A DNA stretch of 50,584 nucleotides from Fibrobacter sp. (GTDB taxonomy: Bacteria; Fibrobacterota; Fibrobacteria; Fibrobacterales; Fibrobacteraceae): positions 1-50,584 of the forward strand of contig NZ_JAFZKX010000086.1 of assembly GCF_017551775.1 (NCBI RefSeq), given 5' to 3'. The position numbers and the translations under genes were made by a program. Under the pieces are notes generated by a model that saw nothing but the letters and a program-made list of their open reading frames with translations, was not told where the DNA came from and did no database searches. Below are positions 1 through 50,584 of this stretch, piece by piece. The first letter of the stretch is position 1, and every line of letters begins with the position of its first letter.

Positions 1-1100
1 ACGAGGATGTTCGAAAGTTCGGTGAAGTCCGCGTTCTTCTCGGAGCCGCCGAGGATGAGCGCGAAGGGGCGCGTCATGCTGGCCGTAGCGGCGATCGTCG
101 CGTCGGGGCGGGTGGCGTAACTGTCGTTGAAGAATTCAATCCCGTTCTTCTCGCCCTTGAATTCCATGCGGAAGGGGAGGGTCTCGTAGCTCTTCAGTGC
201 CTCGAATGCGTCGGCCACCTTGATCCCGAGTGCCTTCACGGCGAGGGTCGCTGCAGCCATGTTTTCCAGCTGGTAAATGCCGCGCACCTTGCAGTCCGCA
301 AGGTACAGCTTCTCGCTGTCGATGGCGAGGGTGGCGCCTTCAATCACGGCGTCCCCGTCACCGGCACCGTCGCCATCGGCGTGGCATACGGCATACTTCG
401 TTCCGGCAGGGCTTTCGCTTGCAATCTTCGCGGAGGGGGCGGCATCCTTCAGGTACACGCAGGTCCCGCCACGCTTCTGCCAGCGTACCAGGTTGGCCTT
501 CGCGTCGCGGTATTCCTCCACGCTCTTGTGCCAGTCCAGGTGCTCGGTGGATACGCGCAGCACCACGCCTACGTCGGGCGAACGCGAAAGCGTCATCAGC
601 TGGAAACTCGAAAGTTCCAGGATGCTGATGCGGTCAGGCGTCTCGGTCTCGAGCAAGTCGAGCGCGGGCACGCCGAAGTTTCCGCCAATCTCGTTTTCTA
701 CGCCGCACTTGGTGAGGATATGGCTTATCATGCTCACGGTAGAACCCTTGCCGAGCGTTCCCGTGACGCCAACGACTTTCTTGGATTTAGTTTGTTCTAA
801 AAACAACTGAATTTGGCTCGTCATGAGCCCGCCGTTCATCTGGAACTTGAACAGGTCCTGGCTCATCGGGTACACGCCTGCGGAGCGCACGACGGTCACG
901 CAGTCCTTGAGTCCGTCCAGGTAGCCTTCGCCACTGAAAACTTTCACGTTTACGTCTGCGGGTGTTTCCGGAAGTTTCACCGGGTTCTTGTCCATCACGA
1001 CGATTTCCTTGATACCGCTGCGGACAAGGTAGTTGAACGTGCTCTGGCCTTCGACGCCAAAGCCTAAAACTCCTACGGGTGCGACTAATGTATTCTGCAT
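1..1100 (-). CDS. murD: UDP-N-acetylmuramoylalanine--D-glutamate ligase (MurD), 3' end outside window
   Basis: The reading frame starts at the ATG at 1098-1100 on the minus strand and stays open to the left edge, giving about 366 N-terminal residues; the C-terminus lies outside. MurD adds D-Glu to UDP-MurNAc-L-Ala with ATP in cytoplasmic peptidoglycan precursor synthesis. An N-terminal Rossmann-like segment begins GVLGFGVEGQST. It is followed by the Mur-ligase ATP loop GTLGKGST near residue 110, a central domain with ELSSFQL and STEHLDWH, and the start of the C-terminal domain (FFNDSYATRPDA). The ATP loop is odd: the usual MurD form is GTNGKST/TT, whereas this copy has Gly after the Lys and looks like the FolC form. 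A terminator separates it from the upstream tRNA, so it probably has its own promoter. It should be part of the dcw-type cell-wall cluster continuing to the left. Confidence 0.93.
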   Translation of the reverse strand, partial: MQNTLVAPVGVLGFGVEGQSTFNYLVRSGIKEIVVMDKNPVKLPETPADVNVKVFSGEGYLDGLKDCVTVVRSAGVYPMSQDLFKFQMNGGLMTSQIQLFLEQTKSKKVVGVTGTLGKGSTVSMISHILTKCGVENEIGGNFGVPALDLLETETPDRISILELSSFQLMTLSRSPDVGVVLRVSTEHLDWHKSVEEYRDAKANLVRWQKRGGTCVYLKDAAPSAKIASESPAGTKYAVCHADGDGAGDGDAVIEGATLAIDSEKLYLADCKVRGIYQLENMAAATLAVKALGIKVADAFEALKSYETLPFRMEFKGEKNGIEFFNDSYATRPDATIAATASMTRPFALILGGSEKNADFTELSNIL

Positions 1101-1165
1101 GATAAAACCTCGGAGAGAAAAGTAGAAAACGATGTGTAATGTGAGATGCTGCGCCTTCAGCGCAA

Positions 1166-1199
1166 CAAAAAAGTCCACCCCGCAATGCAGGGCGGACTT
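1166..1199 (-). terminator. Rho-independent terminator after tRNA-Leu
   Basis: On the minus strand a 9-bp stem (one G-U pair) with a loop of about 9 nt is followed by six T. It lies just downstream of tRNA-Leu and ends the tpiA-secG-tRNA transcript before murD. Confidence 0.8.
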
Positions 1200-1204
1200 C
1201 GTAA

Positions 1205-1288
1205 TGCGGTCGGACAGACTTGAACTGTCATGGGATCGCTCCCACTAGCACCTCAAGCTAGCGTGTCTACCAATTCCACCACGACCGC
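1205..1288 (-). tRNA. tRNA-Leu (anticodon GAG)
   Basis: This is an 84-nt class II tRNA. The acceptor stem GCGGTCG pairs perfectly with CGACCGC and the discriminator is A. The D-arm contains AATTGGTAGAC. The anticodon stem CTAGC/GCTAG encloses the loop TTGAGGT, giving anticodon GAG. A long variable arm (TGGGAGCGATCCCA) is typical of tRNA-Leu, and the T-arm is GACAG/CTGTC around TTCAAGT. CCA is not encoded. It is 63 bp downstream of secG in the same orientation, an arrangement also known from gammaproteobacteria such as E. coli secG-leuU. Confidence 0.97.
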
Positions 1289-1351
1289 AGGTTCGTCACA
1301 TGCGTAATCCCGCAAGTGCAGGTTTACGCGATGACAAATCCTTTTGGCGTG

Positions 1352-1759
1352 TTACTCGGCAGCGGGAGCTTCAGCCGGTGCAGCCGGAACTTCGGCAGCG
1401 GGTGCTGCGGGAGCTTCAACGGCCGGAGCGGCGAAATCGCCCGGAAGAGCCGGAGCGGGAGCCTGCTGTTCGGCATTCTCACGAGTTGCCTTCTGCATGG
1501 CAGATTCTTCAACGGTGACGTTCTTCTTGGCGGTGATGAGGCCGAGGGCGAATACCACGATGAAGAAAATGATGGCGACGACGCGGGTCAGCTTCTGGAT
1601 GAAGGTTGCCGCACCAGCGGTAGAGAATGCGGACTGGGATGTCATGCCACCGAGACCTGCGAGGCCGCCCATCTTATCGTTCTGCACGAGAACGAGCAGA
1701 GAGAGGAACAGGCAGAGAAAGACGTGGACGACAATCAGAATCCAAAAAAGAGTTGTCAT
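1352..1759 (-). CDS. secG: Preprotein translocase subunit SecG
   Basis: A 135-residue protein with two hydrophobic helices (about residues 3-25 and 57-78) separated by the typical SecG loop: VLVQNDKMGGLAG, then a GG/TSQSAFSTAGAATFIQKLT segment. SecG is an inner-membrane component of SecYEG that aids preprotein export. After about residue 85 there is an Ala/Pro/Glu-rich tail (repeats such as APAVEAPAAPAAE) that is longer than in many SecG proteins and is probably disordered. The start is supported by an AAGGAA Shine-Dalgarno (SD) sequence 7 bp upstream. It lies 36 bp after tpiA and is probably cotranscribed with it. Confidence 0.93.
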   Translation of the reverse strand: MTTLFWILIVVHVFLCLFLSLLVLVQNDKMGGLAGLGGMTSQSAFSTAGAATFIQKLTRVVAIIFFIVVFALGLITAKKNVTVEESAMQKATRENAEQQAPAPALPGDFAAPAVEAPAAPAAEVPAAPAEAPAAE

Positions 1760-1795
1760 GTGACGATTCCTTGGTTTAAGTTTCTAGCCGCGAAA

Positions 1796-2557
1796 TTACT
1801 TGGCTTCGGCAGCGTCGATGATTTCCTTGAAGGTGTTGGCCTTGAGACCTGCACCGCCGATGAGGCCACCGTCGATGTCCTTCTGGGCGAGGAGGCCGGC
1901 AGCGTTGGCGCCCTTCATGGAGCCACCGTACTGGATGCGCATGCCTTCGGCAACGGCTTCACCGTAGATTTCCTTCACGACGTTACGGACGAAAGCCTGG
2001 GTGTCCTGAGCCTGTTCGTCGGTAGCGGTCACGCCGGTACCAATCGCCCAAACCGGTTCGTAGGCGAGCACGCACTTGGCAGCGTCTTCGGCGGAAACGT
2101 CCTTGAAGGCGCCCTTGACCTGGGTGCTGAGCACGGCTTCGAGCTTGCCGCCGTTGCGTTCGTCGAGAGTTTCACCGATGCAGATGATCGGCTTGATGCC
2201 GGCTTCGAGGGTCTTCTTGACCTTGAGGTTCACCGTTTCGTCGGTTTCGTGGAAGTACTGACGCTGTTCGGAGTGGCCGATGATGATGTATTCGGCGCCG
2301 ATTTCCTTGACCATGTCAACGGAGACCTTGCCGGTGAATGCGCCCTGGTCCTTCCAGTGGATGTCCTGGATGGCGAGCTTCACGTTGGTACCCTTGATGA
2401 CGTCGGCGACCTTGGCGGCAGCGAGGTAAGTCGGGGCGATGACCACTTCGGTCTTCTTCACGTCCTTGACGGCTTCCACGATATCCTTAGCGAGCTGAAC
2501 GGATTCGCTAACGGTCTTGTTCATCTTCCAGTTACCAGCAATGATATACTGACGCAT
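1796..2557 (-). CDS. tpiA: Triosephosphate isomerase
   Basis: A 253-residue protein of full family length. It interconverts dihydroxyacetone phosphate and glyceraldehyde 3-phosphate in glycolysis and gluconeogenesis. Visible signatures are GNWKMNK at residues 8-14 (catalytic Lys), IIGHSEQRQ with the electrophilic His near residue 95, AYEPVWAIGTG with the catalytic Glu, and the phosphate-binding YGGSMKGANA and GGLIGGAGLK loops. The ATG has a good AAGGAG SD sequence 6 bp upstream. It heads a tpiA-secG-tRNA-Leu transcription unit; its upstream region abuts the terminator of the preceding lipoprotein gene. Confidence 0.97.
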   Translation of the reverse strand: MRQYIIAGNWKMNKTVSESVQLAKDIVEAVKDVKKTEVVIAPTYLAAAKVADVIKGTNVKLAIQDIHWKDQGAFTGKVSVDMVKEIGAEYIIIGHSEQRQYFHETDETVNLKVKKTLEAGIKPIICIGETLDERNGGKLEAVLSTQVKGAFKDVSAEDAAKCVLAYEPVWAIGTGVTATDEQAQDTQAFVRNVVKEIYGEAVAEGMRIQYGGSMKGANAAGLLAQKDIDGGLIGGAGLKANTFKEIIDAAEAK

Positions 2558-2603
2558 AATTAACTCCTTGAAAGGTTTAAAATTTAACGCGCCTAAATTT
2601 AGT

Positions 2604-2632
2604 AAAAAAAGCCGCCTTTTGAAAGGCGACTT
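2604..2632 (-). terminator. Terminator after the 2657-3100 lipoprotein gene
   Basis: CGCCTTT / AAAGGCG form a 7-bp hairpin with a 2-nt centre, flanked by seven T in the minus-strand direction and five T in the plus direction. It lies 25 bp downstream of the lipoprotein stop codon and immediately upstream of tpiA. Confidence 0.75.
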
Positions 2633-2656
2633 TTTAAACTAAGGCCGTAAAAAAGG

Positions 2657-3100
2657 TTAGTTGTAGTTGCTGGAACGGCTCGAAGTCGGGGCCGGAGAGC
2701 CGCCGTAGCGGTCGCCTTCGATCTTTTCGAGGATCCATTCGTTTTCGTAACCCTTCAGGCGGGCCTGGTCGGGGTGCTTCCAGAGGAGGCGAGTGATGAG
2801 CTTGCCTTCTTCGGTGTAGTATTCCCACACGCTGGTGGAATCGGTCTCCGTTTCGTGGTCGGGAGGTCCCCACAGCAGGTTCACCATGTCATTGGTCATG
2901 CCTTCTTCGATATAGCCCTGCTTGAACACGTCCTTGAGGCGCTTTTCGATGCCCATGCTTTCCTTGGTGACGAAGTACTCGCGTTCGTATTCGTTTTGGC
3001 CCACGCCACGTTCAATAAGAATGGGAGAAGATGCTTTGTTTGCGCACCCCCAGAAAAGCAGTCCGCTGAGGGCTAGTACGCACAGATGAGAAATTTTCAT
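2657..3100 (-). CDS. Small lipoprotein of unknown function
   Basis: A 147-residue protein when started at the ATG at 3098-3100, which has a clear AGGAG 6 bp upstream; an ATG 27 bp earlier lacks this. The N-terminus MKISHLCVLALSGLLFWGC is a lipoprotein signal peptide with a lipobox ending in Cys19, so the mature protein should be lipid-anchored. The rest is soluble and charged. It includes an MTNDMVNLLWGPPDHETET segment reminiscent of small SmpA/BamE-like lipoproteins (a variant of the pattern in which a GPP follows a short helix). That resemblance is only an inference. It is divergent from the beta-barrel gene at 3183 and ends in its own terminator. Confidence 0.75.
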   Translation of the reverse strand: MKISHLCVLALSGLLFWGCANKASSPILIERGVGQNEYEREYFVTKESMGIEKRLKDVFKQGYIEEGMTNDMVNLLWGPPDHETETDSTSVWEYYTEEGKLITRLLWKHPDQARLKGYENEWILEKIEGDRYGGSPAPTSSRSSNYN

Positions 3101-3182
3101 AGGAACTCCTATAAGATTAGTGTCCACAAAATAAGAATTTATCGGGCAAATAGATGAAATATTTTTTAGATTTTACATTGAA

Positions 3183-4157
3183 ATGCGGTTTTTCTGTCAA
3201 CAAATTAGGATTTCGCTTGTTTCGGTGCTACTTGCTTTCACCCTTTCCATGGGTGACGGCTTCGACCAGAGTGCACAGTTCGGCTTGCGTTACGGGCCGA
3301 ACCTCTCCTGGAGCGCCATGGGCAATACGCCGTTTGTATGGGGACAGTGGCTGCCGCAGTTTACCGCGGATCTTCACTACACCTGGCTCGAACCCATTGA
3401 ACCGCTCAATTACGGCGAGAGAATGGGCCGGATTCCCACGTTCCTTAAAATGGAAGGCGCGCTGGAAGTTTCCCCGTTCTACGCGGGCTACCAGGTGGGG
3501 TTCGGGCTGCGTCCGTTCAAGACTAATCCGCAGGTGGAGGTCTCGGCGACGTACGAGAGCTTCTTCTACCTGATGAGCAACCTCGAGATGGTCACTTCCG
3601 ACGTGTTGGGCGAAGGGCGAATCGCCGAAACGTGGAATGCGGATTACATTGTCGACAACGCCTGGGATAGCGACGAGTTCGATTACGCCCAGCTGTTCGA
3701 TGTCGCGGTCAAGATCGAGTATTTCTTCCCGAAGTCCGCGCTCATCGGCCTCAACATGCATTATATCCTTACGGATATCAGCACCGATTTTTCGGGCAAG
3801 AGTTACGACTACAAGCTCAACATGCCCGTGTTCAGCCGCGATTTTATTCTGGACTTCGAATTCTTCGGGCGTACGCCCATCAGCGAGAATGTCGCTTTGC
3901 TGGTGGAAACCTCCCTGTTCAGGACGGGTTTCTTGCGCAACGGCGATGTCGTCGAGAAAGAAGCCCTCAGCTACATGATGGTCAGGCTTGGCCCGCATAT
4001 TTCCTGGAAAGAAGGCTTGCGCAGCGTTACGCTGGAACTCGGTTTCTGGAACCGCCTGAAGGACAGGTTCTACGACGGAAACCTGGCCCAGCAGTTTATC
4101 GTGCAGTTGCAATATCAGGGTTACTTCTCGTTCCCGATCCACAAGGACGCGCGGTAG
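3183..4157 (+). CDS. Outer-membrane beta-barrel protein, family not recognised
   Basis: A 324-residue protein with a short signal peptide (cleavage probably after residue 22-25). It then has many alternating amphipathic strands rich in Tyr, Phe and Gly (for example YAGYQVGFGLR, VEVSATYESFFYL, MMVRLGPHISW, RSVTLELGFWNRL), typical of an outer-membrane barrel. No catalytic motif is visible. There is no clear SD sequence before the ATG. Its last 37 bp overlap the 3' end of the convergent gene 4121-4843, a tail-to-tail overlap. It could be a small porin or an envelope assembly factor. Confidence 0.7.
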   Translation: MRFFCQQIRISLVSVLLAFTLSMGDGFDQSAQFGLRYGPNLSWSAMGNTPFVWGQWLPQFTADLHYTWLEPIEPLNYGERMGRIPTFLKMEGALEVSPFYAGYQVGFGLRPFKTNPQVEVSATYESFFYLMSNLEMVTSDVLGEGRIAETWNADYIVDNAWDSDEFDYAQLFDVAVKIEYFFPKSALIGLNMHYILTDISTDFSGKSYDYKLNMPVFSRDFILDFEFFGRTPISENVALLVETSLFRTGFLRNGDVVEKEALSYMMVRLGPHISWKEGLRSVTLELGFWNRLKDRFYDGNLAQQFIVQLQYQGYFSFPIHKDAR

Positions 4158-4843
4158 TCGTGTCCGAATTTCAACAGGTTCTCGCGTAACGGATCGCGGT
4201 TCAGGTCTTCCACGGGGTAGGCCGAACGTATCCAGAATTTGCCGCGGTAGTCCATGCCCGCGACGGTCACGAGCGTCGGGAGGAAAACGCCGGAAAGTTC
4301 TTTCCAGGAGTCGATGCGCATTTCGCGCTTTTCCCTGAAGGCCCCGCGCATGGTCACGAGATGCGGCTGCGGGAGCGTGTCGCTTGCGATGCTCCACCAC
4401 ATCTGGGAGAACGCCGTGGAGAATATGGTCGGCTTCTGGACCGAAGAATCCTTGCACATGAAGAGCCCGCGGGCGAGAAGTTCGAGGTCGTCATACCGGA
4501 CGGGCGTATTGCCGATTTCTTCTTTCAGGTGGTGCATCGCCATCTGGCGCTTCATTTTCGGGGAATCCTTCTCGATATAGCGGCTTGTCGAGTCGGTGAT
4601 GTATTTGTACGAGGGCGTATTCGGCAGGTGGATAAAGAAGGTGTCGCGCTTGCTTACTTCGTGGTGACGCCATTCGATATCGATTCTTGCGCGCGAATGC
4701 TGCGCATTGATGAACCAACCCTCCATGTTCACAATCATGTCCTGGTCCAGCAAGGAATGCGTGCAGAGTTCCTGCGCATGCGCCGTAACCGCAAACGTTG
4801 CGGTCAGCAGGGCGGACTGGATGAGGGTGCGAACAAACTTCAT
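4121..4843 (-). CDS. Secreted/periplasmic protein of unknown function
   Basis: A 240-residue protein. Residues 1-23 (MKFVRTLIQSALLTATFAVTAHA) are a clear signal peptide with an AxA cleavage site. The mature part starts QELCTHSLLDQDMIV and has beta-rich segments such as ARIDIEWRHHEVSK and TLVTVAGMDYRGKFWIRS. I recognise no family. It lies downstream of recA, separated by the recA terminator, and converges on the barrel gene 3183-4157. Confidence 0.7.
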   Translation of the reverse strand: MKFVRTLIQSALLTATFAVTAHAQELCTHSLLDQDMIVNMEGWFINAQHSRARIDIEWRHHEVSKRDTFFIHLPNTPSYKYITDSTSRYIEKDSPKMKRQMAMHHLKEEIGNTPVRYDDLELLARGLFMCKDSSVQKPTIFSTAFSQMWWSIASDTLPQPHLVTMRGAFREKREMRIDSWKELSGVFLPTLVTVAGMDYRGKFWIRSAYPVEDLNRDPLRENLLKFGHDYRASLWIGNEK

Positions 4844-4850
4844 GTGTGGA

Positions 4851-4900
4851 AAAATAAAAAACTCCGTTCTCTCCCAATGGCTAAAAAGAAAGAACGGAGT
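4851..4900 (-). terminator. Rho-independent terminator of recA
   Basis: A perfect 10-bp stem ACTCCGTTCT (4861-4870) / AGAACGGAGT (4891-4900) with a 20-nt loop is followed on the minus strand by TTTTTTATTTTT. It lies 28 bp after the recA stop codon and just before the ATG of the secreted-protein gene, which would then need its own promoter or depend on readthrough. Confidence 0.85.
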
Positions 4901-4928
4901 TCGTTTTTAAGGAAGATTCGACTGGAGA

Positions 4929-6029
4929 TTAGGCGTCGGCTTCGACGGAGGCGCCTTCGCCGTCGTCTTCAATCTCGAGGGCTTCGTTTTCGCCGAGCTT
5001 GAAGAGTTCCACGTCCTTCATGCTTTCGCGGATTTTCTGTTCGATTTCGTTGCAGAGTTCCGGATTGTCCTTCAGGAAGAGGCGGGTGTTCTCACGGCCC
5101 TGGCCGATGCGTTCGTTGTTGTAGCTGAACCAGGAACCGCTCTTCTGGATGATGTCGAGTTCGGTGGCGAGGTCGAGGATGGAGGCTTCGCGGGAAATGC
5201 CGCAGCCGTAGAGAATGTCGAATTCGCACTGGGTGAACGGAGCCGCGACCTTGTTCTTCACGACCTTCACGCGGGTACGGTTGCCGATGACTTCTTCACC
5301 GTCCTTGATGGCGGCGATGCGGCGGATGTCGATACGCTGCGTGGCGTAGAACTTGAGGGCGTTACCGCCGGTAGTCGTTTCGGGGTTGCCGAACATCACG
5401 CCGATCTTCATACGGAGTTGGTTGATGAACAGCATGCAGGTGTTGGACTTCGAGAGGATGCCGGTGAGCTTGCGGAGGGCCTGGCTCATGAGGCGGGCCT
5501 GCAGTCCCACGTGGTTGTCGCCCATTTCGCCGTTGATTTCGGCCTGCGGGACGAGGGCTGCCACGGAGTCAATCACGATAATGTCAATAGCGCCGGAGCG
5601 GACGAGGGTCTCGGCGATGTCGAGGGCCTGCTCACCGGTATCGGGCTGGGAAACGAGGAGGGATTCAATATCGACACCGAGCTTGCGGGCATAGACCGCG
5701 TCGAAAGCGTGTTCTGCATCGATGAAGGCCGCGACGCCGCCGAGCTTCTGGGCTTCGGCAATGGCATGCAGGGTGAGCGTCGTCTTGCCGGAAGATTCGG
5801 GGCCGTAGATTTCGATGATGCGGCCGCGGGGGAAGCCTCCCACGCCGAGCGCCATGTCGAGCTGGATGCATCCAGTCGGGATGACGGGGATTTCTTCGAC
5901 AGGCTGGCTACCGAGAGCCATGATGGAACCTTTACCATAATTCTTTTCGATCTGCGCAATCGCGGCTTCGACCGCTTTTGCCTTGTCGGCGGAAAGGTTG
6001 CTAGTGGGTGTCGTGTTCTTCTTTGCCAT
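4929..6029 (-). CDS. recA: Recombinase RecA
   Basis: A 366-residue RecA. It forms ATP-dependent filaments on single-stranded DNA for homologous recombination and induces the SOS response by stimulating LexA self-cleavage. Visible are the N-terminal helix, KGSIMALG, Walker [10 protein letters not shown] near residue 65-73, Walker [13 protein letters not shown], loop L1/L2 segments ([39 protein letters not shown]) and the acidic C-terminal tail. I start at the second Met (MAKKNTT) because GGAG lies 6 bp upstream of it; the first ATG, four codons earlier, has no SD sequence. Upstream are a consensus promoter and a 14-bp palindrome (6080-6093). The cinA-recA order is common in bacteria. Confidence 0.98.
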
Positions 6030-6061
6030 ATTGGACTCCATTTTTTGTTTTTTCTTGTCTA

Positions 6062-6093
6062 AATATACTATTTAGTGTTCACTTGTGCAAGTG
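6062..6093 (-). promoter_or_regulatory. recA promoter with a 14-bp palindromic operator candidate
   Basis: On the minus strand a -35 box TTGCAC (6085-6090) is 17 bp from a -10 box TATATT (6062-6067), placing the start near 6055. The perfect palindrome CACTTGTGCAAGTG (6080-6093) covers the -35 box, the usual place for a repressor. It also encodes the last residues of the upstream cinA-like gene. Confidence 0.65.
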
Positions 6094-6698
6094 CTTTTTT
6101 GTTTATTCAGCAAAAAAAGTAACCTGCCCAGCACTATATAAACGGTTTTGAGCCTGATTTTGAGCCTATCCCCTGCGAAAATTTTACAAAAGGATTCATT
6201 TTGCAAACAGTTGTTACCAGAAATCCAGGAAATGGACATCCAGACGGTGCCTACGGGCTTGCCCGGGACGGCGCCGCCGGGCCCCGCGATGCCCGAGGTG
6301 GATACCGCCCACTGGCAGCCGAACTTTCCGAGTGCGCCTTTGGACATTTCCTTTACGGTCTGTTCGCTCACGGCCCCGAACTGTTCGAGCGTCGCGTGGC
6401 TTACGCCCAGGAGTTTTTCCTTGATTTCGTTCTGGTAAGCGACGATACCGCCGGCGAGCACTGCCGAAGAGCCGGCTTCGTTCACGATGCTCGATGCCAC
6501 GAGCCCGCCCGTGCACGATTCCGCCGTGGCCATCATCTCGCCGCGCGCAATGAGCGTTTCCTTGATGGCGCGCACCAGCTCGGCGATCTTTTCTTCGAGG
6601 ACGCTTGCCTCGATTTCCAAGCCTTCGATGTTCGCTTCGGTGATTGTCTGTTCGTTGCTCACTTTCATACTCCGTAATTTAGAATTCTTTTGTGTCAT
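6072..6698 (-). CDS. CinA C-terminal family protein (nicotinamide-nucleotide amidase, PncC-like)
   Basis: A protein of 208 residues from this start, or 198 from the ATG at 6666-6668, whose GGAG is only 1 bp away and so is not convincing. The core is the CinA C-terminal domain: ATAESCTGGLVAS near residue 57-69, the YQNEIKEKLLGV segment, FGAVSEQTVKEMSKGA, and the STSGIAGPGGAVPGKPVGTVW motif. This family deamidates NMN to nicotinate mononucleotide in pyridine-nucleotide salvage. The N-terminal CinA domain is absent. It sits immediately upstream of recA, and a TATATT -10 box at 6738-6743 precedes it. A C-terminal extension of about 15 residues (RLLFLLNKQKSTCTSEH) contains the recA operator palindrome. 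Confidence 0.88.
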   Translation of the reverse strand: MTQKNSKLRSMKVSNEQTITEANIEGLEIEASVLEEKIAELVRAIKETLIARGEMMATAESCTGGLVASSIVNEAGSSAVLAGGIVAYQNEIKEKLLGVSHATLEQFGAVSEQTVKEMSKGALGKFGCQWAVSTSGIAGPGGAVPGKPVGTVWMSISWISGNNCLQNESFCKIFAGDRLKIRLKTVYIVLGRLLFLLNKQKSTCTSEH

Positions 6699-6749
6699 AA
6701 AATGACAGTTTGAACAAATGGCGAAATTTTTTTGAAAAATATACCTTTT

Positions 6750-6849
6750 GGGACTGCGGTATGCAGTTCCCGCATATGGGATATGCTCGTTCTGCCTATG
6801 CTATTATTAATAGGGTAATCAGGGAGTATAAACGAATTATTTCTATATT
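6750..6849 (+). promoter_or_regulatory. Divergent intergenic region with two inverted repeats and a -10 box
   Basis: Between the divergent cinA-like gene and the 6858 gene there is a hairpin GGGACTGC/GCAGTTCCC (6750-6771, one bulged T). A 6-3-6 palindrome GCATAT-GGG-ATATGC (6772-6786) and a TATATT -10 box (6844-6849) follow. The -10 box ends 8 bp before the ATG at 6858; no good -35 box is seen. Confidence 0.4.
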
Positions 6850-6857
6850 TCGGGCCG

Positions 6858-7985
6858 ATGTCGAATCGTCTGCTTTCCATAATCCTGTTTGTTTGCCTCG
6901 CCCTTGCTGGGGTGGCTAGTGCGCAGACGGTTCTGCAGACGGGGGCCAGGCAGATGGGCGCACAGCCGGTGTCTTCGGCCTCGGAAACGTCACAAGATAG
7001 TTTGCAACGGGAATCCAAGGCTCCCGAAGAAGCGAAAACGGCCGATGGCGATACGCTGGCGCAGGCTGCGGATTCTTCCGAGTTCAAGGGAGACCCGCTG
7101 GTGAAGGGCAAGACGGGCATTGAAGCCATTGATACCCTTACCGTGAACGAATGGGATATCCCGACGACGCGCAACTCCTTGCCCTTGACGATGCTTTTGA
7201 GCATTTTGCCGGGCGGCGGGCATTACTACACTGAACACTATGTGCGTGGCGGGTTCATCACGGGCATTGAACTTTTGCTCGTGTACGAGGTGTATTTCAA
7301 CAAGGCATACCAGAAGGACCGCGTGCTCGAACAGGCGCGCCCATTCCAGGATTCCGTCTCGATGTACACGAAGTTTATCATGGAGGCGACCGACCGCGAT
7401 TCCCTGAGGGCGCTTCAGGACAAGCGCAACGAGTATGCGTCCCGTGTGCGAGAGAAGAGCGACAAGAAGATGGAACAGGAAGACCTGCGCTACGCCGAGA
7501 ACGCATGGCTGATAGGCCTTCATTTGTACGGGATGTTCGACGCCTTTGGCATCTGGTTCAAAAACAACCACAGGAGCGTGGAATTCCGCAGCATGAAGAC
7601 TGCGGTGCTATGGGCAATTCTGCCTGGGTTCGGACAAATGTATAACGGCGAATTCGGCAAGGCGGGCCTGTTGTACATGGGGCTCATCGGGGCCACGGCG
7701 AGCATCCGCACCTCGCAGAACATGGTGGAATACTACCTCGATCGCAAGCATTTCTTGGAAAGGGAAAACTCTAGCCCAAAGGAACTGGAACGCGTAAGCG
7801 AGCGGGTTACCTATTACCGCAAGAACCGCAACCAGTATATCTGGGGGCTTGCGCTTATTTACCTCTATTCGCTTGGCGATGCCGCGGTGGATGCGCTTTT
7901 GAGCGATTTCGACAACCCGATTCATTTCGCTTTGATGCCGAATTTCTCGGGCGGCGCGCAGGCGGTTTTCTCGCTTGATTTTTAA
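6858..7985 (+). CDS. DUF5683-like membrane protein with signal peptide
   Basis: A 375-residue protein. Residues 1-22 form a signal peptide (ending ASAQ), followed by a low-complexity Gln/Ala/Glu region to about 95. Two similar hydrophobic units follow: SILPGGGHYYTEHYVRGGF near 113-131 and AILPGFGQMYNGEFGKAGLLYMG near 253-275. This PGxGQ-Y-G-KG motif is typical of DUF5683/TM2-like small membrane domains. Charged coiled stretches (EQARPFQDSV..., DSLRALQDKRNEYASRV) lie between them. It probably resides in the envelope; function unknown. The start codon is only 8 bp after a TATATT box, with no SD sequence. A hairpin follows at 7995-8019. Confidence 0.8.
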   Translation: MSNRLLSIILFVCLALAGVASAQTVLQTGARQMGAQPVSSASETSQDSLQRESKAPEEAKTADGDTLAQAADSSEFKGDPLVKGKTGIEAIDTLTVNEWDIPTTRNSLPLTMLLSILPGGGHYYTEHYVRGGFITGIELLLVYEVYFNKAYQKDRVLEQARPFQDSVSMYTKFIMEATDRDSLRALQDKRNEYASRVREKSDKKMEQEDLRYAENAWLIGLHLYGMFDAFGIWFKNNHRSVEFRSMKTAVLWAILPGFGQMYNGEFGKAGLLYMGLIGATASIRTSQNMVEYYLDRKHFLERENSSPKELERVSERVTYYRKNRNQYIWGLALIYLYSLGDAAVDALLSDFDNPIHFALMPNFSGGAQAVFSLDF

Positions 7986-7994
7986 TTTGTTAGG

Positions 7995-8019
7995 AATGCG
8001 GGTTTGGTTATCCCGCATT
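7995..8019 (+). terminator. Hairpin terminator between convergent genes
   Basis: AATGCGGG / CCCGCATT form an 8-bp stem with a 9-nt loop, followed by TTTC. It lies between the convergent ends of the DUF5683-like gene and the phosphatase gene; the T-tract is weak. Confidence 0.5.
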
Positions 8020-8029
8020 TTCATTCCAA

Positions 8030-8647
8030 TTATTCCATCACCAGCGGGGGCATCTTGAGGCCCTCGTGCACCGTCGTGAATGTTCCGCGGAAGTGTCCTT
8101 CGCTGTTGCGCGTGAATTCGAAACGGTTCACCATGGCGTAGCTGAACATGCCTTCCACGAATATGTCGTCGGCAAGCCCGCAGGCGAAGTGCTGGAGCGC
8201 CGCGATGACGCCCGCATGCGTAACCCACAGGAATTCGCCGTCGTCTTCGAGCGTGTCGAGGAATTCTTCCACCCGTCGGTCTACGTCATGGAAGCTTTCG
8301 CCCTGCGGGAACCGGAATCCGCGCCAGTCCTTCATCCATGCCGCCATTTCCGTTCTCGGGGCGGCGGTAAGCTTCTGACCTTCCCACGACCCAAAGTTTA
8401 GTTCGATGATGCGTTCTTCCTTCTCGATCGGGAGTCCCGTCGCCTCGGAGACCTTTTCGGCAAGCCTGAGGCAGCGCAGGAGCGGGCTGCTGAACAGGCG
8501 GCTCGGCTTGGGCTCGGCCTTCAGAAAATCCGCGATGGCGCTGGAGGATTCCTCGGGAAAGGTGTCGGAGACATCAAAATCCAGCCTGCCGTAGCAGACG
8601 TCTTTCGGGTTGTAGGGCTTGGTATGGCGGATTGTCCAGAGGATCAT
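8030..8647 (-). CDS. Histidine phosphatase family protein, alpha-ribazole phosphatase-like
   Basis: A 205-residue protein when started at the ATG at 8645-8647, which places the family N-terminus (MILWTIRHTKP) correctly. It has all histidine-phosphatase signatures: the phosphorylated-His motif IRHTKP, CYGRLDFDVS, SSPLLRCLRLAE, the proton-donor stretch ELNFGSWEG and the second catalytic His in WVTHAGVIAAL. RHT rather than RHG plus CYGxxD is the form seen in CobC, which dephosphorylates alpha-ribazole-5'-phosphate in cobalamin nucleotide-loop assembly. No other cobalamin genes are nearby, so the substrate is inferred. It lies 44 bp after the SRP RNA terminator and no SD sequence is evident. Confidence 0.82.
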   Translation of the reverse strand: MILWTIRHTKPYNPKDVCYGRLDFDVSDTFPEESSSAIADFLKAEPKPSRLFSSPLLRCLRLAEKVSEATGLPIEKEERIIELNFGSWEGQKLTAAPRTEMAAWMKDWRGFRFPQGESFHDVDRRVEEFLDTLEDDGEFLWVTHAGVIAALQHFACGLADDIFVEGMFSYAMVNRFEFTRNSEGHFRGTFTTVHEGLKMPPLVME

Positions 8648-8690
8648 GGTCGATTCGGAATAGAAAAATGGGAACGCTGGTGTCTGCAAA

Positions 8691-8816
8691 TAAAAAAAGC
8701 CCTTTTGGGGCAAAAAGAAAAATCCTAGGCGACCTGAGCACATAAAAATTCACAAGTCCGTTGCTGCTTTCGCCCTGGCGTGTTGCCCGCAAATAGTCAT
8801 TGCGCAGGGCCTAGGA
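8691..8816 (-). ncRNA. ffs: Bacterial signal recognition particle RNA (small SRP RNA)
   Basis: The minus-strand transcript would begin at 8816 with UCCUAGGC, which pairs perfectly with GCCUAGGA (8723-8730 on the map) and closes the molecule. Inside it carries CCUGCGCAA on the 5' side and AUGUGCUCAGG on the 3' side, matching the conserved CCUGCGCAA...AUGUGC-CAGG helix of SRP RNAs. The apex has the domain IV asymmetric loop CAGG/AGCA closing on a GAAA tetraloop, the Ffh-binding site. A consensus promoter places +1 at the helix base, and a terminator hairpin follows. SRP RNA plus Ffh targets nascent membrane proteins to FtsY/SecYEG. The apical helix is only 2 bp, shorter than the usual 3. Confidence 0.88.
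8692..8714 (-). terminator. Terminator of the SRP RNA gene
   Basis: On the minus strand GCCCC-AAAA-GGGC is followed by seven T (8692-8698). The stem is short (4 bp) but the U-tract is strong and the position, 3' of the closed SRP helix, fits. Confidence 0.65.
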
Positions 8817-8822
8817 GCCTTA

Positions 8823-8850
8823 AATATAGATAGAATTCGGCAATTTACAA
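8823..8850 (-). promoter_or_regulatory. SRP RNA promoter
   Basis: On the minus strand TTGTAA (8845-8850), a 16-bp spacer, then TATATT (8823-8828), preceded by TATC as in the tRNA-Asn promoter. The predicted start is 8816, the first base of the SRP closing helix. Confidence 0.75.
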
Positions 8851-8975
8851 GGGATTTTTGTCGGATTTTACAAGAAATTTGGCCTTTTTATGCAAAAAAA
8901 TGCTTTTTTTTGCACGGAAATCTGCCGACTTTGCTGATAAGCAAAATAACACTGGCATGATTGTAAATTTTTGTA

Positions 8976-8981
8976 TATATT
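8976..8981 (+). promoter_or_regulatory. Candidate distal -10 box for the cadherin gene
   Basis: TATATT in an AT-rich tract, preceded 17 bp upstream by a poor TGGCAT. If used it would give a leader of about 220 nt before the ATG at 9206. The region 8851-9049 otherwise holds only A/T-rich runs and no gene that I can see. Confidence 0.3.
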
Positions 8982-9049
8982 AAGGGCGTCGACAGCGGTT
9001 CGGCGATGTTTTTTGGGGTTTTTGATAAAAAAAAGGTTTTGTAATCAAA

Positions 9050-9065
9050 TGTGATGTTGCTCACA
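9050..9065 (+). promoter_or_regulatory. Perfect CRP-type palindrome
   Basis: TGTGA-TGTTGC-TCACA matches the classical CRP/CAP half-sites exactly with the 6-bp spacer, and AAA precedes it. It lies about 100 bp upstream of the proposed proximal start of the giant cadherin gene. This suggests control by a Crp/Fnr-family regulator, which is inference. Confidence 0.55.
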
Positions 9066-9123
9066 CTAAAAGGCAGGATTCGGTAAATCGGGAAATTTTG
9101 CCCCGGTTCTTTGAAAGACCACC

Positions 9124-9151
9124 TTGGAATGTAACATTTTTTTAGTATTTT
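9124..9151 (+). promoter_or_regulatory. Candidate proximal promoter of the cadherin gene
   Basis: TTGGAA (9124-9129), a 16-bp spacer, then TATTTT (9146-9151), predicting a start near 9158 and a 48-nt leader. Confidence 0.4.
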
Positions 9152-9164
9152 TGGGGTCGGTGTG

Positions 9165-9187
9165 AAATGGGTTGGAGTCAACCATTT
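9165..9187 (+). promoter_or_regulatory. Leader hairpin before the cadherin start codon
   Basis: AAATGGGTTG / CAACCATTT form a 9-bp stem (one bulged G) around GAGT, ending in a T-run, 18 bp upstream of the ATG and 13 bp upstream of the GGAG. It could be a 5' mRNA stabiliser or an attenuator. Confidence 0.4.
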
Positions 9188-9205
9188 TTCCGTGTGGTGG
9201 AGAAA

Positions 9206-12200
9206 ATGAACAAATTGAAGTGTTTGGCAGTTTTGTGCGTTGGTCTTATACCGACGTTCGCTTTCGCTAAAGCTAGCGTAGCTCCGTTGCAGTTTGCTGG
9301 GGCGGCAGATTCTTTGGAGAATCAGGCTCGCTGGGATTCCCTGATGAAGTACAAGATCTGGGGAACGGATTCCATCAATATATTCAAGAACGTCAACATC
9401 TCGGATACGATTGGCTACAATGGAACGAAGGGGCGCCTCTATCTCTTAAATGACGAGCATGTTTTGGGTGGTCCGACCATTGTGGGTGGCAACATGGTTT
9501 TCGACAATTCGAATCATGATCAAATTCTTAAGGGTCCGGTGCGTGTAGAGGGAAATTTGCGACTTGGTACTCAGGACTATAACGTCATGGAGGGGACGTG
9601 GTGCGTTCAGGGGAGTATTACATCGCAGTACAACGATGGCGATAGGCAGTGGAACTCTCTGTTGCAGGGCCCCCTGTATACGAATGAAACAAGCACGGTC
9701 TTTACAAAGAAGGTGGGAAACTACGGGGCTTGCCCGGAGGCGGTTCCTCCTCTGGAGGATTTGTCCGTACCTTATTTGTCCGATAATGCCTGGCAGGGTT
9801 CGGACAATCTCATGATGACCAGTACAAGTCCAGAAACAGGGTATATCCATGTTCCTCCTGATTCCGTTGAAAAGAATAAGTATGGGACATATGATAAGTA
9901 CTATAACAATTTTGTTATAAATGGTACCAAGAATAAGGCTCTTTATGTGCTAATGCCTCCTGGCGGCAAGTTGACTAGAATATTCTCGAAGAACGGTTTC
10001 AAATTCGATAATGCCGTGAATGATTTGGTAATTCAGGTGGTATATGTCACCGAGGGCACGAAGTTTGCAAATGGCCAGTGGGATTTGACGAATAAGGCTA
10101 ATTTTACCTACGTGACCAATTCTGATTACTCGGGTAACCTGCTCTTTTACACAAACAGGCCTGTTCAATGGAATTATTGGGATGGAGCTTCATTCCAGGG
10201 CACCTGGATGACGACGGACTCCATTGCTGTCGGCGGTCACTTTAAACTGGCTGGCCAGATTGTTGCAAGATATATTCATTTCTATGCCCATATCAAGGGT
10301 GACTTTCAGTACATGCCTTTCGACCCGCCTTGGATCGATATCAATCCTGAAGCCCGTACATGGGGTACCCTCTATGAAGGTCTTTCTGGCTTGCAGCCGC
10401 TTAGCATTTCTTTGAACGAAGCCCCGACGACCGACGTCACCTTCAAGTATTGTTTTATTTTCAATGGTAATCAGGCGAACAACAGGGATACGGACCCAGA
10501 TTCATTGAATGCGTTTGCCAGCTTGGACGATGTCGTCACATCGGGGATTCCTATTTGTAATGGAGCCAATTCTACCAGCTACGAGACGGTGACGTTCCCC
10601 AAGGGACATAAGACGCCGACAAAGGCAGTTGCGGTTGCGGTCAAGGACGAACTCATCGAGGAATGGGGCGAAATGTTCACGATTCGCGTGTTCGACATGG
10701 TGGGCGCCGTGCTCCCGAACAAGAGCCGTGAAGGCGAGTTCCTAATCGAAATCGTGGACGACGACAAGGCCCCTACCAGCAAGGATACTGTATTTGTTGG
10801 CCTTGAAGATACGGACAATGCGTTTGTCCGGTTCCCGGCCTATACGGGTAACGGGCTTCCTCTGACGGATTATTATGTGAAGATTGAATCGCTGCCGATG
10901 CACAACAGCAGTGTCGCCGGTACGTTGATTTATGACGGCAACGTCGTGGATGCCGATGCAATTTCTGCGGGTCTCGTGATTCCAAGCGCCGACCTCGGTA
11001 AGCTCACGTATCGTGGAAACCCGAATGCGTACGGAACGGATGTCGCCTCGTTCATCTTCAGGATTATCAACAAGGGTGTCCCCGCTGTCAGCAGCAATCT
11101 TGTCCGTATTAACCTCAATCCGGTGAACGACGCCCCGAAGGTGAGAGACACAACGTTCACGGTCAAGGAAAACGTCGCAGGTCAAACGACTCCCAATGCG
11201 GTGAACGGCAAAATTCCCGTGACGGATGTGGATGATAGCCAGTTTAAGTACGCCTTTGATAATACGGATGCGAACTACGCCAAGGTGACCTCCTTGTATA
11301 CCATCAATTCGAAGACGGGCAAGATTTCCGTGAAGAGCGGTGTCTTGCTGAATTACGAATCGGCGGACAGCCTCTTGAAAATCAAGGTGAATGTTACGGA
11401 TTCCGCATCCACGACTAACGGTACCGGTAAGATTACGGTCAAGTCCACTGTGACCATCCAGATTCTTGATGTCAACGACAAGCCGGTCATTAGAGACACG
11501 ACTTTGACGGTTGCGGAGAATTCGCCTGCAGGTACCGAAGTGGGCAAGGTTACCGCGACGGACGAAGACACCTGGAAGGTGCTTACCTTCTCGCTTGCCG
11601 ATATGTCGGGAAATAGTGGTGCAGCGCAGCTCTTTACGATCAATTCGGACGGCATGATTAAGGTGGCTACGGGTGCCAAGCTCGATTACGAGACGAAGAA
11701 GGAATACAAACTCTACGCCATCGTGACGGACAATGGTGCCTCTAAGGGCTTTACGAACCTGAAGGATACCGCCATAGTCACAATCAAGATTACGGACAAA
11801 AATGATCCGCCCATCATCGTCGATATCAAGGACAATTATAACGTTGTCGAAAATACCAAGACCGGGACTGTTTTTGCCCAATTCAAGGTTGTCGATGTGG
11901 ATGCGGCCGATGGCAGCACTACTTTGAGCGCAACTGTCAAGGACAAGAACCCGGTTTCGGGCTCTGTTACTGCCGACCAGCTCTTCGGAGCTTCCGTCGC
12001 GGCATACAATGGCGATACAGTGTATGTCAAAATATTCGTGAAGGATAGCGCCCTCTTGAACTACGAAGCGCTGTTCAAGGCCGATACGGTTAGCTACAAT
12101 GTGACCCTGTCCATAAAGGATGCCAATGGTGGCACCGGAAGCAACACCGTTACCGCCGATACGAAGATCTTCGTGACCGATGAAAACGAAGTCCCGACTA

Positions 12201-15200
12201 TCGATGATGGCTCGTTTACCGTTGCCGAAAACGCTCCTGCGGGAAGGCTTGTGGGTACCGTCAGCGCTTCTGACCCGGATACCTATAATGCGGTCTACAA
12301 AAAACTCACGTACTCGCTTGTCGGCACTTCTGACCGTTATGCGGTTGCAAGCGGTACCGGCAAGATTACGGTGAAGCAAGGTGCGGTAATTGACTACGAG
12401 ACGACTCCGAACCACAAGGATACCATCAAGGTCCGCGTTAAGGACGGCGGTGGACTCGTGTCGAGGATTGCGACCATCGAAATTACCATTACCAACACGA
12501 ACGAGAACCCGGAGCTCAATTGCGTTACGGGCGATACCAAGTGCAACGGCCCGTTCGAAATTGCCGAAAATTCCGCTACGGGAACCGTCATCCACACGTT
12601 CGCGATTTCTGACGTAGACGGAAACGATGCTGGCCTGCTGAAGGTTGAACTTGCCGACAAGAATGGCAGCAATGCGAAGACGCTCTTCGACGTGAAGACG
12701 AATGACGCGAATACGGAAATGATTGTCTTTGTAAAGGACAGTTCGAAGCTCGACTACGAGACCGTGGATGCCCAGTATGTCGTGATCCTTACGGTGAAGG
12801 ATGCGGGCAATGCGACTGACACGCTTATACGTACCATCAAGGTGAAGGACGTGAACGAACGCCCGACGATTTCGGACAAGACTGTCACGAAGCCCGAAAA
12901 CCTCCCGAAGGACGCCCTCGTTGCGGAACTTACCGCGACCGACCCGGATACGAAGCATGTGGCGGAATTCGGTCACCTGGATTACAGCATCATCACGCAG
13001 AACACTCCGTTCTGGATGGATTCGAACAAGGTGAAGGTCGCCGACTCTACGAAGCTCGATTTCGAGACGACTCCGACCATCAAGTTCAAGGTGGAAGTCA
13101 AGAACTGCACGAAGAACTCCTCTACGGGCATGTTCACCGTGGGTTGCCTTACCGATACCGCCCTCGTGACGGTCAAGCTCACGAACGTGAACGAGAATCC
13201 GGAACTCAAGTGCGTTACGGGCGATACCAAGTGCAACGGCCCGTTCGAGATTGCTGAAAATTCCGCTACGGGAACCGTCATTCACACGTTCGCGATTTCT
13301 GACGTGGACGCAAACGATGCGGGCCTGCTGAAGGTTGAACTTGCCGACAAGAACGGCGGCAATGCGAAGACGCTCTTCGACGTGAAGACGAATGCCGCGA
13401 ATACGGAAATGATTGTCTTTGTAAAGGATAGCTCGAAGCTCGACTACGAGACCGTGAATGCCCAGTATGTCGTGATCCTTACGGTGAAGGATGCGGGCAA
13501 TGCGATTGACACGCTCATACGTACCATCAAGGTGAAGGACGTGAACGAACGCCCGACGATTTCGGACAAGACGGTCACGAAGCCCGAAAACCTCCCGAAG
13601 GACGCCCTCGTTGCGGAACTTACCGCGACCGACCCGGATACGAAGCATGTGGCTGAATTCGGTCACCTGGATTACCGCATCATCACGCAGAACATGCCGT
13701 TCTGGATGGATTCGAACAAGGTGAGGGTGGCCGACTCTACGAAGCTCGATTTCGAGACGACTCCGACCTTCAAGTTCAAGGTGGAAGTCAAGAACTGCAC
13801 GAAGAACGCCTCTACGGGCAAGTTTACCGAGGGCTGCCTTGCCGATACGGCTGACGTGACGGTCAAGCTCTCTGACGTGAACGAAAATCCGGAAATTATC
13901 GTGGACGATGGTCCCGATGGTGACGACGACACCGACTCGCTCTGCATCGCATACTGCGATACGACTGGCCGTGGCGTCGATCCGGAAGGCAAGAAGACCC
14001 TTACCGTGGGTGTCAAGGAAAACGTGCCGCAGGCGACTGTCGTACTTTCGTACGTCGTTAACGACCAGGATGCCGGCGATATCAACGGCCTGAAGGTCAA
14101 GTTGCTCGACAACAAGAATACTGGCGTCGATTCCCTCTTTAAGGTCGATCTCGTGAAGGACACGCAGAGCGGCAAGAAGAAACTTGTCATTACCGTGCTG
14201 GACAGCTCCAAGCTCGATTACGAGACGATTAACCCGAGGCACGAGGTGACGATTGTCCTTACCGACCCGGATGGCCTTACGGATTCGCTCGTGCGCATTA
14301 TCGAAGTGCTTGACGTGAACGAACCGCCGACCTTCGAATCTTGGCCGTTCGAATTCGAGGAACATAATGAGCCGGGTGCCATTGTCGGCCATGTCGAACA
14401 TGGTGTCGATGTTGACACGACAGCTATTTCGGGAATCAGCATCCCCGCGTACTACGAGAACGACAAGTTCGAATTGACGGGTGGTGCCGACGGTGCCGAT
14501 ACGCTGTTCAAGCTTTTGAAGAACGGCGACCTGGTTGCCCTGAAGAGATTCAACTACGAGACGGACCCGCACGAATATGTCATCTACATTTCCCTGATGG
14601 ATACGTTGATGCCTGAACTCGTCGAGACCGATACGGTTTATATTACGCTCCTCGATATCAACGAAAATCCGACAATCCTTACGGACTCCGTGCGTGTCGA
14701 AGAAAACGCGAAGAAGGGTACAGTCGTCGATACCCTCGAGGCGAAGGATCTCGACCTGTACGATACCGTGCTGACCTTTACGCTGGTCAAGGATACGAGC
14801 GGATGCTTCGAAGTCTCCAAGAGCGGCGTGATTACCGTGAAGGCCGACCGCTGCAAGAACCTGGATTACGAAAAGAATCCGGAACTCCCGATTACGGTGA
14901 AGGCGACCGACTCCAAGGGCGGTTCCGATACCAAGATTATTGCTGTGAAGATTACGGACGTGAACGAGGCTCCGGAAGTCGACGACCAGACTATCTACGT
15001 GGATGAAGACGAGAAGATTGGAACGGTTATCGATACGATCGAGGCTAGGGACCCCGATAAGGATCCGAAGTACAGCGATATCACGTACACTGCCATCGAC
15101 GGCGATACCTTGGTGTTCCGTATCGATCCGAAGACGGGCGAGGTCATCTTGCGGGATACCCTCGATTACGAAAAGAAGTCGGAATACAAGCTCATTGTCG

Positions 15201-17284
15201 AGGTCTCCGATGGCGAGTATGCGGATACGGCGACGGTCACCATCAAGGTGAAGAATGTCTACGAACAGCCCAAGGTCGATATCATCATCGCCGAGACGGT
15301 GGATTCGACGTGGCATTATCCGGATACCCTCTACATCAACAACAAGACTCTGTGCATTGAATGGGTCGCCATGAACCGTGTTTCCGAAGAAAAGCTGAAG
15401 GACTCTACGGAATGCGGCATCGAACTCGAGGAAGGCGAGAACATCATCATCCGCAAGTTCGAAGACCCGACGATGGATACTCCGGGTGTCGATACGCTCG
15501 TGGTATACGTGAGCACGAAGTCCCCGGTGGTCACGATCCGCAAGGTCGAAGACGAACTGCCTGACCCGAACATCTTTACCGTGGTGGAAGAAGCCGCGAA
15601 GAGTGATACGGCATTCTACGTGAATACCCCGATTAACGAGATTGTCGTGACGGTCAAGGATCCGGACGAAAAGACCAACGAATCCTTCACGATGAAGCTC
15701 GACTTGGAACCGTTGAAGATTCCGTCCAAGACGTACAAGACGCTTGGTGATATTGCGGACTTCAGCATTGCCTTGAGCGACAAGCCGTCTTCGAAGGTGA
15801 CGCATACGCCGGTCAACGGTGAGAAGATTGCCGTCAGCTACACGGAGAAGGTGAACGGGAAGGAACTTCTGATTACCTACTACACCGACATGAAGGGCGA
15901 ACCGCTCGAGAATGAAGACGGCGTGGTGGAAATGACTATCACCTGTACCGAGAACATAAACGGTACTGACGTGAAGTTCTCTTACCAGGCCGATGCCGTT
16001 ACCGGTGCCGTTATCAAGACATCGGGCGGATACGTGAAGGCCAAGGATTCGACGGGCAAGGCCGCCGAGAACCAGGTGGTCTACACGGTTTCTTATGAGA
16101 CTGTGGACAAGGCCGGCAACGTCGTGCACATCTCTTACGGCGTGGATGCCGAGGGCAATATCGTGAGAAACGAGTTCGGCAGCATCGGCTACGAGGTTAC
16201 GTACTCCTTCACGAACAAGTACGGCAACACCGCAACGCAGTCTGTATTCGTAGTGATCGACCAGGTGCCGCCCAAGGTCAAGATCCTGTACCCGACTAAC
16301 GGCGAAATTATCTACTCGAACTTTGTCGATGTGAAGTGGACTGTGGACCTCGGCGATGGCAACGGCCCGGATGTCCAGGATACGCTCGTGACGCAGAGCC
16401 TCAAGAAGGGCGGAAACGTTATCGTACGCATGTACCGCGACAAGGCGGGCAACATAGCGAGCGATACGGTGCGTGTCGTCATGAAGAACGCGAAGGAAGT
16501 TGCAATCTCCGTCGAACAGCCGGTTACCGAAATTTCGAAGGACAAGGTTGCTGATTACTACGCAAAGAGCGAGCCTGAAGAAGGCGAGACCTTTGCTGTG
16601 ACCATCTACAACACGAAGTCCAAGAAGGAAATCGAAACCCTCGTGGGTGGTGACTTCGAAACCAAGGAAGGTAACGGTGATGAACCGTATGAAGGCCTTG
16701 ATGGACACCTCGGACCGACGCTCGCTATCGATGCTAAGGCTCCGACGTTCAACGAAGTGGGTGGCCTCGCCACGCTCGACGACTTGGTCAGCAAGGAAGG
16801 CCTCGTGATGCTTGACGGTGTCAACGCTGCCAAGAGCGAGAAGATGCCTGTCGCGGAATACGTGGAAGAGTACTGCTCCGCCGCCTTTGCCGAAAAGGTG
16901 GGCAGCGACCTGAGCCGTGCGAACTTGTATGAAACCGAAATGCACGTGAAGATCTGGATCTACACGACTCTCGGTCAGTTTGTGGATTACTACTCCTTCA
17001 CGCAGGAACTTAACGATCCTGACTACGTGAACGATGCCGGTCTCCTGACGCTGTACTTCGAATTGAAACCGGATAGGGATGGCAATGTCCGTACGAAGAA
17101 CGGTCGTCTCATGGCAACGGGCGCTTACATCTACAAGACCGAAGTCGACATGAGGTCTGAATTGCAGTGTACGCTCCCGCCTGTGAAGGATGAATCGGCG
17201 AAGTCCTTGAAGAAGGGCGATGTCCGCAAGGTCAAGGAAGACATGCTGAAGAACTTCGGCTACAAGCGACCGGAAAAGAAGTAA
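9206..17284 (+). CDS. Giant secreted cadherin-repeat adhesin-like protein (2692 aa)
   Basis: I start at the ATG at 9206 (GTGGAG just upstream); the ATG at 9167 lacks an SD sequence and would precede the signal peptide MNKLKCLAVLCVGLIPTFAFA. Residues about 30-390 form a beta-rich N-domain, and about 400-520 a Calx-beta-like domain (ends EFLIEIVDDDKAP). About 648-2020 hold roughly twelve cadherin repeats with calcium motifs (AEN/EEN, DPD/DVD and DVNEAPE, DKNDPPI, NTNENPE linkers). Ig-like domains follow, then a C-terminal module (VKIWIYTTLGQFVD...TGAYIYKTEV) like FlgD/T9SS-type tails, ending in a basic segment KRPEKK. It should be surface-exposed and calcium-stiffened, for cell-cell or fibre contact (inference). 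Two cadherin pairs are a recent 690-bp duplication. A strong terminator follows; the FecR/barrel genes downstream may be partners. Confidence 0.88.
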   Translation: MNKLKCLAVLCVGLIPTFAFAKASVAPLQFAGAADSLENQARWDSLMKYKIWGTDSINIFKNVNISDTIGYNGTKGRLYLLNDEHVLGGPTIVGGNMVFDNSNHDQILKGPVRVEGNLRLGTQDYNVMEGTWCVQGSITSQYNDGDRQWNSLLQGPLYTNETSTVFTKKVGNYGACPEAVPPLEDLSVPYLSDNAWQGSDNLMMTSTSPETGYIHVPPDSVEKNKYGTYDKYYNNFVINGTKNKALYVLMPPGGKLTRIFSKNGFKFDNAVNDLVIQVVYVTEGTKFANGQWDLTNKANFTYVTNSDYSGNLLFYTNRPVQWNYWDGASFQGTWMTTDSIAVGGHFKLAGQIVARYIHFYAHIKGDFQYMPFDPPWIDINPEARTWGTLYEGLSGLQPLSISLNEAPTTDVTFKYCFIFNGNQANNRDTDPDSLNAFASLDDVVTSGIPICNGANSTSYETVTFPKGHKTPTKAVAVAVKDELIEEWGEMFTIRVFDMVGAVLPNKSREGEFLIEIVDDDKAPTSKDTVFVGLEDTDNAFVRFPAYTGNGLPLTDYYVKIESLPMHNSSVAGTLIYDGNVVDADAISAGLVIPSADLGKLTYRGNPNAYGTDVASFIFRIINKGVPAVSSNLVRINLNPVNDAPKVRDTTFTVKENVAGQTTPNAVNGKIPVTDVDDSQFKYAFDNTDANYAKVTSLYTINSKTGKISVKSGVLLNYESADSLLKIKVNVTDSASTTNGTGKITVKSTVTIQILDVNDKPVIRDTTLTVAENSPAGTEVGKVTATDEDTWKVLTFSLADMSGNSGAAQLFTINSDGMIKVATGAKLDYETKKEYKLYAIVTDNGASKGFTNLKDTAIVTIKITDKNDPPIIVDIKDNYNVVENTKTGTVFAQFKVVDVDAADGSTTLSATVKDKNPVSGSVTADQLFGASVAAYNGDTVYVKIFVKDSALLNYEALFKADTVSYNVTLSIKDANGGTGSNTVTADTKIFVTDENEVPTIDDGSFTVAENAPAGRLVGTVSASDPDTYNAVYKKLTYSLVGTSDRYAVASGTGKITVKQGAVIDYETTPNHKDTIKVRVKDGGGLVSRIATIEITITNTNENPELNCVTGDTKCNGPFEIAENSATGTVIHTFAISDVDGNDAGLLKVELADKNGSNAKTLFDVKTNDANTEMIVFVKDSSKLDYETVDAQYVVILTVKDAGNATDTLIRTIKVKDVNERPTISDKTVTKPENLPKDALVAELTATDPDTKHVAEFGHLDYSIITQNTPFWMDSNKVKVADSTKLDFETTPTIKFKVEVKNCTKNSSTGMFTVGCLTDTALVTVKLTNVNENPELKCVTGDTKCNGPFEIAENSATGTVIHTFAISDVDANDAGLLKVELADKNGGNAKTLFDVKTNAANTEMIVFVKDSSKLDYETVNAQYVVILTVKDAGNAIDTLIRTIKVKDVNERPTISDKTVTKPENLPKDALVAELTATDPDTKHVAEFGHLDYRIITQNMPFWMDSNKVRVADSTKLDFETTPTFKFKVEVKNCTKNASTGKFTEGCLADTADVTVKLSDVNENPEIIVDDGPDGDDDTDSLCIAYCDTTGRGVDPEGKKTLTVGVKENVPQATVVLSYVVNDQDAGDINGLKVKLLDNKNTGVDSLFKVDLVKDTQSGKKKLVITVLDSSKLDYETINPRHEVTIVLTDPDGLTDSLVRIIEVLDVNEPPTFESWPFEFEEHNEPGAIVGHVEHGVDVDTTAISGISIPAYYENDKFELTGGADGADTLFKLLKNGDLVALKRFNYETDPHEYVIYISLMDTLMPELVETDTVYITLLDINENPTILTDSVRVEENAKKGTVVDTLEAKDLDLYDTVLTFTLVKDTSGCFEVSKSGVITVKADRCKNLDYEKNPELPITVKATDSKGGSDTKIIAVKITDVNEAPEVDDQTIYVDEDEKIGTVIDTIEARDPDKDPKYSDITYTAIDGDTLVFRIDPKTGEVILRDTLDYEKKSEYKLIVEVSDGEYADTATVTIKVKNVYEQPKVDIIIAETVDSTWHYPDTLYINNKTLCIEWVAMNRVSEEKLKDSTECGIELEEGENIIIRKFEDPTMDTPGVDTLVVYVSTKSPVVTIRKVEDELPDPNIFTVVEEAAKSDTAFYVNTPINEIVVTVKDPDEKTNESFTMKLDLEPLKIPSKTYKTLGDIADFSIALSDKPSSKVTHTPVNGEKIAVSYTEKVNGKELLITYYTDMKGEPLENEDGVVEMTITCTENINGTDVKFSYQADAVTGAVIKTSGGYVKAKDSTGKAAENQVVYTVSYETVDKAGNVVHISYGVDAEGNIVRNEFGSIGYEVTYSFTNKYGNTATQSVFVVIDQVPPKVKILYPTNGEIIYSNFVDVKWTVDLGDGNGPDVQDTLVTQSLKKGGNVIVRMYRDKAGNIASDTVRVVMKNAKEVAISVEQPVTEISKDKVADYYAKSEPEEGETFAVTIYNTKSKKEIETLVGGDFETKEGNGDEPYEGLDGHLGPTLAIDAKAPTFNEVGGLATLDDLVSKEGLVMLDGVNAAKSEKMPVAEYVEEYCSAAFAEKVGSDLSRANLYETEMHVKIWIYTTLGQFVDYYSFTQELNDPDYVNDAGLLTLYFELKPDRDGNVRTKNGRLMATGAYIYKTEVDMRSELQCTLPPVKDESAKSLKKGDVRKVKEDMLKNFGYKRPEKK
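12497..13876 (+). repeat. 690-bp tandem duplication (two copies) inside the cadherin gene
   Basis: Copy 1 spans about 12497-13186 and copy 2 about 13187-13876, an exact 690-bp offset (230 codons). Each copy encodes two cadherin repeats plus a Cys-containing loop (CVTGDTKCNGPFEIAENSA). The copies differ at only a few percent of bases by eye, so the duplication is recent or kept uniform by gene conversion. Confidence 0.92.
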
Positions 17285-17306
17285 GTTTTTCTTAATATTT
17301 TTGATA

Positions 17307-17339
17307 GTAACCCCTTGAATACCAAGGGGTTACTTTTTT
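17307..17339 (+). terminator. Strong terminator after the cadherin gene
   Basis: GTAACCCCTTG / CAAGGGGTTAC form a perfect 11-bp stem with a 5-nt loop followed by seven T, 22 bp after the stop codon. It separates the cadherin gene from the FecR-headed unit. Confidence 0.93.
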
Positions 17340-17460
17340 ATGTGATAAAATGCAATATTGTATCTTGGAATATGCGCTTGCTCACGTCGCAAAAATTTGC
17401 TAGTGCATTTTTTGGGGAAATGGACTATTTTTTACTGGTAAAGCCAAAAGAAAGAGTCCC

Positions 17461-19059
17461 ATGCAATATTCTCATATTCGCCTAATTTCGCTGATTTTGC
17501 TGCTCCCTTCTTTGATTTTTTCGGCTCCGGTAGCCGGAAAGGTCGGCCTAGCTCTGAACGAATGCGAACGCCAGAAGAAGAAGGACAGTAAGTGGTCCCC
17601 TCTGGGGGTCGGTGCTCACGTGTATCAAACCGATAGGTTGCGTACGGGGCGTGAGTCGGAACTCGTTATCCGTCTTCTGGACGGAAGCGCTATACGCATG
17701 GCTGAGTTTACTTATATCGAAATGTCTCAAATTCTCGTGCCGAAGGGCGACGGGACGTTTGACACTCGGATTAAGGTGGATTCGGGCGTCGTGAATTTCG
17801 CCGTCAAGAAGCAGAAGAAAAATTCCACGTTCAAGTTCAAGACGTCGGGGACGCATACAGCTTCTATCCGCGGGACGGAAGGCTTCGTGGGAAGTTATAA
17901 CAACGTCTTTGCCGCGAGCCTTGTGAACGGCAAGCTTGAAGTCGAAGATGGCGAGACTCCGGTTTTGGCAATCGGGGCCGGCGAGACGATTTTCGGTACG
18001 GATTCCCTGGTCTCCATGAAGTTGGCTTCTTCGGGCGATCCGAAGTTCGCCAAGCGTCTTTCCATGATTATGCAGTCGGGCAAGGACATGGGCGAGATGC
18101 TCAAGGATGTGAAGGCAGCCGATGAGGCGGTGCAGCAGGAAAAGAAAAAGGCCGCTGTGGATAACCTGCCCGAAAACGGTTTTACGCTCAATACGGAGAA
18201 TGCTGTCGAAGTCTGTAATGAAGGGCTTGCGCTTGACGGCATTTACCGCACGAGCGATCCCAATGCGAAACTCGTGGTGAAAATGGGCAAGCATGAGGTG
18301 TCCGAGAATCTTGCTACCATAGCCGACGGCCAGTCTCATCCGTTTGCCTACAATGTCGCCGTAAGCGATGAAAACGGACTCTGGAAAGAAACCGAGGCGG
18401 AACTGGTCTTTGTTTCGGGCAAGGTCAAGGATTCCAAGAAGGTTTCGCTGAAGGTGAATCCCGCATGTCGCGGTGTGAACCATATCGCCCCGCAGGTGAG
18501 AATTGCTTCGTATGATTCGACCTCCTGCAAGGTGCAGGTCGCCGTGAACGGCATGCAGGATGACGTGGGTATCTTGACGCAGTCCATCGACGGGACTTCT
18601 GTTTCCGAGGAGGCTGTTTCCAAGAACGGGTTGTCCAGATTCAAGTTGTCGTCGGGCATTCACGAATATGAATATGTGCTGAAGGACCAGGCGGGCAATG
18701 TCGGAAATGCAAAGAAGATGATGGGCTGCTATCCAGTACGGCGCTTCAACGTTGAGGTCTTTGGCGGGCCGCGCGAAGAACTGATAGTTCCGCCGCCACC
18801 GTATGGTCTCGCGGACAGGATTTCCAAAATGCTGGAATTCAGGATCCGTACCCCCGAAAACGATCCGCAGTTCCTGTACAAGGTGACCGTGAAGCAGAAC
18901 GGGAAAGTTATTCTGCAGGAAACCTTGACGCAGATACAGACGCTGGATTACCAGATTCCGGTCGAACTTGTCAGGGGTGCGCGCAACAAGTTTGATATTG
19001 AAGTCATCCACAAGAGTGGGTTCCGGTCTGTCGCCGTGAAGAAGTTTGAGGTTCGTTGA
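17461..19059 (+). CDS. FecR-domain secreted protein
   Basis: A 532-residue protein. Residues 1-21 form a signal peptide (ending FSAP). Residues about 45-165 match the FecR fold: VYQTDRLRTGRESELVIRLLDGSAIRMAEFTYIEM, then FKFKTSGTHTASIRGTEGFVG and VVNGKLEVEDG-like strands. A Lys/Glu-rich coiled stretch lies near 190-235, followed by two or three beta-sandwich (Ig-like) domains to the end. Classical FecR relays signals from TonB receptors to a sigma factor, but many secreted FecR-domain proteins lack such partners. No sigma factor or anti-sigma N-terminus is seen here, so it is probably a structural periplasmic or surface protein. Its stop codon overlaps the next start (TGATG), implying translational coupling. 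Confidence 0.85.
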   Translation: MQYSHIRLISLILLLPSLIFSAPVAGKVGLALNECERQKKKDSKWSPLGVGAHVYQTDRLRTGRESELVIRLLDGSAIRMAEFTYIEMSQILVPKGDGTFDTRIKVDSGVVNFAVKKQKKNSTFKFKTSGTHTASIRGTEGFVGSYNNVFAASLVNGKLEVEDGETPVLAIGAGETIFGTDSLVSMKLASSGDPKFAKRLSMIMQSGKDMGEMLKDVKAADEAVQQEKKKAAVDNLPENGFTLNTENAVEVCNEGLALDGIYRTSDPNAKLVVKMGKHEVSENLATIADGQSHPFAYNVAVSDENGLWKETEAELVFVSGKVKDSKKVSLKVNPACRGVNHIAPQVRIASYDSTSCKVQVAVNGMQDDVGILTQSIDGTSVSEEAVSKNGLSRFKLSSGIHEYEYVLKDQAGNVGNAKKMMGCYPVRRFNVEVFGGPREELIVPPPPYGLADRISKMLEFRIRTPENDPQFLYKVTVKQNGKVILQETLTQIQTLDYQIPVELVRGARNKFDIEVIHKSGFRSVAVKKFEVR

Positions 19060-22000
19060 TGAAGGTTTGGAGTTGGCTTGCACTTGTCTTGATTGTTGCT
19101 GCCCTCGCTTATGCGGAGGCAGCTCCGTCTGTTTTGAATGGCGGACCCGTTTCGGGATTCTTGACGGTTGAAAACTCCCCCTACACAGTGAACGAGACTA
19201 TCGAAGTTCCCGAAGGGAAGGCGCTTGTCATCGAGGCGGGGGTGACCCTGAAGTTCAAATCGGGTGCCGGGCTTGATGTCAGTGGCGGCTCCTTTATGGT
19301 CATGGGCACAGAAGACAGGCCTGTTGTATTCGAAGGCGAAGACGGTTCCTGGAATGGTATCTCGTTGACGGGTAACCATCGCGCGGAGTTGTCGTATCTC
19401 GAAATCGATGGTGCGGAAATCGGCCTTGCCGTGGAAAGAGGCTCGCTTTCGCTCAACGGAGTCTACATCCGCAATGTATCGCGCATGGCGCTGTTTGCCA
19501 AGGAGGCCGAAGTCAAGATTGTCGGCGGTGCGTTCAACTACAGTGAAGGTGTCGGCCTCTGGGCGCACGAGGGCAGCGTCATCGATGCGGAAGAGACTGC
19601 CTTTTTTGGCAACAAGGTGGGCGTGCTCCTGTCTTCGGGAGCGAAACTCGATGTAAAGCAGGTCAGCATCAGCCGCAACGGGGATGGCCTCGTGATGGAG
19701 AGCGGAAGCAGTTTCGCGGGTAAGGAACTGGATGTAGAAGGAAATGGCATTGGCCTCGTGTCTGAGGACAACCCGCCTGCGGAACTCCGTGAGGCGGCGC
19801 GCGAGAACGATACCGATTTTTCGCAGAACCTGCAGGCGGCCCTGAAGGGTATTCCTGACAGCCCCCAGAATCCGGCGGCGGAAAATTATTCCAAGAAGCG
19901 CCCCGGGCTGAATGGAAACAAGCCCACGGTATGGTCGCTCAACGGGAACGTTTCTGTGACGGGCGGATACCATGCGGTATGGACGGCGTCCGATGAAAAC
20001 GGGGACGATTTCCCCAACTTGTTCCAGGTTCCCGGATTCTTTGCGGGCCTGAATGCCTACATGTTGATGCGTTCGTCCAAGGGCCGTTCTTTCGAAGTGT
20101 CGGCAAACCTGACGATGGACCGCTGGACGTATTTCAATCCCGAAAACGTATTTGCCGTGTATAAGGATAGCATGCAGAGGGTTGCCGTGGGCGATATGTT
20201 TATCTCCGCCGGGGACCTCTACATGGCCGGAATGGATGTGTTGGGTGGCTCTTACGACATCAACCTGTTCCGCAATTCAACTGGGACCCCGCGCTTTGTG
20301 GCGAGCGCTTTTGGCGGTGAAGTCAATGCGCCGAAACTGGTGGGCGAACGCAACAAGGAAATCTACAAGGATTATGTGGAAGAAGGCGAAGCCGAACCCC
20401 AGCAGCTCATGGTGGGCGGCAAGTTGCGCTGGAATCTGGATAGGCGCTTCAATGCGACTGTCGGTTTTGTCGGCAGCAGGAGCGAACTTGAAGATCCGCT
20501 GCTCCGCGACGGGGCGAATGCGGATGTGAATACGGCTATTCCGCTTACGACATCGAAGTCCATTTTTGCGGATGTGGATTGGAAACCGTTCCCCGGCAAT
20601 TTGCAGATAAATGCGCAGATGGCCATGGGCGGTGCCGATACCGCCGGTGTCCTTGTGCAGCGGGCCGTGAACAAGGTGTTCTCGGAAGCCAATCTCGACG
20701 TTTCCAATTTCGCAAAACTCCGCCGCCTCATGAACAACATGAGTTTGGTGGATCGCCTTTCGAGGGATGAACTGAACGAGATTTTTGGCGAGAATGCCAT
20801 GATGACCGAATCCGAAATGCGCCAGCAGCTGCGCCAGTATCTCACCAAGGCGAAGAATGTGCTGGATAGTTACGGAAAGGACAGGTCGAGTGCGGAAATC
20901 AGGAGCTGGGATGGCGACAATGTCGCTTTTGCTGCCTCCCTGCGCTGGGCTTTGCCGCATACGGTTCTTTCTGCCGGCATGCGCTATGTGGGCGCAGGCT
21001 TCTATAGCATCGGTTCCCCGGATCAGTTGCAGAATTCTCGCGAATGGAACATTTCGTTGGAGCAGAAGGTCGCGAACTTCTGGAACTTGGAACTTTCGTA
21101 CTTGTTGAATGTGGAAAACGCTGCGCATGAGGGTGACTACAATGTGTTTGGCTTTGCCGAAGGATCAGCCTTGGGACTGGTTCCCGGTGCGGAAGACCAT
21201 TGGCTTAAGGAACATGAGCAGGACGAAGACCGCACGCTTTACGACCATACGGCGGCGCTTGCGAATGTCATCGACATTGCTCCGCGTGCGAAGCTTTCGA
21301 TCGGCTATACCTTCAATTACAGGACCCGCAGTACGAATCAGAGATTGCAGGCCGTCTATTCCGCGGGCTCGGGAATATACGCCGACCGCTGGTTCCAGGG
21401 TGGCGACGGGAATGTGGTGGATATCGTGAATGGGGAAGATACGTTGAAGGTGGATTCCGCGCGCTGGGCTAGTTACTATGCGCTTGCGGAAAGTCCTTAT
21501 CTGGCGACCCAGTTCGAGGAACGCATCATGAAGCATGTGGTGCGGCTGGAATTGAAACTGGACCTGCCGAAGAACGTGTTGAAGGTCGGTGGTGTGTGGA
21601 GCCTGCGTCGTGACCTTTCCCGTTTTGAACAGGACGAACTGATTTCGGACTTCGACTTCAGCGACGAGACCTTCGGGCTTCTGGGTTACTATTTCCACGG
21701 TGGTGACTATTTTGAACAGAGCTACCCGGTTTTTTTGAATACGAATGTTGGTAACCTGCGCAACATGTTCATGGTAATCCCGCGCTACAAGCAGTACAAC
21801 CGCGACAATATGGAAGAATTCGAATGGCGTATTGCCGAAAACTTGCAGAAACCGCTTGTGAAGGACTTTATGGATTTGACGGTCGGCGCAGTATTCCGCA
21901 GGGAATATTTGAATCGCGATGAATTGCGCAAGCATATACGCGAAGTGGAAATGGATGTGGGCGGAAGCGCCACCTTGGGCTTTACCCATATGAAAAATTT

Positions 22001-22106
22001 GACATCCGCCTGGACTGTCGGAGCTTTGTATTGTAACCGTCCTGATTTGCTTTCGGAAGAATATTTTGACCTGTACGGGTCGGTTATGGTGAATTATGAA
22101 TTTTGA
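19059..22106 (+). CDS. Beta-helix / outer-membrane beta-barrel hybrid protein
   Basis: A 1015-residue protein. The ATG at 19059 overlaps the FecR gene stop (TGATG). After a signal peptide (cleavage near residue 20-24), residues about 35-235 form a right-handed parallel beta-helix with regular short strands (VIEAGVTLKFKSGAGLDVSGGSFMV, SLSLNGVYIRNVS, VGVLLSSGAKLDV, DGLVMESGSSFAG). A linker follows, then about 700 residues of amphipathic strands with many Tyr/Trp/Phe ends, finishing in MVNYEF. A terminal Phe is typical of outer-membrane barrels recognised by BamA. It could anchor or export the cadherin or GLUG proteins encoded beside it (inference). A helical insert rich in Arg/Glu lies near 550-620. 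Confidence 0.8.
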   Translation: MKVWSWLALVLIVAALAYAEAAPSVLNGGPVSGFLTVENSPYTVNETIEVPEGKALVIEAGVTLKFKSGAGLDVSGGSFMVMGTEDRPVVFEGEDGSWNGISLTGNHRAELSYLEIDGAEIGLAVERGSLSLNGVYIRNVSRMALFAKEAEVKIVGGAFNYSEGVGLWAHEGSVIDAEETAFFGNKVGVLLSSGAKLDVKQVSISRNGDGLVMESGSSFAGKELDVEGNGIGLVSEDNPPAELREAARENDTDFSQNLQAALKGIPDSPQNPAAENYSKKRPGLNGNKPTVWSLNGNVSVTGGYHAVWTASDENGDDFPNLFQVPGFFAGLNAYMLMRSSKGRSFEVSANLTMDRWTYFNPENVFAVYKDSMQRVAVGDMFISAGDLYMAGMDVLGGSYDINLFRNSTGTPRFVASAFGGEVNAPKLVGERNKEIYKDYVEEGEAEPQQLMVGGKLRWNLDRRFNATVGFVGSRSELEDPLLRDGANADVNTAIPLTTSKSIFADVDWKPFPGNLQINAQMAMGGADTAGVLVQRAVNKVFSEANLDVSNFAKLRRLMNNMSLVDRLSRDELNEIFGENAMMTESEMRQQLRQYLTKAKNVLDSYGKDRSSAEIRSWDGDNVAFAASLRWALPHTVLSAGMRYVGAGFYSIGSPDQLQNSREWNISLEQKVANFWNLELSYLLNVENAAHEGDYNVFGFAEGSALGLVPGAEDHWLKEHEQDEDRTLYDHTAALANVIDIAPRAKLSIGYTFNYRTRSTNQRLQAVYSAGSGIYADRWFQGGDGNVVDIVNGEDTLKVDSARWASYYALAESPYLATQFEERIMKHVVRLELKLDLPKNVLKVGGVWSLRRDLSRFEQDELISDFDFSDETFGLLGYYFHGGDYFEQSYPVFLNTNVGNLRNMFMVIPRYKQYNRDNMEEFEWRIAENLQKPLVKDFMDLTVGAVFRREYLNRDELRKHIREVEMDVGGSATLGFTHMKNLTSAWTVGALYCNRPDLLSEEYFDLYGSVMVNYEF

Positions 22107-22122
22107 TCAAAAGAGGTGGTGT

Positions 22123-25100
22123 ATGAATAGGCATTTCTTCCTGGTAGCGCTTTTGCTCCTCGCGACTGCGGGGTGGTGCGGCTATGTAGGTTGCGTAGAC
22201 AAGACTCGCTGCGATATCAATGTGAGTTCGTTTCTGGAATGGGATAGCCTGCACGCATATCTGTTGATGTGCGAATTGGGCTGCGATGATCTCCAAACAA
22301 TCCAGGTGACCGTAAAGAATGACATCGAGTTTCTGGAAAATGCACCGGACGAAAACTGTTCGACGAATTTTAATTCGATCAAGTTCTCGTATTCCGTCAT
22401 ACTCAAGGGCGAAGGGCAGCCTACGGTATCCAACTTGTGCATGTATAATTTGATAAATAACGAATCTTATGGATTTTTCTATACCGCGGAGCACCAACTT
22501 TCCATAAGCAACCTCAAGTTCAAGAATATTTATGCCGATGCGAACCAGGCCAAGTATTTCGGCCTGTTTGTGGGTAAGGTCGATGGTGACGTGCAGATAA
22601 ACAACGTGGAATTGGAAAATGTGCATGTAAAAGTTGACTCTGCGTCCCATTTCTCCGGTGGTATTTTAGGCGCCGTCGTCGCGCCCGAAAAAGGCCCGGA
22701 ACGCGGAAAGGTCACCATATCGAATCTTCGTATCAAGGATCTTGTCGTGGAAAGCCGTTCGAAACTGGCTGTGGGCGGTGTCCTCGGTTATGTGCAGGAT
22801 TCCCTCACGATGATGATGTCCAATATTTCGCTTGCGATGAAGCAGGATTCGATTGAAGGCGTGGTGGATGCTAATTCGGCTTTCTATGGAGGCGTTGTCG
22901 GTTATGCCGCCAATACGGTTCAGCTCTTCATTGACTCTATTGATGTCAATATGGATATCAACGCGGATTTTGACCGTAATGTACAGACGGTGGGTATTGG
23001 CGGTGCCGCAGGCAAGGTGGATGCTGGTGGTTTGCTTGCGACTCAGACTTGGGTTAAAGCGAATATTAAGACAAACGCGCGTTCTACGGCCACTACCGAT
23101 CGTTTCTTCTCGACGGCTTTCTATATGGGCGGGCTTGTCGGACAATGGAAAGCGGTTTCTTCGGATTCGTTCTGGGTCAATAGTTCCGAAATCAATGCGG
23201 ATATTTCGGCGAAGGGCCTTCTGGTCCCGTTTGTCGATGTCGGCGGAATTCTCGGGAATGCTTTTGTTGAGAATAATACGGGAACCTCGCTGGTCGCGGT
23301 CATGGATGTCAAGCAGAATACCCAAATCGACTTGGAGTCGAATTACTTTCAAAGGGCCTATGCGGGTGGCCTTATAGGCGATTTCTACAATGACGCAGGA
23401 AACTTTTCAGTCCTTATAGAAAGTACGACTGCGGAATCTGATATTCGTGGAATCACTTTTAGCGGTGCTGCTGGCGGTTTGGTCGGATTCCTGGACGCTC
23501 AGACGGTACTTATCAACGAAACCGAAGCATCGGGAAAAGTCCGTTTGCAGATGCACGATATGCTGTATGATTATCGGTCCCCGCTGTATGTGGGTGGCTT
23601 GGTTGGCCATTCCGAGAATGCAAAAATGAAGGTCAAGGGGGCATCCTATTCCGGTCTCCTGCAGCTTGAAGAACACGTAGCTACTGTCGATACGGCGACG
23701 GACTGGAAGGCGGGCGGTTTGTTCGGCTATGTGTCTAAGGGATTCCTCTCCTTGGATTCTTCGAACTTTTCCGGAAACCTGATGCTGTACAAGGTTCCGG
23801 GTACGCTTGCCGTCGGTGGCTTGATTGGCGGTACGCAGGAGCTTGATTCGCTTGCGGTGACGCGTTCCTATGCCACGGGTGTGCAGGATACTCTTGTCGA
23901 AGTACATTTCCAACCCCTGGATACGGGTTCGTTCGGAATTGGCGGCTTGATCGGCATAAACGACAAAGTGCGGGTTACCCGCATTACGAATGACTTTGTT
24001 CGCGGTTCCATCGTTCTTTGCGATACCTTGCTTTCGACGTTGCAGGATTATGTGAACGTCGCCGGAATCGTCGCTCGCGATATGCCGAAGGATAAGAGCG
24101 CGAGTATACTTATACAGGATGTGTACTATCGCGGCGGATTCGTCATGGATGACCTTTATGCGAAACGCCGTCCGCTTGCCTATGGGCTTGCGGTGACGGA
24201 CAACAAGAACGGTTCTATCAATGCGGCCTATGCGATTGACTTTACGGGAGTGGCGATGGACGGTTCCAACCTGAAAAAGAAAGGGTTCGAAGTGGTCGCA
24301 ACAGCTCCGTCCGATACCTTGGAGTTGCAGACTTATGGTAAAAAAGAGATGGTCACTTTGAACACGCAGGATTTCAATGATCTCCTCAACGAGGCCGCGG
24401 AGCGCGAACCGGCATGGGCGTGGTCCGACAGCGTCAACGACGGGTTGCCCTGGCTGCTGGGACTCGAAAATTACGATGTGGTTCACGGTTCTATAGAACG
24501 CATCGAATTCGTTGAAGAAGACGAAGAAGAGGATTCGACGGAAATTGAAATTGGTACGTTGCCCGAGAAAAAGCTGGCTTGTGATTACATTGGCGTCTAT
24601 GCCTCGGGAAACATTGCGAAGGTCGATGTCAACTTCCGTGTCGAATCGTCGGTTCCGGCCTTGATGCGGGTGCAACTTGTCAAGGAATCGGAAAAGGTCG
24701 TTTCCGATTCTATACTTGTCGTGACTTCGACGGATTCCGTGGTGAACTTTATCTATAAAGGCCTTAAGACGGGTGATTACCACATCGTCGTAATGCTCGA
24801 TACGCTCAGTGTTCAAACGTCTACGTGGAATGTCCGTAACGAAATCGAACTGAAACCCAATACTTGGACGATGGCGGCTCTCGGGTCTGCCGATTTGAAA
24901 ACTGTTTCGAACGCGGGTGACTTTACGGTATTCCGCTGGGATGAGCGCGGTGTGGCCTGCGATTACTGGCAGTACGTCGTTCAGCCTGTCGATGCGAAGT
25001 TTAAGGCCGAGGAAGGTTACTGGATTTACTCCAAGTCGGCGGCAACTATTCCGGCGAAGGATGATGAGCCGGCTGTCGATTCGCTCCATTGGCAGCTCCA

Positions 25101-26109
25101 CAGCGAGTTCTATGGCTGGAACATGGTCGCGAATCCCTATCCGTGGGATATAGCCTTGGATTCTGTTGCCGAATTCCAGAATGCGGATGATTCCAAAACG
25201 CCCTACTGGATGTGGGACCCGGAACGCCGCACTTATGTGCCTGCTGGAAAGTTGCCCGCATACGGTGCGTTCTGGGTGAATGTTTCCGAAGAAACAGTGC
25301 GCAGCGTTTCGACTGAGCCGAAGTTTACCGAACAGCCGGTGGCAACATACGGTAAGCTTCCCGAGAATGGTCGTGCTCTCGCGAAAACGGCTCGCGGTAC
25401 GTCGGGTAGTTCCTGGAGCCTCCGCCTTATGCTGAAGGGAACCGATGGATCCGAGGACAGCTGGAATGTGGTTGGCGTCGGAGCCCGGAATGTGGGCGTC
25501 GCCGAGCCGCCGGAGGGAATGGAACGCGGCGTCTCCCTGAACATTCTTGGTGGTAACGATGCCGGAGCGAAGGGCGTGAAGCGCCTCTCGAAGAGCATAT
25601 ATGCGGAATCGGGCGTTCCCTCCGGCGGGAGCGTCTCCTGGACGCTCGCGATTTCGTCTGCGAAATCGCAGTCGGCGACGCTGGAAGTAGAAGGCCTGGA
25701 AGAACTCGATGCGCTTGGCCTCATGGCGACTATCGAGTACAAGGGACAGTCTATTCCTTGCCGTGCGGGCGTTCCCGTGGTTCTTGAACTCTCGACGACT
25801 GCGTCTCAGGCCGAACTCAAGGTCTCCCCGAAGTCTGCCGCCCTCACGGTCGCGAAATCGTTGGAGAACATCCGCTTCGTGAAGATGCCTGCCGCGCTTA
25901 ATGTGTCATTTGACGTTTCCGAATCGCTTGCCGGCGCCACGGCCGATGTCATGTTGCTAGATTTGAGCGGTCGCACGCTTGCTGCTACCTCGCTGGAATC
26001 CGTTTCTCGGACGAACAATGTGTCGCTCGCTATGCCGGAACGCGGTGGCGTCTGCATGCTGGTGATTCGTGCCGGAAATGAACGCAAGTCCCTAAGGATT
26101 CGTCTGTAA
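22123..26109 (+). CDS. Large GLUG-repeat surface protein with T9SS-like C-terminal domain
   Basis: A 1328-residue protein. I start at the ATG at 22123, with AGAGGTGG 5 bp upstream; the earlier ATG at 22096 overlaps the previous gene. A signal peptide ([19 protein letters not shown]) is followed by many repeats of the GLUG type, with cores such as GGVLGYV, GGVVGYA, GGLVGQW, GGLIGDF, GGLVGFL, GGLVGHS, GGLFGYV and GGLIGG. These probably form a beta-helix. An acidic stretch (EEDEEEDST) near 810 leads into Ig-like regions. The last 80 residues ([15 protein letters not shown]...[10 protein letters not shown]...SLRIRL) resemble a T9SS type A sorting domain, suggesting export and surface attachment by that system. 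It follows the barrel gene by 16 bp and overlaps nfo (TAATG). Confidence 0.83.
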
Positions 26110-26939
26110 TGCTCAAAATTGGTTGCCATTTGTCCTCGTCCGCCGGTTTCAAGGCGATGGGCGAGGACGCCCTCTCCATTGGTGCAAATGTTTTTCAGTT
26201 CTTTACCCGCAATCCGCGCGGGGGAAGCGCTAAACCCTTCGACAAGGCCGACGCTGCGGCGCTGGTGAATTTGATGCGCGAAAACGGGTTCGGGCCCGCG
26301 CTTGCGCATGCGCCCTACACGCTGAATCCGTGTGCGGCGGACTCGGGGCTGCGCGACTATGCCCGCGACGTGATGAAGGACGACCTGTGGCGCATGGACC
26401 ACTTTCCGGGGGCGATGTACAACTTCCATCCGGGAAGCCACGTGAAGCAGGGAGCGGAAAGGGGAATCGAGCTGATTGCGGAACACCTGAACGCGATTCT
26501 CCGTCCGGACTTGAAGACAGTGGTTTTGCTGGAAACCATGGCGGGGAAGGGAAGCGAGGTCGGGCGCACCTTCGAGGAACTGCGTGCGATTATTGACCGC
26601 GTGGAACTGGCGGACAAGGTCGGGGTGTGCCTCGATACCTGCCACGTGCATGACGGCGGCTACGATATAGTGAACCGCCTGGACTGGGTGCTGGAACAGT
26701 TCGACAAGGTTGTCGGGCTTGGGCGCTTGCGGGCGATACACCTGAACGACAGCAAGAACCCGCTGGCAAGCCACAAGGACCGCCACGAGGTCATCGGTGC
26801 GGGATACATCGGGTTGGAAGCCCTGGTGCGCGTGGTGAACCATCCGGCATTGAAGAATTTGCCGTTCTACCTCGAGACTCCGAACGAATTGCCGGGGTAT
26901 GCGGCCGAAATTGCTCTTATGAAAAGCCGTGCACTTTGA
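26109..26939 (+). CDS. nfo: Endonuclease IV
   Basis: A 276-residue TIM-barrel AP endonuclease of full length. It cleaves 5' to abasic sites in base-excision repair using three metal ions. Metal ligands can be read in order: His in ALAHAPY, His in YNFHPGSH, Glu in LLETMAGKG, Asp and His in CLDTCHVHD, His in AIHLNDSK, Asp/His in HKDRHEVIG and Glu in YLETPNE. Its ATG overlaps the stop codon of the GLUG gene (TAATG), so it is translated as the last gene of a surface-protein operon, an odd setting for a repair enzyme. It may also have an internal promoter, though none is obvious. Confidence 0.96.
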
Positions 26940-26998
26940 GTAACTGCGAATAAAATGCTTAAAAAAACGTTTTTTTTGAAAAAATCATAAAAAATCCC

Positions 26999-27026
26999 TT
27001 GACAAGTTAGACGGAATATCTATATT
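26999..27026 (+). promoter_or_regulatory. tRNA-Asn promoter
   Basis: Perfect TTGACA (26999-27004), a 16-bp spacer, then TATATT (27021-27026), preceded by ATATC. The predicted start near 27033 is 14 nt before the tRNA. It is one of the best promoter matches in the window. Confidence 0.9.
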
Positions 27027-27046
27027 TGGGTGCGTCTAACAGACGA

Positions 27047-27119
27047 TGCTTCATAGCTCAGTTGGTAGAGCCCGCGACTGTTAATCGCGTTGTCCTTGGT
27101 TCGAGTCCAAGTGAAGCAG
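27047..27119 (+). tRNA. tRNA-Asn (anticodon GTT)
   Basis: A 73-nt cloverleaf. The acceptor TGCTTCA pairs with TGAAGCA and the discriminator is G. The D-loop is AGCTCAGTTGGTAGAGC. The anticodon stem CGCGA/TCGCG holds the loop CTGTTAA, giving anticodon GTT, and the T-arm is CTTGG/CCAAG with TTCGAGT. CCA is not encoded. It has its own promoter and terminator and is a single-gene unit. Confidence 0.97.
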
Positions 27120-27125
27120 CTTAGG

Positions 27126-27158
27126 ACCCCGTTCGAAAGAGCGGGGTTCTTTGTTTTT
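27126..27158 (+). terminator. tRNA-Asn terminator
   Basis: ACCCCGTTC-GAAA-GAGCGGGGT forms a 9-bp stem with one G-U pair and a GAAA loop, followed by TCTTTGTTTTT, 7 nt after the tRNA. Confidence 0.88.
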
Positions 27159-27223
27159 GCTGCGGCAACGAATAGAGCGAAGATTGCACATATTTCTATC
27201 TTGTATAAAAAATAGGTGGAAGA

Positions 27224-28747
27224 ATGAATAAAATTATGCGTTTGGGGATTGTTGGCCTCTTGGCTTTTGCGGTCTTTGGCTGTGATTCTCCGTCGGATGC
27301 GTCTCGTAATAAAATTCTTGTTGGTCCGGAATCGGATTTGCAGGATGATGAGGATCTGCAGGGCGATGAACAGAAGGGAAGTTCTTCTAGTCATGGAGCG
27401 ATTGACTCTGTCGATTCAAGTGAAGATGCCGGGAAAGTGAATTCGCAGGATGGTGAACAGAAGGTGAGTTCTTCTAGTCGTGGTGCGATTGATCCTGTCG
27501 ATGCAAGTGAAGATATCAAGGAACTGGAAATCGTTTTGCGAGACTTCGAGGCGGGTTATCCCGATTTCGATAACTTCCAGTCGGCTGCCTACGCAAGCCA
27601 GACGAGCGCGTACAAAAACTTTGATACGTGGGTTTATCCCGGTTATGCGGACAATGCGGATTGGATGGCGCGCCGTGAGATTCCCGGCGGCTATGCGACT
27701 TATGGTTGCGGTAACCATAAGACTCCTGAATACGGAACGCCTGTGCTTGAAAATTCCGCTCAAGTCTGGTATGGCGAATTTAGGTTTTGTGATGAGGTCG
27801 ATACGCTAATGCGCGGTTTTGTTCACGACCTTTGCTCCGATGCGATAGAAGACTGGGGATCGGACTCAACGCACCAGTGTAATAAGCGTTGCCATGGCCT
27901 TTTGTGGTCGGAGAGGGTCTATATTACATCGAACATGGTGAAACCGGTTCTTTCGTTCCCGAAAGGGGAAGACGGCAAGCCGGACTTGCATGAGCCGAAC
28001 ATTGCCAAGGCGCGCGATGCTTGCGACAACAAGTATTTTGAACAGTGGTTCACCGATAACGATTTGAACAAGCGTTCCGATGGTACGTTGCCCCTTACTT
28101 CGCTTGATGCAAACTCGATGGGAATTTCGTATGACTGGAATAATGGTGGGTTCTATCCACTGGATTCCATTTCTGACAGGTCAGAATTTGTTTCGATAAA
28201 CCCGAAATACCCAAATCAGTTCGGTCCCCAGAGCTTGACTATTTACTGCCCTCCTTATAAATATGAGTATGCGTCGACGCAGAACGATAACAGGTTTGCG
28301 AATACATACGGCTTGTGCTCTGAATGGTTGTTGAATGGAGGCCCGAGAGTGGGTGACGCTGCCATAAATGCTGCGATGGCGGTAAACATTATTGGACTTT
28401 GGCATTTGCGCAATGCTGGCTATACCATGATGGGCTACGCACCGTTCAAGTATAAGAAGGATGCGGGCAAGGTGTTCGAGTTTACTTCCCAAGACGACTT
28501 GTGGGTCTTTGTCGATGGCGTGCTGGCTTTGGATTTGGGTGGAACGCATCTGCCTGCCAGAGGAAAGGTTGATTTGAAGAGCCTTGCTTCGGAAGGGCAT
28601 GGGTGCCATGCGGGTGACCCCCTGAAAGATTACTGCGAAGGACGTGTGGACGACAAGGGTGCATGGAAAGATGGCTCTTGGCATCATATCCACATATTCT
28701 ATGCGAATAGAAGTTCTGAAGGGTCGGCCCTGTACTTGAAGTTCTAG
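27224..28747 (+). CDS. Fibro-slime domain lipoprotein
   Basis: A 507-residue protein with a lipoprotein signal MNKIMRLGIVGLLAFAVFGC (lipobox Cys20) and a good SD sequence (AGGTGG). Residues about 25-105 are an acidic, Ser-rich linker containing a 29-residue tandem repeat. The rest carries fibro-slime features: IVLRDFEAGYPDFDNF near 107, an ARREIPGGYATYGCG region, FEFTSQDDLWVFVDGVLALDLGGTH near 425-448 and the ending HHIHIFYANRSSEGS. This domain was first noted in a slime mould and in Fibrobacter; members in F. succinogenes have been linked to cellulose-binding surface proteins. Many Cys suggest disulphides outside the cytoplasm. It is probably a cell-surface adhesin; its ligand is unknown. 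Confidence 0.88.
   Translation: MNKIMRLGIVGLLAFAVFGCDSPSDASRNKILVGPESDLQDDEDLQGDEQKGSSSSHGAIDSVDSSEDAGKVNSQDGEQKVSSSSRGAIDPVDASEDIKELEIVLRDFEAGYPDFDNFQSAAYASQTSAYKNFDTWVYPGYADNADWMARREIPGGYATYGCGNHKTPEYGTPVLENSAQVWYGEFRFCDEVDTLMRGFVHDLCSDAIEDWGSDSTHQCNKRCHGLLWSERVYITSNMVKPVLSFPKGEDGKPDLHEPNIAKARDACDNKYFEQWFTDNDLNKRSDGTLPLTSLDANSMGISYDWNNGGFYPLDSISDRSEFVSINPKYPNQFGPQSLTIYCPPYKYEYASTQNDNRFANTYGLCSEWLLNGGPRVGDAAINAAMAVNIIGLWHLRNAGYTMMGYAPFKYKKDAGKVFEFTSQDDLWVFVDGVLALDLGGTHLPARGKVDLKSLASEGHGCHAGDPLKDYCEGRVDDKGAWKDGSWHHIHIFYANRSSEGSALYLKF
27368..27541 (+). repeat. 87-bp imperfect tandem repeat in the lipoprotein linker
   Basis: Two copies with an 87-bp (29-codon) offset encode E-Q-K-x-SSSS-x-GAID-x-VD-x-SED. 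In-frame repetition in an extracellular linker suggests length variation between strains. Confidence 0.85.
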
Positions 28748-28772
28748 AGAATTTTGAAACATTTATTTTTTG

Positions 28773-28778
28773 TATATT
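28773..28778 (+). promoter_or_regulatory. -10 box 6 bp before the 28785 start codon
   Basis: TATATT lies only 6 bp upstream of the ATG, so the predicted +1 is the A of ATG and the mRNA would be leaderless. No convincing -35 box at 16-18 bp is seen. Confidence 0.45.
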
Positions 28779-28784
28779 TGACTT

Positions 28785-29186
28785 ATGCTCAAGAAACTTT
28801 TTATCGCCATTCTCGCGGCTGCGGCTTTCACGCTGGCGGCTGATCCCGTCACTGTCGAAGCCCGCCTGACCGAAATCCCGGGCAAGATGCCGAGCAACGA
28901 CCTGTACAGCTACGTGTACGTGTTCAAGTACAAGGTGCTGAAAGTCGTTTCGGGCAAGCTTGACGCGAAGGAAATCCTCGTGGGTGTGTACAACCCGCTC
29001 ATCGCCCGCGGCAAGGTCAAGGACAAGATGGCCGACAAGAGCAAGGGCAACGTGGGCGAGTTCAAGGCGAAGGCCAAGTACACGCTCAAGATTGTGCCGC
29101 TCGAAGGCAACTGGGACGGCGCTGTCGAAGACGAATACTTTGACGATGAAGCCCCGCGCTACCTGGCTGTGGAAGTTAATGAGTAG
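28785..29186 (+). CDS. Small secreted protein of unknown function
   Basis: A 133-residue protein with a signal peptide (MLKKLFIAILAAAAFTLAA). The mature domain of about 115 residues is Lys- and Val-rich, with alternating strand patterns (VTVEARLTEIPG, YSYVYVFKYKVLKVVSG, KYTLKIVPLEGNW) and an acidic end. I recognise no family; it looks like a small beta-sandwich or barrel in the periplasm. There is no SD sequence. It is followed by a long inverted-repeat element. Confidence 0.75.
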   Translation: MLKKLFIAILAAAAFTLAADPVTVEARLTEIPGKMPSNDLYSYVYVFKYKVLKVVSGKLDAKEILVGVYNPLIARGKVKDKMADKSKGNVGEFKAKAKYTLKIVPLEGNWDGAVEDEYFDDEAPRYLAVEVNE

Positions 29187-29191
29187 AATAT

Positions 29192-29288
29192 GGTCAATAG
29201 TCATTGGTCGTTAGTCATTAGAATGTGTTTGTGCAGCGTAGCTGCGATTGTTGAAACCAATAACTAGTGACCAATAACTAACTACTAC
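29192..29288. repeat. Long imperfect inverted repeat, copy A
   Basis: The left arm (about 29192-29221, containing TAGTCATTGGTCGTTAGT) pairs with the right arm (about 29256-29288, containing ACTAGTGACCAATAACTA) over roughly 24 bp with few mismatches. The loop includes the small hairpin GCAGC-GTA-GCTGC. The arms resemble those of the element at 34075-34160. It ends 2 bp before the MBOAT start codon and fills the whole intergenic gap. Confidence 0.75.
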
Positions 29289-29290
29289 AT

Positions 29291-30709
29291 ATGGTTTTTT
29301 CTTCCCAAATCTTTTTGTTCTATTTTCTGCCGACGTTCCTCGTTGGCTATTTCGTGCTGTTCCGTGCCGGGGTGAAGCATTCCGGTCTCAATTTCTTCAT
29401 TACCATATTCAGTTACATCTTTTACGGCTGGCTCGAGCCGTGGCTCGTCTTCTTGATGTTCGGCTCCACGCTCGTGGTGTACGTGAGCGGGCGGTTCATT
29501 TCTGCACCGGGCGCGAGCAAGCGGCAGCGTAACCTGGCGCTCCTCGCGGCGATTGTCGTGAACCTCGGCGCGCTCGGCTTCTTCAAGTACTACATGTTCG
29601 GCATGGGCGTCATCAACGACGTGGTGGCGAAGCTCGGCTGCGAGCCGTTCTCCGTGATGACGGTGCTGTTGCCGGTGGGCATCTCGTTCTACACGTTCCA
29701 GTCCATGAGCTACGCCATCGACGTGTGGCGCGGTACGGCCCCTCCGGTCAAGGACTTCGTGACGTTCGCCTGCTACGTGGCGCTGTTCCCGCAGTTGGTC
29801 GCGGGCCCGATCGTGCGCTACAATACGGTCGCCGAAGAACTCGCAACGCGTACGCACACGCTCGAAAACTTCGTCCGCGGCATCATGTTCTTCAGCTTCG
29901 GCTTTGCCGAGAAGATTTTCCTCGCGAACCAGGTGGGCATCATCGCTGACCGCGTGTTTGCCGCCGCCGCTCCGGGTGTTTTGAATACGTGGTGGGGTTC
30001 CATTGCGTACATGTTCCAAATTTATTTTGACTTCTCGGCGTATAGCAACATGGCGATTGGCCTCGGGCTTATGCTCGGGTTCCATTTCCCGCGCAACTTC
30101 AACGGCCCTTACCGCGCGGTGAGCATCACGGACTTCTGGAAAAAATGGCACATCTCGCTTACCAGCTGGTTCCGCGACTATCTGTACATCGCCCTCGGTG
30201 GAAACCGCGTGGGCAAAAAGCGCCTGTACTTTAATTTGTTCATGGTCATGTTCCTGAGCGGCGTGTGGCACGGCGCGAACTGGACGTTCGTTTGCTGGGG
30301 CCTGTACCATGCCTTCTTCATGATTGTGGAACGCGCGAACAACAAGAACGCCTTCTACTGGAAGGCCCCGAAGGTCGTGCAGATCTTGATTACGCAGGTC
30401 ATCGTGCTGTTCGGTTGGGTGCTGTTCCGTGCCGATAGCATTGGCGAAGCGTGGCGCATGTGGAAGGCGATGCTCGGGCTCAACCCGGTAAGCGCTGCCG
30501 ATGCCATCCTTTCGGCCGAAATCTTTACGCCCACCTGCGTGGTATTCATGGCTGTGGCCGCCGTCCTTTCTCTGTGGAAGTTCCGCAGCTTTGACTGGTG
30601 CAGCGAGGTGAAGCCCTGGAAGGCGGCTGTTGCCCTCGGGCTCTTCGTGCTCGCGACGCTTGCCCTGTTTACGCAGAGCTACAATCCGTTCCTGTATTTC
30701 CAGTTCTAG
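29291..30709 (+). CDS. MBOAT-family membrane O-acyltransferase (AlgI-like)
   Basis: A 472-residue polytopic membrane protein with about ten hydrophobic helices. It has MBOAT landmarks in order: LPVGISFYTFQSMSYAIDVWRG near 128-149, LFPQLVAGPIVRY near 164-176, YFDFSAYSNMAIGLGLMLGF near 244-263, FWKKWHISLTSWFRDYLYI near 282-300 and the catalytic-His motif SGVWHGANWTF near 321-331. AlgI-type proteins move acetyl groups across the inner membrane to O-acetylate exopolysaccharides or cell-wall glycans. The usual AlgJ/AlgX partner is not adjacent, so the acceptor is unknown. There is no SD sequence; the ATG sits right at the edge of an inverted-repeat element. Confidence 0.93.
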   Translation: MVFSSQIFLFYFLPTFLVGYFVLFRAGVKHSGLNFFITIFSYIFYGWLEPWLVFLMFGSTLVVYVSGRFISAPGASKRQRNLALLAAIVVNLGALGFFKYYMFGMGVINDVVAKLGCEPFSVMTVLLPVGISFYTFQSMSYAIDVWRGTAPPVKDFVTFACYVALFPQLVAGPIVRYNTVAEELATRTHTLENFVRGIMFFSFGFAEKIFLANQVGIIADRVFAAAAPGVLNTWWGSIAYMFQIYFDFSAYSNMAIGLGLMLGFHFPRNFNGPYRAVSITDFWKKWHISLTSWFRDYLYIALGGNRVGKKRLYFNLFMVMFLSGVWHGANWTFVCWGLYHAFFMIVERANNKNAFYWKAPKVVQILITQVIVLFGWVLFRADSIGEAWRMWKAMLGLNPVSAADAILSAEIFTPTCVVFMAVAAVLSLWKFRSFDWCSEVKPWKAAVALGLFVLATLALFTQSYNPFLYFQF

Positions 30710-30746
30710 GCCTCTTTTTGCCGCACTTTTTACTACATTGGGTAGT

Positions 30747-31457
30747 ATGAGTGAAAACGTTCAGAATATGGATGAAATTGCTGAGGAAGTCGAAGAAGAG
30801 CTCCCGAAAGTGGAGAGCAGCGAGGACCTTGCCCGCATAATCCAGGCTATCGTATTTGCGTCGCCCGATATCGTGACGATGAAGAAGTTGCGTGAAATTC
30901 TAGGCGATTTTTTGGATGCGCGCACCGTTTCTGATGCTCTCATAGCCGCAAACGACTCGCTGAACAAGATTAATTCTCCGTTCGAGATTGTGGAACAGGC
31001 CGGCGGTTACCGGTTCAGGACCCGCGCCAAGTATTACCCGTGGGTGCGCAAGTTGTTTCCGGAGGCGAATGCCCGCCGTTTGAGCCAGGCGGCCCTCGAA
31101 ACGCTCGCGGTGATTGCCTACCAGCAGCCGATTACGAAGGCGGCCATCGAACAGGTGCGCGGCGTGTCGTCGGTGGATGGTCCTATCCGCAATTTGCTCG
31201 ACAAGGGATTTATTGCCTTGGGCGCCCGCGCCGAGACGGTGGGCAACCCCTACACGTACATTACCACCCAGGAATTCATGAAGTATTTCGGCATCAACCG
31301 CATTCCCGAGGACCTGCCGCGCCTGCGCGAGTTCAGCGAACTCCTGGAAGCGGGGACGCTCGTGCCGCAATACGCGAAGCCCGATCCGGGCCCGACCGAA
31401 CCGGTGGAACAGGAACAGAATCCCGAACAGATTGAACTTTCGATGGGAGACCTGTAA
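30747..31457 (+). CDS. scpB: Segregation and condensation protein ScpB
   Basis: A 236-residue protein started at ATG 30747; a longer frame from 30630 would overlap the MBOAT gene in another frame. ScpB is the winged-helix kleisin partner (kite) of the SMC-ScpA condensin. Features are LARIIQAIVFASPDIVTMKKL, the second winged helix with LSQAALETLAVIAYQQPITKAAIEQVRGV, and NLLDKGFI...YITTQEFMKYFGI. An acidic/Pro tail follows. scpA is not next to it here. It ends by overlapping the mutS start (TAATG), so it is translationally coupled to mismatch repair. A TACATT box 7 bp before the ATG may be a -10. Confidence 0.94.
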   Translation: MSENVQNMDEIAEEVEEELPKVESSEDLARIIQAIVFASPDIVTMKKLREILGDFLDARTVSDALIAANDSLNKINSPFEIVEQAGGYRFRTRAKYYPWVRKLFPEANARRLSQAALETLAVIAYQQPITKAAIEQVRGVSSVDGPIRNLLDKGFIALGARAETVGNPYTYITTQEFMKYFGINRIPEDLPRLREFSELLEAGTLVPQYAKPDPGPTEPVEQEQNPEQIELSMGDL

Positions 31458-34069
31458 TGGCTGCTACCCCGTTGATGCAGCAGTATTACGAGATCAAGAA
31501 ACAGAATCCCGGCTGCATTTTGTTTTTTCGCATGGGCGACTTCTTCGAACTTTTCGAGGACGACGCCGTCATCGCTTCCAAGATATTAGGTATCACGCTC
31601 ACGAGCCGCAATAACGGGGCTTCGGGAGCCACCCCGCTCTGCGGGTTCCCGCATCATGCCGCGGACCGTTACGTGCCGAAGATGGTGGCGGCCGGTTACA
31701 GGATTGCGATTTGCGAGCAGGTGGAAGACCCGAAACTCGCGAAGGGTATCGTAAAACGCGATATCGTGGAAATTATCAGTGCCGGCACCGCGATGAACGA
31801 GGCTAACCTGAACGCGAAGGAGGCGAACTACCTCTTTGCGTACATGCCTGCGGAAAAGGATGCCGCGTTCGCCATTGCCGATGTGACGACGGGTTATTTG
31901 GCCGTATGCAAAAGCGGCGTGCAGGCGTTTGAATGCGAGTTCAGCCGACGCATGCCCAAGGAAATCATCGTGCCGGAAGGTTGCAGCATTCCGCAGCCCG
32001 TGATGGACCTGGTGAAGGCCGAAAACGTGCTGGTAACGGAACTGCCCCCGTTCATGTTCGGGGAAGAGCAGTGCCGTGACGTGCTGTATGGGCACTTCAA
32101 GGTGGAATCTCTGGTGGGGCTCGGGCTCGACGGACGCGAATGCGAGACCTGCGTCACGGGTGCCATGATGGCCTACCTGATGGACCAGAAAAAGTCCGAA
32201 CTTTCGCATTTTACGACGCTCGAGATTCTGAATCTCGACGACTACATGACGCTCGATCCGAGTACGCTTAGGAATCTGGAGCTCACGCGCCCGCTGAATG
32301 CGGACGATTACTCCAGTACGCTGTGCTATGTGCTCGACAATACGGTTACCGCGATGGGCGGCCGTACGCTCAAGGACTGGGTGAGCCACCCGCTGATTTC
32401 GGTTCCGCGCATTCGTGAGCGCGAGGAAGCCGTGGGGGAACTTGTCGGCAACCCCGTGGCGCTCGACGAGCTGAAGGAATCCCTCACGTCCATCCTCGAC
32501 ATGGAACGCCTTATGGGCCGTGTCGGCTCGGGCCGCGCCAACGCCCGCGACCTCGCGGGCATGGGACGCTCGCTTATGCAGGCGTCCCGGGTTGCCGACG
32601 TGCTCGAGGGCCTGCGCGCCCCGATGTTCGAAGGCCTGCGAGAAAAGCTCGTGCAGGCGAAGGGCCGCGGAGAGCAGTTGCTCGACAACTTCAACGAAGA
32701 CTTGCCCCTCACCGTTCGCGAAGGCGGAATGATCCGTCCGGGCGCGAATGCCGAACTCGATGCCATGAACGAGGACATCAAGGAACGCCGCGAATGGCTC
32801 GCGAACCTCGAAGTGCGCGAACGTGAACGCCTCGGAATTCCGCAACTGAAGGTCGGCTACAACCGCGTGTTCGGTTACTACATCGAAATTACCAAGGCGC
32901 AGATGGCGAAGGCCACGCAGCCCATACCCGAAGAGTACATCCGCAAGCAGACGACGGTGAACGGCGAACGCTATATCACTCCCGAGATGAAGGAGTGCGA
33001 ATCCGTCATCAGCAATGCCGAAGTGAACATCCATGCGCTCGAATACAAGATTTTCTGCGAACTGCGCGACCGCGTGAACGCATCGCGTGCCGAACTCCAG
33101 GAGATTGCCGATGCTATCGCGCGTGTCGACGCGCTGTACAGTTTCGCGCGGGCGGCCCGCAGGTACAACTACGTGTGCCCGGAGGTGGTCGAAGACGGAG
33201 GAATCGAGATCAAGGGCGGTTTCCATCCCGTGATTGTCGCGGTGAATCCCGACCAGGAATTCATCCCGAACGACGTGACGCTTTCGCCCGACGCAACGCG
33301 CCTGATGCTCATCACGGGCCCGAACATGGCGGGTAAATCGACATACCTGCGACAGACCGGACTTATCGTTTTGATGGCGCAAATCGGCTGCTTTGTGCCG
33401 GCGGAATCTGCCCGCATTGGGGTTGTGGACCGCATATTCACCCGCGTGGGTGCGAGCGACCGCCTGAGCCGCGGGCTTTCGACGTTCATGGTCGAGATGA
33501 TCGAGACCGCGAACATCCTGCGCAATGCGACCCCGCACAGCCTCGTGCTGCTCGATGAAATCGGGCGCGGCACCAGCACGTTCGACGGACTTTCCATTGC
33601 CTGGGCGATTGTGGAAACGCTCCACGACGAACCCGCAAGGCAGGCGCTTACGCTGTTCGCGACGCACTACCACGAATTGACCGGGCTTGTCGAAGGGCTC
33701 GAACACGCGGGCAACTTCCAGGTGGCCGTTCAGGAGAAGGGCGACAAGCTGGTGTTCCTCCACAAGATTCTCGCGGGCGCCTGCGATTCGAGCTACGGCA
33801 TCCATGTGGCTGAAATGGCGGGCCTCCCGAACAATGTGGTCCGGAGGGCGCGCAAGATTCTGCTCCGTCTCGAGAAGGAAAAGATTGACCCGAGTGACGG
33901 CGCCGTGAAGAAAAAGCAGAAGGAACATCCGCAGATTGACATGTTCGCCCCGCCCGACGAAAACACGCAGCTCCTGAAGGACGAAATCCGGAGACTCAAG
34001 CCCGAGGAAATGACTCCCATGCAGGCCCTCCAGCGTTTGATGGAACTGAAGGAAAATTACGGAAAATGA
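31457..34069 (+). CDS. mutS: DNA mismatch repair protein MutS
   Basis: An 870-residue MutS of full length. It binds base mismatches as a clamp and recruits MutL. The N-terminal mismatch-binding wedge FFELF is near residue 28-32. The connector, lever (EYIRKQTTVNGERYITPEMKE) and clamp domains follow, then the ATPase with Walker A GPNMAGKST near 620, the signature SDRLSRGLSTFMVEM, Walker B VLLDEIGRGTSTFDG near 700 and the His switch LFATHYHEL. The C-terminal tail includes MTPMQALQRLMELKE. Translation is coupled to scpB (TAATG). An inverted-repeat element lies directly behind the stop codon. Confidence 0.98.
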   Translation: MAATPLMQQYYEIKKQNPGCILFFRMGDFFELFEDDAVIASKILGITLTSRNNGASGATPLCGFPHHAADRYVPKMVAAGYRIAICEQVEDPKLAKGIVKRDIVEIISAGTAMNEANLNAKEANYLFAYMPAEKDAAFAIADVTTGYLAVCKSGVQAFECEFSRRMPKEIIVPEGCSIPQPVMDLVKAENVLVTELPPFMFGEEQCRDVLYGHFKVESLVGLGLDGRECETCVTGAMMAYLMDQKKSELSHFTTLEILNLDDYMTLDPSTLRNLELTRPLNADDYSSTLCYVLDNTVTAMGGRTLKDWVSHPLISVPRIREREEAVGELVGNPVALDELKESLTSILDMERLMGRVGSGRANARDLAGMGRSLMQASRVADVLEGLRAPMFEGLREKLVQAKGRGEQLLDNFNEDLPLTVREGGMIRPGANAELDAMNEDIKERREWLANLEVRERERLGIPQLKVGYNRVFGYYIEITKAQMAKATQPIPEEYIRKQTTVNGERYITPEMKECESVISNAEVNIHALEYKIFCELRDRVNASRAELQEIADAIARVDALYSFARAARRYNYVCPEVVEDGGIEIKGGFHPVIVAVNPDQEFIPNDVTLSPDATRLMLITGPNMAGKSTYLRQTGLIVLMAQIGCFVPAESARIGVVDRIFTRVGASDRLSRGLSTFMVEMIETANILRNATPHSLVLLDEIGRGTSTFDGLSIAWAIVETLHDEPARQALTLFATHYHELTGLVEGLEHAGNFQVAVQEKGDKLVFLHKILAGACDSSYGIHVAEMAGLPNNVVRRARKILLRLEKEKIDPSDGAVKKKQKEHPQIDMFAPPDENTQLLKDEIRRLKPEEMTPMQALQRLMELKENYGK

Positions 34070-34074
34070 GTTAC

Positions 34075-34160
34075 GAGTTCTGAGTTACTAGTTTTTAGTA
34101 ATGCAGAAGGAAAGAAGCTGTTTTAAACAGAAAAACTATGAACTAGTAACTAGGAACTAT
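34075..34160. repeat. Long imperfect inverted repeat, copy B
   Basis: The left arm (34075-34099, with TGAGTTACTAGTTTTTAG) pairs with the right arm (34136-34160, with CTATGAACTAGTAACTAGG) over about 23 bp. An inner hairpin CTGTTTTAAACAG lies at 34118-34130. The right arm shares AACTAGT-AC and AACTA blocks with copy A at 29192-29288. It starts 6 bp after the mutS stop and ends 10 bp before the next start codon. Confidence 0.75.
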
Positions 34161-34170
34161 TGACCACCTT

Positions 34171-34683
34171 ATGATTGACTTCGCCGCCTTGCAAGATTAC
34201 GTTTTTGAAAATCGGGTGTTCGATTCGGACTACCACGGTCTTGCGCATTGGCGGCAGGTGGAATTCAACGGGCTGCTGCTTGCGCCGGTAACGGGAGCCG
34301 ATATCACGGTGGTGCGCCTGTTCGCGCTTTTCCACGACTGCAAGCGGCAGGATGATGCGTACGACGGCGAGCACGGGGAACGTGGTGCCGCCTTCGCAAA
34401 GCAGTGCTTCGAGGAAAAGCGTCTCGATATCACGCAGGAACAGTTCAACAAGCTATATCATGCCTGCCGGATGCATACGCACGAGCGAGCCTCGGACGAT
34501 GCGACTGTCAATACCTGCTACGATGCCGATAGGCTTGACCTGGGTAGGGTTGGCATTCCGCTCAACCCCGAAAAGATGGCGACAAGTTTCGGCAAGAAGC
34601 TTGCCCGTGCCGCGCATTCCCAGAAGGTTTCCGTTTATGCGATGCGCGAATGGCTGCGTGCCGTCGCGCCTACGCTCCGCTAG
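34171..34683 (+). CDS. HD-superfamily hydrolase-like protein
   Basis: A 170-residue protein with HD-domain metal ligands: His in DSDYHGLAHW near 20-26, the His-Asp pair in ALFHDCKRQDDAYDGEHGERG near 51-70, His in CRMHTHER near 97-101 and the late Asp in CYDADRLDLGRVG near 113-125. HD proteins are metal-dependent phosphohydrolases acting on nucleotides or related substrates; the substrate here is unknown. There is no SD sequence and it follows an inverted-repeat element. Its last 4 bp overlap the convergent barrel gene. Confidence 0.8.
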   Translation: MIDFAALQDYVFENRVFDSDYHGLAHWRQVEFNGLLLAPVTGADITVVRLFALFHDCKRQDDAYDGEHGERGAAFAKQCFEEKRLDITQEQFNKLYHACRMHTHERASDDATVNTCYDADRLDLGRVGIPLNPEKMATSFGKKLARAAHSQKVSVYAMREWLRAVAPTLR

Positions 34684-35933
34684 AAACCGATACTGACTTG
34701 TCCCATGTAGATTCGTTCTTCATCCTGGCCGGTGAAATATCCGAGTTCTTCGGCCCATGTGGTGAATTCGAATGTCACGAGATGGAGTACTTCGAGGCTT
34801 ACGCCTGCGGAAGGGTAGCCGCCTTTGAAACCGCCGGCGAGGCGCAGGCTCAGCGCGCGGATTTCGTTGTTGTAGCCGGGCCAGGCGAGCAGGGTCTGTT
34901 CCACTTCGAGGCCGAAGTTCAGGTGGCTTAGGATCTTGTAGTTCTTCTCGGAGTTGATGGCGTCCGCGAAGTCGCAGGCGACGTTGAACTTTCGGGCATA
35001 GGCCGTGTTCTTGTTGAAGAATCTCGGGCTGTAGTTTATGCCCACGCTCAAGTTCGGTGTAATCGTATCTCCGGCCAAATCCTTGAAGTAGACGTCACGT
35101 AGCGATGCGCCTACGCGGATTTCGCGGGTGAGCTGGTAGAGCACGCCGAAATCAAGACCGAAGGAGAGGGATTTGGAATCGAATATATGGTCGGCCGCGT
35201 CGTGGTAGCGGTCATCGAGAGTGTCTTGCAGCGAGGAGTAGTTCAGGATGTCGACGGTGATGACCTCGACCTTGTGGCGCTTTGCTGCCTTCAAGCCCAT
35301 ACCGACGGAGAAGTTGTTGGTGAATGCGACAGAAAAACCGCCCTGTATCACGGCGTCCACGTAGAACGTGTCCACACCGATGAAGGGGAGCACCAGGCCT
35401 CCGTCCAGGTACGGTGCCACGCTCGCGTCGACCCATATCGCGCCGCCGAAACCACGGAGGGCGAGTTCCGCATCCATCTTGAGTTTCATGGTGAGGTACT
35501 GGTGGTCGTATGAGTTGATTTTGTGCACGAGTTCGGGATGGGTGGACAGCGTATCCATGAGCAACTCGTTTTCGTCGAGGCCCGTGGTTTCGGCTGCCTT
35601 GTGCACGCGTTGGTAGAGCTTCTGCAAATCCTTCGCCACGTTATAGGTGGAGAAGTAGTTTTCGAAGGGGCCTGCGCCGCCCAGGTTCAGTCGCGCGTCT
35701 CCGAAGAAGTTGCGCGGGTAGTAGCCTTGTTCGGGGCGCTTGCTGTAGTTGCCCAGTCGGTTGATTTGGGAGAGCCCCGCGTAGTTGTAGTAAATGGCTT
35801 CTTTGTCGTCGACGACGGCCACGTGGGCGTTACCCATGGATTCGCCGCGCATGGAATGGTGGGTCGGTGCCTTGGCGGCAAGGGCGATTACCGCAAATCC
35901 GAGTACATAGAATGCTACAAGAATCAGTCTCAT
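34680..35933 (-). CDS. Outer-membrane barrel, PorV/FadL-like
   Basis: A 417-residue protein with a signal peptide (residues 1-19, ALA). The mature start has a pattern common to PorV/UPF0164 and FadL-like barrels: RGESMGNAHVAVVDDKEAIYYNYAGLSQI. Many amphipathic strands follow, ending in MGQVSIGF with the C-terminal Phe of BAM-inserted barrels. A helical excursion near 90-140 is unusual. PorV takes part in T9SS; a link to the T9SS-like tails in this window is possible but not shown. It starts 2 bp after the stop of the TPR lipoprotein gene, with GGAGG inside that gene, so the two are coupled. Confidence 0.8.
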   Translation of the reverse strand: MRLILVAFYVLGFAVIALAAKAPTHHSMRGESMGNAHVAVVDDKEAIYYNYAGLSQINRLGNYSKRPEQGYYPRNFFGDARLNLGGAGPFENYFSTYNVAKDLQKLYQRVHKAAETTGLDENELLMDTLSTHPELVHKINSYDHQYLTMKLKMDAELALRGFGGAIWVDASVAPYLDGGLVLPFIGVDTFYVDAVIQGGFSVAFTNNFSVGMGLKAAKRHKVEVITVDILNYSSLQDTLDDRYHDAADHIFDSKSLSFGLDFGVLYQLTREIRVGASLRDVYFKDLAGDTITPNLSVGINYSPRFFNKNTAYARKFNVACDFADAINSEKNYKILSHLNFGLEVEQTLLAWPGYNNEIRALSLRLAGGFKGGYPSAGVSLEVLHLVTFEFTTWAEELGYFTGQDEERIYMGQVSIGF

Positions 35934-35935
35934 TG

Positions 35936-37225
35936 CTAGTTCCTCCCTTCAAACCACTTGAGGAAGGTTTCTTCGTTGTAGTTGTTCCAACATCCGCCGA
36001 CGTAGGCCTTGCGCCACGCGAGGTTGTACTTTATGTTGTTTATGTCGGTGTCTTCCTTGACCAGTTTCATGACGTCGGTGAGTGCGAACTCCGACTTGCT
36101 CCAGAAGAAGTTGCCGGTGAAGGCTTCGAACATGTAGTTGCCTACGACATCGCGGTCGTTGGAATTCTTGATGTAGAAGGTCCTTTCGGGTTCATCGGCC
36201 GGTATTCCGTTCATGTCGATATCAATGACGTCGTAGGTTTCGCTCGAGTTCACCGACTGCACCTGCCCGATTTTATGCTTCAGGAAGTCCGTCTCGAGAA
36301 CCATGAGCTTGTTGTTGCGCATGTCTTCGTCGATGAGGCCGTCACCGTCGTTGTCGTAGCCGTCGGCAATTTCTTCGTCGATACATCCGTCGCCGTCGTT
36401 GTCTATGAGGTCGGCCATTGAGATGTAACCCGCGAAGCCGTCGGAACTCTTTTCGACCGTTTCGCTGGCGTTGATGACGTAAGAGGCCATCGTTTCGGTT
36501 GCGACCGTGAGCCCGCTGTCGGAGAAGAGCGCCGCTTCGGGAACATAGGAACGCATGATATCCGTCGCGATGCTCGGGTCGGCGGCAACCGCCCTGCCGA
36601 CATCACCCAGCGTGCTGAAAACTTCTAAAGCTTCTTTGCCCAAGTCCTTCATGGCAGCCCAGTCTATATCAATGATGGGCGGGTCTAAGGACGCGATGAA
36701 CATCTTTGTCAGGTCTTTGGAAAAGATGCGCAGGATGAGCGCGGCCTTGGTGAGGTGGAGAATAGTGTAACTTGCCGAAATGGTCTTGAACGTCACCTTT
36801 TTGTCGGTCTGGCCGGTCGTGTCCCTTACGATGAACGGATCCAGGACTTTCAGTACGGAATCGATGCCGTCTTTGTAGTGGGTCGCGGTGGAGTCGTCCA
36901 TGCTCATGAACCCGCTCTGTCCGCCTTTTGTTTTGGTGTACTTGAGCATTTCGAAAACGTTCAGTTTCTGCTGGTTCAAAACGCTCTTCGCGAGTCCGTA
37001 CCATGCTTCCGAGGCGGCGGAATCCGCAGCGAGTGCCCTTTCGAAATAAGCCCTGGCCATGGTATATTCGCCCTTGCGGAAATAGATATAGCCTTCGTAG
37101 GTAAGCGCGTCTGCGTCGTTGGATTTGATGTGGACGGAATCTGTCGGATTAAAAATGTTGCATCCTACTATGCCTGTCATGAGCGCAAGTGCGATGCACA
37201 GCCACAGCCTCTTTATACGGTTCAT
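35936..37225 (-). CDS. TPR lipoprotein with EF-hand-like calcium motifs
   Basis: A 429-residue protein when started at the ATG at 37223-37225, with GGGGGAA 7 bp upstream. The lipoprotein signal MNRIKRLWLCIALALMTGIVGC has its Cys at 22. A TPR-like pair follows (ADALTYEGYIYFRKGEYTMARAYFERALAADSAASEAWYGLAKSVL, about 36-82). Near 275-305 two Asp-rich loops occur (DNDGDGCIDEE and DNDGDGLIDED), of the thrombospondin-3/dockerin calcium type. It is probably a periplasm-facing outer-membrane lipoprotein working with the coupled barrel downstream. It is divergent from the Cys-cluster gene at 37397. Confidence 0.8.
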   Translation of the reverse strand: MNRIKRLWLCIALALMTGIVGCNIFNPTDSVHIKSNDADALTYEGYIYFRKGEYTMARAYFERALAADSAASEAWYGLAKSVLNQQKLNVFEMLKYTKTKGGQSGFMSMDDSTATHYKDGIDSVLKVLDPFIVRDTTGQTDKKVTFKTISASYTILHLTKAALILRIFSKDLTKMFIASLDPPIIDIDWAAMKDLGKEALEVFSTLGDVGRAVAADPSIATDIMRSYVPEAALFSDSGLTVATETMASYVINASETVEKSSDGFAGYISMADLIDNDGDGCIDEEIADGYDNDGDGLIDEDMRNNKLMVLETDFLKHKIGQVQSVNSSETYDVIDIDMNGIPADEPERTFYIKNSNDRDVVGNYMFEAFTGNFFWSKSEFALTDVMKLVKEDTDINNIKYNLAWRKAYVGGCWNNYNEETFLKWFEGRN

Positions 37226-37359
37226 GTGTCGTTCCCCCAAAAATCGATTTATCAAAAGATAATCTATAAGCAAAAAATAACTTTCTTTTGGAAAAAAGTT
37301 TTATTTTTTGTGCTTTTTTTCCTGTTTGTGGTGCAAATGCCTTTTTTTGCGTAAAAAAA

Positions 37360-37388
37360 TGGACAGGACGGCTTTTAGAAAATATATT
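37360..37388 (+). promoter_or_regulatory. Promoter of the Cys-cluster gene, leaderless spacing
   Basis: TGGACA (37360-37365), a 17-bp spacer, then TATATT (37383-37388). The predicted start is about 37395, 2 nt before the ATG at 37397, and no SD sequence is present. Confidence 0.7.
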
Positions 37389-37396
37389 TGTGCCCA

Positions 37397-38149
37397 ATGG
37401 AACTTTGTCGTGATTATTTCCCAACCCGTGCCTACAGAATCGCCGAAATGCGTCTGGGGAGCCTTTTGGGCGGGGAACGCGACAGGCTGGATTTGATTGC
37501 CGAGAAACTCGGGCGGGACTACGCCATCGGGCTCGACAACTTGAAGGAAGAACTCCCGAATATAATCTCTTTCGCCCGGGAATACCATGCCGCGTACGAT
37601 TTGTACCTGAAGGCGGTCTTGCCGCAGCAGGACAAGCCTATCCAGTGCAGGGCGGCCTGCGGGAACTGTTGCCATCATTACCCGATGTCGGTGGAACCCT
37701 TCGAACTGATATTCCTTTACCAGGAACTGCGCAAGAGCGACGACCTGATTACGGTGATGGAATCGTGCCGCAGGCGTGCGGACATGTTCAATAACTTGTT
37801 TGAGAAGCGACTGGAGGCGGTGAACTCGGAAGATGAAGCCGAGGACCAGGCCCTCCATGATTATTTCGCGCAGTGGGTCCCGTGCCCGTTTTCGGACCGG
37901 AAGGGCGATTGCCGCATCTACGGGTTCCGCCCGGTATCGTGCCGCATGTACTTTAGCCAGACGGACCCTTGCTTCTGCAGACCCGAGACGCTCCTGACTC
38001 CGCAGAACGAAAGCTACATCGTGTACCTTCCCGACAATATCGAGGAGGCGCTTATCGGCATATCGGAGCATTACGCCGGCTTGGAACTTCCCGAAAGCTA
38101 TTTCGGGGGGCTCGTTTCGATGAACGCCTTTGAAGGAGTACTGGGCTGA
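37397..38149 (+). CDS. YkgJ-type cysteine-cluster protein
   Basis: A 250-residue protein from ATG 37397; a TTG at 37388 would lie inside the -10 box. The core has CRAACGNCCHHYPMSVEPFE near 80-99 and, downstream, PCPFSD, CRIYGFRPVSCRMYF and CFCRPE. This matches the putative zinc/iron-chelating cluster family (YkgJ, PF03692), seen in small proteins of unknown role and in some methylation-linked proteins. A helical insert with EDEAEDQ lies between the Cys groups. Its stop overlaps the next ATG (TGATG), coupling it to the SprT-like gene. Confidence 0.85.
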   Translation: MELCRDYFPTRAYRIAEMRLGSLLGGERDRLDLIAEKLGRDYAIGLDNLKEELPNIISFAREYHAAYDLYLKAVLPQQDKPIQCRAACGNCCHHYPMSVEPFELIFLYQELRKSDDLITVMESCRRRADMFNNLFEKRLEAVNSEDEAEDQALHDYFAQWVPCPFSDRKGDCRIYGFRPVSCRMYFSQTDPCFCRPETLLTPQNESYIVYLPDNIEEALIGISEHYAGLELPESYFGGLVSMNAFEGVLG

Positions 38150-38958
38150 TGAGTGGCTCCGGACAGATGGATTTTTTCGACCAGCTGGGCCTGCCGCTTG
38201 TTGAACCCGCCGGTCCGGACCCTTCGCTTGCACGGAAGATGTCGAAGTGTTCCGCGAACGGCCTCGTGCATTTCAAGTACAACCCGCGCATGAAGCGCAG
38301 CATAAGGTGCAAGGCGAATTTCTTGTTCGGGCATCCGGAAGTGCTGCTCCCGGGCTACATGGAGGCGCCCGAGTTTGCGGCCGCGCGCGAGCTTGCCGCC
38401 GAGTGGGCGGAACATGCCGTAAGGCGCAAGACCAAGAAGAACAAGGAAATTGTCAAAGATCTGGTCGTGCGGTTCTGGGCGGTGGTGGACCAGGTGCTCG
38501 TGGACAAGGGGCATGCTCCGCTCGAAAGCGGGGGAAGGCTTCCGCCCATAAGGCCGAAGGGCCACTATTTCAATCTCGACGAAGTGCTGGAGGCTATCAA
38601 CCATACGTACTTCGAGGATTCGCTGCAGTGCCGCATCACTTGGAGCAACCGCGTCGGGGGACTGAGTTTCCATTCCAAGCGCAAGGACCCGCTGACAGGC
38701 GAGGAATTCCACCTGATAAGCATCAGCAAAGGATACGATGCCGCGAACTGCCCGCTCTATGCGGTCGCGGGCGTGGTGTACCATGAATGCCTGCATGTGG
38801 TCATCCCTGTCGAAGAGAAGAACGGCAGGCGCGTTGTCCACGGGCGCGTTTTCAGACAGCGCGAACGCCAGTACATTTATTACGACGAGTGGATCAAGTG
38901 GCACAAGGAAGTGCTGCCCAAGAATATCCGGGCGATGCACCGCCACAAACCACTGTAA
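38149..38958 (+). CDS. SprT-like putative zinc metalloprotein
   Basis: A 269-residue protein. The key motif is VVYHECLHVVIP with HECLH at about 212-216, an HExxH-type zinc site, in a SprT/WLM-like context (upstream NLDEVLEAINHTYFEDSLQCRITWSNR, downstream ERQYIYYDEWIKWHKEVLP). SprT-like proteins include DNA-protein crosslink proteases, but for bacterial members the substrate is not established. The N-terminal 120 residues include a basic segment (RRKTKKNKEIVKDL). It is translated with the Cys-cluster protein, perhaps as a functional pair. Confidence 0.8.
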   Translation: MSGSGQMDFFDQLGLPLVEPAGPDPSLARKMSKCSANGLVHFKYNPRMKRSIRCKANFLFGHPEVLLPGYMEAPEFAAARELAAEWAEHAVRRKTKKNKEIVKDLVVRFWAVVDQVLVDKGHAPLESGGRLPPIRPKGHYFNLDEVLEAINHTYFEDSLQCRITWSNRVGGLSFHSKRKDPLTGEEFHLISISKGYDAANCPLYAVAGVVYHECLHVVIPVEEKNGRRVVHGRVFRQRERQYIYYDEWIKWHKEVLPKNIRAMHRHKPL

Positions 38959-39070
38959 TTACCGGCATAGTCACCCTGAACTTGTTTTTAATAGCCACTT
39001 GCAGCTTTGCTACTTAGTGGATATAATCCTCGGAACGGGGACAGGGTCGGAAATCTGATGTTGACCGGCG

Positions 39071-39673
39071 TCAGCATGACTTCGGATACCCGTCTTTCAG
39101 GCGCACGTCGTAGAAGGCGCGGTCACCGCCGATGAACTTCGGGCGGGTGCGGGCGGCGGCGAGTGAGGCCTGCCCGATGTTTTTCTGCGAGAGGCGGAGG
39201 GGTACGGCGACTTCTTTTAAGTGCATGCCGATAAGGGTGCCGCCTATGTCGAGGCCAGCGTCGGCCTTGATATGCTCGATGGCGACGGGGTTCTTGAATG
39301 CCTTGTAGCAGGCGGTCGCGAACGAGCCGCCGGCTTTGGGCTGAGGGACGACGTTCACGATTTCGGCGTTCGGGACGGCCTCGCGTTCGATAATGATGGC
39401 ACGGTTCAGGTGCTCGCAGCACTGCGCGGCGATAAAGATTCCGCGCGGTGCGAAAACTCCCTGGAGCGCTTCGAAAATGGTCTTGCCCGCTTCGGGAACG
39501 GAATGGCTCCCGAGCTTTTGACCGAGCGTTTCGCTCGTGCTGCATCCGATTACGACAATCTGGCCTTTGCCCAGGTGCGCCGCCTCGACGAGTTCTTCCG
39601 CTGCGCGTGTCGCATCCGCGCGGAGTTGCTCCAGGATGCCCTTGTCTTCGATTTCGTAAGTTATGCCTGCCAT
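39071..39673 (-). CDS. DUF436 (YwlG-type) protein
   Basis: A 200-residue protein started at ATG 39671-39673 (MAGITYEIE). A consensus promoter lies between this ATG and an upstream in-frame Met, which excludes the longer form. Family features are the ADATRAAEELVEAA helix, VVIGCSTSETLG near 44-55, AAQCCEHLNRAIIIERE near 85-101, NVVPQPKAGGSFATACY and DAGLDIGGTLIGMHLKEVAVPLR. The family is conserved but of unknown function, with small-molecule kinase or transferase-like folds proposed. It converges on the SprT-like gene. The 99-bp repeat array lies directly upstream of its promoter. Confidence 0.88.
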   Translation of the reverse strand: MAGITYEIEDKGILEQLRADATRAAEELVEAAHLGKGQIVVIGCSTSETLGQKLGSHSVPEAGKTIFEALQGVFAPRGIFIAAQCCEHLNRAIIIEREAVPNAEIVNVVPQPKAGGSFATACYKAFKNPVAIEHIKADAGLDIGGTLIGMHLKEVAVPLRLSQKNIGQASLAAARTRPKFIGGDRAFYDVRLKDGYPKSC

Positions 39674-39699
39674 TTTCTGCGTCCTTTTTTTACAGACGT

Positions 39700-39728
39700 A
39701 AAATAACAACAATACAATAGGGTGTCAA
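39700..39728 (-). promoter_or_regulatory. Promoter of the DUF436 gene
   Basis: On the minus strand a perfect TTGACA (39723-39728), a 17-bp spacer, then TATTTT (39700-39705), giving a leader of about 20 nt with a GGACG SD sequence. Confidence 0.85.
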
Positions 39729-39770
39729 TGACGTGCGCCGAAAAGAAATTGCCCTAAACGTCGATTGAAT

Positions 39771-40070
39771 GGTCTAACCGTGAGCACCAAAGCCACAGGC
39801 GTTAAGCCGTGGCGGGTGCGAGAGCGAGTGAGAGACCGGAGGTCTTGATACCCCAAATGACGAACGAGCGGTCTAACCGTGAGCGCCAAAGCCACAGGCG
39901 TTAAGCCGTGGCGTGTGCGAGAGCGAGTGAGAGACCGGAGGTCTTGATACCTCAAACGTCGAGCGAGCGGTCTAACCGTGAGCACCAAAGCCACAGGCGT
40001 TAAGCCGTGGCGTGTGCGAGAGCGAGTGAGAGACCGGAGGTCTTGATACCCCAAACGTCGAGCGAGCGGT
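39771..40070. repeat. Tandem array of a 99-bp structured repeat (three units plus a partial)
   Basis: The GGTCTAACCG word recurs at 39771, 39870, 39969 and (truncated) 40068, an exact 99-bp period. Each unit contains three potential hairpins: CGGT-CTA-ACCG, GCCACaGGC-GTTAA-GCCGTGGC and AGACC-GGA-GGTCT. The last two are separated by the conserved linker TGCGAGAGCGAG. Units differ at only a few positions. The array starts just behind the esterase terminator and ends 43 bp before the DUF436 promoter. An open frame across it is only a by-product of 99 being divisible by three. The stretch 39674-40126 holds no gene that I can see apart from this array, the promoter and the terminator. Confidence 0.93.
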
Positions 40071-40103
40071 CTAAAAAAGACTTGCCATTTCTGGCAAGTC
40101 TTT
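40071..40103 (-). terminator. Terminator of the esterase gene
   Basis: AAAGACTTGCCA / TGGCAAGTCTTT form a perfect 12-bp stem with a TTTC (GAAA on the minus strand) loop. On the minus strand it is followed by a T-run, 24 bp after the esterase stop codon. Confidence 0.92.
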
Positions 40104-40126
40104 GGGTTTGGTTATGGAGGTAAATT

Positions 40127-41659
40127 CTAGAACTGCTCGAAGAACTTGTGGACTTCTTCAGGAACCCATGTCTGTTCCCAGTTCCAGCCGATGCCCATGT
40201 TGCCGGTGTCGTGAGCGGTCCACTGGTGGTCTCCGGGCCAGCTGCACCACTTGACCGGGAAGCGTTCGTCAACGTTCTTGAAGTCATAGCAGACGTGTCC
40301 GGTATTGCCTCTGACTTCTTCGGGCTTTTCGCTGCTTGCGTCAGTAAAGTTTTCGTCGGCGTCGGCCTTGCCGTTGCGCTTCAGGATTCTCGGGAGGGCG
40401 CTGGTCTTGGCGCGGCTGTAATCGCAGCGGCTGTCATTCACGCCATGTACGTTCATCCAAGCGATGGGCAGGTTCTTCATGTTGTTGCCTTCGGGGAGCC
40501 AGATGTTGTAATCGGCCACAGCGTAGGTAGCGGCAGCGCGCACGCGGCTCTGCATGTCCTGCATCAAGGAGTAGCTGAACATGGCGCCGTAGCTGAAGCC
40601 CGTAATGAACACGCGGCTTGTATCGATGCAATAGTTCTCGTTCAGAGCGGTAAGCGTCTGGGCGAAGAAATCGTGGTCGCCCTGGCCCTTGTTCCAGAGG
40701 CCTCCGATAGCATCGAGCGAGACGAAAATATAGTCTCCGTTCTTGTCGAGCACCTGCTGGCCATAGTAAGGAGTCGGATGGTCGTAGTCCGCGGCATGGT
40801 GCACGAAGTCCTCGCCGTTACTACCGTAGCAGTGCAGCGCAAAGAGCACCTTGTGCGGCTTGTTGTTGTCGTAGTTCTTGGGCAGCGTGATGAAGTATTT
40901 GCGCGTGTCGCTACCGACCCTGATCTCGAACTGTTCGCCGTTTTCGACGCTCTTGACCTTTTTGAGCGTGGAGTTGGTGCCGCATCCCTTGCTGGGGGTG
41001 GGGTCGTTGCCAATAGCGTAGCCGAACTTGAACTGCGGAGCGGTTGCCTTGAGCTTCACGTCGAGCGTGGTATCGAGCGTGCCGAGCGGTACGGTAAGCG
41101 TATCGAAGCCTTCGGCGACGAAGCGGACGGCTTCGCCCTGCTGGATTTCCTTCATGAGGCTTCCGGTCTGCGTACCGAATGTACCGCTGTAGTTGCCTTC
41201 TGTAGAGAACTTGAAATTCTGCTTGGCGCTACCCACGGAAACCTGCGTAAAGTAAGTGCCACGGGCCTTGACGGCCTTGCTCAAATCATAAGAACCAGAG
41301 CCTTGCAAGGTCTTCTTAAAAACTTGGTGGCCCAGCGAGTTGAAAATCTTTAGTTGTACTGGAGATGTACTGCTCTGCGAGTACGAAAGAATGCCGTTAT
41401 TGATTCCGATGTAACCGACGGAATTACGGAAGGAGTGGATTGCCGTGAGGGTATCATCCGGCTCGTCTTCGTGAATGGTGAATTTGCCCTGGTCGTCGGT
41501 CGTGGTGGATTTGCCTTCCTTGAGGAGGCTTACCGAGGCTCCCTTGAGGGCTTTGCCTTGTTCATCGGAAACGGTACCCGACAGGGAATATGCCGAAGCC
41601 ATGCCGCAGACCGCGAGGAGGCAAGCCGTAGTCAAAAGATTGTTTGTCTTGATGCTCAT
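40127..41659 (-). CDS. CE1-like secreted esterase (acetyl xylan/feruloyl esterase type)
   Basis: A 510-residue protein started at ATG 41657-41659, with AGGA upstream. A signal peptide (ending ASAYSL) is followed by a carboxypeptidase-regulatory-like domain (about 24-75: SLSGTVSDEQGKALKGASVSLL). Next is a segment of about 60 residues resembling a T9SS tail (VQLKIFNSLGHQVFKKTL...GTYFTQVSVG) and a linker. The alpha/beta-hydrolase occupies about 245-510: FITLPKNYDNNKPHKVLFALHCYGSNGED, the nucleophile elbow GFSYGAMFSY and the catalytic His in PGDHQWTAHD. This fits CE1/PHB-depolymerase-like esterases that remove acetyl or ferulate groups from xylan. It is likely part of plant cell-wall degradation. 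It has a strong terminator. Confidence 0.87.
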   Translation of the reverse strand: MSIKTNNLLTTACLLAVCGMASAYSLSGTVSDEQGKALKGASVSLLKEGKSTTTDDQGKFTIHEDEPDDTLTAIHSFRNSVGYIGINNGILSYSQSSTSPVQLKIFNSLGHQVFKKTLQGSGSYDLSKAVKARGTYFTQVSVGSAKQNFKFSTEGNYSGTFGTQTGSLMKEIQQGEAVRFVAEGFDTLTVPLGTLDTTLDVKLKATAPQFKFGYAIGNDPTPSKGCGTNSTLKKVKSVENGEQFEIRVGSDTRKYFITLPKNYDNNKPHKVLFALHCYGSNGEDFVHHAADYDHPTPYYGQQVLDKNGDYIFVSLDAIGGLWNKGQGDHDFFAQTLTALNENYCIDTSRVFITGFSYGAMFSYSLMQDMQSRVRAAATYAVADYNIWLPEGNNMKNLPIAWMNVHGVNDSRCDYSRAKTSALPRILKRNGKADADENFTDASSEKPEEVRGNTGHVCYDFKNVDERFPVKWCSWPGDHQWTAHDTGNMGIGWNWEQTWVPEEVHKFFEQF

Positions 41660-41820
41660 CAGTGTTCCTTTTATCCCAAAACTCATTGGAAACTCATCTT
41701 TCCTTGTAATAATCTAATATGATGTGTTTTTAATATTACACGGTTGATACGATTGCTTATGGATGATTTGTCTATAAAAGGAAGTTTACAATTCTTTTTT
41801 TTGAAAAAATGGGGAAATTC

Positions 41821-41869
41821 TTGCTTTTTTGTTCACTATGTATTATATTTTATAGTGCACATGAGTTCA
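41821..41869 (+). promoter_or_regulatory. Promoter of the radical SAM gene with nested inverted repeats
   Basis: TTGCTT (41821-41826), 17 bp, then TATATT (41844-41849); start near 41856. CACTAT (41834-41839) and ATAGTG (41852-41857) flank the -10 box. TGCAC-ATGA-GTTCA (41856-41869) differs by one base from TGCNC-N4-GTGCA, the Fibrobacter LexA motif as I recall it. SOS control is an inference. Confidence 0.5.
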
Positions 41870-41889
41870 AGTGAATAAATGAGTAGAAT

Positions 41890-43353
41890 ATGGATGTCCG
41901 TGAAAAACTGAATATTCTTTCCGCTGCCGCCCGGTACGACGTTTCCTGTTCGTCGAGCGGTTCCAGGCGTTCCGCGCCCCCGAGCGGCTTGGGCGATGCC
42001 TGCCCGGCGGGAATATGCCATACGTGGTCTTCGGACGGGCGGTGCGTTTCGCTCTTGAAGATTCTGCTTTCGAACGCCTGCAAGTACGATTGCGCCTACT
42101 GCGTGAACCGCCGCAGCAACGACATCCCGCGGGCGACCTTCACTCCGAAAGAGGTTATCGACCTGACCTTGGAATTTTACCGCCGCAACTACATCGAGGG
42201 CCTGTTCCTGAGTTCGGCCGTGGTGGGTTCGCCCGATGCCACGATGGAACGGCTTGTGCGGGTGGCCAAGGAACTGCGGAGGGTGCACCGGTTCGGCGGC
42301 TACATTCACCTGAAAAGCATTCCGGGGGCGTCCGAGGCGCTACTTCACGAGGCGGGGCTCTATGCCGACCGCACCAGCGTGAATATCGAGGTCCCGTCGG
42401 AGCGCTCGCTTACGTACCTCGCTCCCGAAAAAAACTATGGTTCGGTCTATGGCCCCATGAACTACTTTGCTGAGCGCAAAATCGAGTACGGCGGCTCGCG
42501 GGGGCGGTATACTCCGAACTTTTTGCCGGCGGGGCAGAGCACGCAGATGATTGTGGGCGCCTCGGGCGAGAGCGATTTCCAGATTCTCACGCTGTCGGCG
42601 GGATTTTACAAGCAGCAGCGCCTGAAACGCGTGTATTTTTCGGGATATGTACCCGTGAATGCGGACAAGCGCCTGCCAGCGCTTACCACCAAGCCGCCTC
42701 TGGTGCGCGAACACCGGCTGTACCAGGCCGATTGGCTCATGCGGTTCTACAAGTTCGATTACGACGAGATTCTCGACGCTAAACATCCGAATCTGGATTT
42801 GAATCTGGACCCGAAGGCGGGCTGGGCGCTTAGGCACCCGGAGTTCTTCCCGGTCGACTTGCAGACGGCGGATTACGAGATGATTTTGCGGGTTCCCGGT
42901 ATCGGCGTGAAGTCGGCGCAGCTCATTGTTTCGAGCCGCAGGTACAGCAAAATTCGCCTGGAAACCCTGAAGAAGATGGGCGTGGTCTTGAAGCGCGCCA
43001 AGTACTTCATCTACCATCCCGATATTCCCGCGGGTATCCGGCAGTTTTATCCCGAGATGATTCGCCCCCTGTTGATTGCGCCCGCGAAATCGCAACAGCT
43101 CGACTTGTTCAGCCCGCTGGAAACGCCCGCGTTGCCGTCGCCTGCAATGCCCGCGGCCGCGATGCCTATGCCTATGCCTGCGCCGTCAGTAACGCATTTG
43201 TCGAGCGCCATGCCTGTACCTGCGCAGACGGTGCCGCTCCCTGCAACCGCCATGCCGATGTCCGTCGCTTCCGTGCCTGCACCGGTGATTCCCGCGGCCA
43301 GTGTGCCATCGCTTGCATTGCCGGCACGACCGCAACTGCTGGCGGCGGGGTAG
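41890..43353 (+). CDS. Radical SAM protein of the putative DNA modification/repair family (UDG-linked)
   Basis: A 487-residue protein. The radical-SAM cluster CKYDCAYC has its Cys at 64, 68 and 71 and binds a 4Fe-4S cluster to cleave S-adenosylmethionine. The SAM barrel continues with FLSSAVVGSPD, IHLKSIPGAS and VNIEVPSE. A helix-hairpin-helix (ILRVPGIGVKSAQLIVSSRR) near 335-355 suggests DNA binding. This layout fits the rSAM family called putative DNA modification/repair radical SAM protein, normally encoded beside the next gene. The last 75 residues are an Ala/Pro/Met-rich tail unlike the core. The reaction is unknown. Confidence 0.88.
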   Translation: MDVREKLNILSAAARYDVSCSSSGSRRSAPPSGLGDACPAGICHTWSSDGRCVSLLKILLSNACKYDCAYCVNRRSNDIPRATFTPKEVIDLTLEFYRRNYIEGLFLSSAVVGSPDATMERLVRVAKELRRVHRFGGYIHLKSIPGASEALLHEAGLYADRTSVNIEVPSERSLTYLAPEKNYGSVYGPMNYFAERKIEYGGSRGRYTPNFLPAGQSTQMIVGASGESDFQILTLSAGFYKQQRLKRVYFSGYVPVNADKRLPALTTKPPLVREHRLYQADWLMRFYKFDYDEILDAKHPNLDLNLDPKAGWALRHPEFFPVDLQTADYEMILRVPGIGVKSAQLIVSSRRYSKIRLETLKKMGVVLKRAKYFIYHPDIPAGIRQFYPEMIRPLLIAPAKSQQLDLFSPLETPALPSPAMPAAAMPMPMPAPSVTHLSSAMPVPAQTVPLPATAMPMSVASVPAPVIPAASVPSLALPARPQLLAAG

Positions 43354-43432
43354 AGGCGAATCCGGACGGCGGCTTTCGATAAATACGTTCTCCCCGTGAT
43401 TTCTAAAAACCTTTGACTACAGAGCAAAAAGC

Positions 43433-44197
43433 ATGTCTATCTGCATTTCATACGATTCCACCTTCGACGGCTTCCTGAGTGCCGTTTTCGAAATCTATTC
43501 GCAGCACCTCGACGTAGAAAGTTTTGTCCCTGATCGTGATGCGGGAACTGCGGGAGACCTGTTCCAGCAGCGCTTCCGCGTGGAGGCGAACGAGGATTCC
43601 GCAATGCGCCTGCGACGCGCCATCGTGAACTATGCGAGCGAGGACGTACTGAACCTGCTTGAGACGGCGTTCCTTTCGGAGGAGGCGGGCATCGAGATGA
43701 TGATTCTCGCGTTCCTGCGCAAACTGTTCGCGGGCGACGACCCGAATTACGGCAAGAATCCCGCATCGCCCGAGATGCTCCCGCTGTACAAGATTGCGGG
43801 TTCCGTGCGGCACGAGGCAGGCGGCATGCTCGGGATGGTCCGCTTCTCGAAAGCTCCGGGCAATTTCTACGTCGCGAAGATTGAACCGAAATACGATATC
43901 CTTTTGCTGATGGAATCGCATTTCACCAACCGCTTTGCGGACGGGAACTGGGTTATCTACGATGCGAAGCGCAGGTACGCGTTGCTCCACGAAAAGACCG
44001 GAAAATGCCGGGTCGTCGACATACCCGACGATGCGGCGCTGATAAATGCGATCAATTCGGATGACTATACCCGGCTGTGGCAGGACTACTACAATTCCAT
44101 CGCCATCAAGGAGCGCGAGAACCCGAAACTGCTGCGCCGTTGCCTCCCGGTACGCTACTGGAAGAATTTGCCCGAGCGGCAGGCCGCGCGTTTCTAG
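43433..44197 (+). CDS. DUF4130 / rSAM-linked probable DNA metabolism protein
   Basis: A 254-residue protein 79 bp downstream of the radical SAM gene. The start MSICISYDSTFDGFLSAVFEIY and the stretches MLPLYKIAGSVRHEAGGMLGMVRF, YVAKIEPKYDILLLMESHFTNRF, WVIYDAKRRYAL and LWQDYYNSIAIKERENPKL...PVRYWKNLPE are typical of the family paired with the rSAM enzyme. In other bacteria this family is fused or adjacent to uracil-DNA glycosylase-like domains. It presumably supplies DNA recognition or processing for the radical SAM partner. No UDG gene is in the window. Confidence 0.87.
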   Translation: MSICISYDSTFDGFLSAVFEIYSQHLDVESFVPDRDAGTAGDLFQQRFRVEANEDSAMRLRRAIVNYASEDVLNLLETAFLSEEAGIEMMILAFLRKLFAGDDPNYGKNPASPEMLPLYKIAGSVRHEAGGMLGMVRFSKAPGNFYVAKIEPKYDILLLMESHFTNRFADGNWVIYDAKRRYALLHEKTGKCRVVDIPDDAALINAINSDDYTRLWQDYYNSIAIKERENPKLLRRCLPVRYWKNLPERQAARF

Positions 44198-44213
44198 ATA
44201 TGGAAATTGACAA

Positions 44214-44265
44214 GGCGCGTTTCTAGGCCCGCATAAACTTGCGGATTAGGCCTGCATCGCGCGCC
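44214..44265 (+). other. Nested hairpin after the DUF4130 gene
   Basis: GGCGCG (44214-44219) / CGCGCC (44260-44265) enclose AGGCC/GGCCT and an inner CCGCA-TGCGG hairpin. It is followed by CCCTTTTGC, too T-poor for a convincing terminator. The word GCGCGTTTCTAG, which ends the upstream gene, is repeated at its 5' edge. Confidence 0.4.
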
Positions 44266-44312
44266 TATCTGGGCCCTTTTGCATCCGAAACGCCTCTCGA
44301 CGCGGATACTTT

Positions 44313-44351
44313 ATCCGAAGACTTGATTTTATTCGGATTGTTTGTTATTTT
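44313..44351 (+). promoter_or_regulatory. Promoter of the 44377 gene with a 7-bp inverted repeat over the -35 box
   Basis: TTGATT (44323-44328), 17 bp, then TATTTT (44346-44351). ATCCGAA (44313-44319) and TTCGGAT (44332-44338) flank the -35 box, a typical repressor position. Confidence 0.6.
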
Positions 44352-44376
44352 GTTTATGGATAACAGGGAGGGTTAG

Positions 44377-44988
44377 GTGTCCTTGAAAAAGTGTTCTTTT
44401 CTGCTGGCAGGTCTTTGCCTGTTCGGCTATTCCCATTCGCTCGACTTGAAACCGTCGGCGCAGTTCTTTTTCCCGTCAACAGTCTCCATTCCGAAGGATT
44501 CCAAGTCCGTTTCTTCTGATGAGGAATGGGAAACCGAATATGTCATCGAGGCCGGCATCGAAGCGTTGTTCATGTCGGAATTTATCCCGATGCGAACCGG
44601 TTTAGGTCTGGGGTTCAGGACTTCTCAACATAACGAGGATTCCGAAGCGGCTCCGGCGACGCTCCCGGTGTGGGGAGTCCTTTCGATAGGGCGCATTAAT
44701 TGGGATGACTTCATCTCGCCGTATTTTACCCTGCGCGGGGGCTACCTCACTCCGTTGACAGGCGACAAGCATTGGTGGGAAAGTCCTGCGAATTTCTTCG
44801 TCAATTGCGGCGTGGGTGCCGTATTCCCCATGGGCTTCACGCTGGAGGTCAGTGTCGACAAATCTTCCATGCGGAAATCCTATTCGGAAGAAGACGTCAC
44901 GTACCGGGTTTCCTCGCTCCGCGTGGGAATCATGGTCGGGATGAATATCGAGGTTTCCCACACCAAGGTGTACAAGTCGGGCGGCTAG
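44377..44988 (+). CDS. Small outer-membrane beta-barrel protein
   Basis: A 203-residue protein with a GTG start, supported by AGGGAGGG 5 bp upstream. A signal peptide (residues 1-21) is followed by about eight amphipathic strands (YVIEAGIEALFMSEFIPMRTGLGLGFR, LPVWGVLSIGRINW, FISPYFTLRGGYLTP, FFVNCGVGAVFPMGFTLEVSVDKSS, SSLRVGIMVGMNIEVS), fitting an 8-stranded OmpA/OmpX-size barrel. The family is not recognised. It converges with the VWA gene, with only 9 bp between stop codons. Confidence 0.75.
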   Translation: MSLKKCSFLLAGLCLFGYSHSLDLKPSAQFFFPSTVSIPKDSKSVSSDEEWETEYVIEAGIEALFMSEFIPMRTGLGLGFRTSQHNEDSEAAPATLPVWGVLSIGRINWDDFISPYFTLRGGYLTPLTGDKHWWESPANFFVNCGVGAVFPMGFTLEVSVDKSSMRKSYSEEDVTYRVSSLRVGIMVGMNIEVSHTKVYKSGG

Positions 44989-44997
44989 GCCCGAAAA

Positions 44998-47900
44998 TTA
45001 TTTGCCCTGTTTCCGCATGATGCCGGTCTTGACGGTAATTGTCTCTTTGTGGCCGTCCTCGAACGTGAAGAATATCTTCCAGATGTAAACTCCGGTACCG
45101 GCCTTGCGCCCGTTTTTCGAGTGTTCGTCCCAGTACAGGAATCCCAATTTGGATTGCCCGTCGGGGCCGTCGCGTCTCGGGTCGTTCATTTCGCCGTCGT
45201 AGCCGAATTTCTGCTCGAAGTTGTTTACGAATACGGATATTGCATCGAAGATGTAGATGTCTGCGGTGTAGGGGAGCACTGCCCTTACGCCGATGGCGGA
45301 AAGCGTGTCCGGCAGCTCTTCCCATCTGGAACCATCCGGGGAAATCCAGTTGGGACGGGGCCCGATGCCGCTGACCGGTTGCAACGGCATGACTTCGGTC
45401 AGGTAAATGACTCCGTCCGTACCGTTGATGTTGACGCCGCCGCGACCGAGGGCGTTGCCGGCCAAGTCTATGTAGTCGGCTTCCGGGTCGGTAGACAGGC
45501 AGAATCCGGTCTTGAGGATGTGCCTGTCGAGAACGAACGTCCATTGCGTCATGTCTTCGTTGACGGTCGGAGGCAGGCTCGTGACAAGAGCCTCCGAATT
45601 GGAATCCTTGCAGGAGGCCGAGTAGCGGAACAGGCTCTCCCAGGCGTTCTCGCTGTTACCGCCGATGATGGGTTCTGACATTTGGATGACTAGAGTGTCG
45701 GGCGGGTCGTTTGAGGACGGATCCATGTATTTTCCGAGGTTCATTTCGCCCGGATGCAGGACCGCCCTTGCGGGGACTGCGCCGACCTTGTCGCGCAACG
45801 TCACGTTTTCGAGTTCGCTGGATAGCGGTGTCGAGAAACTCAGGAACGGCTTCCTTGAGGAATCGGCCATGGTCAGACCGTAGTCGTACGGCTCGTTGAT
45901 GTAGGCTTCTATCCATTTCCCGTCTTGCGGGTTCTTCTTTATGGCATCGCTCGTCGCGTAGCGCCATTGCCCGCGGCTCGAATTCCAGAATATGGAATCG
46001 ATGCTCGATATGTTGTCGTCGTGTTCTTCCTTGAAATGGATGCGCACGAAGTCGGCCCTGCCGTCCAGATCCCTGTCGTACATTTCGGCGGTATCGGCGA
46101 TGAGGGAATACTTGACGGAATCACGTCCTGAATATTCTACGGAGTCTTGGAGTGAATCCTCCGGAATGGTGGTGCCGATTTCGCATGCGTCCGTAATCAT
46201 GTAGCCGCTTGCCGGGGAGCGGACTGTCGCGCCCAGGGCGTCGGTTGCGCGCAGGTAGTAGTGGATGGACGGAATGTCGCTTGCCGGTGCCTGGAAAGCG
46301 ATGGTCCAGACGTCTTTTTCCACAGAATAGGAGAGGGGCGCCTCCTGGAAGAGTACCGCTCGCGCGTCCCTGACGTAGATTTGCGCCTTGTCGATTCCGT
46401 CGCTGTCCTTTATGCGGAACGAGAATGTCTTGATGTCTGAGGAATCTACGCAGGCGACGGAGACTGATTCCACGTCGGGAATGTCGTTGTCGACGAATAT
46501 GGTGTAGGGTTCCATGGCCGGTGTCTGGATTTTCGGGGACTTGCCTGTTTGCCCGATAGAATCAGTCACGACGAGGTAGAAGTCCAGCCCCGGCGCTACG
46601 ACGAGGTTTGCCGGGACGGTATATTCCCAGAGGCTGTCGCGGGTGTTTCGCAGGGTGTACTTCGTGAAGGACGTGTATGACGTGCCGGATGTGCGCAGGT
46701 ACAGGTCGGCGGAACTTATTTTGATTCCGGAATGGATGTAGGCGCTGATGGTGAGCGTGTTGTTTGCCGCCTGCGTATTGTTGATCAGGTCCCATGTCTC
46801 TTCGGTAAGGGAGATGGTCGGCGGGAGGGCGCCTTTGCTCCACTGGGCGGTATCGCGCGCATCTATATTGTTGAATCTCATGCCGATGACGACGTCGTGC
46901 GTTTCGCCGTCCTGGAGCGTGTCGGGCGCCTGGTAGCAGACCATGTACTGCGAGTTGATGTTGTCGCGGATGGCCTCGTAGATTCCGGAAAGTTCGCTTG
47001 CGTCGTTTGTTGTTGTGAATATGCCGCCGGTTTGTTGCGCAAGGTCTTCCAGCGGGTACGAGGCCTCGGTCTCGACGCCGATGGAATGGATGACGGTTTT
47101 CTTTGACTTGCTGAGGTTGATGGCGGTCTCGAGTGCGATGGTGCCTTCGTTGTTCTCCCCGTCAGAGAAGATGATGACCGCCGTCGGGTTGGTCTCGTTC
47201 CTGATTTGCCGCAGGCCTGCATAGGCGCCCGTGATGATGTTGGTGCCGTTCCCTTTGGTAGTGAGCTTTTCTACGGCTTTTAGCAGCAGGGACTTGTTCG
47301 AGGTCATGGACTGGAGTACGATGGTCGAGTCTCCGTAGCCGCGGAATCCGACGAGGGCCGTCCTGTCGTAGGTGCCCATGTTGTTTATGAATGACTTGAT
47401 GGCGTCCTTCGCCTTGATCATTCGGTCGTTGAATTCCATCGAGGGACTCTCGTCGACGACGATGACGACCGAAATTCCCGAAACGTTGGTGATGCTAGTG
47501 ACCTGGGGTTTGATGGCGGTGCCGTCTTGCCAAAGTTGTAGATCGTCCTCGCCGAGCCCGTAGAACGAAAGACCGGAGTTCTTGTCGGTCGCGGAAACCT
47601 GCGCGCAGATTTCGGGATAATTCCCGATGTCGAGATTCGATATGGTAAGGGACGGTATGGCTGACGTGTCTTCGATGAACTGCGCCTCGACAGAACATTG
47701 CTGATCAGTCTGGATGACGGAAGTCTTGGATTTCTTGCTGTCACCGAGGGTCAGGTTGCATCTGGTGGGAACCCAGGAACTGAATTCATAACCTCCGTGG
47801 GGCCATGCCGTAATGGTGAATTTGCTTCCCGGATTCGTATATTGTCGCCCTGACGGGCTTGTGGCGCCGCCCTTTGTCGCGTTCACGTCCAGGATGGCGG

Positions 47901-49113
47901 GCGTCGATATCCAGCTCGTGAAGGATAAGTCTGGGATGTTGTTGGAATTTTCCCGGAATGTCCAGTAGAGCGGGGTGCCCGCGGTTCCTTTTACGAGGAA
48001 GTATTTTGAACCGCTTGTCAGCTGTGGGATTGAGGAATTCCGGAAAGAGCCGTCTTCATTATATCCGGTATAGGTTCCTCGGATGGAATCGGCGATACCG
48101 AAGTTGACGATGTACGGCATGGTGTCGGGCGGGGTCCATGTGAAGCGGATGGCCGATTGGGTCGATTCCGTGTAGTAATTTTTCTTGAAGTTGAAAGTTT
48201 GCTTTTGCGTAGACACGCTGTATATCTCGCCGGGCTTGAATCGTGCCTTCAGTTCGGTATTGCCCTTGACGGTGACGAAGGTGCTTGCAGCTACCCTGTC
48301 GTCGATGGTGGGCGAACCTGTTATTGTCTGCCAGTCGGCAAATCGGTAACCGAAGTCTCCTTTCGCATAGACGGTGTATTTGGAATTGGCAAAAGCGGAA
48401 TCGTATCCGTTTGCTGGCATGACGGTCCCGTGCCCGTCGGAACTGAACTTCAGCTTATATGATTGCGATGCAATGCTGATCCAAAAGTTGTTCGGGTTTT
48501 CGGTTGTGTTTGCGATGATGATGTACAGGTCGGTGTCTTGGTTGAAATGTATGGTTTCGGAAAACGTGCCGCAGAAAGTCTGCGACTTATTGATTGATGT
48601 AAAGTGGAGCGAGGTGTACCGGAGGTATTTTAGTGAATCTTGGGTCAATCCGTTGGAGATGACGAGCGTATAGTCGCCTGGCGTAATGGGCTTGAAGAAG
48701 AACCGGACTCCGGAGACTCCGCTAGTAACGAATTTTGCATACAGGTGTTCTGTGAAGTTGTAAAGGGTGGGCGTTTCCGTGATGGCGTAGAGGGAGCCCA
48801 AGCGGAAGATCGGCATGACGGTGCAGTTGCTTGATATGTCGTAAACCTTTGTTGCGATTTTTTTTGTGTTTTGTATTTTGCACGACCCTTCGATAACTTC
48901 CCAGTGGTCGAACAGATAGTCAAAAGCCGCGCTTGCCATGATCATAATGGAATCGCCCCTGTTGACATTGCTTAATGTTTTGACGCTGATTCCAGAGGAA
49001 TCGATGCTTCCGGAACCAGAAGTTGTCGATGGACTAATTTGGAGCGTATACGCCGAAGCGCCCATGGCCAAAGCCAAGGTAAATAGTAGAACCTTTGTCA
49101 ATTTGTACACCAC
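44998..49113 (-). CDS. Large secreted VWA-domain protein with InlB-like repeats
   Basis: A 1371-residue protein with a GTG start (GGGGGAA about 7 bp upstream). The signal peptide ends near residue 21 (ASAYT). Three InlB-B-repeat-like units occur near 25-105, 215-290 and 405-480 (GxGTVMPANGY...GYRFADW pattern). The VWA domain is about 545-725, with the metal-ion site DESPS (about 552-556), GFRGYGDST, KGNGTNIITG and FSDGENNEGT. Beta-sandwich domains follow. The C-terminal 80 residues (YIFDAISVFVNNFEQKFG...GTGVYIWKIFFTFEDGHKE) match the FlgD-like module also seen in the cadherin protein. It is probably a surface adhesin or matrix protein binding a divalent metal; ligand unknown. Confidence 0.85.
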   Translation of the reverse strand: MVYKLTKVLLFTLALAMGASAYTLQISPSTTSGSGSIDSSGISVKTLSNVNRGDSIMIMASAAFDYLFDHWEVIEGSCKIQNTKKIATKVYDISSNCTVMPIFRLGSLYAITETPTLYNFTEHLYAKFVTSGVSGVRFFFKPITPGDYTLVISNGLTQDSLKYLRYTSLHFTSINKSQTFCGTFSETIHFNQDTDLYIIIANTTENPNNFWISIASQSYKLKFSSDGHGTVMPANGYDSAFANSKYTVYAKGDFGYRFADWQTITGSPTIDDRVAASTFVTVKGNTELKARFKPGEIYSVSTQKQTFNFKKNYYTESTQSAIRFTWTPPDTMPYIVNFGIADSIRGTYTGYNEDGSFRNSSIPQLTSGSKYFLVKGTAGTPLYWTFRENSNNIPDLSFTSWISTPAILDVNATKGGATSPSGRQYTNPGSKFTITAWPHGGYEFSSWVPTRCNLTLGDSKKSKTSVIQTDQQCSVEAQFIEDTSAIPSLTISNLDIGNYPEICAQVSATDKNSGLSFYGLGEDDLQLWQDGTAIKPQVTSITNVSGISVVIVVDESPSMEFNDRMIKAKDAIKSFINNMGTYDRTALVGFRGYGDSTIVLQSMTSNKSLLLKAVEKLTTKGNGTNIITGAYAGLRQIRNETNPTAVIIFSDGENNEGTIALETAINLSKSKKTVIHSIGVETEASYPLEDLAQQTGGIFTTTNDASELSGIYEAIRDNINSQYMVCYQAPDTLQDGETHDVVIGMRFNNIDARDTAQWSKGALPPTISLTEETWDLINNTQAANNTLTISAYIHSGIKISSADLYLRTSGTSYTSFTKYTLRNTRDSLWEYTVPANLVVAPGLDFYLVVTDSIGQTGKSPKIQTPAMEPYTIFVDNDIPDVESVSVACVDSSDIKTFSFRIKDSDGIDKAQIYVRDARAVLFQEAPLSYSVEKDVWTIAFQAPASDIPSIHYYLRATDALGATVRSPASGYMITDACEIGTTIPEDSLQDSVEYSGRDSVKYSLIADTAEMYDRDLDGRADFVRIHFKEEHDDNISSIDSIFWNSSRGQWRYATSDAIKKNPQDGKWIEAYINEPYDYGLTMADSSRKPFLSFSTPLSSELENVTLRDKVGAVPARAVLHPGEMNLGKYMDPSSNDPPDTLVIQMSEPIIGGNSENAWESLFRYSASCKDSNSEALVTSLPPTVNEDMTQWTFVLDRHILKTGFCLSTDPEADYIDLAGNALGRGGVNINGTDGVIYLTEVMPLQPVSGIGPRPNWISPDGSRWEELPDTLSAIGVRAVLPYTADIYIFDAISVFVNNFEQKFGYDGEMNDPRRDGPDGQSKLGFLYWDEHSKNGRKAGTGVYIWKIFFTFEDGHKETITVKTGIMRKQGK

Positions 49114-49159
49114 AATCCGTTCCCCCAGGATTGCAACGCCGTAAACAAGAATGACGTTG

Positions 49160-49196
49160 TATACAAAATGTATAAATTAATTTCGAAAAAAGTAAA
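49160..49196 (-). promoter_or_regulatory. Candidate promoter and palindrome for the VWA gene
   Basis: On the minus strand TTTACT (49191-49196), 16 bp, then TATACA (49169-49174). The -10 box is half of the palindrome TATACA-AAA-TGTATA (49160-49174). Confidence 0.45.
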
Positions 49197-49244
49197 CTTT
49201 CCTCCTTAAAAAGGAAGGTTCAAGCGCTCGTCTGTATACAACAA

Positions 49245-49326
49245 ACGCCCGGTATTAACCGGGCGTGGTTGCGAGAGCGAGCGCATACCGGAGTAATTTA
49301 ACTCCTGAATGTAGCGCAAGCGGTCG
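49245..49326 (-). repeat. Single diverged copy of the structured repeat of 39771-40070
   Basis: Read on the minus strand it starts 2 bp after the stop codon of the porin-like gene. It has GACCGCTTGCGC, a hairpin GGAGT-TAAATT-ACTCC followed by GGTAT, the linker CTCGCTCTCGC, then a 9-bp hairpin ACGCCCGGT-TAAT-ACCGGGCGT. Order, spacing and linker match the 99-bp units (GACCGCTCGCTC, CTCCGGT, CTCGCTCTCGC, GC-rich stem with a TTAA loop). The hairpin stems differ in sequence but keep pairing. Confidence 0.75.
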
Positions 49327-49328
49327 CT

Positions 49329-50584
49329 TTAATTTATCCTGCCGACGAGGTTGCCGGAGAGCGTCCAGTCCCTCGTGCTGCCGAAGCTGTGGAAGCCGGC
49401 AGAGAGGCTGAAGCGGTCGGTGAATGCCTTTTCGATGTAGAAGGCACCGAGGACGTCCTTCACGTGCTTGGCGTTCGCGCTGACGTACTTGGCGTGCTCG
49501 TGACGGTCACCCACGTATTCGGCTTCGAGGATGATGCGGTCGACGACCGGCGTGGTGATGGCAATGCCACCCGTGATAGGAATGACCATGTCACCGCTGG
49601 CGCTCAGGTCCATAAGGGCGATTTCACCGAAGACGTTGATGAAGTCGAGAACCGGCACGTTGGCCTTGAGGGAGACGTTGTGCTCGATTTCGGCGTCGGC
49701 ATCATAGACCAGGTCGAAGATGTTGCTGCGGTAACCGAGCTGGATCTTGATGTTGTTCAGCGCTTCGAGGTTGTGGAAGTTGAACACGGCGCGGAGGTCG
49801 CCCTTGTTCAGGTTGGCCGACTTGCTGATGAACGAAAGGTAGAGGTCCATCGTTTCGGACGGCGTGATGCCGAACTGCAACTGGTTTTCGGAGGGCTGCG
49901 TGGACATGAAGCCGTTCATGTAGCCGTCGATGTATCCACCGAAGTAGTCACCGTTCTTGTCGGTGTTGTCCCAGCGACCGACCTTGAAGTTGAACATGTC
50001 GGTTTCCTGGTATGCCCAAGCTTCGTCGAGGCTGAAGTAGTCATCGGCTTTGCCGTTTTCGTCGTTGCGGAAGGCTTCCTTCTTGGCTGCCTTGTCGGAG
50101 AAAAATTCATCCTTCAGGTCACCGGGGTAGAAGGCCACGGCAATCTTGCCCTTGAAGTCTTCGCCTTCGGCGAGAACTGCGAAGTTCGCTTCGCCGCTCC
50201 AGGTTTCGAGGTTGTCGCTCATCTCGTCATCCTCGCTGTACCAGAAGACCTTGCCGGCTTCCAATTCGAAGTCAGCGTTGATGTCGAAAGCGAGCTTAGG
50301 CGTTTCGAGCACGGCGTTCTGGATCATTTTTTTCTTTTTGCGGCGTTTTTTCTTCTTGGCGGGTTTCTGCTCGTTGGCTGCGACCTGTTCCTCAGGTGCG
50401 GGTTCGGCTGCTGCAACTTCGGTTGCCGGGGCTTCTTCGGCCGGGGCGGCTTCTGCTGCAGGGGCTTCGCTGGCGGGCGCTGCTTCGGCTACAGGTGCTT
50501 CAGCGGGAGCCGCTTCGGCGGTGGCTGCAGGGGCGGCTTCGGCAGCGGGAGCGGCCTGCTCTGCTGCGGGTGCGGGTGCTGCGG
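49329..50584 (-). CDS. Porin-like outer-membrane protein with Ala/Pro/Glu-rich N-terminal region, 5' end outside window
   Basis: The frame stays open to the right edge, so the Met at 50325-50327 is internal and the true start is outside; at least 417 residues are visible. From the edge inward there are about 75 residues of Ala/Pro/Glu repeats (AEAAPA-type), then a strongly basic run (AKKKKRRKKKK). A barrel of about 330 residues follows, with strands such as LAFDINADFELEAGKVFWY, DMFNFKVGRWDNTD, MDLYLSFISKS, NIKIQLGYRSNIFDLVYD and RFSLSAGFHSFG. It is probably an abundant outer-membrane porin whose flexible N-terminal segment may contact peptidoglycan. The structured repeat element follows its stop codon. 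Confidence 0.8.
   Translation of the reverse strand, partial: AAPAPAAEQAAPAAEAAPAATAEAAPAEAPVAEAAPASEAPAAEAAPAEEAPATEVAAAEPAPEEQVAANEQKPAKKKKRRKKKKMIQNAVLETPKLAFDINADFELEAGKVFWYSEDDEMSDNLETWSGEANFAVLAEGEDFKGKIAVAFYPGDLKDEFFSDKAAKKEAFRNDENGKADDYFSLDEAWAYQETDMFNFKVGRWDNTDKNGDYFGGYIDGYMNGFMSTQPSENQLQFGITPSETMDLYLSFISKSANLNKGDLRAVFNFHNLEALNNIKIQLGYRSNIFDLVYDADAEIEHNVSLKANVPVLDFINVFGEIALMDLSASGDMVIPITGGIAITTPVVDRIILEAEYVGDRHEHAKYVSANAKHVKDVLGAFYIEKAFTDRFSLSAGFHSFGSTRDWTLSGNLVGRIN

Follow-up and report, generated by a model that had tools for sequence, protein, structure and literature searches.

The window analysed here, a stretch of 50,584 nucleotides, comes from a 3.2 Mb Fibrobacter genome. Among named relatives, a Fibrobacter succinogenes MAG is closest, with a 98% identical barrel protein. 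Four long open reading frames lie on the same strand in the order cadherin, FecR, beta-helix/barrel and GLUG, and are followed by nfo (Table 1). A first-pass annotation had described four large proteins encoded in one direction, and the ORFs are present at the sizes it gave; its interval closed at 22106 and so omitted the GLUG protein. The FecR and barrel genes overlap by 4 nt when the TTG start is counted and by 1 nt from the ATG. The barrel and GLUG genes are separated by 16 nt or overlap, depending on the start used, and the GLUG stop overlaps nfo. FecR, barrel, GLUG and nfo form a single packed run in the window, in agreement with the earlier statement that three of the genes are packed or coupled. 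Because a terminator with a 12-bp stem lies 3' of its stop codon, the cadherin gene was assigned to a separate transcription unit. A terminator was present after the cadherin in every cadherin locus examined, differing in sequence but keeping the same position, 7-33 nt past the stop. A bacterial small SRP RNA lies just upstream of the cadherin at 8720-8816 on the minus strand (score 40.1 against an Rfam gathering threshold of 40). Between genes at 39752-40074, a 99-bp unit is repeated in tandem 3.3 times with 93% matching.

Table 1. Features of the cadherin and FecR-barrel-GLUG region, in window positions
Feature	Position	Strand	Description
Giant cadherin-repeat surface protein	9206..17284	+	2692 aa from ATG 9206; ORF opens at 9167; transcription unit of its own
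Direct repeat inside cadherin gene	12491..13480	+	Two 300-nt copies, 12491-12790 and 13181-13480; 94% identity; spacing 690
Cadherin C-terminal domain	16592..17284	+	Tail LLKxFGY[KR]RP conserved; common to other Fibrobacter surface proteins
Intrinsic terminator between cadherin and FecR operon	17306..17334	+	12-bp stem, T run; 3' of cadherin stop
FecR-fold exported protein	17461..19059	+	532 aa
FecR protein domains	17461..19059	+	FecR domain at residues 58-158, between an N-terminal signal peptide and probable Ig-like domains
Beta-helix/outer-membrane barrel protein (predicted)	19059..22106	+	1015 aa; TTG in frame at 19056, one codon upstream
N-terminal beta-helix domain of barrel protein	19155..19760	+	About residues 34-235; PF13229
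Predicted beta-barrel domain	19926..22103	+	About residues 291-1016 (about 720 residues); periodicity, invariant C-terminal Phe
Helical insert within barrel domain	20643..20870	+	About residues 530-605; AlphaFold2 helices, 100-degree periodicity
GLUG-repeat exported protein, T9SS-type-A-like tail (putative)	22123..26109	+	1328 aa; ORF opens at 22096; accessory third operon gene
nfo (endonuclease IV, AP_endonuc_2)	26109..26939	+	PF01261, E 4e-53; conserved right-hand cassette flank

The cadherin repeats named in the first-pass annotation were confirmed by PF00028, which matched ten stretches of the protein above the cut-off (E 3e-88, 290.8 bits). About 220 residues at the C-terminus are conserved, with FGY[KR]RP at the very end. 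A profile of this C-terminal region that took in weaker relatives matched 12 places in the genome, among them a 1942-aa GH9 protein (cellulase), a fibro-slime protein (TIGR02148, 66 bits) and a VWA-domain protein. The shared pattern is V.VYTNLG.FV ... GR..GTG.Y ... [FW]G[YVI][KR]R followed by a basic end. Judged by eye, the domain seems to resemble FlgD-type C-terminal domains; it had no Pfam match, and AlphaFold2 gave a mean pLDDT of 34 on two of its sequences. The VWA-domain protein is encoded in the window at 44998-49113 on the minus strand (1371 aa) and carries PF00092, divergent InlB repeats, a C-terminal domain like that of the cadherin family and a GIMRK tail. The cell-envelope proteome of F. 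succinogenes S85 contains the cadherins FSU_2931 and FSU_2932 (PMC4619616), and FSU_2932 (318 kDa, 2 peptides) was seen only on microcrystalline cellulose (PMC4619616). Their name, size and tandem arrangement suggest that they are orthologous to the window cadherin (compare loci L060 and L090). A role of the cadherin as a surface adhesin is plausible, since its C-terminal domain recurs in a fibro-slime protein and a GH9 cellulase and its S85 homologues are cell-envelope proteins. The domain is distinct from the tail of T9SS cargo (TIGR04183) and from the basic terminal domain (BTD/Fpm-1) of Fibrobacter, and it links the cadherin with one fibro-slime adhesin of the same genome, although the cadherin itself has cadherin repeats and no match to the fibro-slime domain (TIGR02148). 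It is a testable candidate for surface sorting besides the known BTD/T9SS tail.

We then compared the position of the cadherin with that of the other genes in related genomes. In two genomes (G001 and G082), the cadherin, a terminator-like hairpin and nfo follow in a row, and FecR, barrel and GLUG are absent. The neighbour order is kept from the recA side to mutS in G001 and on the mutS side in G082, where MutS is 98.6% identical to that of the window. The cadherin tail lies within 8 kb upstream of a barrel in 52 of the 78 Fibrobacter genomes compared and does not in the remaining 26; some of these 26 may be split contigs, but the two empty sites that were read are contiguous. Nearly all Fibrobacter genomes have a cadherin, with or without a window-type copy of the pair. 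In some species, a fusion of MFS, acyltransferase and AMP-binding parts (Aas/LplT-like) lies between cadherin and FecR (L091:8776-12228, and L045, L050, L068, L078 and L081), and a small SUI1-like gene comes next after it in both loci read in detail (L090 and L091). On these results, the cadherin is a separate gene, and a single system made up of all four genes is not supported.

The FecR protein was matched by PF04773 (E 9e-9, 36.1 bits against a cut-off of 24), and the NCBIfam models for Lsa33 and LipL45 matched it partially, far below their family cut-offs. By inspection, its N-terminus is a signal peptide, and no cytoplasmic anti-sigma part is present. No ECF sigma factor gene was found among the scanned neighbours, as had been noted before. 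The protein thus has the FecR domain of FecR anti-sigma regulators and neither their sigma neighbour nor their cytoplasmic anti-sigma part. We infer that it is exported by Sec and periplasmic. Like the FecR-domain surface lipoproteins LipL45 and Lsa33 of Leptospira, it would be an exported FecR-domain protein with no sigma partner, but it is not a lipoprotein and is coupled to a barrel.

The protein encoded next to it is likely an outer-membrane barrel, because of its residue periodicity and its invariant terminal Phe. The periodicity of 170-180 degrees reached z 4.2-4.6 for residues 620-1016 and was weaker (z 1.5-1.7) for residues 291-525; the C-terminal Phe is invariant over 23 relatives. 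PF13229 matched the N-terminal beta-helix just under the cut-off (E 2.8e-5), and it also matched 14 of the 23 relatives at E 0.01 or better. The earlier description of a barrel carrying a beta-helix is therefore borne out in part, the helix at this borderline score and the barrel as a prediction. AlphaFold2, run on the protein as a single sequence, gave a mean pLDDT of 40, with strands at residues 40-190 near 75, and Foldseek returned nothing significant with this model. The barrel domain had no family match in Pfam and no similarity to known porins. Two further candidates were rejected for lack of domain matches: none of the 23 relatives had a TonB-dependent receptor plug or TonB_dep_Rec domain, and none matched Autotransporter (PF03797). 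LptD is a large barrel with an N-terminal beta-rich domain and in this respect analogous to the Fibrobacter protein. However, the latter showed no sequence match to LptD, including the LptD and LptD_2 domains, and a role as an LptD substitute was ruled out by a separate LptD_2 gene elsewhere in the genome (E 7.5e-71).

Some relatives consist of the barrel part alone. Three lineages (L059/L060/L077, L074/L075 and L076) no longer have the beta-helix, which is therefore not strictly required. In L074 and L075, which hold the ancestral-type copy, a low-complexity stretch takes its place and two consecutive FecR genes are found. A rule coupling loss of the beta-helix to loss of one Ig-like domain of FecR was rejected, being true in L059/L060/L077 and not in L076, with two FecR genes in L074/L075. 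A stand-alone 239-aa beta-helix protein related to this N-terminal domain (P0012, L005:8987-9706) is kept in many Fibrobacter genomes, in a gene run with an OmpA-family gene.

FecR lies directly upstream of the barrel in all 39 readable loci (38 or so genomes), at a spacing of -4 to +12 nt and usually with an overlap of 1-4 nt. Among the matches listed across the phylum, 112 of 120 barrels have a listed FecR directly upstream. Two of the other eight (G034 and G062) were read and FecR was confirmed upstream (L059 and L060); the remaining six are at contig ends, or their FecR matches are split, partial, weaker or below listing. Barrel matches were found in 163 of the 168 genomes of the phylum (E 0.001; many are weak or partial) and FecR matches in 137. 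FecR was not found in several genera of the Fibrobacteraceae (g5, g7 and g8) and in part of another family, so the pair is widespread and not universal. The window genome has a second copy on C62, with a 720-aa FecR ORF and a 1070-aa barrel (38% identical), adjoining a CBS/CorC gene. The same FecR-barrel order was found in other classes of the phylum (L125-L128 and L130). Since these pairs adjoin homologues of that CorC gene (33-36% identity) and a YbeY-like gene, the ybeY/corC neighbourhood is probably the ancestral site of the pair. The trees of FecR (by FastTree only) and of the barrel are congruent at the level of major clades. Against the 98% relative, dN/dS was 0.055 for FecR, 0.061 for the barrel, 0.048 for nfo, 0.22 for the cadherin and 0.16 for GLUG, which places FecR and barrel under a constraint comparable to that of the housekeeping gene nfo. 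FecR and barrel are the true unit, inseparable across the readable loci.

The window-type loci group into one supported clade of the barrel tree (33 rows, 100/100). Members at its base lack a cadherin and carry a GLUG-type gene immediately behind the barrel, and a crown clade of 24 rows has the cadherin upstream in all but L048 and L049. GLUG follows the barrel in 13 loci of deep and crown lineages, with gaps of about -11 to 63 nt; among crown loci it is found in the window, L041, L042 and L050, and most others do not have it. As the third gene of the operon, GLUG recurs but has often been lost. The window protein has 12 GLUG-like motifs (GG-hydrophobic2-G) against 0.13 expected by shuffling. 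It had no Pfam match and no score for a T9SS-type tail (TIGR04183/Por_Secre_tail), while its relative in L056 passes the Pfam Glug cut-off and the positional relative in L072 passes TIGR04183 (27.6 bits against 23). A GLUG protein with a T9SS-like tail, as proposed, is suggested by the GLUG-like motifs and, for motif and tail, by the relatives, and not by family or tail matches of the window protein itself. In L041, the 98% relative, the GLUG frame is broken near the signal peptide at about 13029-13115, with an in-frame stop after a stretch of 16 residues; the cause may be an error of assembly, or the gene may be a pseudogene. In two genomes (G053 and G098), the FecR-barrel pair lies between a deaminase gene and thyA/folA, having moved as a unit, and the cadherin is on another contig. 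Several species have a GH9 endoglucanase gene further downstream, past barrel and nfo (L051:15351-17069, L091:17539-19350 and similar), which the window lacks.

No record describing the barrel was found in Pfam, the PDB or the literature, and no paper was found linking Fibrobacter to FecR proteins. The FecR and barrel loci are not listed in the proteome papers, and no paper was found that mentions the neighbouring S85 loci. FecR and the predicted outer-membrane barrel, with or without GLUG, are a real undescribed module. The annotation had stated that no described system has this composition, which holds for the module; the four-gene system as a whole is not upheld, given the terminators, the empty sites and the unlinked loci. 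Gene order across Fibrobacterota gave a similarly divided result, in that FecR-barrel is kept and GLUG is recurrent but the cadherin is not co-conserved.

We consider the account of a two-gene envelope module, joined by GLUG in some loci, and a separately transcribed cadherin adhesin to be probable. The proposal that cadherin, FecR, barrel and GLUG are one surface-adhesion machine, a fibre with its outer-membrane anchor or exporter, draws on the 52 genomes with linkage and on the crown loci, and cadherin and barrel would both be envelope proteins. Against it are the terminator that ends each cadherin gene, the acyltransferase/AMP-binding and SUI1 genes that intervene in some genomes, the intact cadherin loci with no FecR-barrel-GLUG, the pairs with no cadherin at their locus, and the presence of the cadherin in nearly all Fibrobacter genomes regardless of a window-type pair. 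An obligate four-part system is largely refuted, and we regard the proposal as quite improbable. A barrel that moves its own N-terminal beta-helix to the surface as an adhesin, with FecR as its periplasmic chaperone, would fit the order of a type Va autotransporter, in which the beta-helix precedes a C-terminal barrel, and a beta-helix that evolves and is lost independently. Yet the barrel domain is far larger than the usual 270 or so residues, no Autotransporter or TpsB domain of the type Va and two-partner secretion systems is present, and the beta-helix is short, at about 200 residues; this explanation is improbable. Signalling of the FecR type, in which FecR would pass a signal on from barrel to sigma factor, is brought to mind by a periplasmic FecR-fold domain encoded beside an outer-membrane barrel, as with FecR and FecA in FecIRA. 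Here, however, FecR begins with an export signal peptide and lacks a cytoplasmic anti-sigma part, no sigma gene was seen in the scanned neighbourhood, and the barrel carries a beta-helix and no TonB-dependent receptor domain, which makes such signalling extremely unlikely.

Two other functions of the pair are more likely. It may be a general outer-membrane channel, a porin-like importer or exporter of oligosaccharides or other polymers, to which its neighbours are incidental and in which surface proteins take no part. The ancestral-type copy is surrounded by housekeeping genes and has no gene for a large exported protein beside it, the pair occurs in oligotypic form over most of the phylum, and beta-helix folds often bind carbohydrates. 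On the other hand, the duplicate copy is repeatedly found in a tight operon with a GLUG gene, and the barrel resembles neither TonB-dependent receptors nor known porins. Alternatively, the pair may be a platform for surface proteins such as GLUG. We consider this platform role the most likely mechanism, though tentatively, and give a channel for another cargo about the same probability. The ancestral-type copy also counts against the platform, as the missing large exported neighbour means that a client is not always needed, and so do the absence of GLUG from most crown loci and the losses of the beta-helix.

In the platform reading, the FecR-fold protein with its Ig-like domains would be exported by Sec to the periplasm. 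The beta-helix would face the periplasm, and FecR may dock on it or on the barrel, giving a complex that reaches from the periplasm to the outer membrane. The copy beside ybeY/corC would be the ancestral one; a second copy would have arisen in the Fibrobacteraceae and recruited GLUG as the third operon gene. The complex may then anchor, or help to display, large exported surface proteins, GLUG being the one in the window copy. The cadherin would be exported from its own transcript and held at the surface by the C-terminal domain that it has in common with the GH9 cellulase and the fibro-slime protein, and it may contribute to adhesion to cellulose. A T9SS has been proposed for S85 (PMC6851124). 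In this genome, a homologue with SprA_N was found (L149:931-7791, 2286 aa, PF14349, E 2.4e-21), which supports a T9SS-type translocon in Fibrobacter; of the core set beyond SprA, PorV gave only a weak match.

Fibrobacter is a plant-fibre-degrading gut bacterium, and rumen biologists still ask how it builds its surface and holds its adhesins and cellulases in place. The pair could be a new outer-membrane machine, specific to the phylum, by which large surface proteins are exported or anchored, with a conserved ancestral copy and a cassette copy that has its own GLUG client, although we regard this fuller form as rather unlikely.
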